DNA from: an uncultured Bacilli bacterium
GTDB lineage: Bacteria > Bacillota_I > Bacilli_A > RF39 > UBA660
Length of the DNA stretch: 45,377 nt
Assembly (NCBI GenBank): GCA_947581765.1
Contig: CANPVU010000011.1
Location: 1 to 45,377, forward strand
Direction: 5' to 3'
This document shows positions 1-45,377 of this stretch, piece by piece (position 1 is the first letter of the stretch; every line of letters starts with the position of its first letter). The notes under the pieces are model-generated. The model made no database searches. It was not told the origin of the DNA and saw only the letters and a program-made list of their open reading frames with translations. The translations under genes were made by a program, and so were the position numbers.

Positions 1-5
1 AAGTA

Positions 6-33
6 AAGAAAAAACGGGTTAAAAATTCCCGTT
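6..33 (-). terminator. Intrinsic terminator after the prsW-like gene
   Basis: On the minus strand AACGGG pairs with CCCGTT across a 9-base loop (stem arms 28-33 and 13-18) and runs straight into a T tract. It lies about 85 bases past the stop of the prsW-like gene, so it probably ends that transcript. Confidence 0.6.
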
Positions 34-116
34 AATGTTTAGTTTTTTTTGAGACATTTTCAAAAGTTATTGACAGTTTTTATTTAATTTTTTTTATTTA
101 CATTATAATTATTATA

Positions 117-1049
117 TTATTTTACTTGTTTTCCACAATTTGAACAAAAATTTCCTACTACTTTAGCCCCACAATTTGTACAATAATTATTAGATTGTTG
201 TTGAATATTTTTAGGTTGATTAGTTTGATTTGGATAAACTACCGGTTGTACATTCATTTGATTATAGTTATTATACGTAGCTTGATTGTATGCCTTATTC
301 ATTTTCTTTATTTGTGTTATTGATATATAATTTGGATTTAAATTATATGTATTGTGTGCTAATTGTTTTGCTTTATTATATGCAAATGTGAAAAACCATA
401 TTACAAATGCAAAGAATACCATGATAAATATATCATTACCACTTACTTCCCCTGCAAATAATAGATAATCATAAACTCCATGAGCAATTGTTGGTATAGC
501 TAAACTTAGTAAAATATTCTTTTTAGCTAATTCCTTATTATTTCCATTACATAATGCTAATTTAGCCATAGATAAATAATAACCCATCATTATACCATCA
601 CATAAATGTCCAGGTATAGCTAAAATAGAACGCGCTATTGCAGTTTGAATACCAGATTGCATTACATAAATTATATTTTCTATACAAGCAAATCCTAATG
701 ACACGAAAGTTGCATAAACAACACCGTCATATAAGTGATTAAATTCATTATCATTATATTCAAGTTTATAAACAAATATCCACTTTGAAAATTCCTCTAT
801 TAATGCAACTCCTATAAATATATATGGTATTAATTCAATAATATTTAATTCTTCTGTATTACTTCCGAAAAATGGCACAACTGTATTTAATAAAAACGTT
901 AAAAATAGCGTTAAAAATACCGAACCAATTCCACAACAAAATAATTTAATCAATATTGATGTTGGTTCTTTATCAAAATCATTTTTGTATATTATACCAC
1001 CAAATATTATTACTGGTAGTACTGATAAAGCTAATAAAATTAATACCAT
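117..1049 (-). CDS. PrsW-family intramembrane metalloprotease with C-terminal zinc ribbon
   Basis: A 310-residue multi-pass membrane protein of the PrsW/CPBP-like type, a family of intramembrane metalloproteases (PrsW of Bacillus subtilis cleaves the anti-sigma factor RsiW). The EEFSKW motif is at residues 85-90, and further family-type polar residues occur in IEN near 125, GH near 147 and AHG near 189. After about residue 230 a hydrophilic Asn/Gln-rich linker leads to two CxxC pairs (YCTNCG and FCSNCG) that should form a small zinc ribbon. The ATG is preceded by AGGAG at good spacing. The gene stands alone between two terminators. The target is unknown; no sigma or anti-sigma gene is adjacent. 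Confidence 0.85.
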   Translation of the reverse strand: MVLILLALSVLPVIIFGGIIYKNDFDKEPTSILIKLFCCGIGSVFLTLFLTFLLNTVVPFFGSNTEELNIIELIPYIFIGVALIEEFSKWIFVYKLEYNDNEFNHLYDGVVYATFVSLGFACIENIIYVMQSGIQTAIARSILAIPGHLCDGIMMGYYLSMAKLALCNGNNKELAKKNILLSLAIPTIAHGVYDYLLFAGEVSGNDIFIMVFFAFVIWFFTFAYNKAKQLAHNTYNLNPNYISITQIKKMNKAYNQATYNNYNQMNVQPVVYPNQTNQPKNIQQQSNNYCTNCGAKVVGNFCSNCGKQVK

Positions 1050-1090
1050 ACCATTTACTCCTATTCACTAGTTAATTATAGCAAAAAAAT

Positions 1091-1119
1091 ATAGAACATA
1101 CAATAATAGTATGCTCTAT
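1091..1119 (-). terminator. Intrinsic terminator after gapA
   Basis: An 11-bp stem with one wobble pair (1109-1119 with 1091-1101) and a 7-base loop is followed on the minus strand by TATTTTTTT. It lies 11 bases past the gapA stop and separates gapA from the prsW-like gene. Confidence 0.8.
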
Positions 1120-1130
1120 ATCTTATAACT

Positions 1131-2138
1131 TTACACATTTGCTACATATTTAACTGTTCTTACCATTTGTGATGTATAAGAGTTTTCATTATCATACCAT
1201 GCAACAACTTGTACAAGTGATTGTCCATTTCCTAAATTAATTACTTTAGTTTGTGTTGCATCAAATACAGAACCATGAGTATCTCCTATTATATCACTAG
1301 AAACTATTGGTTCATCTGTATATCCATATACATCATTAGATACTGATTTCATCATAGCATTTATTTCTTCTTTTGTTACTTCTCTTGAAACAACAGCATC
1401 TAGTATAGTAAGTGAACCATCTGGAACTGGGACTCTTTGAGCACTTCCAATTAATTTACCATCTAATTCTTTAATTACAAGTCCAATAGCTTTTGCAGCT
1501 CCTGTAGAATTAGGTACTATATTAATTGCTCCTGCTCTTGCTCTTCTTAAATCACCTTTACGATGTGGTCCATCAAGTATCATCTGATCTCCTGTATAAG
1601 CATGTACTGTTGTCATTATTCCTGATACAATAGGTACATATTTATTTAATGCATTTGCCATTGGAGCTAAACAGTTAGTTGTACAACTTGCTGCTGATAT
1701 AATTTTATCTTCACTAGTTAGTGTTTGTTCATTTACTCCATATACAATTGTTGGTAAATCATTACCTGCTGGTGCCGAAATTATTACTTTTTTAGCACCT
1801 GCATTAATATGTGCCATAGATTTTTCTTTTGAACAATAAAATCCTGTACATTCTAAAACTACATCAATATTTAAATCAGCCCATGGTAATTCTAAAGCAT
1901 CAGCTTTAGAATATACTGGAATACTTTTTCCATCAACTATTATACTATTATCAGTATAACTTATAGTATCAGCTAATTCGTATTTTTTTTGTGCTGAATC
2001 ATACTTTAATAAATGTGCTAACATTTCTGGACTAGTTAAATCATTTATGGCAACTATCTCATAACCATCTAAATTAAACATTTGTCTAAATGCTAATCTA
2101 CCTATTCTTCCAAATCCGTTTATTGCAACTCTTATCAT
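1131..2138 (-). CDS. gapA: Glyceraldehyde-3-phosphate dehydrogenase, type I
   Basis: Catalyses NAD-dependent oxidation and phosphorylation of glyceraldehyde-3-phosphate to 1,3-bisphosphoglycerate in cytosolic glycolysis. The 335-residue length is usual for the family. The Rossmann motif NGFGRIGR is at residues 7-14, the active-site SCTTNC places the nucleophile at Cys152, and the partner His is His179 in [10 protein letters not shown]. The ATG has an AGGAGG ribosome site. It follows the uridine kinase-like gene by 15 bases, so the two are probably co-transcribed, and a strong terminator follows at 1091-1119. Nothing looks damaged. Confidence 0.98.
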
Positions 2139-2153
2139 TTTATCATCCTCCTA

Positions 2154-3815
2154 TTAATCTTTAAAACAGCTTCCACCAATAAATTCTCTTAATACTGAAT
2201 CTATTGGCACATCATCACTAGGTATTGGCAAAAAGTTTCTTAAGAAATTTATTAGTCGTAATGCTTCTGGATAAACTTCATCCTCTTCATCCACACAAAA
2301 TAATAATGGTTCAACATAGGTTTTTAATACACCTATCTCATATATTAATGAAGAATTGATTACCTGATCTGCTTCATCTTGATATGGATAAATATTATTT
2401 TCTTCACCTTTTCTTATTGAAGACCACATACTTAATGTAGCGGAAGCACCTTTACCTCTTGTTTTACTATCTCTTACTATACGACGTAATTTTCTAATAT
2501 CAGTTGTATGTATATGATTATGTTCATCAATATTAAGTTCTACTAAAGGACTTATATAAATTTTATATTTATATTTCTTTTCTATAGATTTAGTTAATTC
2601 ATCATTTAAGCAATGAATACCTTCTATTATCATTATATCTCCATCATTCAATTTAAGGAAGTTACCTTTGTATTCTCTTTTTCCAGTTATAAAATTATAA
2701 ATTGGCATTTCTATTTCTTTACCATTCATTAAATCTGTTAAATGACTATTAAATAAATCTAAATCAATAGCATGTATAGATTCGAAATCATACTTTCCGT
2801 CCGGACCTATAGGTGTTTTTTCTTTATCTACAAAATAATTATCTACAGATATTTGTATTACATGCATACCCCTACATTTTAAATTTGTCATAAGTTTTTT
2901 TGATGTAGTAGTTTTTCCACTACTTGATGGTCCGGCTAAAAGAACTAACCTTACATCGCCTCTTTTTATAATTTCTTCAGCTGTTTTTTGAAGTTGTGTA
3001 TCATAATATGCTTCAGAGTTAAGTATAAGTTCTGTACTTTTTGCACTTGATACTATTTTGTTTAAATCTGATGCGTGTTCTATTCCTAATCTATCTGATA
3101 CATATTCAATTTTTTCAAAGGCTTGTGCCAATTTTTCATGATGAACGTAGTCTAATGTATATTCTGGATTTACTAACGTTGGTATTGATAAAACTAAACT
3201 ATTTCCCATTACATATGTAAGTTTAAAATCATTGATTTGTCCTGTACTATAAGCAAGTTTACCATAAAAGTAGTCATACAAATCGTCTAGCCTATATAAA
3301 TTAATATAAGTATTAGATATATATTTTAAAACATTAACTTTATCCATGTGATTATTATTTTCAAAATATTTCATGGCATCTGTTCTAGATACACTAAATT
3401 TTTCAAATTTATAGTCAGCTTCAACAATTCTTTGCATTTCCTCTTCTAATTTTTTTACTACAGATCTAGTAATATTTGCATTTTTAATATTACAAAATAC
3501 CCCATTATCTAAAGAATGTTCAAATTCAATTTCTGCATCTTTTCCTAAGACATTTCTAACTGCTAATATTAGTATGAAATTAGCACTTGAAAAATATACA
3601 CAATGACCTAACATTGAGCTTCTATCATAAAATCTAATGTTACAACGTTTTGATATAGTATCAGTTAATTCTACAATATCATTATTTACTTTTGAAATTA
3701 AAATGTCATATTTAAAATATTGTTGATATGTAGAACTTAATTCCTTTAATGTTGTTCCAACTAATACCTTTTTTTCACTTTCATCATTATATGTAATTTT
3801 AACTTCTTTTTGCAC
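2154..3815 (-). CDS. TGS-domain / uridine kinase-like P-loop protein
   Basis: A 553-residue fusion seen in many Firmicutes. The N-terminus (residues 1-65) resembles a TGS domain, residues of about 70-240 resemble the second additional domain of threonyl/alanyl-tRNA synthetases, and the C-terminal half is a uridine kinase/phosphoribulokinase-type P-loop kinase with Walker A GPSSSGKT at 295-302. The first domains suggest nucleotide or RNA sensing, but the substrate is not known and real uridine kinase activity is only inferred. The start is GTG, supported by GAGGG six bases upstream. It is the first gene of an apparent operon with gapA. Confidence 0.85.
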   Translation of the reverse strand: MQKEVKITYNDESEKKVLVGTTLKELSSTYQQYFKYDILISKVNNDIVELTDTISKRCNIRFYDRSSMLGHCVYFSSANFILILAVRNVLGKDAEIEFEHSLDNGVFCNIKNANITRSVVKKLEEEMQRIVEADYKFEKFSVSRTDAMKYFENNNHMDKVNVLKYISNTYINLYRLDDLYDYFYGKLAYSTGQINDFKLTYVMGNSLVLSIPTLVNPEYTLDYVHHEKLAQAFEKIEYVSDRLGIEHASDLNKIVSSAKSTELILNSEAYYDTQLQKTAEEIIKRGDVRLVLLAGPSSSGKTTTSKKLMTNLKCRGMHVIQISVDNYFVDKEKTPIGPDGKYDFESIHAIDLDLFNSHLTDLMNGKEIEMPIYNFITGKREYKGNFLKLNDGDIMIIEGIHCLNDELTKSIEKKYKYKIYISPLVELNIDEHNHIHTTDIRKLRRIVRDSKTRGKGASATLSMWSSIRKGEENNIYPYQDEADQVINSSLIYEIGVLKTYVEPLLFCVDEEDEVYPEALRLINFLRNFLPIPSDDVPIDSVLREFIGGSCFKD

Positions 3816-3839
3816 TTTAATCCCTCTATTCTCATAATA

Positions 3840-3868
3840 ATTTTATCAAAAAAATATATATTTGTCAT
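3840..3868 (-). promoter_or_regulatory. Likely SigA promoter of the uridine kinase-like/gapA operon
   Basis: On the minus strand ATGACA (3863-3868) and TAAAAT (3840-3845) are 17 bases apart, and the -10 is preceded by TGA (an extended -10). The GTG start is about 25 bases downstream. Confidence 0.55.
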
Positions 3869-3925
3869 TATTTTTTTAGAATAATTAAAACTATATTGAT
3901 TATTATAAGTATAGGAGATGATATC

Positions 3926-4501
3926 TTGATTATACCAAATATTATAGAAAAAACTCATAACAGTGAAAGAGTATATGATTTGTACTCAAAATTACTTGAA
4001 GATAGAATTATATTTATTGGAAGTGAAATTGATGATCGTTTGGCAAATATAATTATAGGAGAACTATTATATTTAGATTCAATTAATCATAATGATATAA
4101 GTATATATATTAATTCTCCTGGTGGTAGTGTTAGCGCTGGTATGGCAATATATGATACTATGAATTTTATAAAAAGTGATGTCTCTACTATCTGTATTGG
4201 TTTAGCTGCAAGTATGGCTGCATTTTTATTATCTAGTGGCGCTAAAGGAAAAAGATATTCACTTCCAAATAGTGAAATAATGATACATCAACCTCTAGGA
4301 GGAGTAGAAGGACAAGCAACTGAAATAAAAATAGCTGCAGAACATATATTAAAATTAAAAGATAAACTTAATAATATTTTAGCTCATAATACTAATCAAA
4401 GTCTTTCTACTATTGAACATGATACTGATAGAGATAACTACATGAGTAGTGATGAGGCACTAGATTATGGTTTAATAGACAAAATAATATCAAAAAGCTA
4501 G
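3926..4501 (+). CDS. clpP: ATP-dependent Clp protease proteolytic subunit
   Basis: Serine peptidase subunit that forms tetradecameric chambers and degrades proteins fed by Clp ATPases in the cytosol. The start chosen is TTG at 3926: AGGAG lies eight bases upstream and the resulting N-terminus ([10 protein letters not shown]) aligns with the usual ClpP start, while the longer in-frame TTG at 3896 has no ribosome site. With this start the catalytic triad is Ser96 (in GLAASMA), His121 (in MIHQPL) and Asp170 (in DTDRDN). Length is 191 residues, normal for mature ClpP. It is divergent from the uridine kinase-like gene and convergent with alr. I see no clear CtsR operator. Confidence 0.96.
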
Positions 4502-4519
4502 AGATTTTTCTCTAGCTTT
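4494..4519. terminator. Bidirectional terminator between clpP and alr
   Basis: A perfect 10-bp stem (AAAGCTAGAG with CTCTAGCTTT, 6-base loop). The clpP stop codon TAG at 4499-4501 lies inside the left arm and the last alr codons lie in the right arm. The minus-strand U tract is stronger (TTTTT) than the plus-strand one. Confidence 0.8.
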
Positions 4520-5564
4520 CATATATTCTTTCAACTCTTTTTGATACATTACATATTAATTCATATGGAATTGTATCTATATAATTACTTAAATATTTTA
4601 TATGTTCAATATCCTTATATATGTATACTGTATCATGTATTTTTACACTATCATCTATTTTAACCATTATCATATCCATACATACATTTCCAACTATTTG
4701 GTATTTTTTATCATTTATATATACGTATGCACCTGATAATTTCCTATTTACTCCATCTGCGTATCCAATAGATACAACTGCTATTAATTCATCTGATTGT
4801 GCTGTATAATTTCCATTATAACTTACAGTTTCACCTTTTGATATTTTCTTTATATCGATAACTTCACTACATAACTGTAGTGTATCTTTTAATCCTAATT
4901 GATTATTAGTTAAACCATACATAATTATACCAAGTCTACATCCATTACAAAAGTCAAGCTTTGGATAGTTAATTAAAGTATCTGATTGTGGTATATGAAC
5001 AATATCAATCTTACTTAAATCAACATTACTTGTAATTTCTTTAAATTTATTAATTTGTTCATATGTATGTTCTTCGTTATTAGCATCATATATATGAGTA
5101 AATATTCCTTTTAGGTATAAATTACTATTAGGGATACTTTCAACTATACTACTGAATTCATCCTTATTTTTAACGCCTAACCTATTCATACCAGTATCTA
5201 TTTTTATATGAATATTTAATTTATATTTTTCTATTTTCTTAAAATACTCTAGACTTGCTACTGTTACATCTATATTATTTTTTTCACAAATATCCATGTA
5301 TTTTTCATCTATTATTCCTAAACATAATACTGGAATATCAAAATCTTTTCTAACTTCTAAAGCTTCATCTAATGATGATACTGCAAGATAATTACAACCA
5401 CCATCAATTATTGATTTTACAACTTTATTTGTATTATGCCCATAACAATCCGCTTTAACTACACCAATATAATATTTATATCCAGGATATGAATTGATTA
5501 TTTTTTCTACATTATATCTAATATTATCAAGTTTAATTTTTTCATAAGTATTCCTGTAAGTCAT
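4512..5564 (-). CDS. alr: Alanine racemase
   Basis: PLP-dependent interconversion of L- and D-alanine for peptidoglycan. At 350 residues it is slightly short for the family. The PLP lysine is Lys37 in VVKADCYGH and the catalytic tyrosine is Tyr268 in SIGYADG; the MNRLGV motif near 126-131 is also present. The barrel and the C-terminal beta domain both appear complete. ATG is preceded by GGGAG. It is the last gene of trhP1-trhP2-greA-alr, 21 bases after greA, and ends in a shared terminator with clpP. Confidence 0.95.
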   Translation of the reverse strand: MTYRNTYEKIKLDNIRYNVEKIINSYPGYKYYIGVVKADCYGHNTNKVVKSIIDGGCNYLAVSSLDEALEVRKDFDIPVLCLGIIDEKYMDICEKNNIDVTVASLEYFKKIEKYKLNIHIKIDTGMNRLGVKNKDEFSSIVESIPNSNLYLKGIFTHIYDANNEEHTYEQINKFKEITSNVDLSKIDIVHIPQSDTLINYPKLDFCNGCRLGIIMYGLTNNQLGLKDTLQLCSEVIDIKKISKGETVSYNGNYTAQSDELIAVVSIGYADGVNRKLSGAYVYINDKKYQIVGNVCMDMIMVKIDDSVKIHDTVYIYKDIEHIKYLSNYIDTIPYELICNVSKRVERIYES

Positions 5565-5585
5565 AAAATTATCTCCCTAATTAGT

Positions 5586-6056
5586 TTATGCTATTGATAT
5601 AATTTTTACATCGTATTTTCCATTTGGGCTATCTACACTGACAATACTTCCTACTTTAGAGCCCATTATTGCTTTAGCAATTGGAGATTCATTTGATATT
5701 TTATTTGAAAATGGATCTGCTTCCTTACTACCAACTATAGAATATTCTTCTTGTTCATTATCTTCAATATATTCAATTGTAACTTTCGTACCTAAAGAAA
5801 CAACATCTGTGCTAACTTCTTTAATTATTGTAGCTTTTTCTATCATTGCTTCTAATTCTCTAATTCTTGCCTCAACAATAGCTTGTTCATTACGTGCTGC
5901 ATCGTATTCTGCATTTTCACTTAAATCACCTTGTGCTCTTGCTTCTTTAAGTGCAGTTATTATTTCTGGTCTTTTTACCATTTTTAATTCTTCTAATTCA
6001 GCCTTTAATTTCTCTAAACCATCTTCTGTTAAAAAGATTTCTTTTTCTTTTTTCAT
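5586..6056 (-). CDS. greA: Transcription elongation factor GreA
   Basis: Binds the RNA polymerase secondary channel and stimulates cleavage of backtracked transcripts. The 156-residue protein has the N-terminal coiled coil (residues 1-75) with the acidic tip region GDLSENAEYDAA, and the C-terminal FKBP-like domain. Ribosome site AAGGTGAT precedes the ATG. Position after two U32 genes matches the yrrN-yrrO-udk-greA neighbourhood of Bacillus subtilis, here without udk. Confidence 0.97.
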   Translation of the reverse strand: MKKEKEIFLTEDGLEKLKAELEELKMVKRPEIITALKEARAQGDLSENAEYDAARNEQAIVEARIRELEAMIEKATIIKEVSTDVVSLGTKVTIEYIEDNEQEEYSIVGSKEADPFSNKISNESPIAKAIMGSKVGSIVSVDSPNGKYDVKIISIA

Positions 6057-6101
6057 ATTATCACCTTAACCTTACTTTCTAAATCGATTTACAAAATAAT
6101 A

Positions 6102-7325
6102 CTACTTTTTAAGTTCATTGTCAACAATGGCAACTCTTAAAAAATCATATTTATATAATTTTGAATTAACATTAATTTTTACTATTTGTTTTGGATGTCT
6201 AACAATTTCTATCTCATTTCCATCTGTGTCTAATATTTTATCAACTGTTATCTTTATAGTTTCATGAAAAGGACTAAATATTTCTACCTGATCGCCTTTT
6301 TTGAAATAATTTCTTTGCTCTATTGTTGCAATATGATTTTTTTCATCATAATCTAATACTACCCCAATAAAATCTTGATTAGATATTTCTTCTCTACCAT
6401 TATAATAGCTACAAGTTTCATCGTTTACTCCATTAAAGAATTGAACTACTGAATCTCTATTGGCGCATCTTCTTAATACCTTTTCATACTCTTTATTATA
6501 TTCATAACTTTCTTTATGATTACAATATTCATCAATAACTTTTCTATAAATTGAAACAACGGTTGCAATATAATATATTGATCTCATTCTTCCTTCAATT
6601 TTAAATGAAGCTACTCCTAAATTAATCAATTCAGGTATGCATGATAATAAAGATAAATCTTTACTACATAATGTAAAGTCTTTTTCTGTTTCTATAGGTA
6701 TGTCCTCATCGTCTAATAGTTTAAAATTCCAACGACAAATTTGACTGCATCCACCTCTATTGGCATCCCTTTTTGTCAAATAATTAGATAGTACACATCT
6801 TCCACTTATTCCTGCACACATAGCGCCATGTATAAAAGTTTCTAACTCCAAATTAGGTAAGTGATCTCTTATTGATTTTATATCTTGCATACTACACTCA
6901 CGAGCTAGAACTATACGTTTTACCCCTTGTTCAGAAAAAAACTTACATGCCTCATAATTCATAGTTGACTGTTGAGTAGATAAATGTACAACTAACCTAG
7001 TATATTTTAAAGCTATATCAACAATATAAGGATCGCTTACAATTATTGCATCTACACCAATTTCATCTAGTTGTTTTAGATAATTTAATACTTCCTTAGC
7101 TTCTTTATTGTGTAAAACAATATTAACTGTAACATAAACTTTCTTATTTAATGAATGAGCAAATTGTGTACCTTCTTTTAATTCATTCAAACTAAAATTT
7201 GAAGCATTTGCTCTTAATCCGAAATCATATCCTCCACAATAAACTGCATCAGCACCGTATAATAGAGCAACTTTTAGTCTCTCTATATCCCCTGCTGGAG
7301 CTAATAATTCAGGCTTTTTTATCAT
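6102..7325 (-). CDS. trhP2: U32-family tRNA hydroxylation protein, TrhP2/YrrO-like
   Basis: U32 peptidase-family protein of 407 residues. In Bacillus subtilis the paired U32 proteins YrrN and YrrO (TrhP1/TrhP2) are needed for 5-hydroxyuridine at the wobble position of certain tRNAs, so a tRNA-modification role is more likely than proteolysis; that assignment rests on family and gene order. The N-terminus (PELLAPAGD), the HGAMCAGISGRC motif and the following GGCSQICRW give the conserved cysteines expected in the family. The U32 C-terminal beta domain is present. It overlaps the end of the trhP1-like gene by 17 bases, which implies translational coupling. Confidence 0.9.
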   Translation of the reverse strand: MIKKPELLAPAGDIERLKVALLYGADAVYCGGYDFGLRANASNFSLNELKEGTQFAHSLNKKVYVTVNIVLHNKEAKEVLNYLKQLDEIGVDAIIVSDPYIVDIALKYTRLVVHLSTQQSTMNYEACKFFSEQGVKRIVLARECSMQDIKSIRDHLPNLELETFIHGAMCAGISGRCVLSNYLTKRDANRGGCSQICRWNFKLLDDEDIPIETEKDFTLCSKDLSLLSCIPELINLGVASFKIEGRMRSIYYIATVVSIYRKVIDEYCNHKESYEYNKEYEKVLRRCANRDSVVQFFNGVNDETCSYYNGREEISNQDFIGVVLDYDEKNHIATIEQRNYFKKGDQVEIFSPFHETIKITVDKILDTDGNEIEIVRHPKQIVKINVNSKLYKYDFLRVAIVDNELKK

Positions 7326-8172
7326 CTTTCTTCACCTTATAAATACTCTCTTCGTATAAAAATCCTTTTTCTAAATTACTAAACATTTTATTTAATTTTT
7401 CTTCGTAAATATCAATATTACTTTCTTGCACATCCTTAAACATATTAATAACATCAAACAACTTTTTATCGTTTATTTCATAACCATTGATTAATATATA
7501 TTCGACTTTATCTTTTAATTGTAAATATTCTCTTAATCCGTTTAATATAAAATTAGAATATATTACTGTACCATCCTGATTATCAAATATTGAATATTTT
7601 TTTTCTTCTTTATATAAAGAATACTTAGTAGAATTTAAATTTAAATCAAAATAATTTAAATAATTTTTAATTGCATGCCTTTTAGATACATACATAGGAA
7701 TATATCCAAATAATTGAACAATTAATTTAGATTTAGTATTATTAGATATTTCTAATATTTCATTTTTAGTGATTTCGTTAGATATAAAAACACTATCCAC
7801 ACCATAATTACTCCAATAGTTAATTGTAAAATAGTTTGTTGTTAAATGCTCTGCTGACCATATTAAATTTATTTTTAAATTAAGTCTTCTTACTATACTA
7901 ACTACTGCTACATCATAATAAAATAATCCTTCAATATTTAAACTAGATATTTTTAATAATATTTTTTCTAAATCAACTAATTCACTATTTAAAATATTCT
8001 TATTTAGAGATAAAAAAATATTGTTATTGTTTTGACATATTTTTTCTATTTCATCTAATTTAATATTAAAAGTATTTACACTATACCCTTCTATACCAAT
8101 CAAAGCAAAATTACTAGATGATATTTGTTCAATGTCATTTTTGTTATTTGGTATAACAATTATTTTTGACAT
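7309..8172 (-). CDS. trhP1: U32-family protein, TrhP1/YrrN-like
   Basis: Shorter U32-family partner (287 residues from the chosen start). It lacks the cysteine cluster of TrhP2 and is more diverged, as YrrN is from YrrO. The ATG at 8170-8172 is chosen because GGGAGG lies just upstream; a longer reading from the TTG at 8184 would use the ribosome site itself as coding sequence. It heads the operon trhP1-trhP2-greA-alr and has a putative promoter at 8282-8311. Function by synteny: tRNA 5-hydroxyuridine formation together with TrhP2. Confidence 0.75.
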   Translation of the reverse strand: MSKIIVIPNNKNDIEQISSSNFALIGIEGYSVNTFNIKLDEIEKICQNNNNIFLSLNKNILNSELVDLEKILLKISSLNIEGLFYYDVAVVSIVRRLNLKINLIWSAEHLTTNYFTINYWSNYGVDSVFISNEITKNEILEISNNTKSKLIVQLFGYIPMYVSKRHAIKNYLNYFDLNLNSTKYSLYKEEKKYSIFDNQDGTVIYSNFILNGLREYLQLKDKVEYILINGYEINDKKLFDVINMFKDVQESNIDIYEEKLNKMFSNLEKGFLYEESIYKVKKDDKKA

Positions 8173-8250
8173 ATAACCTCCCAAATTAAATAAAACGAAA
8201 TTTTATCTAAATTATAATTATTATAATTTTGTATAAACACCCTAATATAC

Positions 8251-8311
8251 AAAAAAAGACGTCTTCATTGAAGACTCAATAATCTTACCATAAAATATAT
8301 ATTTTTGTCAA
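8251..8311 (-). promoter_or_regulatory. Promoter and 5'-end hairpin before trhP1
   Basis: On the minus strand TTGACA (8306-8311) and TAAGAT (8282-8287) are 18 bases apart. The predicted transcript would start near 8275, at the first arm of a 6-bp hairpin (GTCTTC/GAAGAC, 8261-8275) followed by GTC and seven Ts (8251-8257). Either a 5' stabilising hairpin or a very early attenuator is possible. Confidence 0.5.
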
Positions 8312-8399
8312 CATTAAACAAATAATCAATAATATATAATTAATACAATCATATTTATAAAATTTAATTAATATAAATATATAAGAAAGGATGATATTT

Positions 8400-8699
8400 T
8401 TGAATAATAATTATTCTAATATGACTATGTATAATCCACAGGATGAGCAATCTTATATTGAAAATATATTAAGATTAAATAGAGGAAAACAAGTGGAAGT
8501 ATATATGTCATTTGCGGATTCTATAGAATGGAAAGATAGAGTTTTTAGAGGAATTATTGAACAGTCTGGAAAGGATCATATTATATTAAGTGATCCAAAT
8601 ACTGGAAATTGGTATTTACTTTTATTAATATATGTTAATTATATAAAATTTGATGAAAGAATAAATACTAGTGAAGCGTTCTATCCTAACGGTCAATAA
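8400..8699 (+). CDS. gerQ: GerQ-like spore coat protein, short form
   Basis: In Bacillus, GerQ is a coat protein needed for CwlJ localisation and calcium-dipicolinate germination. This product is about 99 residues and matches only the conserved C-terminal part of GerQ: EQSYIENILRLNRGK, a region around GIIEQSGKDHIILSDP, and a Tyr/Leu-rich strand YLLLLIYVNYI. The long N-terminal extension of Bacillus GerQ is missing. A TTG start at 8400 is preferred because AAAGG lies nine bases upstream; the ATG at 8391 abuts that site. It stands alone on the plus strand. No cwlJ gene is nearby. Confidence 0.75.
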   Translation: MNNNYSNMTMYNPQDEQSYIENILRLNRGKQVEVYMSFADSIEWKDRVFRGIIEQSGKDHIILSDPNTGNWYLLLLIYVNYIKFDERINTSEAFYPNGQ

Positions 8700-8728
8700 T
8701 TGTAAAATTTTGTTTTTTTTGCTATAAT
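8700..8728 (+). promoter_or_regulatory. SigA promoter of lemA
   Basis: TTGTAA (8700-8705), 17-base spacer, TATAAT (8723-8728) with TGC just before it, an extended -10. The lemA start is 17 bases past the -10. Confidence 0.75.
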
Positions 8729-8744
8729 CATAATAGGTGATTTT

Positions 8745-9290
8745 ATGGTAATGCTACTAGTTATTTTTGTATTTATAGTTATTTTTATAATTGCTACTGT
8801 ATTTTTTATTCTAACACTCGATAATTTTAAAGGATATCTAATTAGAATTAATGAGGCAGAAGCAAATATTGAAACTATTTTAAATAAAAGATTTGATTTA
8901 TTAAACAAATCAATTGATGTCATAAAAAATGTACTTGATACAGATAAAGAAATTATAGGGACTATTTCTAACATAAGATCGCAAAAATTAGATAATTTTC
9001 AATTAGATGAAAAATTATATGATGCTATTAAAGAATTTCATGAATATTCAGAAATTGAATTAGAATTGGCAGAAAATGATGAATATACAAAAATTGAAAT
9101 TGATTTAATTGAATCAGAATCTGAAATAGTAGCACTAAAAAAATACTATAATGATATAGTAGAAAAATATAATAGCTTAGTTGAAGCTTTTCCATACAGT
9201 ATTATAGCAAGTATAAAAAAATTTAAATTAAAAGAAGAATTTAAAATTACTGATAATATCGAAATAATTAATAGTTTAAAAAAAAGATAA
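8745..9290 (+). CDS. LemA family protein
   Basis: A 181-residue protein with one N-terminal membrane segment (about residues 4-25) and a long helical, largely acidic domain. The family signature near the C-terminus is clear: YNSLVEAFPYSIIASIKKFK. LemA proteins are anchored with the helical bundle on one side of the membrane; their role is not settled. Ribosome site AGGTG precedes the ATG by about six bases. It has its own promoter and ends at a bidirectional terminator. Confidence 0.85.
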   Translation: MVMLLVIFVFIVIFIIATVFFILTLDNFKGYLIRINEAEANIETILNKRFDLLNKSIDVIKNVLDTDKEIIGTISNIRSQKLDNFQLDEKLYDAIKEFHEYSEIELELAENDEYTKIEIDLIESESEIVALKKYYNDIVEKYNSLVEAFPYSIIASIKKFKLKEEFKITDNIEIINSLKKR

Positions 9291-9316
9291 AAAGTGTTTA
9301 TGATTAAACACTTTTT
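9287..9316. terminator. Bidirectional terminator between lemA and divIC
   Basis: Stem AAAGTGTTTA (9291-9300) with TAAACACTTT (9305-9314), 4-base loop, A tract before and T tract after, so it works on both strands. The divIC stop codon at 9304-9306 overlaps the loop and right arm. Confidence 0.85.
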
Positions 9317-9765
9317 TCGTTATTTGATTTATCATCTTTTCTTCTTATTAGTGATATAAATGACCAAAGTATAAATATACTTATTCCAAGTACTATGTAC
9401 TTATTATAATTTCCTTTTTCATTTTTATTTTCAACTGATGATTCTAATTTTTCTTCTTCATTTTTATTTATTTTTAAAATTAATTCTCCATCTTTCGAAT
9501 ATGAATATTGTTCTCTAGCATACATTGCTAAATATTCTGGATTATTAAGTTTTATTATTTCATTTTTTAAGTACTCTGATTTCTCTTGTGATTTTGTATA
9601 AGTTTTTTCTTTTTCTAATTTTTCATCATTAAGCTTATATAAAGTAATAGTGTTTGAAACAATAGTAATAATCAAAAAAAACACTAAAAAAATACAAATA
9701 GGTCTTAGGAAAAAAAGTCTATTTCTTGCTTGAACCGACATATGCTTTTTATGTTTCTTTGACAT
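9304..9765 (-). CDS. divIC: DivIC/FtsB-like septum formation initiator with an extra C-terminal membrane segment
   Basis: Divisome protein of the DivIC/FtsL/FtsB group that links division proteins in a complex with FtsL and DivIB. Order of features: basic N-terminus, membrane segment about residues 20-43, coiled coil to about 75, then the conserved region NNPEYLAMYAREQYSYSKDGEL. Odd feature: after a Glu/Lys/Asn linker there is a second hydrophobic segment (about 121-139) and a charged tail, not usual for DivIC. Gene order yabP-yabQ-divIC is conserved in spore-forming Firmicutes and supports the call. Ribosome site AGGTGAT precedes the ATG. Confidence 0.85.
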   Translation of the reverse strand: MSKKHKKHMSVQARNRLFFLRPICIFLVFFLIITIVSNTITLYKLNDEKLEKEKTYTKSQEKSEYLKNEIIKLNNPEYLAMYAREQYSYSKDGELILKINKNEEEKLESSVENKNEKGNYNKYIVLGISIFILWSFISLIRRKDDKSNNEKSV

Positions 9766-9791
9766 ACTATCACCTATTTATAATTTTAACA

Positions 9792-10064
9792 TCATTTTAT
9801 ATTCTTTGCAATTATGTGTTCAATATATCCGGTTAATATGACAATAAATAGAGAATAAATATGTAAAATTCCATCACATACTATTTCTATACCTATAAAA
9901 TATAATAATGAAAATAGTAAGAAGAATGAAATTGTATTTATTATTTTATATATTCTATTTTTATAATTTATATAATTTCTACATAAAAATAATAAATAAT
10001 AAAATAATGAGCCATATATATATGAAAATATTATAATGCTTAATTGAGCTTTTATATTTATCAT
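9792..10064 (-). CDS. yabQ: Spore cortex biosynthesis protein YabQ-like
   Basis: A 90-residue protein of about four membrane segments, in the position of yabQ, which in Bacillus subtilis is needed for spore cortex formation. Sequence similarity within YabQ is weak by nature; the call rests on size, topology and the order yabP-yabQ-divIC. The start overlaps the yabP stop in an ATGA arrangement, so translation is coupled. It is shorter than Bacillus YabQ. Confidence 0.75.
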   Translation of the reverse strand: MINIKAQLSIIIFSYIYGSLFYYLLFLCRNYINYKNRIYKIINTISFFLLFSLLYFIGIEIVCDGILHIYSLFIVILTGYIEHIIAKNIK

Positions 10065-10342
10065 TTAAATAATTTACTAATGAAGCTTTCTTCTTTGTTC
10101 TTACTACCATTTTCACTATAGTTTAAATTACTTACTTGCCCTTTAATTGAAACATTTCCTTGATATGTATCTAACTTTACAATTTCTAAATCTGAACCTT
10201 TTATACTTAAATAACCCATAGATGTTTCAAGCAAAAATTCATTACTATCAAAATTATCTATTTTTTTTACGCCTGTAACTAATAAATTTTTTCTTTCAGT
10301 TAATGTAACTGTATGATTAAATTGTTCTAATTCTTTTTCCAT
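10061..10342 (-). CDS. yabP: Sporulation protein YabP
   Basis: A 93-residue protein of the YabP/YqfC family, involved in spore coat or cortex assembly. Visible signature: HTVTLTERKNLLVTGVKKI followed by FDSNEFLLETSMGYLSIKG, typical of the family fold, then a variable tail. AGGAGG lies six bases before the ATG. The gene begins only about 30 bases after the spoVG terminator, so expression may rely on read-through or on a promoter overlapping the terminator. Confidence 0.88.
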   Translation of the reverse strand: MEKELEQFNHTVTLTERKNLLVTGVKKIDNFDSNEFLLETSMGYLSIKGSDLEIVKLDTYQGNVSIKGQVSNLNYSENGSKNKEESFISKLFK

Positions 10343-10372
10343 ATATACCTCCTATTAATATATATGCAAAAA

Positions 10373-10394
10373 AAAGAACATATATATGTTCTTT
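10373..10394 (-). terminator. Intrinsic terminator after spoVG
   Basis: A 22-base perfect palindrome (AAAGAACATA, TA, TATGTTCTTT) six bases past the spoVG stop, followed on the minus strand by a run of Ts ending in GC. Confidence 0.85.
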
Positions 10395-10399
10395 ATATT

Positions 10400-10660
10400 T
10401 TATTCTTCAACTTTATTATATTCTTCAAAAATTGCATCTTCAAATAATTTTCTTGTCTCAGAATTAATTGGATGAGCTACATCAACATATAATCCTTCAT
10501 TGTTCTTACGACTTGGAAAAGCAATGAATAACCCATCATTTCCATCAATAATTCTAATATCACGGATTACAAAGCAATCATCGATTAGTACTGAAGCGAT
10601 TCCTTTCATTTTAGATTCTTCTTTGTCATATTTTTTGACATTTACAGATGTAATTTGCAT
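10400..10660 (-). CDS. spoVG: SpoVG septation/RNA-binding regulator
   Basis: SpoVG is a small nucleic-acid-binding regulator, first known from sporulation and septation in Bacillus. The 86-residue protein is clearly complete: MQITSVNVKKY at the start, then KGIASVLIDDCFVIRDIRII, then FIAFPSRKN and the C-terminal VAHPINSETRKLFEDAI. The ATG is preceded by GGGAG. Upstream there is a good SigA-type promoter and a Spo0A-type box, so regulation by Spo0A is plausible. A terminator follows. Confidence 0.97.
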   Translation of the reverse strand: MQITSVNVKKYDKEESKMKGIASVLIDDCFVIRDIRIIDGNDGLFIAFPSRKNNEGLYVDVAHPINSETRKLFEDAIFEEYNKVEE

Positions 10661-10696
10661 TTAAGCACACTCCCTTCACGTATTATCTACAATCTA

Positions 10697-10748
10697 AGTA
10701 TATAATATTTTATTATAAAATGCAAGATAAAAAGATACACATTCGACA
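10697..10748 (-). promoter_or_regulatory. spoVG promoter with an upstream Spo0A-type box
   Basis: On the minus strand TTGCAT (10720-10725) and TATACT (10697-10702) are 17 bases apart. A perfect TGTCGAA box lies at 10742-10748, 16 bases upstream of the -35, centred near -55 from the likely start of transcription. That is a usual place for an activator. The box matches the known Spo0A consensus; binding itself is inferred. Confidence 0.6.
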
Positions 10749-10753
10749 ATAAC
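10738..10753. repeat. Direct repeat copy 1 containing a Spo0A-type box
   Basis: A 16-base sequence identical to that at 11127-11142, 389 bases away. It contains TTCGACA, the complement of the Spo0A consensus TGTCGAA. Both copies have the same orientation and both follow an A-rich run. Confidence 0.85.
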
Positions 10754-11126
10754 GTTAATTTTCATTTGGAATTCCGCTTTTAATAAAAAAGCTGAAATAA
10801 GTTTGATTATAGTATAATGAAATGTAAAATCAAGGGCGAGTGAAATGAGTTTATATACCCTTGATTTTTAAATTTCATTGATTATAATAAGTAATACAAA
10901 TAAAGTTCTTCTTTATTTGTTACTAAACAATTAAATGCATCCTATTGAAATAAAAACGTAAATAAGTTTAAAAAACGGAGATAACTCTGTTATTTTAGCA
11001 TGCAAAAATTTCACATTTATTAGTCAAAATTAAAAGACTTATTTCCGTTTCTCTGCTTTAAACATGAAATAAGTCTGGTAAATTAAACAAATTTTTATAA
11101 ACCTGAATTTAGTCTAAAAATTTGCG
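10754..11126. other. Structured non-coding region between two 0A-box repeats
   Basis: No supported gene. It holds several inverted repeats: AAAATCAAGGG (10826-10836) with its complement at 10858-10868, extended by an outer arm (10816-10823 with 10872-10879); ACAAATAAAG (10896-10905) with CTTTATTTGT (10911-10920); and AGACTTATTTC (11035-11045) with its complement (11066-11076). A short ACGGAG/CTCTGT hairpin lies near 10975. The region could be regulatory RNA, or a worn non-autonomous element. It is not a tRNA, tmRNA or other RNA that I recognise. Confidence 0.5.
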
Positions 11127-11142
11127 CACATTCGACAATAAC
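11127..11142. repeat. Direct repeat copy 2 containing a Spo0A-type box
   Basis: Identical to 10738-10753, with a perfect TGTCGAA box on the minus strand at 11131-11137. It lies about 70 bases downstream of the XRE gene stop. The bases 11143-11211 between it and that stop show no other feature. Confidence 0.85.
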
Positions 11143-11211
11143 TAATTAAATTTTGTTCATGAGAATACTTAATTCACATTATTATACTTCTTTTTATACT
11201 AGGTTTAGAAT

Positions 11212-11916
11212 TTATTTTGAAAATATAATTCCAAGTGTTATTAAGATTGCAAATAGAATTACAAGTAAAGTTGTAATAATTAATGGCAATATTATATATT
11301 CTTTAACAATCATTTGTTTATTACTCTTTGTATTAGATTTTATTACAAATAATTTATCATCAAATATAAACGAATCTTTTTTTATTGGTAAATCTCCCAA
11401 TTCAATTATATGTAGTTGATTATTATTTATATGACATAATAATTTGATATCATCTCTTGTTAATAAAAAGTATTCATTATTAACATTATCAACATCATAT
11501 AAAAACATCTTAAGTATCCAAAAATTGCCATACCAATTCGAAAAAGCAATTAATCCAGTTTCTAAAAAATTTAGAATTTTATTTTTGTAGCATCTACTAT
11601 GAGAAACAAATTTAATATTCCAATCATCAGAGTAATAATGTCTAATTATCTCATCATTACTTTCTTTATTATCTTTTTCTTTACTTATGTCTAACTTCAT
11701 TTTAAGTAAAGGTAAACTATTATTTTCATTTAATAAATAATCTATTGTTGTACCAAATATTTTTGATAATTCTTGCAAATTTGAAATATCAGGAATTCCT
11801 GTATCATTTTCCCATTTTGTAATAGCCTGCCTTGAAACACATATTATTTCTCCCAAAGATTCTTGTGACAATCCCATTTTTCTTCTCATTTCTTTTAATT
11901 TTTGACCTAAAGTCAT
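11212..11916 (-). CDS. XRE-family regulator with C-terminal membrane anchor
   Basis: A 234-residue protein. Residues 1-65 are a helix-turn-helix of the XRE/Cro type (LGQKLKEMRRKMGLSQESLG then VSRQAITKWENDTGIPDI). A middle domain of about 120 residues is not recognised. The last 30 residues form a hydrophobic membrane segment ending in a short tail. Such membrane-tethered XRE proteins often sense envelope conditions, but the target here is unknown. The ATG at 11914-11916 is chosen because AAGGGAT lies just upstream; a longer in-frame reading to 11970 has no ribosome site. It lies in the same direction after smpB, with about 100 bases between them. Confidence 0.8.
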   Translation of the reverse strand: MTLGQKLKEMRRKMGLSQESLGEIICVSRQAITKWENDTGIPDISNLQELSKIFGTTIDYLLNENNSLPLLKMKLDISKEKDNKESNDEIIRHYYSDDWNIKFVSHSRCYKNKILNFLETGLIAFSNWYGNFWILKMFLYDVDNVNNEYFLLTRDDIKLLCHINNNQLHIIELGDLPIKKDSFIFDDKLFVIKSNTKSNKQMIVKEYIILPLIITTLLVILFAILITLGIIFSK

Positions 11917-12013
11917 AATATCCCTTCTTTCGTCACAATAATACAAAAATTCTAAATTTTTAAACAGCAAGTTAACTTTACATTGGATTTTTTTTACGCT
12001 ACGTTGTGTTGCT

Positions 12014-12451
12014 TTAATAATTTTTCATTTGTTTTTGAAGGTCTCTTTTAATATCTTTTTCTTTAATAGACTCACGTTTATCATAATTCTTTTTACCACG
12101 AGCTACACCAATTAAAACCTTTGCACGATTAGATTTAAAATATAATTTTATTGGAACTAATGTGTAGCCGTCTCTTTGAAGCATATCTCTAATTTTAAAT
12201 ATTTCTTTTTTATTAAGAAGTAATTTTCTAGTTCTTGTCTCATCATGATTAAATATATTACCTTTATCATATTTGCTTATGTGCATATTTAAAATAAATA
12301 TCTCACCATTTTTATATATTGCATAACTATCCTTTAAGTTAGCCCTACCTTCACGAATTGATTTTATTTCTGTACCCTTTAAAACTATTCCAGCTTCATA
12401 TGTATCCTCTATTTCGTATTCATAATATGCTTTTTTATTATTTATTTCCAT
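12014..12451 (-). CDS. smpB: SsrA-binding protein SmpB
   Basis: Binds tmRNA and places it in stalled ribosomes for trans-translation. The 145-residue protein carries the family signatures: [27 protein letters not shown] near the start (the start of this is [13 protein letters not shown]), LVPIKLYF in the middle, and the basic tail [19 protein letters not shown]. It overlaps the end of capA by 14 bases and completes the common rnr-smpB neighbourhood. I do not see the ssrA gene in this window. Confidence 0.97.
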
Positions 12452-13625
12452 TGAACTTCCCCGACTTATCTACTATATTTCTATACTCTTTATTTATTTT
12501 TTCATAATTATTTAATATGCTATTATCTAATTTACTAAATGGTATTACCTTAAAATTTGTATTTGCTGATGTGTAATAAGTATATAATAATTCGAAGTTA
12601 GTATTTTCAAATGTTACTTTTTTATCTTTTACTACAATATCAGTTCCTACTAGTAAACCTATTATTTTTTCTAAACCAAGTACTCTTTGGGCAGAAATAA
12701 AGTTTCCAAGTGAATATATAACTAAAGTGTCTCCTACATATTCTATTGGTTGAATTACATGTGGATGAGAACCTATAACTAAATTTACACCCAAATCTGA
12801 TAAATATTTTGCTACTTGTGTTTGTTGTTGTGTTGGTACATGTGTGTATTCTTCTCCCCAGTGCATTGCAACAATTATTACTTCTACACCTTTGCTACGA
12901 GCTTTATTTACATCATTTTTAACCTGTACTTCATCATATACATTTACATAATATTCCTTACCTGCTGGTGCACTTAATCCATTGGTTGGTATTGTATAAG
13001 ATAAAAATGCATACTTTATTCCATTTTGTTCATAAATAGGAATTTCATCTCTTTCTTCAAATGAAGAATATGAACCGGATGTATGTACTTTATCTGAGTA
13101 TTTTTTCCAGAATGCTAACGAGTATTTTAGTCCTGATTCATTTTGATCAAAGGAGTGGTTATTTGCCAAACTAACTAAATTAAAACCTATAGATATTAAA
13201 TTTTCACCTATAGCATCTGGAGAATTTAGTCTTGGATAATGCTGTGGTGCTCCTCCTCCTATTATACTTTCCTGATTATAATATCTTAAGTCATATTTAC
13301 TAATAATCGGTTTTATATCAGTAAACATACTTGTGAAATCATATTTTCCATTTTTATGTGCATCCATGTATACTGCACCATGAATTAATGCATCACCTAC
13401 CATAACAATAGACATTCTTTTTTCTGTTGGTTCTTTTATTTGTTCTTGTTCTTCCTCGTCTTTTATATTTGAATTTGTTTCTTCAGTATTATTTTCTTCC
13501 TTTTTTGGTTCATTTTCATTTGAAATGAATTTATACCCAAAATATCCAACTACTCCAATTAAAACTCCAACTATTATTAATACGAAAAATTCTTTTACAC
13601 TTTTTTTAATACTTCTTCTTTGCAC
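12438..13625 (-). CDS. CapA-family metallophosphatase-like membrane protein
   Basis: A 395-residue protein related to PgsA/CapA, which function in poly-gamma-glutamate synthesis or export. A membrane segment at about residues 10-30 is followed by a Glu/Asn/Lys-rich spacer, then an extracellular calcineurin-like domain with [25 protein letters not shown] and GSHPHVIQP, the usual metal-binding loops. No capB or capC is nearby, so polymer export is not supported. The start is GTG with a perfect AGGAGG six bases upstream, located inside the 3' end of rnr (31-base overlap). Operon rnr-capA-smpB. Confidence 0.88.
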
Positions 13626-15739
13626 GACTTACCTCCTAAAACAAAATCTACTGTATGTTCTTCCTTATTAGCAGCTTTTACGACTACATCAACTTCATCA
13701 CCTAATCTAAATCCTCTCTTATCTTTAGGACTTGTTAAACTAAATGTAGACTCATCATATAAGTAAAAATCACCTTTTAAGTCTTCTACATGTACTAATC
13801 CTTCTACCATATTAGGCAATTGTACAAAAAATCCAAAGTTAACTACTCCAGTTATAACTCCATGATATTCTTCACCTATATGCTTTTCCATGTATTCTGC
13901 CATTTTCATATCATCTACTTCTCGTTCACAATCTACAGCATCTCTTTCTTTCATAGATGAATGCTCAGCCATCATAGGTAGCTTACTTTCCCAAGATTTA
14001 ATGCTTTCTAATGTCATATTATCTGATAATAAACATTTTCTAATAGAACGATGTACTGTTAAATCAGGATATCTTCTTATTGGAGATGTAAAATGACAAT
14101 ACATTTTACTTGCTAATCCAAAGTGTCCAATGTTTTTAGTATCATAAACTGCCTTTTGCATACTTCTTAGCATTTGACTAGATAGAATATAGTACTCTTT
14201 TTTATCTTTTAATTGGTCTAATATTTCTTGAATAGATTTTGGTGTGATTTTCTTAAAATTACCAGTTAGAGTATAACCCATTATACTTACTAAATGGAAA
14301 AAATTCGTCATTTTCTCTTCACTTGGTTCTCCATGTACTCTATATATTAATGGATATTCCATATTTGCAAAATGTGATGCTACTGTTTCATTTGCTGCTA
14401 TCATGAAATCTTCTATTAGTTTTTCACCTGCTCCACGTTCTCTTAATACTACATCAATAGCTTCACCATCTTCATTTACTATAACTTTTGGTTCTTCAAT
14501 TTCAAAATCTATATATCCTTTTGAAATTTTATTTTTTCTTAAAATATCTGCTAATTCTTTCATCAATTTTAATTTATCAGCAAATGGTTCATATCCTTCT
14601 GGTACTTCATTTTCTTCAATTACTTTATTAACTTTTTTATAAGTCATCTGAATTCTAGAACGTATTATACTATCGAATATTTCATAGTTAACTACATTTC
14701 CTTTATCATCTATTTCCATTACACATGATAAAGCAAATCTATCAACATTTGGATTTAAGGAACATATACCATTTGATAGTTCATGTGGTAACATAGGTGT
14801 TACACGATCTGCTAAATATACGCTTGTTCCCCTACTTAGTGCTTCTTTATCCAATGGACTATTTTCTGTAACATAATAACTTACATCTGCTATATGTACT
14901 CCTAACTTATAATTACCATTATCTAATTTGTCTATGCTAATAGCATCATCTATATCTTTTGTATCATCACCATCTATAGTAAATATTACTTCATCTCTTA
15001 AATCCTTACCTGTTTTTGATAATCTTTTTTTAATTTCTTCTTCAGTAACTTCACTAGGAATTTCTTTTTGAACTTGTTCCATAACTTCTTTAGGGAATGC
15101 ATCGTTTATATTATACTTTGCCATTATGCAAAGTATGTCAACACCAGGATCATTTATATGTCCTAATACTTTAATTATTTGACAGTTATATTCTCCTTTT
15201 GAATTTCTATTTAACAATTTAACTAAAACTTTATGTCCTTCTACCAAGTTACTGTGATAATTATGTTCTATTACAACAGTTATATTAATTTTTTTGTCAT
15301 CAGGCTTTACATATATTTTATTTTTTTTAATGTAAACAGTACCAACTAATTGATTATTTGTCCTTTCAACTATCTTTACTATTGAACCTGTCATAGGTAT
15401 AGATTTATTATCATCAATATTAACAATAACTTTATCTTTATTAATAGCTCCATTTAAGTTTTCTTCATAAACTTTAATTTCTTCACCAGATTCTAATAGA
15501 ACATAACCTGTACCCTTTGTTGTAGCTTGAAGAATCCCTACTCTAGAATTACTATCTTCAAATAACATGTATTTATCTTTCTTTGTGTGATATATTTTAG
15601 CGTTTTCTTCTAAATTATTTAAAGCTTTAAGTAATTCTTTTAATTCATTTACATTATTTAATTCTAAAAGTATTTCAAGTTCATGAACACTTAAAGCTCT
15701 TTTTTGATTCTTAATATTTTCTATTATCTTATCTTCCAT
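13595..15739 (-). CDS. rnr: Ribonuclease R
   Basis: 3'-5' exoribonuclease of the RNB family that degrades structured RNA. Order: N-terminal winged helix (about 1-60), cold-shock domains, RNB core with the metal-binding DGDDTKDIDDAISI motif and HIADVSYYV, and a C-terminal S1 domain (EEYHGVITGVVNFGFFV). 714 residues, normal. The ATG at 15737-15739 is preceded by AGGTGA; the in-frame GTG nine bases earlier lies within that site and was rejected as a start. First gene of the operon with capA and smpB. Confidence 0.97.
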   Translation of the reverse strand: MEDKIIENIKNQKRALSVHELEILLELNNVNELKELLKALNNLEENAKIYHTKKDKYMLFEDSNSRVGILQATTKGTGYVLLESGEEIKVYEENLNGAINKDKVIVNIDDNKSIPMTGSIVKIVERTNNQLVGTVYIKKNKIYVKPDDKKINITVVIEHNYHSNLVEGHKVLVKLLNRNSKGEYNCQIIKVLGHINDPGVDILCIMAKYNINDAFPKEVMEQVQKEIPSEVTEEEIKKRLSKTGKDLRDEVIFTIDGDDTKDIDDAISIDKLDNGNYKLGVHIADVSYYVTENSPLDKEALSRGTSVYLADRVTPMLPHELSNGICSLNPNVDRFALSCVMEIDDKGNVVNYEIFDSIIRSRIQMTYKKVNKVIEENEVPEGYEPFADKLKLMKELADILRKNKISKGYIDFEIEEPKVIVNEDGEAIDVVLRERGAGEKLIEDFMIAANETVASHFANMEYPLIYRVHGEPSEEKMTNFFHLVSIMGYTLTGNFKKITPKSIQEILDQLKDKKEYYILSSQMLRSMQKAVYDTKNIGHFGLASKMYCHFTSPIRRYPDLTVHRSIRKCLLSDNMTLESIKSWESKLPMMAEHSSMKERDAVDCEREVDDMKMAEYMEKHIGEEYHGVITGVVNFGFFVQLPNMVEGLVHVEDLKGDFYLYDESTFSLTSPKDKRGFRLGDEVDVVVKAANKEEHTVDFVLGGKSCKEEVLKKV

Positions 15740-15775
15740 ATACTTCACCTATTATCAATTATACTATAAATAAAT

Positions 15776-15805
15776 AAAAAAAGATAAATTTAATATATCT
15801 TTTTT
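15776..15805 (-). terminator. Terminator after the YjdF-like gene
   Basis: AAAAAAGATA pairs with TATCTTTTTT (15777-15786 with 15796-15805), with a T tract on the minus strand. It overlaps the stop codon of the gene ending at 15790. Confidence 0.6.
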
Positions 15806-16386
15806 ATTTTATTTTTAAATTTAAATATAGTTATATTATGATTAAACAAATATATTATAGATAAAATCAGTGATCCTAAGAGTGCAGATATCATATCTTG
15901 CATTGTATCATTTACTCCTGTAAGTGCTACTCTTTGTACATCCATTTTAAACAATATATTGGATGTATATTCAAACATTTCCCATAAAGCAGCTATAGAT
16001 AATGTAAATATAATCATCCATATATAATTAAATAATTTATTTTTACAATCATACTTATTTAACAAATGTAAACAAAAAAGTGAAAAATATGCAGATATAA
16101 TTCCTGATGTAAAATGAATGATTTTATCATAAAAATAAATATTATTATATACATTTAAATTGACACCTATTAATTGTGAAAAGAATATAAAAAGAATCCA
16201 AATAAATTTTATTTTATCATCTATCTTCACATTGAATATTGCCTGACTAATATATGGAATAAGGATAGTAAAAATAATAGAAATATCTTTAAGTACTAAA
16301 ACAAGTGTTTGATCTTTTTGTATGGCGATACCTAAACTAAATACTATACATATAATGATTAATAAATAATTTATATTTCTAATCAT
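15790..16386 (-). CDS. YjdF-like multi-pass membrane protein
   Basis: A 198-residue integral membrane protein with about six hydrophobic segments. It resembles the YjdF/DUF2238 group: YDKIIHFTSG near residue 88, ALWEMFEYTSN near 135 and DTMQDMISALLGS near 160 are the polar motifs typical of that group. Function is unknown in the family. It overlaps the end of rmuC by 8 bases, so translation is coupled. Confidence 0.75.
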   Translation of the reverse strand: MIRNINYLLIIICIVFSLGIAIQKDQTLVLVLKDISIIFTILIPYISQAIFNVKIDDKIKFIWILFIFFSQLIGVNLNVYNNIYFYDKIIHFTSGIISAYFSLFCLHLLNKYDCKNKLFNYIWMIIFTLSIAALWEMFEYTSNILFKMDVQRVALTGVNDTMQDMISALLGSLILSIIYLFNHNITIFKFKNKIKKIY

Positions 16387-17446
16387 TGTATTCCAATTCG
16401 TTTATTTCAACCTTATTTATGCTATTAAATCTCTTTGTAATTTTTTCTGTCGTCGTGTGTATATCTTTTACATCTTTGCTTACTGTCTCTATACTCCTAT
16501 ATAATTTATCCCATCTATCCTTATATCTTTTAAATTCTTCATCTAAAAGTGACAATTCATTGTGTATAACTTTTGCGTATTTATCTCTTTCAATATTTTT
16601 CATTATAATTTGAATTGTAGTTAATGTACTTATTAAAGTTGTTGGAGAAGTTATCCACACTCTTTTTTTGTATGCATAATTTAATAATTCAGTATGGTAA
16701 GCATTTATCTCTGCAAATATAGCTTCTGCTGGTAAAAATAATATTGCTTGATCTGATGTTACTCCTGGAATAATATACTTACTACTTATATCATCTATAT
16801 GCTTTTTCATATCATTTTTGAATAACTTCTCAGCAACTATTCTTTTTTCATTGCTAACATTTCTATCAACCATTATTTGATAATTTTCAAGTGGAAATTT
16901 AGAATCGATAGCAATTGTGCCTAATGGCTCTGGGGCAAATAAAACACAATCCGCGATTGTTCCGTTTATAAAAGAATACTGCATTTGATATATTTTTTTA
17001 TTATTTTGTCCAAATATATTTGACATAATATGTTCAAGGTTTACCTCACCAAATATTCCCCTCGTTTTTTTATCTGTTAATATTCCCTGTAAAGAAATAA
17101 TATCGCTTGATAAACTATCTATTTTCTTTTGTGCTTCATCTATTTTAGATAATCTTTCTAATACTGCTGTAAAAGTTTTATTACTCTTCTCAAAATTTTC
17201 ATCTAATCTTTCGTTTACCTTCTCACTTATTAACCTTAATCTATAATCAATTTTATCATTCATAGTACTAAAATCATCATTTATATCTCTTATAAAATCA
17301 TTTTTAAATTCACCAATTTCTTTGACAATATCTGTTTCAATTTTTCTTAATTTATCAGCAGTCGATTCATTGTTTTTCATTTTCATAATTAAAACTATCA
17401 ACAAACTAATTATAATTATAAGCAATAAAATAATTAATATTTCCAT
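16379..17446 (-). CDS. rmuC: DNA recombination protein RmuC
   Basis: RmuC-family protein with a predicted nuclease-like core, known for limiting rearrangements at inverted repeats. An N-terminal membrane segment (residues 2-21) leads to a coiled coil of about 110 residues, then the conserved core with GIFGEVNLEHIM, a region around DCVLFAPEP and AIDSKFPLENY, and FLPAEAIFAEI. Length 355, usual. AGGAGG lies upstream of the ATG. Confidence 0.93.
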   Translation of the reverse strand: MEILIILLLIIIISLLIVLIMKMKNNESTADKLRKIETDIVKEIGEFKNDFIRDINDDFSTMNDKIDYRLRLISEKVNERLDENFEKSNKTFTAVLERLSKIDEAQKKIDSLSSDIISLQGILTDKKTRGIFGEVNLEHIMSNIFGQNNKKIYQMQYSFINGTIADCVLFAPEPLGTIAIDSKFPLENYQIMVDRNVSNEKRIVAEKLFKNDMKKHIDDISSKYIIPGVTSDQAILFLPAEAIFAEINAYHTELLNYAYKKRVWITSPTTLISTLTTIQIIMKNIERDKYAKVIHNELSLLDEEFKRYKDRWDKLYRSIETVSKDVKDIHTTTEKITKRFNSINKVEINELEYND

Positions 17447-17504
17447 ACTAATCCTCCTTATTATAATTATATAATAATCAAAGAAAAATAACTACAAATA
17501 TTCA

Positions 17505-17936
17505 TTAAAAATTAGTCAAATAATCAAGCACTAAAACTTTTAAATCCGAATTATTTATTACTAAATTATAATCAACAAATATATTACAAATTACGTAATT
17601 TTCAAATCCAATTATATCTTCACTATTAATTCTATAAAATTCAAGCGTTTCTAATGTTATTTTCTTTCCATTTTTTAAGTTTATATATATCTTAATACAT
17701 AAAATATCCTCATTTATCCTAACATATTTTTCATTTATAATATTTAGTTTTATATTAAATTTAGTTTCTTGTAAATATGTGCATAAAGTTATGCACATTT
17801 TTCTTACATTCGAGATTTTTTTATCAACAATATCAGTAGAACTAATTTTTATAATATCAATATTAAATATATACTTAAATAATTTTTTTATAAATTCATA
17901 CTTATTATATTGTAAAAAACGTTCTTTTTTATCCAC
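17505..17936 (-). CDS. Unknown 143-residue protein
   Basis: I do not recognise this protein. It is soluble, rich in Ile/Lys/Asn, without signal peptide or membrane segment. The N-terminal third is basic and helical (KKERFLQYNKYEFIKKLF), the C-terminal two thirds look like alternating beta strands. GTG at 17934-17936 is chosen because GGGGTG sits five bases upstream; a longer reading to 17963 would translate the ribosome site. It contains a near-perfect 22-base palindrome (17776-17797). It stands alone between rmuC and the SPFH gene. Confidence 0.6.
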   Translation of the reverse strand: MDKKERFLQYNKYEFIKKLFKYIFNIDIIKISSTDIVDKKISNVRKMCITLCTYLQETKFNIKLNIINEKYVRINEDILCIKIYINLKNGKKITLETLEFYRINSEDIIGFENYVICNIFVDYNLVINNSDLKVLVLDYLTNF

Positions 17937-18059
17937 AATTACACCCCAAAAAAATAGTATCAAATCTAATTAAAATATTAAAATAAAAATTATTAATTTA
18001 TTTAAGTAGAATTTTTTCAATATTTGAAAAAATATATGCAATTATTTAAATAATAAAAA

Positions 18060-18093
18060 AAATATATGTAAGAAGTTTAACTTACATATATTT
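18060..18093 (-). terminator. Terminator after the SPFH gene
   Basis: A 13-bp perfect stem (AAATATATGTAAG with its complement at 18081-18093), 8-base loop, followed by seven Ts on the minus strand. Confidence 0.88.
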
Positions 18094-18098
18094 AAAAT

Positions 18099-19022
18099 TT
18101 ATTTATTATTTTTATCTAATACTTCATTTAAAGTAGTTCCCAATGTTGCAATTCCTTGTAAATCAGCTGGAACAATTATTTTTGTAGATGTTCCATTTGC
18201 TAAATCCTTTAATGCTTCAAATCCTTTTAATCTAAGAACTGATTCATCGGCTGATGCTTGTTTTATCATATTTATTCCTTCTGCTTCTGCTTCTTTAAGC
18301 ATCTTTATACCAGTTGCTTCTGCTTCTTTAATCTTTAACAAGGCTTGTGCTTGACCTTCAGCAACACGAATCTGTGTTTCTTTATCTGCTTCTGCTCTTA
18401 ATATAGCACTCTCTTTTTCACCTTCTGCTATTAATATATTAGATTTTTTCTCACCTTCAGCTTGAAGAATTTTTTCTCTTCTTTCACGTTCTGCACGCAT
18501 TTGTTTTTCCATTGCCTCTTGAATATCACGAGGAGGAATAATATTTTTTACCTCAACACGGTTAATCTTAATTCCCCATGGGTCAGTTGCTTCATCTAGT
18601 ATAGAACGCATTTTAGTATTAATTATATCTCTTGATGTTAAAGTTTGATCTAATTCTAACTCTCCAATTAAATTTCTAAGTGTTGTTGCTGTTAAATTTT
18701 CAATAGCGCTTATTGGTTGTTCAACACCATAAGTATATAACTTTGCGTCAGTAATTTGAAAATAAACTACTGTATCAATTTGCATAGTTACATTATCTTT
18801 TGTAATAACTGGTTGAGGCGGAAAATCCTTAACAATTTCTTTTAATGTAACAACATTTGAAATTCTATCAAAAAATGGAATTTTAATATGTAATCCATTT
18901 TGCCATGTTTTAAAATATGACCCTAATCTTTCAATTACATAAACTTTTGCTTGTGGTACAATTTTAATATTTGGTATTACAAGCACAAATACCACTATTA
19001 ACATAATAATTAATATCTTCAT
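18099..19022 (-). CDS. SPFH/band 7 membrane protein (stomatin/QmcA-like)
   Basis: A 307-residue SPFH-domain protein. An N-terminal membrane segment (residues 2-18) is followed by the band 7 domain (VPQAKVYVIERLGSY, then IPFFDRI, PPQPVITKDNV) and a long charged Ala/Glu-rich coiled coil. The C-terminal LADLQG-type segment is typical of the stomatin/paraslipin group. These proteins oligomerise in membranes and organise microdomains. It follows nfeD by one base, the usual partner arrangement, and ends at a strong terminator. Confidence 0.93.
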   Translation of the reverse strand: MKILIIMLIVVFVLVIPNIKIVPQAKVYVIERLGSYFKTWQNGLHIKIPFFDRISNVVTLKEIVKDFPPQPVITKDNVTMQIDTVVYFQITDAKLYTYGVEQPISAIENLTATTLRNLIGELELDQTLTSRDIINTKMRSILDEATDPWGIKINRVEVKNIIPPRDIQEAMEKQMRAERERREKILQAEGEKKSNILIAEGEKESAILRAEADKETQIRVAEGQAQALLKIKEAEATGIKMLKEAEAEGINMIKQASADESVLRLKGFEALKDLANGTSTKIIVPADLQGIATLGTTLNEVLDKNNK

Positions 19023-19023
19023 A

Positions 19024-19443
19024 TTATTTATCTACCTTTCTCACTTTTAACTTTACTCCAATAATGTCTAATATTTCCACTATTTGATCACACTTTATTT
19101 CTTCATCCGCAATAGCACTCCACCTTTTACCGTCAACTTTCACTTCACCAACAGTAATTGGTGATATATCACTAGTAACTATTCCAGACATACCAATTAC
19201 CCTATCAAAATTTGTATTTGTTTTCTCAACTTTTAAAAATCTTTTCAACAATGGTCTAGTTGTTACAAGTAAAATTATACCTAAAATAACAAAGATAGAA
19301 AATTGTAAAAAGAAGTTATCAGAAAAAAATGAAATTACTAATGAAACTAGAGCACTTATTACGAACCATACTGTAGTTAAATTAATTGATAAAATCTCGA
19401 TAACTGATAAAACAATTATCATAAAAATCCAAAAAAAATCCAT
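19024..19443 (-). CDS. NfeD-like membrane protein
   Basis: A 139-residue short NfeD: three to four membrane segments up to about residue 75, then an OB-fold soluble domain (GMSGIVTSDISPITVGEVKV, then GKRWSAIAD, ending in VEILDIIGVKLKV). NfeD proteins pair with SPFH proteins, and the next gene here is one. AGGTGG precedes the ATG. A SigA-type promoter with an 18-base spacer lies just upstream. Confidence 0.93.
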   Translation of the reverse strand: MDFFWIFMIIVLSVIEILSINLTTVWFVISALVSLVISFFSDNFFLQFSIFVILGIILLVTTRPLLKRFLKVEKTNTNFDRVIGMSGIVTSDISPITVGEVKVDGKRWSAIADEEIKCDQIVEILDIIGVKLKVRKVDK

Positions 19444-19479
19444 AACACCACCTTTAACCTAAATAATTTGGTTACTAAG

Positions 19480-19509
19480 ATTATATCATATATAATCTTT
19501 TTTATGCAA
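19480..19509 (-). promoter_or_regulatory. SigA-type promoter of nfeD-SPFH
   Basis: TTGCAT (19504-19509) and TATAAT (19480-19485) on the minus strand, 18-base spacer. It falls between the virD4 terminator and the nfeD start, so nfeD is separate from the secretion cluster. Confidence 0.6.
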
Positions 19510-19513
19510 AATA

Positions 19514-19544
19514 ACAAAAAAAACTTTAATTTTTTTAAAGTTTT
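19514..19544 (-). terminator. Terminator at the end of the secretion/pilus cluster
   Basis: AAAACTTTAA pairs with TTAAAGTTTT (19520-19529 with 19535-19544) and is followed by a T tract on the minus strand, 10 bases past the virD4 stop. It marks the left end of the large operon. Confidence 0.8.
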
Positions 19545-19554
19545 CTTTAATAAA

Positions 19555-21762
19555 TTAATCATCTCCAAAGAAATCATCAAAGAATTGATCATCACTAATA
19601 TTTTCTTTTTCATTAGGAACAAAAGTTTGTTTATTTTCAATTGATTTAACTTCTGATATATTTTCTTTAGATTCATTAGTATTATTTTTAGGTTCTTGAT
19701 CTTTAACATCTTTAGATGGTTCATCAATTTTATTTGATTTATTAAGTTGTTCTTCCTTATCCATTTCTGCAATTTTTTCATCAATTCGTTTTACAAGACT
19801 ATCTAAATCAATTCCCACATTTTTATTATTAGATTGAGATTGAGGTTTTGATGAAAATGGACTGCTTGGTGTTCCTTTACCAAATGGTGAACTTCCTCCA
19901 AATGGAGAGCTAGATCCAAATGGCGAACCACCTCCAAATGGTGAACTTCCTCCAAATGGAGTACCAGTTCCAAATGGTGAACCACCTCCAAATGGTGAAC
20001 TTCCTCCAAATGGAGACGAACCTGTACCTTGACCAACTAATTTGTTAATTTTCTCTTCTCTTTTTGCCTCTACAAATCCCTTTAAATCGAATATTTTAAC
20101 ATCTATTTCCTCACGTTGTGGATAATCAGCTTTAGGAAAATCATGACCCCAATTCATTTTATAATTTGGAGTAAGTTTGGTCTTAAATGGCATTGTTCTA
20201 ATTCTTAATATTATTGTTTCCCATTGTTCCATTCTTTGTAAATCACTTACAGTTACTAAAGGAGTAGACGAAGTTTTCTCTTTTTCTTTTGATTTTACTT
20301 CCCCACACATTTTACTAATTTCCTCAAGTGCACTTAATTCTGTACTAATCAAATAAACAATATTTCCACAGTTTCCTTTAATAGTTTCTCCATTTTCTTT
20401 TCCATAAACTTCGTATAACTGAGCAAAGTTCTGAATAATGAATGTAAATCTTATATTTCTAGAACGTGCAGCTGTTACCATTGTTGTAACGTCTTTAAGT
20501 GGTGGCATATTTGCAAACTCATCCAAAATGAAATTAGTTCTATGAGGTAATTTTCCACCACATTCTTGTGCTACTGAAATAAGAGTTTCATAACACTGCT
20601 TAAGAAAAATTGTTACTAGAGTATGATAAGTAGTTTTCTCATCTTGAATTACAATAAAAACTGCTGTCTTTTTTCTACCTATATCTCTCATATCAAAATC
20701 ATTATGTCCAAGCATTTCTGATAAATTTTTTCTGGATGCAAAAAGTTGAACTCTTTGTTTAAATACAGAAAGTATTGAACCTTTTGTTTCGTTTGGAGCC
20801 ATAAGAGTTGATGAAGCTTTAACATATGCTGTACTTGATGGTTCTTTATACGAGAAATATTCTTTTATGTACGTTGTATTTGCAAGTTTCTCTTCTCCTA
20901 TTGTTGACATTAAATTTATACTATTTAAATTTATTTCTTCTTCTTTACCATCTTCAAAAAGAGCAAAAGCTAAACCTGCAAAATAGTCAGCTGACGTATT
21001 TTCCCAAAACGGATCTTGTGATTTAGCTTGTGGATCCTTTAATATATTAGCAGCTAAGTCTTCAAGTAACTCAATAGATTTATCTATTTTATTTTCTTGA
21101 TAAAGAGAATATGGTAAATACATTGGATTCCAACTATTACCTTGTTGAGGATCACGGAAATTTAATAGTACAATATTATATCCTAAGCTTTTTAAATAAT
21201 TAGACGTTTGTTCATATATTTCACCTTTTGGGTCTGTTATAATCATAGATTCATCATGCTTAGATAAAAGATTTACCATTGGTAAAACTGTTGTTTGAGT
21301 TTTACCTGCACCAGTAGAACCTATTACTAAATTATGATATCCACCATTATCAACCCATACTTTTTTTGGAGTCATTATAAGTGGAATTCCTGCTGCTTCT
21401 GTTTTAGGCGCTGTTGGATCAACAGCAACAACATCTAGTCCCTTTTGTATTTCCTTATCTTTTGCCCAATGAGAATAGTTTTTCTCTTTTTTGTCTCCTA
21501 TTTTAAAACCAATTCCATCACTACGTTCAATAAACCATGATTGAACACTCATAAACATTGCTGCTAAAGATATAAGAAATAAAACAATTGTTACAGATAT
21601 ATATTTTGTTAAAGCAGGAAGTATATTTAATCCTGAAAAAGTATTATCTGTTATAAATGTTCCTAAGTTTGATACAGCAATACAAATTAATAAAAATACA
21701 ACTAATGAGAATATTCCAAAAATTAACATATCTTTTGCAGATGCTGTAAATTTTAATTTCAT
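19555..21762 (-). CDS. VirD4/TraG-type coupling ATPase with SPFG repeats
   Basis: Type IV secretion coupling protein that recruits substrates and feeds them to the channel. Two membrane segments lie at about residues 12-32 and 55-75. The TraG/VirD4 ATPase core follows: Walker A GSTGAGKT at 148-155, ITDPKGEIYE after it, Walker B FILDEFANMPPL around 411-422, and a later conserved TFIIQNFAQL. The C-terminus is unusual: about eight copies of a hexapeptide close to GSSPFG (residues about 578-631), then an acidic, disordered, Ser/Asn/Glu-rich tail ending in repeated Asp and Phe. The tail may be a substrate or partner docking region. It is the last gene of the cluster. Confidence 0.93.
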   Translation of the reverse strand: MKLKFTASAKDMLIFGIFSLVVFLLICIAVSNLGTFITDNTFSGLNILPALTKYISVTIVLFLISLAAMFMSVQSWFIERSDGIGFKIGDKKEKNYSHWAKDKEIQKGLDVVAVDPTAPKTEAAGIPLIMTPKKVWVDNGGYHNLVIGSTGAGKTQTTVLPMVNLLSKHDESMIITDPKGEIYEQTSNYLKSLGYNIVLLNFRDPQQGNSWNPMYLPYSLYQENKIDKSIELLEDLAANILKDPQAKSQDPFWENTSADYFAGLAFALFEDGKEEEINLNSINLMSTIGEEKLANTTYIKEYFSYKEPSSTAYVKASSTLMAPNETKGSILSVFKQRVQLFASRKNLSEMLGHNDFDMRDIGRKKTAVFIVIQDEKTTYHTLVTIFLKQCYETLISVAQECGGKLPHRTNFILDEFANMPPLKDVTTMVTAARSRNIRFTFIIQNFAQLYEVYGKENGETIKGNCGNIVYLISTELSALEEISKMCGEVKSKEKEKTSSTPLVTVSDLQRMEQWETIILRIRTMPFKTKLTPNYKMNWGHDFPKADYPQREEIDVKIFDLKGFVEAKREEKINKLVGQGTGSSPFGGSSPFGGGSPFGTGTPFGGSSPFGGGSPFGSSSPFGGSSPFGKGTPSSPFSSKPQSQSNNKNVGIDLDSLVKRIDEKIAEMDKEEQLNKSNKIDEPSKDVKDQEPKNNTNESKENISEVKSIENKQTFVPNEKENISDDQFFDDFFGDD
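19868..20027 (-). repeat. Tandem repeats encoding (G/S/T)(S/G)(S/T)PFG in virD4
   Basis: About eight imperfect 18-base units (for example CCAAATGGTGAACTTCCT on the plus strand) that keep the VirD4 reading frame. The unit count could vary between strains. Confidence 0.85.
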
Positions 21763-21774
21763 AAATTACACCTC

Positions 21775-22464
21775 CTATAATTTGTTTGCATTTTTCCTTT
21801 TATTATTTAAATTATTATACAATATAAATCCTAATATTAATATAAATATTAATACAGAGATTAAACCAATTATAGGTAAATAACTATAATTAGCATCTTT
21901 TGAACTGTCAAATGAAATTTTTATTTCTCTCTCATCATCATCTTCATCAAAATTCCATAAATATGATGTTTCATTTACTTTATCGGCATTTTGTTCATCA
22001 ACTTTATATGGAACTGTTATTGCAATACTTCCATTATCTACAGGAATTATTTCTTGATTTTGATCTGAATGGCAAAAATTTCCTGTAAGTGAAATGGTTT
22101 CTTTCTTTCCATTTTTATCATATTTTATTTCATCCGTAAACTGATTATATATTATACTATTTTTTACATAATCTTCAAAACTAGAATATTTTTTTGTAAT
22201 ATTTACTCCAGCATTAGTTTCTGTAATATTATTTTCTACAGTATAATTATTTTCGTTTAATTTATCTAAATATGGTTCTAATATATATGAAATAACAAGT
22301 CCTTTAGATGATTTTGGATACTGCTGAAAGAATTCTTCTTTTTCATAAGCATATAATTTTTCTTCAACTGTACCATCTTTATTTATAACCACATTATAAT
22401 TTGCAGTGCATCCAGCACAAAATATTAATATAAAACTTAATATAAATAAAATTCTTCTTTTCAT
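21775..22464 (-). CDS. Membrane-anchored lipoprotein, LppM-like, paralogue of the 23819-24487 product
   Basis: A 229-residue product. The signal peptide ends in a lipobox, LIFCAGC, with the lipidated cysteine near residue 19, then YNVVINKDGTVEEKL, a start resembling LppM/DUF3153 lipoproteins. A beta-rich outer domain is followed by a C-terminal membrane segment (about 195-218) and a basic tail, so the protein would be held at both ends. The second lipoprotein of the cluster has the same plan, with matching Leu/Phe-Thr-Gly and Tyr-x-Trp positions. Role unknown; position argues for a part of the secretion base. RBS is AGGTGAT. Confidence 0.75.
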   Translation of the reverse strand: MKRRILFILSFILIFCAGCTANYNVVINKDGTVEEKLYAYEKEEFFQQYPKSSKGLVISYILEPYLDKLNENNYTVENNITETNAGVNITKKYSSFEDYVKNSIIYNQFTDEIKYDKNGKKETISLTGNFCHSDQNQEIIPVDNGSIAITVPYKVDEQNADKVNETSYLWNFDEDDDEREIKISFDSSKDANYSYLPIIGLISVLIFILILGFILYNNLNNKRKNANKL

Positions 22465-22472
22465 TTTATCAC

Positions 22473-23804
22473 CTATGATTTATATGCTATAGTATAAGGT
22501 CCTTTCTTTTGTGACATAACCAAATTAAAATCAAACCACTTTTGTTCAGTTCTACTCCTACTTCCTGGGTCTGCAACAGATACTTGACCTTGAGCATTTA
22601 CACCAGTTAACACAATATAATGACCACCAGTTGTAAATGTTCCTGGTCCCATATGTGCTATAACAAGTGCTTTTCCTGTACCAAGTGCATTTACAACTTC
22701 TTGATCATTAGAAGTACTTGTAGTCCTAATACCATATACTGTAGTTAATGTTTTACCTAATGTTGAATTAATAGTTCCATTACTAGTACATCCTCCAAGA
22801 TCACATACTTTTTCAGTTGTTTCTACAGGGGATATAGGTCTATTTAAGAAACTTGATGCAACTATTGCTACAGATGAAGGACCACATCCACATGCAGATA
22901 TTGAACCACATCCATGTCCATATGAATAATTTGAAAAATCACCTTGATTCCAATATGTAACATTACCTACTGCTCCGGTTACATATTTTACATTTCCATC
23001 ATAAACTCCATCTGTTATTTTTACAATTGGTTGTGCATAAAATAGCTCAATTAATTGTTGATAGTTATATCCTTCTGCTTTTGCAAGATATACTGCTATG
23101 GTCTGACTCATTCCCCAGTTATGAGGGTTATCATAATTCATTTCAGTACCAGGTGAAATAGATTTTACTGTCTCTTTTGAAGGACCATTCCATGTCCATT
23201 TTGTAGAACTATCATCAGCAAATCTTTGAAATTGAACATGCCATCCACTACTATCACTTGTTTGCCATCTTCCAGCTGGGTATGATTGATATTGAGTATG
23301 TGCAACTTCTCCATCACGACTAACTACCATTCCAGATGTTTCAGCTACAGCTTGTTTATATATACTATTTGCATCTTTATCTTCATTATAAACCTGATAC
23401 GATTGACCACTAACTACGCTACATGACGTAGAGTTTTTATGTGTACTTAATAAAAACGAACGAGCTGCTATTGCTTGGGCTTTTAATGCTTCTAATGAAT
23501 TTCCACCCATTTCATGTTTAATTACGCCTGCAATATAGTCATCTAGTGATACTGTACCACCATTAACTTTAACAGTACTACATGCACCATTATATCCAAT
23601 TACACCAAATTGGCTAGTATCACCACTACTTTGTTCTTTTACTAAACTTTTTTGTAAATTATATAAATCGTATATTTCTTTACGAGTAGCTTTAACTTGT
23701 TGTTCTCTTTTAGCAGATTCAAAATCATAAGATCTTATATTTTGAGGTACAAGAAATAGTGTTACAAGTCCAAGTCCATACAAAAGTTTATTAAATTTTT
23801 TCAT
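22473..23804 (-). CDS. SpoIID-type lytic transglycosylase fused to a C39-like cysteine peptidase
   Basis: A secreted 443-residue protein. A hydrophobic signal (about 5-20) is followed by a SpoIID domain: LDDYIAGVIKHEMGG with the likely catalytic Glu98, then EALKAQAIAARSF. The C-terminal domain is a papain-like C39-type peptidase: GCGPSS with Cys307, GGHYIVLTG with His395, VADPGSRS with Asp412. SpoIID cuts the glycan strand; the second domain may cut peptide cross-links or process a protein. It probably serves as the VirB1-like wall opener of the cluster. The ATG is chosen because GGGGTG lies five bases upstream. Flanked by two paralogous lipoprotein genes. Confidence 0.88.
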   Translation of the reverse strand: MKKFNKLLYGLGLVTLFLVPQNIRSYDFESAKREQQVKATRKEIYDLYNLQKSLVKEQSSGDTSQFGVIGYNGACSTVKVNGGTVSLDDYIAGVIKHEMGGNSLEALKAQAIAARSFLLSTHKNSTSCSVVSGQSYQVYNEDKDANSIYKQAVAETSGMVVSRDGEVAHTQYQSYPAGRWQTSDSSGWHVQFQRFADDSSTKWTWNGPSKETVKSISPGTEMNYDNPHNWGMSQTIAVYLAKAEGYNYQQLIELFYAQPIVKITDGVYDGNVKYVTGAVGNVTYWNQGDFSNYSYGHGCGSISACGCGPSSVAIVASSFLNRPISPVETTEKVCDLGGCTSNGTINSTLGKTLTTVYGIRTTSTSNDQEVVNALGTGKALVIAHMGPGTFTTGGHYIVLTGVNAQGQVSVADPGSRSRTEQKWFDFNLVMSQKKGPYTIAYKS

Positions 23805-23818
23805 TCTTACACCCCACA

Positions 23819-24487
23819 TCATATTTCATTTACTGAATCTCTATTTTTTATCTTCTGATAAACGTTATATCCAAATATTATAACTGCAATAAAGAATATA
23901 GCTGCAATAACATATAAAACATAATTAATTGTTTTACTTTGGTCTGAAATTTTCATATTAATATTTATATCATTAACATTATCATTATTAATAATCCAAG
24001 TATATGTATTACCCGATACTTTTGTAGCATTATTACTAATAACCTTATTATTAGTTTTTATATTAACTACTAATTCATCACCATATAAACAATAAAATTT
24101 ACCTGTAAAGTTAAGTTGATACCCATTATCTAAGTTATCAAACCTTGCTTTTTCAAAACATGTTTTATATATTTTAGATTTTCTATAATCAGAATGTGAA
24201 TAATTATATTCTAAAGTGACTTGTGTAGTTCCATTATCTTCTTTTATAGTTTTTTTGTATTTTTTATCATCACTATCATCAAATGGATACTGATCATTAT
24301 TTATAAAAGGTGTTATTCGGTCATCTACTTCCGAGATAGAACTTTGTTGAGATGGTATATCCGAATCCAGTATATTTGTTACAATTTTTTCTTTAATTTT
24401 ATTATTACTTAGTTCTAGATTATATTCTGACGAACATCCAGTTAATAGAAATATAGCTATTATTATACTTAACGCTTTCTTCATCAT
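23819..24487 (-). CDS. Membrane-anchored lipoprotein, LppM-like, paralogue of the 21775-22464 product
   Basis: A 222-residue product from the ATG at 24485-24487, chosen because AGGAGG lies seven bases upstream and the longer reading to 24508 runs through that site. Lipobox LLTGC near residue 18, then YNLELSNNKIKEKI. The beta-rich middle part carries NFTGKFYCLYGDELVV and an N-A-T-K-V / Y-T-W pattern, matched in the other lipoprotein. The C-terminus is a membrane segment and a basic tail. The two genes bracket the SpoIID+C39 gene, which suggests one functional unit. Function not known. Confidence 0.75.
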   Translation of the reverse strand: MMKKALSIIIAIFLLTGCSSEYNLELSNNKIKEKIVTNILDSDIPSQQSSISEVDDRITPFINNDQYPFDDSDDKKYKKTIKEDNGTTQVTLEYNYSHSDYRKSKIYKTCFEKARFDNLDNGYQLNFTGKFYCLYGDELVVNIKTNNKVISNNATKVSGNTYTWIINNDNVNDININMKISDQSKTINYVLYVIAAIFFIAVIIFGYNVYQKIKNRDSVNEI

Positions 24488-24498
24488 TATATAACCTC

Positions 24499-27042
24499 CT
24501 AATACCAAGAGCCAAATCCAACTACACTACAACTGTTTAATTGGTAACTGTGTTCTTTGACTGCATTAGATGAATTACCTTCAATAGTATAAACTACTCC
24601 ACCAGATACATTCTTTACAATTCCAATATGACTAACATGCTCTGAGTCTGTTGGCATTGTAGTAAATTTGTTATTCCAATCAAAGAATATTAAGTCTCCT
24701 TCTTTTGGTGTATATGTAGTTCCATCTCCATTTTTACCAGCTAATTTACTACAATTATCATTGTAATAAAACTTCTTATTATTTTGCCCATTTGCTTCAT
24801 AAAAATTATTCATATATTCATAAGTCCATGTACTTTTAAAATTAATTATATCAGATAATTTTGTTCCATTATATTCAGTATTATCTATAACCCATGATAC
24901 AAATGATGCACACCAAGAAAAGTCTCCACATGTTGGACACATATAATTTTTATATTTATCTCCACCTTGAGATGATGGGTCATCTTTTTCTTTTAATGCT
25001 ACGCTAACAAAAGCTTGTGAGATATTATTACTTTTACTACATGCTAAAGAACTATCTCCAGGTCTAGGATTACTAGGATCAACATATTTTAAAGGGTCAA
25101 CTTTATTTGATGAAGTATTTCCTCCATCACGTACCTCAAAATGTAAGTGAGGTCCAGTACTACTTCCACTATGACCTAATTTTGCTATAACTTGACCTTG
25201 AGTTACTTTGTCTCCAGCTCTAACTGTAATACTATTTTGTGCTAAATGCCCATAAAGTGTATAAACATTATCTCCATGATCAATTATTACATAGTTTCCA
25301 TACCCACCGCCATCTTTGTTATTTAAATAACCATTATCCGCAAATCCTGTTTGAGAAGAACTTGTAGGATATACTACAGTTCCAGATTTGGATGCAATGA
25401 CATCAATTTTTCCTGCTCCATAACCAGCAGATGTTATGTCAAGTGCTCCATGACCTTTAATTCTAAAGCCCTCTTTTGAACCAAAATAAGAAGAAATTGC
25501 TATTGATGCTGGTTCACCTTGTGCCAATTTTATACCATTTTCTCCACTTGTTTCTTCAATGCTTCCTATTGGCCACCAAAAAGATTTATTAGCAGATATA
25601 CAACTAAGTGGATCTGTGTTAGATGATTCATCATTTGTATTTCCTTTTAATATTTTTCTATCAATATACTCTAACAAAAATTCATCATATTTATCTTTAT
25701 CTAAAGTATATGTACTTGTAACAGAGTACTTTTGACCACTAGAACAATTTAATCTCTTAGAACCTCCAGCTACTAAATACATATCCTCAACATCTTCATC
25801 TTCTTGAGTTTTAACTACATTTCCACTTCCATTAGTGCAAGTTTGAATAGTCTTCTTTTTTACCATATTTTTTGCTAAAATTTGCAAATCAAATGTAGAA
25901 TCATTAGGCGATAAATATGTATAACCACCTATATTTTTATAATCATTATCCCAATCTAATCCAGATAAAGTGTCATAATCATCTAAAGTTGTTTCGTCAT
26001 ATCCACCTAAATTTGCTTTCATTATTTCTTCTGTAGTCTTAGAAAAATATAAATTTGTAGCACTTATTAAATACCAATCTAAATCAACATTATACTTATT
26101 TTTATATCTTTGTGATAAATCGGCAATTTTTAAATAGTACATAAACTCTGGTCTACTTAAACATGATTTTCCAGTACATTCTTGTTGACTAGAGTATACA
26201 TTTCCTAATTTAGATAATCTCTCATAATATTCCTTTGGATATTTATCGCTACCTTTTCCTACAGCGGACATTCCAACAGAGGAAGTACCCGTATCGCTTC
26301 TAGCTTCATTTATTATTGTAGAACTTTCATCGTCAGAAACCATACCTGCAAGTATCATAGATGAAGCTTTCTCATCATTAAGTGCAACAACAATAGATAG
26401 CAAAAAGAATATTAATACAGCCATTACAGGAGTAATAATTAATATCCATTTTATTGTTTTTAAACTAAATTCAAAACTAATTTCTCCATTTTGATTGTCC
26501 AGTTCTGTTTTCTCATCACTTTTCTCATCTAAAGTTTTTTCAGATTGATTTTTTGCTAATTTTGCTATTTTCTTTGGAGCATCAAGTATATTTGGATTTT
26601 TTTTCATTGCCACTTGGTCTAACATTTTTTGACCAGGCTTAGTTTTTAAAAATTTTTCAGTTGCTTGTGTTGGTACACCTTCTGCTGCTAATGCATACTT
26701 TATTGCTTCTTCAGCAGCTTTTCTTTTTATTTTCTGATATTGAGTAAGTTGATTTTGTTGATTATTTTTATTGTTTGCAGTACTTTTTTTATTATATGAA
26801 CTACTAGTTCCATTTCCTCTTTGATTACTATTAGAATTTAATCCACTAGCAGATTTTCCCTCAGGAGCTCTTTTAGTTAACTTATCTTTGTTTGCATTTG
26901 CTTTAGCCAATGACTCCTGGTTAGCTCTTGTTTGATTAGCTGATATTTTATTATTTTTAGGATCAGATGAACTAATCTTCATATTAGGTGAACTTCCACC
27001 TTGACCTATAGGTATTTTACCACCCATACCACCTTGTGCCAT
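24499..27042 (-). CDS. M23 metallopeptidase plus CHAP amidase/endopeptidase, membrane-anchored
   Basis: An 847-residue cell-wall hydrolase. Residues 1-190 are a disordered Asn/Gln/Ser/Lys-rich cytoplasmic region; one membrane segment at about 194-221 puts the rest outside. A linker domain (about 260-460) is unassigned. The M23 domain (about 510-650) keeps the zinc ligands: His531, Asp535 and HLH at 632-634. The C-terminal CHAP domain (about 700-847) has Cys711 in FSWCASFVSW and His805 in VSHIGIV. This matches the role of VirB1-like hydrolases in Gram-positive type IV systems, which open the wall. AGGTGG precedes the ATG. Cysteines in the linker and near 701-704 may form disulfides. Confidence 0.9.
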   Translation of the reverse strand: MAQGGMGGKIPIGQGGSSPNMKISSSDPKNNKISANQTRANQESLAKANANKDKLTKRAPEGKSASGLNSNSNQRGNGTSSSYNKKSTANNKNNQQNQLTQYQKIKRKAAEEAIKYALAAEGVPTQATEKFLKTKPGQKMLDQVAMKKNPNILDAPKKIAKLAKNQSEKTLDEKSDEKTELDNQNGEISFEFSLKTIKWILIITPVMAVLIFFLLSIVVALNDEKASSMILAGMVSDDESSTIINEARSDTGTSSVGMSAVGKGSDKYPKEYYERLSKLGNVYSSQQECTGKSCLSRPEFMYYLKIADLSQRYKNKYNVDLDWYLISATNLYFSKTTEEIMKANLGGYDETTLDDYDTLSGLDWDNDYKNIGGYTYLSPNDSTFDLQILAKNMVKKKTIQTCTNGSGNVVKTQEDEDVEDMYLVAGGSKRLNCSSGQKYSVTSTYTLDKDKYDEFLLEYIDRKILKGNTNDESSNTDPLSCISANKSFWWPIGSIEETSGENGIKLAQGEPASIAISSYFGSKEGFRIKGHGALDITSAGYGAGKIDVIASKSGTVVYPTSSSQTGFADNGYLNNKDGGGYGNYVIIDHGDNVYTLYGHLAQNSITVRAGDKVTQGQVIAKLGHSGSSTGPHLHFEVRDGGNTSSNKVDPLKYVDPSNPRPGDSSLACSKSNNISQAFVSVALKEKDDPSSQGGDKYKNYMCPTCGDFSWCASFVSWVIDNTEYNGTKLSDIINFKSTWTYEYMNNFYEANGQNNKKFYYNDNCSKLAGKNGDGTTYTPKEGDLIFFDWNNKFTTMPTDSEHVSHIGIVKNVSGGVVYTIEGNSSNAVKEHSYQLNSCSVVGFGSWY

Positions 27043-27063
27043 AAAATCACCACCTAAATAATA

Positions 27064-27088
27064 GGAGGATTATATATTATAGTCCTCC
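27064..27088 (-). other. Intra-operon hairpin over the virB4 stop codon
   Basis: GGAGGATTATA (27064-27074) and TATAGTCCTCC (27078-27088) form an 11-bp stem with one wobble or mismatch and a 3-base loop. The virB4 stop codon (27077-27079) is at the loop edge. No U tract follows, so it is not a plain terminator; mRNA processing or stabilisation is possible. Confidence 0.5.
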
Positions 27089-28864
27089 ACCTTTTCCAAA
27101 CGAATCTAATTCTTCGTCTGTTACAACAACATTTATTCTCATACGACGTCCACCACAGACAAATAAAGCTTCACCTTGACCATATTTCTTTATACTTTCA
27201 ATTTCACTTTCATTTAAATCAATTAATCTTGCCAAATCTGTTGCAGCTTGTTTCTTTAATCCCATTACTAAATAGTAAGAAGCATTATCAAATATTGCCT
27301 TACCTTGAGTAATAACTGAAGGATCACAGAAATCTGTTGGTTGTTGTGTAATAATTATAGTACCTGTATTATACTTTCTTGCACGTCTTTGTATTTGTGC
27401 TAAGAAGTCAGCACCTAAAACATTTTGGTTACTTAATAATACATGTGCTTCATCAACAGTTAAAACTGTATTCTTACTTGCATCAAGAGTTAAACTCCAT
27501 GCATATTTAAGTACATTGAAGAATAATGCATTACGTATATTAGCATCAGAATTCATTAATTCTCTTATGTTAAATACTATAAATTCACTATTTGTAGTTA
27601 TTGTTGTATGACCATCAAAATAATATCTTAACTCTTTTACAATTGGTCTTATTTTTAATTCCAATTTCTCCAATATATCTCTTTCTTGAGTACGTTCTGG
27701 CATAGAAAGAAGTTTTCCTTTTAAAGTAGCATATACATCTTTAAAAGTAGGATAATCTTTTGAAGTCAACCTTGTAAAGTCTGTTTCAAAACTAATATTA
27801 AAACGTCTATATGTTTCTTGAACTATTTCACTAAACATATTTAGTACATCTTCTTCAATTGTTGGATCATAATATTTTAAAAATGCTTTTAAAGATTGAA
27901 TAGTTCTAGTAAATGTTGTATATCCTAATCCTTGTTTTATTTCTTCCTCATCTACATCCATTACTACTTCAAGTGGATTAATCATACCAAATTGTCCACC
28001 TTTACCAAGGCTAATGAAATCTCCACCATAAAGATTACACATATCCTCAAGTTCACCTTCAGGATCTATTACTACCAATTGATAATTATTTCTTATATGT
28101 GATCTTAGTAATAATTTAGCAGCAGTTGATTTACCACTACCAGATGTACCTAAAATAATCATATTTGCATTATTTCTATTATGTTCTTTTCTTATTTGAT
28201 ATAAAAATTGATTAAATAAGATTACTCCTCCAGAAAAATCAATACCAAGTAATGTAGATAATCCTGGGTCTTTAATACTATCGAAAATAAAAGGATACAT
28301 AGCAGCCATTGTAGGTGCTGGAATTGGAGTTCCTATTCTATCTTCAATATCTTGTTTATCGTATATTGGAAGCATAGATTTTAAAACTTTATCTTGCTCA
28401 AATCTTAAAGGTATAGCTTTCATTTCCATTGCTTCTAAATAATTTTTTAACTGTAATTTTTTTACCACTAATTCATCTTGAGAATTTGCAGTAATCATTA
28501 TATGCATTTGAAAATCATATATTTTAGACTGAGAAGCTGCAAGTTCAGATATGAATTGCTCTAAAGATGCATAATCTTGTTTAATTCTCTCTTGTATAGT
28601 TTTATCATTTTCCTCTTGATATCTAACTTTTAAGTCAGCTATTTCTTTATTAAGCATTTTTTGAATAGTACTAAAAGGAAGTGGTATATGTTTAATAACA
28701 AGTTTTATACCTGCCATAGATGTTAAAGATGATAGATATCCTGGATAAATATATTTTGGATAACTAATAACAGTTAAAATAGTTGCATACTTATCACTTA
28801 TTACAAACTCAGAAGGTTTAAATTCTAACCCTTTTGGAGCTATTTGACTCTTAATATCTATCAT
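27077..28864 (-). CDS. VirB4/TraE-type secretion ATPase
   Basis: Cytoplasmic ATPase that powers assembly and transport in type IV systems. 595 residues: an N-terminal VirB4-type domain (about 1-200) and a RecA-like ATPase core with Walker A GTSGSGKS at 239-246, VVIDPEGE around 264-271, and DEAH at 471-474, followed by the RRARKYNTGTIIITQQP stretch. It overlaps the previous gene in an ATGA arrangement, so translation is coupled. It resembles VirB4 proteins of Gram-positive integrative elements. Confidence 0.93.
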   Translation of the reverse strand: MIDIKSQIAPKGLEFKPSEFVISDKYATILTVISYPKYIYPGYLSSLTSMAGIKLVIKHIPLPFSTIQKMLNKEIADLKVRYQEENDKTIQERIKQDYASLEQFISELAASQSKIYDFQMHIMITANSQDELVVKKLQLKNYLEAMEMKAIPLRFEQDKVLKSMLPIYDKQDIEDRIGTPIPAPTMAAMYPFIFDSIKDPGLSTLLGIDFSGGVILFNQFLYQIRKEHNRNNANMIILGTSGSGKSTAAKLLLRSHIRNNYQLVVIDPEGELEDMCNLYGGDFISLGKGGQFGMINPLEVVMDVDEEEIKQGLGYTTFTRTIQSLKAFLKYYDPTIEEDVLNMFSEIVQETYRRFNISFETDFTRLTSKDYPTFKDVYATLKGKLLSMPERTQERDILEKLELKIRPIVKELRYYFDGHTTITTNSEFIVFNIRELMNSDANIRNALFFNVLKYAWSLTLDASKNTVLTVDEAHVLLSNQNVLGADFLAQIQRRARKYNTGTIIITQQPTDFCDPSVITQGKAIFDNASYYLVMGLKKQAATDLARLIDLNESEIESIKKYGQGEALFVCGGRRMRINVVVTDEELDSFGKGGGL

Positions 28865-29415
28865 GATAACACCGTCCCAAACTCAGTAGTAACTCCTCCG
28901 TTTAAGAAGTTATCTAGAATCATTCTAAGATCATCATTTGTTGTTTGAAATGCCGTCAAACCAGCATTTGCAAAGTTATTTATCAAATTTCTAATTCGCT
29001 TATTAATAACATCGTCATTCTTCTCTTTAAATAATAGGAAATACTCTGTATCAACTACATTATTATTCATAAACATATTTGCCTTACTAAGATCTTGGTT
29101 GATAATCTTTCTTCTAGATGGATCAGAAGTTTTATTATATAAAAGCTCTAACTCAGATAAATATACATTAATATCTACTGGTCTATCTGCTACTATAATC
29201 CAAAATTCATAATCAATAACATTATAAACAGTCTTTAAATTAGTTATAATTGCACTTTGCATATTAGGATCAAGAATAAATATATTTCTTGGCATAATCT
29301 TTACTCCTGTAACCTTTAAATTTTGTCTTCCCTCTAAGTATATTACTCCATTAGTAATTCCTTTTATAGGAATATCATCATTTGTATACTTACTTTTTGT
29401 TGTTTTCGTCGCCAT
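28861..29415 (-). CDS. TraC-like/VirB4-associated protein
   Basis: A soluble protein of about 184 residues from the ATG at 29413-29415; a longer reading to 29469 is possible since neither start has a strong ribosome site. The order of strands and helices (NGVIYLEGRQ, KIMPRNIFILDP, then FWIIVADRPVDI) resembles the N-terminal domain found in some VirB4/TraC ATPases. Here it is a separate gene that overlaps the PrgI gene at its start and virB4 at its end by four bases. It likely works next to VirB4 at the membrane base. Confidence 0.6.
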   Translation of the reverse strand: MATKTTKSKYTNDDIPIKGITNGVIYLEGRQNLKVTGVKIMPRNIFILDPNMQSAIITNLKTVYNVIDYEFWIIVADRPVDINVYLSELELLYNKTSDPSRRKIINQDLSKANMFMNNNVVDTEYFLLFKEKNDDVINKRIRNLINNFANAGLTAFQTTNDDLRMILDNFLNGGVTTEFGTVLS

Positions 29416-29710
29416 CTTTAATACACCAACCTTTCCATACATACTGTTGTCTAGTTGTATAAAATTCATATGCTAATCCTATTATCGTTCTAATATTATG
29501 ATAGTTAGGAATAGGTATAACAAGTACACCTGTTATTACTCCAGGAGCAAGAGCTATAATAGCAAATATCAAGCTCTCTACTGGAAGTATTATAAGTAAT
29601 AATAATGAAATACCTACCCCTATACCAAACATAATTAAATCAAACTTATTAAATATTCCGAATATTAACATAGATTTTTTTGAATTAGCAGGTATTAAAT
29701 ACTCGTTCAT
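29390..29710 (-). CDS. PrgI-family (VirB3-like) membrane protein
   Basis: A 106-residue protein with the typical PrgI plan: short N-terminus YLIPANSKKS, two close membrane segments (about 27-43 and 46-66), then PIPNYHNIRTIIG and an aromatic region. PrgI/VirB3 proteins connect VirB4 to the membrane channel. Its place just before the VirB4 genes is the usual one. Confidence 0.85.
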   Translation of the reverse strand: MNEYLIPANSKKSMLIFGIFNKFDLIMFGIGVGISLLLLIILPVESLIFAIIALAPGVITGVLVIPIPNYHNIRTIIGLAYEFYTTRQQYVWKGWCIKDGDENNKK

Positions 29711-29730
29711 AATTTATCACACCCTTTTTA

Positions 29731-31875
29731 TTATTTCTTTTGTCCTGAATTAGTATATTTTGAAGTATTATTAATTGTTCTATTTGCTTGATTTGTTTCA
29801 ACAGATTGTTGAGAACCAAGTGCTTGATTTCTAACAGCTTTAATATCTCCAGTGGTTCCAGAAATATTAGTTGAAACCTCTTGATATCCTTCAATTGATT
29901 TTCCTTCTTTATTCATTGCAGATGCTAATCCTTCCATATGAGTTGCAATATTTTGAAGAGCAGCATTTGGATCTGTACTTGAAGTAACTGTAAAACTTCC
30001 TAGATTATATGTTCCATCAGCATTTACTATTGTGGCAGCATCTTCCCTATGATCGGAAGAAACATATCCACCTCTTTGAGCTATTTCTTTTATACGTTGA
30101 TCAAATGCAGTATTCCATCTTTTAGCCTCTGCATAATCACCAGATGATTCTGCTGCTTTTCTACGTTTATCAAAATCTTTTGCCAAAGAGTCTACTCCAG
30201 CTGCTGTTGACTCGTAAGATTTATAATCATCTTGAATTGCTTTCAAGCCTTCAGTAACACCTTTTAATCTATCTGCTTTAGTTCTCATATTTAATGTATT
30301 TCGTACGTTTTCTCCAAACACATCGCCTCTTGAAACACCATCTGCATCCATTTCTCGTAATTGTCTATGGCGTTGGCGTCCAGCACTATATGAGTTAGCA
30401 AAGTTTTTACCAAACTTATCTCCTTTCCATCCACCTTGAATAGCAGATGCAAATGCTTTTCCATGTATTCCTTGTCCAGTTAATAATCCAGCTCCAGCAG
30501 CAACTGCTCCTACTCCTATTCCACCTGCAACACCAAGTGCTTTCCTACTAGCTCCAGCAATTTGTTTGCCGCCTATAGCTTCTTCTTCTATCTTCTTTAA
30601 TGGATTAAGTTGAAATTTACCATCACCTTTAACGTTAAATACTTCTTTAAGAATATCTGGTAATTTCTTTATAAACATAAGAACACCTAATATCATAAAT
30701 ACCATTACAAGTAGACCATCTACAGTCTCACCAGTTTCAATATCTTTAAAAGTTCCTAATAAAGAAATTATATATATACCAAAATAAAGTGCAAATAAAC
30801 GAATAAATAAATCTAAATAAGTTTTAACACTCATATCCATCCACTTTTTAAACATACCATCTTTTGAAGATTTTGGATCACAATATGAAATAATTGGTAT
30901 AGGTGCTATCATCTGTAAGAATCCTAATTTTATTGAACGAACTGCAATATCTATACAGAATAGTAAAAACAAATATAAAGTTCCAACTCCTACAGCAGTA
31001 CTAATTCCAAATTTATAATCAACTAAATATCTTCCATCATCCAACTTAGCTAATATTACTTCTTTTCTAAAGAAAAGTGAAAAACTTTGTTGTGCTACTC
31101 CTTGTGCATAATTTTGATATGCAACATCAGCATCAATCCCCTTAAATGCTTGATACAATGTTCCATTTTCTCCAGAAGCCTCATAAGAATCATTTTCAGC
31201 ATTATACACTCCCCAACATGATGGCCTTAATTCATATATAAAACTTGACAAAGATGATGAATCTGTACTATCTGTATTACCTTCAAAAACTGGTTTCAAT
31301 CTAAACTTAAATTGTCCATTCTCATCAGTGTCATATGTTTCCTTACAATCTATTAAATCATATGTAGATGCATCATTTGCAAAATCATCATAGTTAGGAT
31401 GAGCAAATGCGTAAAGTAACGTAAATTGAATTTTCTTACCTGCCGATTCGGTATAACTGCTATTAGCAGCCCTAGGCGACTCAGCGCTTGGTGCACCAAA
31501 TACTAAATTCATTATAGTATTTTCTCTTAATATAATTGACTGTAAATCATATGCCTCTTGAAAAATATATGGGACAAGTACAACTAATACTAAAGATAAA
31601 ACTACATGTTTAATAATTGAACCAAACCCTTTTTCTTTATCTGTAAAATCATCTGGATTTAATATGTAATTAATTATTGATACAGATACTTTAAAGAGCA
31701 TAAATATTCCAACAAGTGCATATACACGTTTTGAAAATTCATGTATAACATCTTGATCAAATATTGTTGTCCTTGTCAACTGTAATAAAAGACCATAAAC
31801 ATCATCAATTAAACCAAAAACTACTTTATCTAATGAAAAGAAAAGAGTTCTTAGCATGCTTATTAAGAAATCCAT
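29731..31875 (-). CDS. VirB6/TrbL-like polytopic channel protein
   Basis: A 714-residue polytopic membrane protein. Hydrophobic segments cluster at about 55-115, around 290-320, 350-375 and 385-405, with a large soluble loop (about 130-280) between the second and third groups, presumably outside. The last 290 residues are soluble: a Gly/Ala-rich stretch near 445-475, then a charged, mostly helical tail with Asn/Ser at the end. VirB6/TrbL proteins form the inner-membrane channel. Assignment rests on topology, size and neighbours. Confidence 0.8.
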   Translation of the reverse strand: MDFLISMLRTLFFSLDKVVFGLIDDVYGLLLQLTRTTIFDQDVIHEFSKRVYALVGIFMLFKVSVSIINYILNPDDFTDKEKGFGSIIKHVVLSLVLVVLVPYIFQEAYDLQSIILRENTIMNLVFGAPSAESPRAANSSYTESAGKKIQFTLLYAFAHPNYDDFANDASTYDLIDCKETYDTDENGQFKFRLKPVFEGNTDSTDSSSLSSFIYELRPSCWGVYNAENDSYEASGENGTLYQAFKGIDADVAYQNYAQGVAQQSFSLFFRKEVILAKLDDGRYLVDYKFGISTAVGVGTLYLFLLFCIDIAVRSIKLGFLQMIAPIPIISYCDPKSSKDGMFKKWMDMSVKTYLDLFIRLFALYFGIYIISLLGTFKDIETGETVDGLLVMVFMILGVLMFIKKLPDILKEVFNVKGDGKFQLNPLKKIEEEAIGGKQIAGASRKALGVAGGIGVGAVAAGAGLLTGQGIHGKAFASAIQGGWKGDKFGKNFANSYSAGRQRHRQLREMDADGVSRGDVFGENVRNTLNMRTKADRLKGVTEGLKAIQDDYKSYESTAAGVDSLAKDFDKRRKAAESSGDYAEAKRWNTAFDQRIKEIAQRGGYVSSDHREDAATIVNADGTYNLGSFTVTSSTDPNAALQNIATHMEGLASAMNKEGKSIEGYQEVSTNISGTTGDIKAVRNQALGSQQSVETNQANRTINNTSKYTNSGQKK

Positions 31876-31892
31876 ATTATCACTCCATTTTT

Positions 31893-33017
31893 TTATTTAG
31901 CACAGAATGGATTAGTTGGATCCAATCCAGGAATATCGAATATTGCTAAAATGAAATCAAGAACAAATGGTATTAAGAATAATAGTACAGCAGCTATTAA
32001 TCTTTTTGTAAATCTACCTGTTACTTTTTTCATTTCATCGTCGCTTTCAGAAGCTATCGCTTTTATAAATTCTAATATACTTAGAATTACTATTAGTGCA
32101 GGGACTGAATATCTTACAATTCTTACTAATCTAAATAACCACTGAGTAGATTCTCTACCTAGTGACCCACAACTACCAAATTTTGTAGACTCATCTTTAC
32201 ATATCGATGCGATATCATCATTTAACATAGTGCAAGCCTTACTACATGCTTTAGCAACTATTTCAGAGCCTTCATCTTTTGCATACATAGATGTCGCTCT
32301 ATACGACTCACATACAGAAGAAAGATTTTGATATAATCTAGAAAATTCTGGATTATCATCACAAGACTTAGAATCACTTGCATCAACTGCTTTTTTTATT
32401 TCATTCAATGTACTAGAATAAGTAACACAATTATATTGGTCTATTAAATCTTTATTACTTATATCCTTACTTCCTTCTTCTATTAAATCATATTCTGCTG
32501 TTAAATCTTCTTTAAGGTCTTTGTTCCATACCTCTACTTCATTAATATTAGTCTCATCTAATTCATCGTTGTATATCATATAATGAAATAAATACCAAAG
32601 GTCACCTTCTACATAAGTTTTAAGTTTTAATACTGGTGGACATTCACCCTTTAAATTATTATATACAGTTTCATTAGGGTATAATGATAAATAAATTTGT
32701 ACTGTATAATCAGCGCCAAAATTTGGACGTTCTACATCTCCAGTATATTTATAAACCTGTCCAGTAACCTCTTTAAAATTAGTGATTGGAACTTCAAATT
32801 CATCTTTTATGAAATTAGATTTTCCAGCATCTATATGAGCATTATTGTATGCTCCTGATACATTTATAACAAATCTTTGTTTCCAAGTTGATGCATCATC
32901 GCCAGTTCTTATACCATATGAACATACTATATTATCTCCAACAGCAGCATGTACTACTTTTATATTAAAAATAAATGCAAATAATATACTAGCAAATATT
33001 AAAAGTTTTTTTCTCAT
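31893..33017 (-). CDS. Secreted protein ending in a diverged TrbC/VirB2-like module
   Basis: A 374-residue product. A signal peptide (cleavage likely after VVHA, about residue 24) leads to a cysteine-bearing beta-rich domain beginning CSYGIR with a later ECPPVLKLKTYVEGD. A second region with six or more cysteines follows (about 195-280). The C-terminal 92 residues form a two-helix membrane hairpin (DDEMKKVTGRFTKRLIAA as the cytoplasmic loop) like the five other modules of the cluster, though more diverged. The outer domain shares its CY and CPP pattern with the product at 36089-37378. It heads the second transcript of the cluster behind an extended -10 promoter. Confidence 0.7.
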   Translation of the reverse strand: MRKKLLIFASILFAFIFNIKVVHAAVGDNIVCSYGIRTGDDASTWKQRFVINVSGAYNNAHIDAGKSNFIKDEFEVPITNFKEVTGQVYKYTGDVERPNFGADYTVQIYLSLYPNETVYNNLKGECPPVLKLKTYVEGDLWYLFHYMIYNDELDETNINEVEVWNKDLKEDLTAEYDLIEEGSKDISNKDLIDQYNCVTYSSTLNEIKKAVDASDSKSCDDNPEFSRLYQNLSSVCESYRATSMYAKDEGSEIVAKACSKACTMLNDDIASICKDESTKFGSCGSLGRESTQWLFRLVRIVRYSVPALIVILSILEFIKAIASESDDEMKKVTGRFTKRLIAAVLLFLIPFVLDFILAIFDIPGLDPTNPFCAK

Positions 33018-33051
33018 ATAACACCTCTATAAAAGACAATCTATCATTTCT

Positions 33052-33060
33052 ATTATATCA
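33052..33060 (-). promoter_or_regulatory. Extended -10 promoter for the downstream secretion operon
   Basis: TGATATAAT on the minus strand (TGnTATAAT), placed right after the terminator of the 131-residue pilin-like gene and about 35 bases before the next start. The -35 region is only a T tract. Confidence 0.5.
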
Positions 33061-33063
33061 AAA

Positions 33064-33088
33064 AAAAACTATTAAATAAATAGTTTTT
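33064..33088 (-). terminator. Terminator after the 131-residue TrbC/VirB2-like gene
   Basis: AAAAACTATT pairs with AATAGTTTTT (33064-33073 with 33079-33088), followed by further Ts on the minus strand. It begins four bases past the stop codon. Confidence 0.85.
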
Positions 33089-33091
33089 GTA

Positions 33092-33487
33092 TTATAATCC
33101 AGTATTTTGACCAGATTGCAATCTACATGAATTTTCTCCCACTGTTCCATTAACAAAGCAATTGAAACAACTTACTACATTATCATCTTCACCCGAAACA
33201 AATGTTATAACTAATCTAACAAGAGCTATTACAAAGAATACAATAATTGCAGCTATAACTCTTTTGATAAGTGTTTGTTGTCCTTTTTTTATTTCATCTT
33301 CTTTTTGAGCCATTACAGCTTTAGCCATATCCAAAAGTCCAAATATTACAAGTAGAATTGGAACAACAACTTCTATAATAACTATTATTAAATGTACTAC
33401 ATTAGGTATCATACCACTAAAACTTATACCTATATTCCCACATTCATAAACGGCATTTGTGTTAATAGCATCCAAAACATTAATCAT
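33092..33487 (-). CDS. TrbC/VirB2-like pilin candidate, monocistronic
   Basis: A 131-residue protein made of the module alone and, unlike its paralogues, without a cleavable-looking signal peptide. Pattern: Cys16-Gly17, first membrane helix (about 30-53), cytoplasmic loop AQKEDEIKKGQQ, KR then the second helix (about 72-94), and a C-terminal part with cysteines (SCFNCF and a later NSC). TrbC/VirB2 proteins are the pilus subunits of type IV systems. It has its own consensus promoter and a terminator, unlike the other five module genes, which makes it the best candidate for a major subunit. Confidence 0.8.
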   Translation of the reverse strand: MINVLDAINTNAVYECGNIGISFSGMIPNVVHLIIVIIEVVVPILLVIFGLLDMAKAVMAQKEDEIKKGQQTLIKRVIAAIIVFFVIALVRLVITFVSGEDDNVVSCFNCFVNGTVGENSCRLQSGQNTGL

Positions 33488-33511
33488 TTTTCTTCCTCCT
33501 CAACTACAATA

Positions 33512-33541
33512 ATTATACTATACAACGCATATTTTTGTCAA
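33512..33541 (-). promoter_or_regulatory. Consensus SigA promoter of the 131-residue pilin-like gene
   Basis: Perfect TTGACA (33536-33541) and perfect TATAAT (33512-33517) on the minus strand, 18-base spacer. AGGAGG lies close before the ATG. Confidence 0.8.
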
Positions 33542-33546
33542 TTAAT

Positions 33547-34701
33547 TTACTTTTTACTACTACCAAGTACATATGGATCTTTTTCAGTTCCATTTCCACT
33601 AATATATTTTTCAAAGCCATTAAAAGCGATTACCCAATTATAATTGGCAGATTTTCTTGCTTGCATAGCAGTAGCCTGACCACTATTTATACTTATTGCT
33701 TCATATGTATTGTCATTAACTGCTGAAGTAGTCCAACTCTCATGTAAGAATAATGACATATAATTATAATTATTACATGCTCCAGTAACAATACTGTTAC
33801 AATTTTCATCCAAAGAAGCTCTTGCAAAATCTGAACTACTTATTAATGAAATATACTGTCCATCAAGCACATCTGAACAATCAATATTTCTATCCAAATT
33901 CAAATTACTTTTATCTCTTTTTCCTATACAAACACTAAATGGTGTCAAATGTAATTTTGATTCATCCTTAAACTTTGCATACTCACTATTTAGTTTTTCT
34001 AATATTAGACTATTCTTATAATCATTTATTCCATATGATTTATTTACTTCAACATTATATTTAGTATCCCAATAATATCCTCTATCTTCAGCTTCTGATT
34101 TAACAACTCTAATTACTCCTGATGAATTTATATCTATTATTCTCCAAACAAATCCACCAAAAGATAAATAATTATTTGGATTTTTTCCTTTAAATACATA
34201 AGTACCATTATCATCATATAAACCAGATAAATAATCTTTACTACTTGTGCTTTGTGAAGTATCATCAGATGTACTATTATCATAATTAGATTCCACTAAA
34301 TTATCCTCTATTATCTTATCCGATAAATGCAATGTACTATATTCAGAACATTTTAAATCTGGAATAATTAAATATTGACCACCATTATTGTATATATTTA
34401 CACTTGCTGTACACGAAGTATCTTTTAAATAACTAGATAATCCTTTCATATACCCTTCCTCAGCTAGCGTAGTAGCACTAACTGTATCAAAATTAGAATT
34501 ACTAGGTACTTTATCTTCGTTATTCTTATAATATTTTTTTGCAGCATCTACTAATTTCTGCTCAACCTTATCATAATCTTCTCCTGGTTTATCACAAGAT
34601 CTAGCAAGTGCTACTATTACTATTATCAAAACAAGTACAATAAATATTCCGGCAACTATCATTAAATATTTTTTATCAATTTTTTTTAAAGCTTCACTCA
34701 T
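33547..34701 (-). CDS. Pseudopilin-like anchored surface protein
   Basis: A 384-residue protein with a short cytoplasmic start, one membrane helix (about 13-33) that continues into a helical stretch (LVDAAKKYYKNN), then a cysteine-bracketed region (Cys at about 97 and 118) reminiscent of pseudopilin ectodomains. The C-terminal half has a pattern common in secreted Firmicutes proteins: FGGFVWRIIDIN, SGVIRVVKSE, and a closing GNGTEKDPYVLG. No prepilin cleavage site is obvious. It is the last gene of the upstream transcript. Precise role unknown. Confidence 0.6.
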   Translation of the reverse strand: MSEALKKIDKKYLMIVAGIFIVLVLIIVIVALARSCDKPGEDYDKVEQKLVDAAKKYYKNNEDKVPSNSNFDTVSATTLAEEGYMKGLSSYLKDTSCTASVNIYNNGGQYLIIPDLKCSEYSTLHLSDKIIEDNLVESNYDNSTSDDTSQSTSSKDYLSGLYDDNGTYVFKGKNPNNYLSFGGFVWRIIDINSSGVIRVVKSEAEDRGYYWDTKYNVEVNKSYGINDYKNSLILEKLNSEYAKFKDESKLHLTPFSVCIGKRDKSNLNLDRNIDCSDVLDGQYISLISSSDFARASLDENCNSIVTGACNNYNYMSLFLHESWTTSAVNDNTYEAISINSGQATAMQARKSANYNWVIAFNGFEKYISGNGTEKDPYVLGSSKK

Positions 34702-34715
34702 CTAAAACACCCCAA

Positions 34716-35126
34716 CTAGCTAGCACATGAAGAGTCATTTGCACCATTAAAGAAATAACATGCACATGACATAATATTGTTACTATCAGTACTTACAGCA
34801 CTTATTACAAGTTTAACAAGTGCTATTACAAAGAAAACTAGCACACCTGCAATAAGTCTTTTTATAAATACTTGTTGTCCTTTTTTTATTTCATCTTCTT
34901 TTTGCGCTACAAGTCCCTTTACTAAATCTATTGAACCAAAAACAACAAGTAAAATTGGAACTGCAATTTGAATAACTTTAATTACAAGACTAACAGTATT
35001 TGGAATGCTATCATCAATTACTACATCTCCTAATACATCTCCGCAAACATCTGCAGATACATTTGGTATAAATGCAAATAACCCAATAAATGCAATTATA
35101 AAAATTGGTAATATTTTCTTTTTCAT
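34716..35126 (-). CDS. TrbC/VirB2-like secreted pilin paralogue (136 aa)
   Basis: Signal peptide with likely cleavage after VSA (about residue 25), then CGDVLGD, first membrane helix with PILLVVFGSIDLVKG, loop AQKEDEIKKGQQ, second helix and a Cys-containing end (SCACYFF, then SSC). Of all the copies it is closest to the consensus of the modules. Gaps to neighbours are about 15 bases. Fourth in the run of small module genes. Confidence 0.8.
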   Translation of the reverse strand: MKKKILPIFIIAFIGLFAFIPNVSADVCGDVLGDVVIDDSIPNTVSLVIKVIQIAVPILLVVFGSIDLVKGLVAQKEDEIKKGQQVFIKRLIAGVLVFFVIALVKLVISAVSTDSNNIMSCACYFFNGANDSSCAS

Positions 35127-35141
35127 ATCTAATCACTCCTA

Positions 35142-35561
35142 TCAACAACTCATATCATTTGGATTCTGCTCTTCAATAAAACAATTAACACAAGTCATAA
35201 TATCTTTTCCATTGCCTGTTGATACAGCACTTATTAAAAGCTTTACGACTGCTATAACAAAGAATATTAACACACCTGATACTAGTCTTTTAACAAATAA
35301 TTTTCTAGAACTTGCCATTTCATCTTCTTTCTGTGCTATTACACCCTTTAATAAATCTATTGATCCTAATACCACTAATAATATAGGTACAGCAATCTGT
35401 ATTAATAATATAACATATCTAACTATTTTTGCAAGCTGATAATCAATATAAATGTCATCGCCTAATGCTTCACACTTAAATTGAGCAGCAAAAACATCCT
35501 GTTGAAATCCTAATAATACTATAAATATAAATATATATATCAATACTTTTTTTAACTTCAT
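35142..35561 (-). CDS. TrbC/VirB2-like secreted pilin paralogue (139 aa)
   Basis: Start at the ATG 35559-35561, with AGGAG just upstream; the longer reading to 35582 covers that site and the end of the previous gene. Signal peptide ends near VFAA. The module follows: PILLVVLGSIDLLKG, a changed loop (AQKEDEMASSRKLFVKR in place of the IKKGQQ type), second helix, and TCVNCF with a final Cys. The altered loop sets it apart from the other copies. Confidence 0.8.
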   Translation of the reverse strand: MKLKKVLIYIFIFIVLLGFQQDVFAAQFKCEALGDDIYIDYQLAKIVRYVILLIQIAVPILLVVLGSIDLLKGVIAQKEDEMASSRKLFVKRLVSGVLIFFVIAVVKLLISAVSTGNGKDIMTCVNCFIEEQNPNDMSC

Positions 35562-35571
35562 AATAAATCTC

Positions 35572-36084
35572 CTAACTACCACTCATTGGTGTACATGAAT
35601 CACTATCTATAAAGCATTCAACACAATTTAGTATTTTACTAGAACTTCCAGTTATAGATGCAAGAGCACTAACAAAAAATTTAACAATTAATACTATAAG
35701 AAAAATTATTATACCAGTAATCAACCTCTTAGTAAAAGCATCTCTTCCTTTTTTTATTTCATCATCTTTTTGAGACATTAAACCTTTTACTAAATCTATT
35801 GAGCCCATAACTATTAATATAATAGGAACAAGCACCATTATTATATTGTAAACAGATGTAGTAATATTAGGAATAATGGAAGGTATTCTTTTAATTATAG
35901 GACTTGAACCACCACAACTCACATATTGATCAACCGCCATAAACTTTGCATTTGGAACAGTAGACGTTTCATTAGATACATTTGATGAACTTGTAGTATT
36001 AGAATCCACTGCATAAACAGTTGTAATATTAAGTGTTAAAAAAGTAATTACAACAAATAATATCTTAAAAAATCTAAATTTCAT
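35572..36084 (-). CDS. TrbC/VirB2-like secreted pilin paralogue (170 aa)
   Basis: Start at the ATG 36082-36084 with GGAG upstream. Signal peptide (cleavage after about VYA), a Ser/Thr/Asn-rich spacer of about 25 residues, then CGGSSP, helix one with PIILIVMGSIDLVKG, loop SQKDDEIKKGRD, helix two and NCVECF with a closing Cys. The spacer would hold the module away from its N-terminus or be a processing region. Confidence 0.8.
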   Translation of the reverse strand: MKFRFFKILFVVITFLTLNITTVYAVDSNTTSSSNVSNETSTVPNAKFMAVDQYVSCGGSSPIIKRIPSIIPNITTSVYNIIMVLVPIILIVMGSIDLVKGLMSQKDDEIKKGRDAFTKRLITGIIIFLIVLIVKFFVSALASITGSSSKILNCVECFIDSDSCTPMSGS

Positions 36085-36088
36085 ATCA

Positions 36089-37378
36089 TCACTCCAAAAC
36101 ACAACTATCACTAAATCTTAATATGCAATCTACACAAGATAATATATCTGTACTATCTGTAGCAACTACACTTACTAAAAGTTTAACGATTGCGAATACA
36201 AAGAATATTAATACAGCACCAATCAATCTTTTTATAAATGTTTGTTGACCTTTTTTGATTTCATCCTCTTTTTGTCCAGCAATCGATTTAACTAAATCTA
36301 TTGAACCCAATATAATTAAAGTGAGTGGAACTAAAATTTGAATAAAATTATATATAAAACGTCCTGTTTTTGGAAAAGCAGATGGAATATCAGTCATTAA
36401 ACCTCTTCCACAGCTATATGTATATAAACTATAATCAAGATTTCCAACATTACTATTTATTTCAGGATCATCATATTCTGGTTTAGGTTTATTAGAATTT
36501 GATTCTTTAGTAGAATCATCTGGTATAATTGTTTCTTTACATGTTAATGTAAATATAGTTCCCTTATTATTTGTTCCATTTAATCTAATTCTTTCTTTCA
36601 AATCAGAAAGATTAGCTTCATCACTAAGTACAACATAAAGTGCTCCTAATGTTCCTGTTTGTTTAATAACAGCATACTCAGAACAAGAATTATCCTTACT
36701 ATATTGATTTAAAAAAGTATAACTATTTTTACCACTACCTTTTGCATAACCTTCTGACCAATTTAAAATAGGCTCGTTATTTGTTTTATCTCCTATTTTT
36801 ATATCTACTCTTTCTGCAGATCTATTATCATTTATACTATATACAAATGATGCTTTTCTACCATTTGAACTTCCACTACAAGCGCAACTTTTATTGGTAG
36901 TTGTTGTAACACCAGGTGTATCTTCTGACGAATCTCCATGTGCAGCACTACCATCTGATTGGCTTATAAGATTATAAGTATCATATTTTGAGCCCGGAAG
37001 GTTTGCTTTATCTTTTGCATATGCCTTTACATCACTCTTATGATCTTCATCAGTAAAATAAACATCGTTATCACCAATAGTATACCTAGCTAAAATAATC
37101 ATTGGTGGACACTGTTTACCATTATCCATAAAATAATTATAGCCACTAAATCCTTTTACTTCCTTACTCCAATTAATTATATCACCATGAAAACTTCCAG
37201 ATACTTTACTAGCAGTACCATAACTAGCATCAATACTTATTACAATACTTTTATCGCCATAGTCATATACGCAATTCTTTGCAACAGAAGATTCATCTTT
37301 TTTTGCCTCAACTTTATTAATACTTAAAAACACGACAAAAACTATTAATAAAATAGTTTTCGTTATTTTTTTACTCAC
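36089..37378 (-). CDS. Large surface protein ending in a TrbC/VirB2-like module
   Basis: A 429-residue product. GTG at 37376-37378 is chosen because GAGGTGA lies upstream. A signal peptide (about 1-25) is followed by two similar beta-rich repeats: the first with CVYDYGDKS, WSKEVKGFSG and QCPPMIILARY; the second with CSGSSNG, WSEGYAKGSG and SCSEYAV. A Pro/Asn-rich stretch leads to a complete C-terminal module (from about 318): CGRG, GSIDLVKS, GQKEDEIKKGQQ, SCVDC. So this may be a fibre tip, adhesin or base protein anchored by a VirB2-like hairpin. First of the module genes in transcription order. Confidence 0.75.
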   Translation of the reverse strand: MSKKITKTILLIVFVVFLSINKVEAKKDESSVAKNCVYDYGDKSIVISIDASYGTASKVSGSFHGDIINWSKEVKGFSGYNYFMDNGKQCPPMIILARYTIGDNDVYFTDEDHKSDVKAYAKDKANLPGSKYDTYNLISQSDGSAAHGDSSEDTPGVTTTTNKSCACSGSSNGRKASFVYSINDNRSAERVDIKIGDKTNNEPILNWSEGYAKGSGKNSYTFLNQYSKDNSCSEYAVIKQTGTLGALYVVLSDEANLSDLKERIRLNGTNNKGTIFTLTCKETIIPDDSTKESNSNKPKPEYDDPEINSNVGNLDYSLYTYSCGRGLMTDIPSAFPKTGRFIYNFIQILVPLTLIILGSIDLVKSIAGQKEDEIKKGQQTFIKRLIGAVLIFFVFAIVKLLVSVVATDSTDILSCVDCILRFSDSCVLE

Positions 37379-37406
37379 AATCATCACCTCACGATTATAT
37401 TAACAC

Positions 37407-38423
37407 TTATCTAGCCTGTAAATCAAACCCTAATCTAATCAAAAAGTCGTTCATTAATTTATTTTTCTTTTCTCTCTCATCTAATGGTGGCATATTATAG
37501 AACACTTTCAACTTAGACTCATACTCAAAATCTAAGACATCTTTTGAACTTAATAAACTTTGATTCAATATAACCTTTTTACCCTTTAATTTTTTTAGTG
37601 ATTGTGGTGTAACCATCATTAATTTATTTAATTTTATAGTAGTTGGTTCAATTATATATATTACTTCATTACATAAAGATTCAGCCTGAACACTATTATT
37701 AACATCAATTAATATAACATCACAAGTAGTTAAACTTGCCACCTCTTGCATTATTGTACCACTAATTGCAGAAATTAGCGAGTTATCATTAAAATATGAA
37801 AAATCAGTCTTATCAACTTCTATTGCAGCAACTCTATAATTACGAGCAAGCTCATTAAACATCATATATGTAAAAGTTGTAGCACCTGAGTTCTTAGTAA
37901 CATTCTTTATTCCAATAATATGACTATGTTCTCTTGGAGCTGGAGCAGGCGCTGGTGCTTGTATAAAATGCTGAGTTGGTGCTTGCTGTACAGGTTGTTC
38001 GATTGGTGCTTGTTGCATAGGTTGAGGTATAACTACCACTTCATCTATTTGATGGAACTGCGCTACATCACGATATGAATTTGGATGATTATATAGATAT
38101 TGTAATCCTTCCATATTACGTGTAAAGTTATATATTCCCATTGAAATTAATTTTGACAAATACGCTGGTGAAGAACTTTCTGGTGATTCATCCAATAACA
38201 ATATAACTTTATCCATATCAAGTGATATAGAAAGTTTTTGTAAATTTCTAATATCCTGATAATTTCTAATAGCAGTTATATCTAGAATCATTCTTTGATA
38301 AAAGAAATTTTGAAAAGTACTTATAATTTCTTCTACATCAAATTCACCATTCATACTCTTAATTACATCTATACCTAAATTTTCTAACATTGATTGATAT
38401 TTATTAGCAACTATAACATTCAT
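37407..38423 (-). CDS. TadZ/CpaE-like protein with degenerate P-loop
   Basis: A 338-residue protein. The N-terminal part (about 1-130) looks like a receiver-type fold without a clear phosphorylation pocket. A Gln/Pro/Ala-rich linker (about 133-170) is followed by a ParA/MinD-like ATPase fold: GIKNVTKNSGATTFTYMM is in the place of the Walker A motif but lacks the canonical GKT. VILIDVNN and VIYIIEPTT match later strands. TadZ/CpaE proteins position pilus machines at the cell pole. Its place directly after the TadE-like pair supports that reading. ATP hydrolysis is doubtful. Confidence 0.65.
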   Translation of the reverse strand: MNVIVANKYQSMLENLGIDVIKSMNGEFDVEEIISTFQNFFYQRMILDITAIRNYQDIRNLQKLSISLDMDKVILLLDESPESSSPAYLSKLISMGIYNFTRNMEGLQYLYNHPNSYRDVAQFHQIDEVVVIPQPMQQAPIEQPVQQAPTQHFIQAPAPAPAPREHSHIIGIKNVTKNSGATTFTYMMFNELARNYRVAAIEVDKTDFSYFNDNSLISAISGTIMQEVASLTTCDVILIDVNNSVQAESLCNEVIYIIEPTTIKLNKLMMVTPQSLKKLKGKKVILNQSLLSSKDVLDFEYESKLKVFYNMPPLDEREKKNKLMNDFLIRLGFDLQAR

Positions 38424-38439
38424 TTATTATTCTCCCCTT

Positions 38440-38934
38440 CTATATTCCTATATTATCATATAATACTTTTGTTTCACCCATTACTGGAAAATTCAACATA
38501 CCTCCAATTAATGGTATTTCAAATCTCATATATGCAACAACTTGATAATAACTACCAATGGATGAAGATTTTTTTATTATACAATATTCATAATTTCTAT
38601 TATTACTAAAATCTTCATCAAGTGGATATAAAACTGTTCCACCATTTTTGGTAGCAATATTATTACATTTACCTACTAGTCCTACATCTTTTGTAACTGT
38701 TTGATATCCGGCTTTAACTAAATTTTCTTTTATTTCATTAAGTTCATCAGTAGCATCCTCTCGTTCATTATTATCTGCAGGATATCCACCATATTTTTCA
38801 ATTGTAGTAATTAATCTATTTTTAGTTTTATAAGCTTTAGAATAATTAATTGAACCGAAAAAAAGTAAAACTAAAATAACAAAAAAGAATAAAATTAAGT
38901 TTACTATAAAAGCTTGTCCAATTGCCTCTTTCAT
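38440..38934 (-). CDS. TadE-like single-pass pilus protein (164 aa)
   Basis: N-terminus MKEAIGQAF, then one long membrane helix (about 10-32) and a Lys/Tyr-rich helix (NYSKAYKTKNRLITTIEKYGG) and an outer domain with cysteines (KCNN, YCII). Architecture as in TadE/TadG minor pilins. Paralogue of the next gene upstream: the segment YSKAYKTKNRL here matches YYKAYRVNNSI there, both followed by IEKY. AGGTGAG precedes the ATG. Confidence 0.65.
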   Translation of the reverse strand: MKEAIGQAFIVNLILFFFVILVLLFFGSINYSKAYKTKNRLITTIEKYGGYPADNNEREDATDELNEIKENLVKAGYQTVTKDVGLVGKCNNIATKNGGTVLYPLDEDFSNNRNYEYCIIKKSSSIGSYYQVVAYMRFEIPLIGGMLNFPVMGETKVLYDNIGI

Positions 38935-38954
38935 TTTCTCACCTCTTAAGCCTT

Positions 38955-39467
38955 TTAACTACATGTTTTATTACCAAATTCTTCGCACGATTGTATAAAA
39001 TCATATATTCTATTAGTTTTAGACGAAACACGTAATTTTAATATATCCTGTATAACTGGAAATTGAAAAGTAATTATTGTTGTTACTTCATATGAATTAT
39101 ACCAATCTGTATTTGGAACATCTTTTGGCATATCTTTACTTCTTAAATATATACAATATCCACTATACCCTTTATTGTTATTAGTTACACCAGTATCAAC
39201 ACCATTAACGTTAACTAATTTAGCAGTTCCCCTAGTTGTTGGACAATTAAAATTATCTGCAACATAACCTAAGTTTCTTAATTTAATATTAATTTCATCT
39301 ATTGATAAATTATTAACACCTTCATATTTTTCAATTGCAGCTACTATAGAATTATTTACTCTATATGCTTTATAATAACTAAATGTTCCCATAAGAAAAG
39401 CAAAAACTAAAAATATAAAAAATATTACAAAATTAAGTAGTGAAACCGTACCTATACTTTCTCTCAT
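38955..39467 (-). CDS. TadE-like single-pass pilus protein (170 aa)
   Basis: N-terminus MRESIGTVS, a membrane helix (about 9-30), YYKAYRVNNSIVAAIEKYEG, then a domain with cysteines (NCPTT, YCIYL, and a final SCEEFGNKTC). Paralogue of the following gene. It is the first gene of the large minus-strand cluster as it stands, with a strong promoter 50 bases upstream and GGAGG before the ATG. Confidence 0.65.
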   Translation of the reverse strand: MRESIGTVSLLNFVIFFIFLVFAFLMGTFSYYKAYRVNNSIVAAIEKYEGVNNLSIDEINIKLRNLGYVADNFNCPTTRGTAKLVNVNGVDTGVTNNNKGYSGYCIYLRSKDMPKDVPNTDWYNSYEVTTIITFQFPVIQDILKLRVSSKTNRIYDFIQSCEEFGNKTCS

Positions 39468-39516
39468 ATGAAACTACCTCCAATTTATCCTGTTATTTTA
39501 TTATACATACACTTCA

Positions 39517-39545
39517 ATTATAACATTAATTAAATTATTTAACAA
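39517..39545 (-). promoter_or_regulatory. Main promoter of the pilus/secretion cluster
   Basis: TTGTTA (39540-39545) and TATAAT (39517-39522) on the minus strand, 17-base spacer, with TGT before the -10 (extended). The 12-mer AATGTTATAATT around the -10 also occurs in the promoter of the pilin-like gene at 44979-45224. Confidence 0.75.
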
Positions 39546-39560
39546 TATCTTAATAAAGAA

Positions 39561-39580
39561 AAAAAACGAATGAATCGTTT
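39561..39580 (-). terminator. Orphan minus-strand terminator
   Basis: AAACGA pairs with TCGTTT (39575-39580 with 39564-39569) and runs into a T tract. No complete gene now ends just before it on the minus strand; an IS30 fragment begins next to it. It may have ended the pilin-like operon before the insertion zone arose. Confidence 0.55.
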
Positions 39581-39682
39581 AGATTATATTTGAAAGTGCA
39601 CAGAAGTTGTGAAACAAGATTTATAAACAAGAATAATATCTTTCAAGCAATTTATTTGTCATACGAAGGAGGTATAAATACT

Positions 39683-39901
39683 ATGGCAAATTATTGTCAT
39701 CTATCTTATGAAGATAGAAAATATATTGAAGATAAATTAAATGATAATAAATTATTTTATCAAATTAAAATTGAAAATAATGACACTATTAAAAAATGTT
39801 ATCTTACTACTAAAAAATTTAATTTACCTTATGTTGTATTTTATATTCTAAAATTAATTATTATAAAAAAAGATAAAGTTTTTATCCTTTTATATCATTA
39901 A
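39683..39901 (+). pseudogene. IS30-family transposase, N-terminal fragment
   Basis: AGGAGG and ATG are intact and the first 30 residues (MANYCHLSYEDRKYIEDKLN and the following FYQI) match the N-terminus of IS30-family transposases. After about residue 45 similarity is lost, and neither the rest of the HTH nor the DDE domain is present. It is a relic of about 10 percent of the gene. The stretch 39590-39682 may be the old IS leader. Confidence 0.7.
39868..39890 (-). terminator. Terminator after the glycosyltransferase pseudogene
   Basis: On the minus strand AAAGGATAAA pairs (one G-U) with TTTATCTTTT and continues into Ts. It lies just past the stop at 39898. Confidence 0.6.
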
Positions 39902-41276
39902 TGCAGTTCAACTAAAACATATTTTTCATCAGTTAAAACATCTATTGTTGTCACATATTTTATAGATAATATTCCTTTATTTTCAAATTTAACTGCATTT
40001 TTATAATTTTCAAACGATAGTAAAACATATTTTCCATTATTTTCAACTATACTATTTATTTTTTCTTCATCAAATTTACTATCAACTTGTTTATCTTGCC
40101 ATTTAGAAAATGTGAACTCTTCTAAATCATATGTAAAAATAAATTTATTTTTTACATATGGTTCTACTGATACACACTTGTATTTAACATCACAATATAT
40201 TTTTTCACTACTATCGATTTCACTATTTATATATTCAGCAACATATTTTGAATCTGTGTATGCATATAAAATTTCATTTTCAATTAAATTTATACTATTT
40301 ATAGAAAGTAAAATAAAAATAAAAGTAGCTGATACATTTACAAATTTATTTTTATTGACAAAATTAATATAACAAAACATAAAAATCATTGTCAATACAC
40401 TAACCATATATGTGTTATAAGCCACAAATGCAAATATAACGCAGACAAATAAAATTGAAAAAATAAGAACAAACAAGCCTTTATATTCTTTATTTTTTAC
40501 ACTCATAATAATATAGATTACTAAAAAAAATTCAAGTATTTTTTCAAATAATATATTTGGTGTTTGCCTTGTTAAAACTGTAAATAATATTCCTATTGGA
40601 GAAATAATTAACTTTATTATATTTAATTTTGATACAAAATTAAGTGAATTTTTCTCGGCTCCTAATAACGGTAAAATTAGTACTATAATTCCAAATAAAG
40701 CTATTATGCTACAATACTTTCTCTTTTTAATATTTATTCTATCTCTTTTTATAAAGAAATCATAATAATCTATTATTAGAAGTGAAAGTACTAATCCTAA
40801 TGCTAAAATATGAACATTTGCTAAAAAAACAATATTACATTATAAGTTAATGGTTTTTCTTTTCTTTTTTTATAAAATAAACATAATAACACAACCAAAA
40901 ATAAAATAAGACTATAGCTCCTACTATATGCTGAACAAAAATACAAAAAGCAAGGAGTTGTTAGAATAAATATCTTTGTAATAAAATGACAATCAAACTT
41001 TTTTACAACAATGATTGAACTAGTAGCAGCCAGTGCCCATGATATTATGGAAATCAACTGATATGGCAAATTAAGTAAACTATATATTTTTAAAAAAACA
41101 TACCAAGAAAATGGATGCCCTTCATATTTCATCTGTTGAAAAAATTCAACAATGTTAAGTTCTTTTACTAATAGCCATTGTTGCGCTTCATCCCTCCATA
41201 GCTCGTGACTAAATGCCACAATAAGTGTTATTATCATAAATGTAATAATTAAAATATTTTCAAGATACTTTTTCAT
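39898..41276 (-). pseudogene. GT-C-like membrane glycosyltransferase, frameshifted
   Basis: Three stretches form one membrane protein of about 460 residues. The first part (to 40821) has HELWRDEAQQWLLVKEL and YEGHPFSWYVF, the acidic first-loop pattern of GT-C glycosyltransferases that use lipid-linked sugars. It stops at a TAG next to a run of seven As (40823-40829). If one more base were present in the run, reading would go on without break (LANVHILALGL and onward, several membrane helices) into the part that begins near 40506 and ends at 39898 with a soluble domain. So this is a one-base homopolymer frameshift: mutation, phase switch or sequencing error. Own promoter and terminator. Divergent from yfhO. 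Confidence 0.75.
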
Positions 41277-41314
41277 ATACCATTCCTTCTAACTAATAAT
41301 CCTTCTTTGAATAC

Positions 41315-41343
41315 ATTGTATCATAAAGCAAATTAGTCATCAA
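41315..41343 (-). promoter_or_regulatory. Promoter of the GT-C-like gene
   Basis: TTGATG (41338-41343) and TACAAT (41315-41320) on the minus strand, 17-base spacer, TGA before the -10. Confidence 0.6.
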
Positions 41344-41387
41344 TAATTTATTAAAACTTGCATTTTAACTTTTAACTAACTATTGTA

Positions 41388-41416
41388 TTGAATAAAGAAA
41401 CTCATTAATATATAAT
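41388..41416 (+). promoter_or_regulatory. Promoter of the yfhO-like gene
   Basis: TTGAAT (41388-41393), 17-base spacer, TATAAT (41411-41416). The start codon is 16 bases on. It faces away from the glycosyltransferase promoter 45 bases to the left. Confidence 0.7.
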
Positions 41417-41432
41417 AAGATTGGTGATATAT

Positions 41433-43841
41433 ATGAAATCATTAAAAAAATATAGATATAACATTCTATCTTTCATTACACCATTAGTAATATTTACTAC
41501 TGCATTAATATTTAAAGGTGTTTTTACTAACAAATTATTTACAACATCTGATTCATTTGCACAATATCTTCCAACTTATCAATATTTATATAATGTTTTA
41601 CATGGTATTGATACATTTCCATATACATTTTCTAAAGGGCTTGGAGGAACAATGTATGGTGCATTTTTTTATGGTCTATCAAGTCCTATTAATTTATTAA
41701 TTTATTTTTTTGATGATATTCAACTATTTATGGCTTTATCAACTATATTAAAAATATCCTTATCAGGATTAACAATGTATATATTTTTAAAGCAAGAAAA
41801 CAAAAATTCAGATATAAGTAATTTAATATTTTCACTTGCCTATTCATTAAGTGGTTATTCAATTTTATATTATTTAAATATAATGTGGTTAGATTCTGTA
41901 TGGTTAGCACCTTTAATACTTATAGGAATAAATAAAATAATACAAGAAAAAAAAGATTTTACATATATTATTACACTACTTTTAGCACTCGTTTCAAATT
42001 ATTATACTGGTTACATGCTTGTATTATTTTCTATTATATATTTTTTCTATAAATTATACATAGCATATAATGGTAATCATTTTTTTAAAGAAAATTACAA
42101 ACATATCTTTCGTTTTATTTTAATAACGATTTCAATTGGTTGTTCAATTATGTTTATTCTAATTCCTATATTCTTAGAATCACTTAATTATCCGAGAATT
42201 AGTAATCCTAAAAATATTATTAATTACAATTTCTTTGATATAATATCGGGTTCATATATAGGTTTTGGGCAAATAAATAAACCACTGAATTCACATGGAT
42301 TATTAATATACTGTGGTACATGTTTACTACCATTACTAGTGGAATATTTTACAAACAAATCAATAAAAAATAAAGAAAAAAAAGCATCACTTATAGTTAT
42401 ATTATTATTTTTAATTCCTGTAATAATAAAACCTTTATCATTCATATGGCACTTATTTACGTACCCACAAGACTTTAATTATAGATATAGTTTCTTGTTA
42501 ATAATTTTTTTTATACTTCTTGAAACAAAAGCATTTAAGAACTTAGATGGTTCCAACAAATCAACAAAGTATTTTTTTATATTATATATGATTATTTCCA
42601 TATCACTAATGTATGCAACAAATAATTCATCTGATTATTACATATATCTAAACATCACTAAAATATTATTAACTTTATTTCTAATATTATTAAATTGCAT
42701 ATTAATCACTAAAAAAAGAAAAAAAGAAGTATTAATATTATTAGTAATTGACCTAATTTTAAATACTGGAATAATATTTAACGAATCAAAATTTATTTCA
42801 TCGAACATAATTTCACAATATGAAAACTATATAAATGATGAATTAAAAGTATATGACAATAATTACCGTTTTGAAAATACAATAGTTAAAACAAAAAATG
42901 ATCCAATAAATTTTAATTATAACGGACTACGCGTATTTTTATCCAGTCTAAACAAAAAAAGCATAAATATAATATATAATTTATATGGAATAGAAATGAA
43001 TGCTAATAACTTTTCATATAATAACTATAATATGATAAGTGATATGCTACTTGGTATTAAATATATTTCAGATGAAAATTTGAATCCAGAATATAAATTA
43101 ATTAATGAATATAATGTTATGGATGAAAAAATTTTCTTTCAAAAAAATGATTATGCATTAAGTTTAGGATATATGGTTTCACCAAAAATTAAGGAACTCA
43201 AATTTAATAGTGAATTTAAATATTTTAATGAATTATTAAATAGTCTTGATGATGAAAAAAAAGATTATTTTATAAGGCTAAAAACAAAAGAAATAAATGA
43301 TAAAAAATATATTATCAAAAAGGATAAACAATATGCACAAATATACATAGTAAGTGATACCGCTCCTAATAACATTGAAAAAAAATATTTAAGTGGTGCT
43401 GATAAGTATGGCATTTTATATGATCAATCAGATAGTGATATAGAATTAATATTTGATGAAGAACAAAATAACATAGAAATTTATGCATTAAATACACAAG
43501 AATTACTCAAATTTAAAGAAAGAAGAACTCAAATGAATATTGAGAAAAAAGGTAATAATTTTATATTAGCATCTATTGATACAAATGAAAATGGAGTATT
43601 GATGACTACAATTCCTTATGAAAAAGGATGGAAAGTATATGTTGATGGAAAGCAAACAAAATATTATGAAATTTTAAATTCACTTCTTGCAATAGATTTA
43701 AATAAGGGGGAACATAAAATTGAATTTTATTATAGAACTCCAGGAATAAAAACAGGAATAATTGTTAGTATGGTTAGCTTAATTATATTAATTACTTATG
43801 AAATAAGGTATAACAAAAATAGAATTTTAAAAATGGGATAA
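41433..43841 (+). CDS. YfhO-family membrane protein
   Basis: An 802-residue protein with about 12-14 membrane segments in the first 420 residues and a large extracellular domain, closing with one more membrane segment near the C-terminus. Conserved features: TTSDSFAQYLPTYQYL near residue 33, FSKGLGGTMYGAFFYG, and in the C-terminal part IPYEKGWKVYVDGKQ. In Firmicutes YfhO proteins glycosylate (lipo)teichoic acids. The ATG at 41433 is chosen because GGTGAT lies just upstream. With the divergent GT-C-like gene it forms a surface-glycan pair inside the insertion zone. Confidence 0.88.
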   Translation: MKSLKKYRYNILSFITPLVIFTTALIFKGVFTNKLFTTSDSFAQYLPTYQYLYNVLHGIDTFPYTFSKGLGGTMYGAFFYGLSSPINLLIYFFDDIQLFMALSTILKISLSGLTMYIFLKQENKNSDISNLIFSLAYSLSGYSILYYLNIMWLDSVWLAPLILIGINKIIQEKKDFTYIITLLLALVSNYYTGYMLVLFSIIYFFYKLYIAYNGNHFFKENYKHIFRFILITISIGCSIMFILIPIFLESLNYPRISNPKNIINYNFFDIISGSYIGFGQINKPLNSHGLLIYCGTCLLPLLVEYFTNKSIKNKEKKASLIVILLFLIPVIIKPLSFIWHLFTYPQDFNYRYSFLLIIFFILLETKAFKNLDGSNKSTKYFFILYMIISISLMYATNNSSDYYIYLNITKILLTLFLILLNCILITKKRKKEVLILLVIDLILNTGIIFNESKFISSNIISQYENYINDELKVYDNNYRFENTIVKTKNDPINFNYNGLRVFLSSLNKKSINIIYNLYGIEMNANNFSYNNYNMISDMLLGIKYISDENLNPEYKLINEYNVMDEKIFFQKNDYALSLGYMVSPKIKELKFNSEFKYFNELLNSLDDEKKDYFIRLKTKEINDKKYIIKKDKQYAQIYIVSDTAPNNIEKKYLSGADKYGILYDQSDSDIELIFDEEQNNIEIYALNTQELLKFKERRTQMNIEKKGNNFILASIDTNENGVLMTTIPYEKGWKVYVDGKQTKYYEILNSLLAIDLNKGEHKIEFYYRTPGIKTGIIVSMVSLIILITYEIRYNKNRILKMG

Positions 43842-43940
43842 ATAAGAAAATTTAAATTATTTATATCTACACTAATTTTCTAATGTTTAAACAACTTTAT
43901 TAATTATGAAAATAAGAAATTAATCAATGTTAACTATTAA

Positions 43941-43968
43941 AAGAGGATTGTACAATCCTTTTAATTTT
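43941..43968 (+). terminator. Probable terminator after the yfhO-like gene
   Basis: AAGAGGATTG pairs with CAATCCTTTT-type sequence (the core GGATTGTACAATCC is a perfect palindrome at 43945-43958), followed by TTTTAATTTT. It lies about 100 bases past the yfhO stop. Confidence 0.55.
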
Positions 43969-43979
43969 ACATATAAAAA

Positions 43980-44042
43980 AGACATAAGTTTGATACAATG
44001 TAATTGACTAAAAAAATATTGGAAGAATCGAAACTTATGTCT
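43980..44042. repeat. Inverted repeat around the ISL3 transposase start
   Basis: AGACATAAGTTT (43980-43991) and its exact complement (44031-44042). The second arm overlaps the transposase ATG. It may cage the start in a hairpin or be an operator. Confidence 0.65.
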
Positions 44043-44818
44043 ATAAATAATTATATCTTAAATTTACTAAATATTAAAGCTTTTCTAACATATAAACCTG
44101 ATTATTGTCTTCTTTGTGGAATTGTAAATAAATCATCTAATGATATTATTAAATAAGGTTTTAGAAAAAATTATATTTTCAAAATTCCTAAGCAAGGTAA
44201 TTATTTAACTAGATTAATCCCCCATAAACAAAGATTTTATTGTAAACATTGCCTTAATACTTTTATTGCTGAAACTTCTTTAGTTGATAGATATAAAAAT
44301 ATTTCTAGAAATACAGAATTACAAATTAATTTGGAACTTATGCAAAAACAAAGTGAAAAAAACATTGCCGAAAGATTAGATGTTTCTGTTTCTAAAATTG
44401 ATAGAAAATTAAATGAAATGCCTTCACATACTATACTAAGACACCCATCCTTACCTGAAGTTATGAACTTGAATGAATTAAAACCACCAATGATACCAAA
44501 GGAAAAATGGCTTTTATTATAGTTGATAATAATTCTGGTAATATATATGACATTCAGGATTCTAATAAATCTAGATATTTGGAAAATATTATATACCATC
44601 CAAATAAAAATATTTCTAATAAAATGAAGCAAGCTTTAAAGCTATATAGAAAAAATATTGAATATATAGAAAACTCATTTAAATATGATATAAATAATAG
44701 AATTATAGAAGGAACAAACAATTTAATTAAAACATTAAAAAGGATAGCTTTTGGATATAGAAAATATAGTCATTTTATATCTAGAGTATTATTAATTAAA
44801 GGCATTATAAAAGGATGA
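44037..44818 (+). pseudogene. ISL3-family transposase, decayed
   Basis: The ATG at 44037 opens a reading frame with the zinc-binding start CLLCG and, later, RFYCKHC, then an HTH (EKNIAERLDVSVSKIDRKL). There is an in-frame TAA at 44154, a frameshift near 44505 (reading goes on as MAFIIVDNNSG), and most of the DDE domain is deleted before the C-terminal EGTNNLIKTLKRIAFGY. So the gene cannot make an active transposase. A right-end ISL3-type repeat remains at 44867-44889. Confidence 0.85.
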
Positions 44819-44866
44819 TTTACATCACCCTCTACAATTAGACTCATTTATCAAATTCATTGTCTA

Positions 44867-44889
44867 CCAACACTATTTGACAAAGAACC
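44867..44889 (-). repeat. Likely ISL3 right terminal inverted repeat
   Basis: On the minus strand GGTTCTTTGTCAAATAG, similar in form to the ends of ISL3-family elements. The matching left end is not seen upstream of 44037. The remaining bases 44820-44978 hold no other feature. Confidence 0.5.
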
Positions 44890-44978
44890 TCATGTTATCT
44901 ACCACTAAATTATTATCTAGAGTCATAACTTTTCTCTTTTTAATATACTTAATATTTAATTAATGTCTATTATGGAAT

Positions 44979-45224
44979 TTAATTGGATTTCTTATCACCT
45001 ATGCATTCGTTATATCCAGATTCATCCCATGTATTTGCATCAGTTTGATTACTAGATGAAGTACACGAACTTCCACTCCAAACACCACCTGAATCAGTAC
45101 AGCATGAACGTTTTCTAGCGTTCGTCATCAAACTGTTTACAAGTGGAGTGGCTACTGCTACTACTACTGCGATTAAGATTATTGCTACTACTGTCAAGTT
45201 TGCTTCACCTGCTGCTTCCTTCAT
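44979..45224 (-). CDS. Small pilin-like membrane protein (81 aa)
   Basis: N-terminus MKEAAGEANLTVVAI, a membrane helix of about 20 residues (Val/Ile/Ala-rich), a short basic stretch (NARKRS), then a small outer domain with CC, SC and a late C that could form disulfides, ending in DKKSN. The plan (short start with Gly just before the helix, one helix, short tail) is that of Flp/Tad-type and other class III pilins. The start M(K/R)E(A/S)xG is shared with the TadE-like pair 5.5 kb away. GGTGGTGAT precedes the ATG, and a strong promoter is upstream. Confidence 0.65.
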   Translation of the reverse strand: MKEAAGEANLTVVAIILIAVVVAVATPLVNSLMTNARKRSCCTDSGGVWSGSSCTSSSNQTDANTWDESGYNECIGDKKSN

Positions 45225-45255
45225 TGTATCACCACCTTATCTCTACCTTATACTA

Positions 45256-45284
45256 ATTATAACATTTACTAATATTTTTGTAAA
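45256..45284 (-). promoter_or_regulatory. Promoter of the small pilin-like gene
   Basis: TTTACA (45279-45284) and TATAAT (45256-45261) on the minus strand, 17-base spacer, TGT before the -10. Confidence 0.7.
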
Positions 45285-45301
45285 CATTTTTATAAATTTT
45301 T

Positions 45302-45377
45302 TTAAAATTGCATCAAATGCATCATCGATATAAACATTAGTGCCATTGCTCCTGCTCCTGTAAATACTAACATTATC
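45302..45377 (-). CDS. C-terminal end of a membrane protein, cut by the window edge (perhaps TadC-like)
   Basis: The last 24 codons are IMLVFTGAGAMALMFISMMH and a short end (LMQF), then TAA. It is a single hydrophobic helix at a C-terminus, as in the last helix of GspF/TadB/TadC platform proteins. Its place just upstream of the pilin-like gene fits a Tad cluster, but the fragment is too short to prove it. Confidence 0.4.
   Translation of the reverse strand, partial: IMLVFTGAGAMALMFISMMHLMQF

Follow-up and report, generated by a model that had tools for sequence, protein, structure and literature searches.

The type IV secretion systems (T4SSs) of Patescibacteria possess 441 reported arrays of 2–11 VirB2-like pilins, whose genes follow one another directly or are interrupted by a non-pilin gene (PMC12102498, PMC12857230). 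Six pilin genes are present in the essential array of Ca. S. epibionticum ML1, and Ca. N. lyticus TM7x provides another example (PMC12102498, PMC12857230). PF18895 (T4SS_pilin) served to find these genes and the arrays were interpreted as pilins (PMC12102498). Among single-membrane bacteria, such arrays have so far been reported only in Patescibacteria. A 2025 review of T4SSs states that VirB2 is absent from Gram-positive T4SSs, with Patescibacteria as the sole exception (PMC12857230). The Trw T4SS of Bartonella has multiple copies of trwL/virB2 and trwJ/virB5 (PMC2610397). The virB2 cluster of Anaplasma phagocytophilum has 8–15 copies, of which the arrangement is largely conserved between strains and each product has a signal peptide and two hydrophobic helices (PMC3556328).

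The window analysed in this work is a stretch of 45,377 nucleotides from an uncultured Bacilli bacterium (RF39; UBA660). It has six pilin-like genes (31893-37387, minus strand) within a T4SS locus. The locus resembles those of Patescibacteria in its monoderm host, small genome, chromosomal T4SS of MPF_FATA kin, general lack of a relaxase, and several divergent pilins; this likeness is one of features, and position-held orthology was measured in the Bacilli set. It differs from them in its host class (Bacilli), in copies that often have large ectodomains, in a VirB4 encoded by two ORFs, and in the VirB11/TadA-family ATPase, CpaB-like, and TadZ-like genes that adjoin the array in relatives (the ATPase gene is elsewhere in this genome). 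The locus shares tandem pilin paralogs and diverging surface components with Bartonella Trw, but the latter is diderm, has a recognised TrwL/VirB2, and lacks the coupling protein (PMC2610397) that is present here. Anaplasma, which likewise has many paralogs, is also diderm (Rickettsiales) with a recognised VirB2, and large ectodomains are not described in the available part of that report (PMC3556328). The VirB4, VirB6, and coupling protein match the Mbov_0397/CD1110/CD1115 families, as in the T4SSs of Mycoplasma/Clostridia ICEs. Unlike those elements, this locus has no relaxase, a split VirB4, and multiple pilin-like genes, and is chromosomally fixed.

We interpret the products of the six genes, with a probability of roughly 0.6, as pilin-type subunits that are ancient paralogs and belong to a resident, relaxase-less, chromosomally inherited monoderm T4SS (MPF_FATA/Mycoplasma-ICE-like) that would assemble as proposed below.

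Layout of the locus

The array sits between the TadZ-like gene and the VirB6/PrgI/split VirB4 genes (Table 1), and all six pilin-like genes lie where the preliminary description had placed them. Better starts were identified for the 179-aa ORF (ATG 36084) and the 146-aa ORF (ATG 35561). The copies do vary in signal peptide, spacer, and outer domain, as had been described, except that a signal-like N-terminus, as judged by hydropathy, is present in five of the six copies and absent from m131. The orthologs of m432 at the same position have 435 aa (L059), 493 aa (L060), and 387 aa (L061). The x384 gene has 28 copies longer than 300 aa across 81 loci (window counted in), and searches for a family or solved relative gave nothing more than a weak DUF6273 hit with one of its orthologs.

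Table 1. Coordinates of the pilin-like array and the surrounding T4SS genes in the window.
Feature	Coordinates	Strand	Description or basis
VirD4-like coupling protein	19555..21762	-	NF045973 (CD1115 family) 299 bits, over cut-off; PF02534 4.5e-56
SpoIID-domain and C39-like peptidase protein	22473..23822	-	PF08486, PF13529
M23 and CHAP cell-wall hydrolase (VirB1-like role)	24499..27042	-	PF01551, PF05257
Split VirB4, C-terminal ATPase part	27077..28864	-	NF045975 8.2e-103, profile 294-891; PDB VirB4-like 4ag5 3.8e-61
Split VirB4, N-terminal part	28861..29469	-	NF045975 2.2e-13, profile 96-276
PrgI/VirB3-like small membrane protein	29390..29710	-	Position (conserved in relatives) and size; insignificant NF045975 N-terminal match
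VirB6/TrbL-like membrane channel protein	29731..31875	-	PF19597 28.6 bits, over cut-off; NF045848 5.5e-10
m374	31893..33017	-	Divergent (type B) module with signal peptide, ectodomain, and Cys-rich helical linker
m131	33092..33487	-	Bare module, no signal peptide
x384	33547..34701	-	Membrane-anchored protein without module; seventh, partner gene within the array
m136	34716..35126	-	Signal peptide, bare module
m146	35142..35561	-	Signal peptide, module
m179	35572..36084	-	Signal peptide, short spacer, module
m432	36089..37387	-	C-terminal pilin-like module with signal peptide and two outer domains that contain Cys; adjoins TadZ-like gene
TadZ-like gene	37407..38423	-	No profile match; name based on position and appearance
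Two short pseudopilin-like genes	38440-38934, 38955-39467	-	Hydrophobic N-terminus; conserved position; no family match

The VirB4 scored 344.8 bits with NF045975 (cut-off 590), the protein being split. The VirB11/TadA-family ATPase matched the profiles of VirB11 (3.6e-33) and the TadA family (1.4e-26), and the CpaB match had an E-value of 1.4e-4. The putative TadB and TadC did not match any Pfam family. The names of the putative TadB, TadC, and TadZ therefore rest on position and size.

The shared module and its nearest family

The ORFs, BLASTP, and alignment agree with the original description of six related two-helix modules in one locus. BLASTP among the five products other than m374 gave E-values of 1e-37 to 1e-18, the pairs involving m374 gave 2e-11 to 3e-7, and the alignment of the six modules has 10 invariant columns. 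These E-values and the invariant charged and Cys positions rule out a chance likeness of hydrophobic hairpins. The module consists of two hydrophobic helices and a short charged loop by hydropathy, and the model of m136 (pLDDT 80) has helices at residues 40-74, 77-111, and 116-127. The Cys before helix 1 is conserved in 148/153 and the Cys after helix 2 in 153/153.

The motif that had been ascribed to all six copies (GSIDLVKG...QKEDEIKKGQQ) is exhibited by five. The divergent m374 carries SILEFIKAIASESDDEMKKVTGRF in its place and has a single C-terminal Cys. It groups with relatives from other loci in a clade of its own that branches deeply (support 100/100; elsewhere 46 rows, support 0.965). 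This type is homologous to the other copies by profile comparison (99.7%, E 1e-26).

The module most resembles PF18895, of which the curated cut-off is 26.6 bits. All window copies are below this cut-off: m179, m432, m374, and m131 have E-values of 0.00024-0.011, m136 has 0.86, and m146 has no PF18895 match. The score of m179 is 21.5 bits and the best window copy in the six-frame search reached 23.9 bits. At E<=0.01, PF18895 is found in 31 of the 73 relatives (best 6.7e-7), and no other family is matched as often. The modules had been described as TrbC/VirB2-like. They are T4SS pilin-like and lie in a T4SS locus, but direct membership in TrbC/VirB2 (PF04956) is not supported by the profiles or by hhalign, which found no kinship. 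PF04956 did not match any window copy at E<=10 or anything in the same genome, and is not among the 25 families most often matched by the 73 relatives. The hhalign probability of the module profile against R388 TrwL is 0.1% (TrwL set of three sequences).

The Foldseek hits of the m136 model include no VirB2 pilin, the two-helix hairpin being a poor query. Its Foldseek and VIA-align hits are unrelated two-helix proteins (Z <=6.4, receptor transducer) and are uninformative. The hits of the m374 model are likewise uninformative; this model has pLDDT 66 and a poorly predicted ectodomain (means 24-44 at residues 51-100). The PDB sequence search by module profile gave chance hits only.

Distribution and mobility

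The array is shared across the bacterial family instead of being confined to this genome. The module is present in 130 of 145 genomes of the family and almost nowhere else in the phylum, with 1-6 copies per complete locus. The preliminary description regarded several copies as unusual for type IV loci. This is partly contradicted, since multiple copies also occur across this bacterial family as well as in those of Patescibacteria, Bartonella, and Anaplasma (PMC12102498, PMC2610397, PMC3556328). The same gene order was found on 80 named contigs.

The profile search of this genome and its relatives found no relaxase linked to the locus. Both PF03432 and PF02486 are absent from this genome. PF03432 is present in 14 of 98 relatives (21 matches), where one match is on the same contig as a resident VirB4 (G008:C14, ~71 kb apart) and one is on a contig with an orphan module (G057:C5, ~17 kb). 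A Mob_Pre relaxase lies on contig C16, beside a serine recombinase and ~13-15 kb from the CpaB-like gene.

The locus might be a decaying or captured ICE with extra copies that have no selected function, and the VirB4 and coupling protein do belong to MPF_FATA-type ICE families (CD1110/CD1115/Mbov_0397). This origin is highly improbable. The locus has no nearby relaxase, VirB4 is present in 119/141 genomes, mostly as one intact orthologous copy, and rmuC-rnr-smpB are recurrent chromosomal neighbours, fixed in many loci. VirB4C is also strongly conserved among loci (77-95% identity), and a few genomes have, as distinct matches of ~370 bits, VirB4s that are unsplit and have the size typical of ICEs (785-804 aa).

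We found no paper in the open-access literature on an array of this kind in RF39-like Bacilli. The review names Patescibacteria as the only Gram-positive exception for VirB2, and the present Bacilli lineage looks like another. If a pilin array is indeed inherited vertically across this family, it would be a second Gram-positive case, in a class with many cultivable bacteria. It could then be tested why gut bacteria with reduced genomes retain a T4SS that has no relaxase, and whether the pilin paralogs hold fixed places in one structure.

Phylogeny of the copies and their outer domains

On the tree, the position label changes 12 times, compared with 54 or more changes in each of 500 shuffles, whereas the locus label requires 97 changes against a shuffle mean of 91. 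The position clades are supported by 100/94, 100/99, and 100/100. The orthologs of m131, the best-conserved copy, form one clade (23 rows, 100/94), and m179 forms a clade with its orthologs in L059 and L060 (100/99). The copies cluster by position and not by genome and are thus old, separately maintained paralogs. The tree speaks against recent lineage-specific amplification, except that m146 is a clade-local duplicate of m136 (52% identity over full length). The comparison of modules that the preliminary description proposed accordingly yields homologous, ancient, and position-specific copies with m374 apart, and such copies are what a differentiated, ordered assembly would require.

The copies adjoining x384 are bare, and ectodomains come and go at the outer positions. 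At pre-x384 position 1 (the place of m136), 24 of 25 loci have a bare copy. The N-extension ranges from 16 to 288 residues at positions 2-3, and exceeds 330 in all three loci having position 4. The copies might instead be an alternative set that is expressed or varied to alter the surface facing hosts, phages, or immunity, as for Bartonella trwL and Anaplasma virB2 (PMC2610397, PMC3556328). The fast divergence of the ectodomains agrees with this, as the identity between the window and L059 is 95% for VirB4C but 73% for m131, 49% for m179, 45% for m374, and 44% for m432. Orthologous copies also gain or lose ectodomains (179 aa in the window and 270 aa in L060). However, positions are fixed, lineages are separate without genome-wise clustering beyond m136/m146, and the packing of the genes into one tight operon points to co-expression. 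We consider an alternative set unlikely.

Proposed assembly

The interpretation as pilin-type subunits of one resident T4SS builds on the observed homology, gene order, position-specific orthology, lack of a linked relaxase, and positional rules of the outer domains. The six diverged genes in fixed order suggest a pilus or channel of specialised subunits, and the copies may co-assemble in an order, possibly as the heteropolymeric or tip-to-base ordered fibre of the preliminary description. Each module may form a membrane hairpin whose two ends face outward and whose charged QKEDEIKKGQQ-KR loop faces inward. Together, probably, with the VirB11/TadA-family ATPase, which relatives encode upstream, VirB4 would extract or assemble the hairpins above the VirB6 channel. 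The bare m131 and m136 may be common or base subunits, and the copies with ectodomains (m432, m374, and sometimes the m179 orthologs) may be minor subunits that serve as cap, stud, or anchor. The product would be a short surface pilus or a cell-wall-crossing conduit for contact with other cells, for which exchange of protein or of nutrient/DNA seems likelier than self-transfer.

A broader proposal can be advanced tentatively. This family of small-genome gut Bacilli may have a near-universal, single-copy, non-conjugative T4SS with a heteropolymeric pilus or conduit of position-specific pilins, outer subunits whose outer domains can be exchanged, and a motor of the VirB11/TadA type, and so constitute a second monoderm T4SS-pilus lineage besides Patescibacteria.

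Modules away from the pilin context

Orphan modules fused to GDSL/SGNH hydrolase were identified at orphan loci (L156 6504-7649; L055) and show that the module can also act as an anchor outside the T4SS. This, the PF18895 scores below cut-off in the window, the lack of kinship to TrwL, and the absence of a VirB2 pilin from the Foldseek hits count against the pilin interpretation. These fusions would also fit a generic two-helix membrane platform that docks to the VirB6/VirB4 channel and bears adhesive or cell-wall-active outer domains, with no filament formed. The type B copy, found beside VirB6 in many loci, usually adjoins it in the small ones, the VirB6 N-terminus weakly matches PF18895, and no structural match to solved pilins was obtained, all of which are compatible with such a platform. 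It is nevertheless quite unlikely, because PF18895 is the leading family match of the relatives, most copies are small and bare, with no domain for such a platform to bear, and similar arrays in Patescibacteria are interpreted as pilins (PMC12102498). A link between the VirB6 N-terminus and the module was rejected, as hhalign gave only 0.5% beside the weak PF18895 match. Two more modules are present outside the array in the same genome (C20:21208-21606 and C17:2502-2903).

Shared two-helix module

Six genes in a single tight run on the minus strand of contig C11, part of a 37-contig draft genome of 1.22 Mb, encode a module of two hydrophobic helices and a charged loop. The five type A copies (m432, m179, m146, m136, and m131, numbered by amino acid length) share 35-61% identity in BLASTP. 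The type B copy, m374, is more remote (24-36%), yet its matches are significant. The preliminary description of six related modules in one locus is thus borne out, as BLASTP is significant for all and the six-copy alignment has 10 invariant columns. These columns include VP in helix 1, the K, D, and E flanking the loop, KR ahead of helix 2, and a cysteine behind it. Type A modules exhibit a cysteine ahead of helix 1 (148/153) and at least one behind helix 2 (153/153). The cysteine pairs fit a predicted intramolecular clamp outside the membrane.

The modules had been described as TrbC/VirB2-like. Profile searches gave no PF04956 (TrbC/VirB2) match in the window copies, in this genome, or among the commonest families of the relatives. 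Comparing the module profile with R388 TrwL and two relatives gave no detectable similarity; the layout is alike nonetheless. PF18895 (T4SS_pilin) matches the window copies weakly, under the family cut-off, and is the most frequent family among 73 small relatives (31 at E<=0.01, best 6.7e-7). The label pilin-like is therefore well founded, while TrbC/VirB2 holds only by analogy.

Distribution and history of the copies

Within this bacterial family, 130 of 145 genomes carry the module and 119 of 141 a matching VirB4. Twelve genomes in a phylum-wide sample had matches, ten of them from this family; the matches in the remaining two are weak and broken by stops. A public genome collection yielded at least 524 encoding stretches, and the labels on the 80 retained are uncultured Bacilli, Bacillales, Tenericutes, Erysipelotrichaceae, or similar. 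Gene order is kept across loci and frequently terminates at rmuC-rnr-smpB, which marks the system as resident on the chromosome.

Modules ahead of VirB6 were counted in 55 loci having TadZ-like and VirB6 genes. One module was found in 2 loci, two in 22, three in 7, four in 19, five in 2, and six in 3, these last being the window and its two closest relatives within the named set. The six copies are real and form the top of this range; other loci of this family also hold several copies.

Copies cluster by position in the 99-row tree, with clades for m131-type (23 rows, support 100/94), m374-type (12 rows, 100/100), and m179 with its counterparts at L059 and L060 (100/99). Position requires 12 changes in a larger tree versus at least 54 across 500 shuffles, and locus identity shows no clustering. 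The deepest split separates types A and B. Only m136 and m146 look like a local duplication within the array. The module regions of an adjacent type B pair in another locus (401 and 412 aa) are identical, so the pair seems recently duplicated.

Neighbouring genes

Features of the array, its neighbours, and related loci
Feature	Location	Strand	Remark
Gene run	39467-19555	-	
VirB6/TrbL-like protein	downstream of array		profile match
PrgI-like protein	after VirB6/TrbL-like		downstream
VirB4 N-terminal ORF	28861-29469	-	NF045975 positions 96-276
VirB4 C-terminal ATPase ORF	27077-28864	-	NF045975 positions 294-891
M23/CHAP hydrolase	downstream of VirB4		
SpoIID/C39 protein	beyond M23/CHAP hydrolase		downstream
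Two putative lipoproteins	before coupling protein		downstream
CD1115-family coupling protein	downstream end of listed genes		
x384	33547-34701	-	membrane-anchored
IS30-like fragment, unrelated genes	39590-45377		upstream of array
Type B pair	L062:4386-6991		
Mob_Pre relaxase	L163:7729-11379, beside serine recombinase		contig C16
Orphan module	L156:6504-7649		contig C20
Orphan module	L157:2466-3119		contig C17

The VirB4 ORFs overlap (27077-29469), and the split is present throughout the named relatives. ICE-type VirB4s within the same family are unsplit (785-804 aa).

Loci of relatives add upstream a CpaB-like gene, an ATPase whose nearest families are VirB11 and TadA, and a pair of conserved membrane proteins at the TadB and TadC positions. 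These genes lie away from the array in this genome, on C16, which stops at the ATPase start, and C37, which carries the ATPase through TadC. An IS30-like fragment and unrelated genes stand upstream of the array instead, and the displacement is therefore a rearrangement or an assembly join.

No relaxase is linked to the array, and profile searches found neither PF03432 nor PF02486 in this genome. One Mob_Pre relaxase adjoins a large serine recombinase and lies about 13-15 kb away from the CpaB-like gene. The pair looks like a separate mobilisable element, which might employ the type IV system in trans.

Proposed function and outer domains

The products are most likely subunits of a single pilus or conduit that crosses the envelope. 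The data establish homology, genomic context, synteny, orthology by position, and the lack of a linked relaxase; that a filament forms, how its subunits are ordered, and what cargo it carries are what we infer. Bare copies would be common subunits and decorated copies minor or terminal ones, with the VirB4 system, possibly helped by a VirB11/TadA ATPase, assembling them. Pilin arrays have been reported in type IV loci of Bartonella (PMC2610397) and Anaplasma (PMC3556328). The nearest known case is Patescibacteria, in which a count gave 441 arrays of 2-11 genes and epibiotic growth requires a six-pilin array (PMC12102498, PMC12857230). A review names Patescibacteria as the sole exception among Gram-positives having VirB2 (PMC12857230). 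The Bacilli case, known from genes encoding pilin-like modules, looks like a second monoderm lineage, here with decorated subunits.

The copies on either side of x384 are bare. Ahead of it, positions 2 and 3 are either bare or ectodomain-bearing, and position 4, when there, is ectodomain-bearing. Identity to L059 declines from 95% (VirB4 C-terminal part) to 73% (m131) and 44% (m432), as expected for a conserved motor and a fast-evolving surface. The x384 protein itself, encoded within the array, is strongly conserved, is without a recognised family, and was found in 28 loci, chiefly those with at least three modules; most two-module loci lack it.

The module is also a carrier, because orphan modules outside the locus bear GDSL/SGNH domains. 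The two orphans of this genome have near-identical pilin parts and different C-termini, and one is fused to a GDSL/SGNH hydrolase. Another genome (G057) carries a tandem of four large module-bearing genes, and an SGNH-like domain is present in at least one of them (L055).
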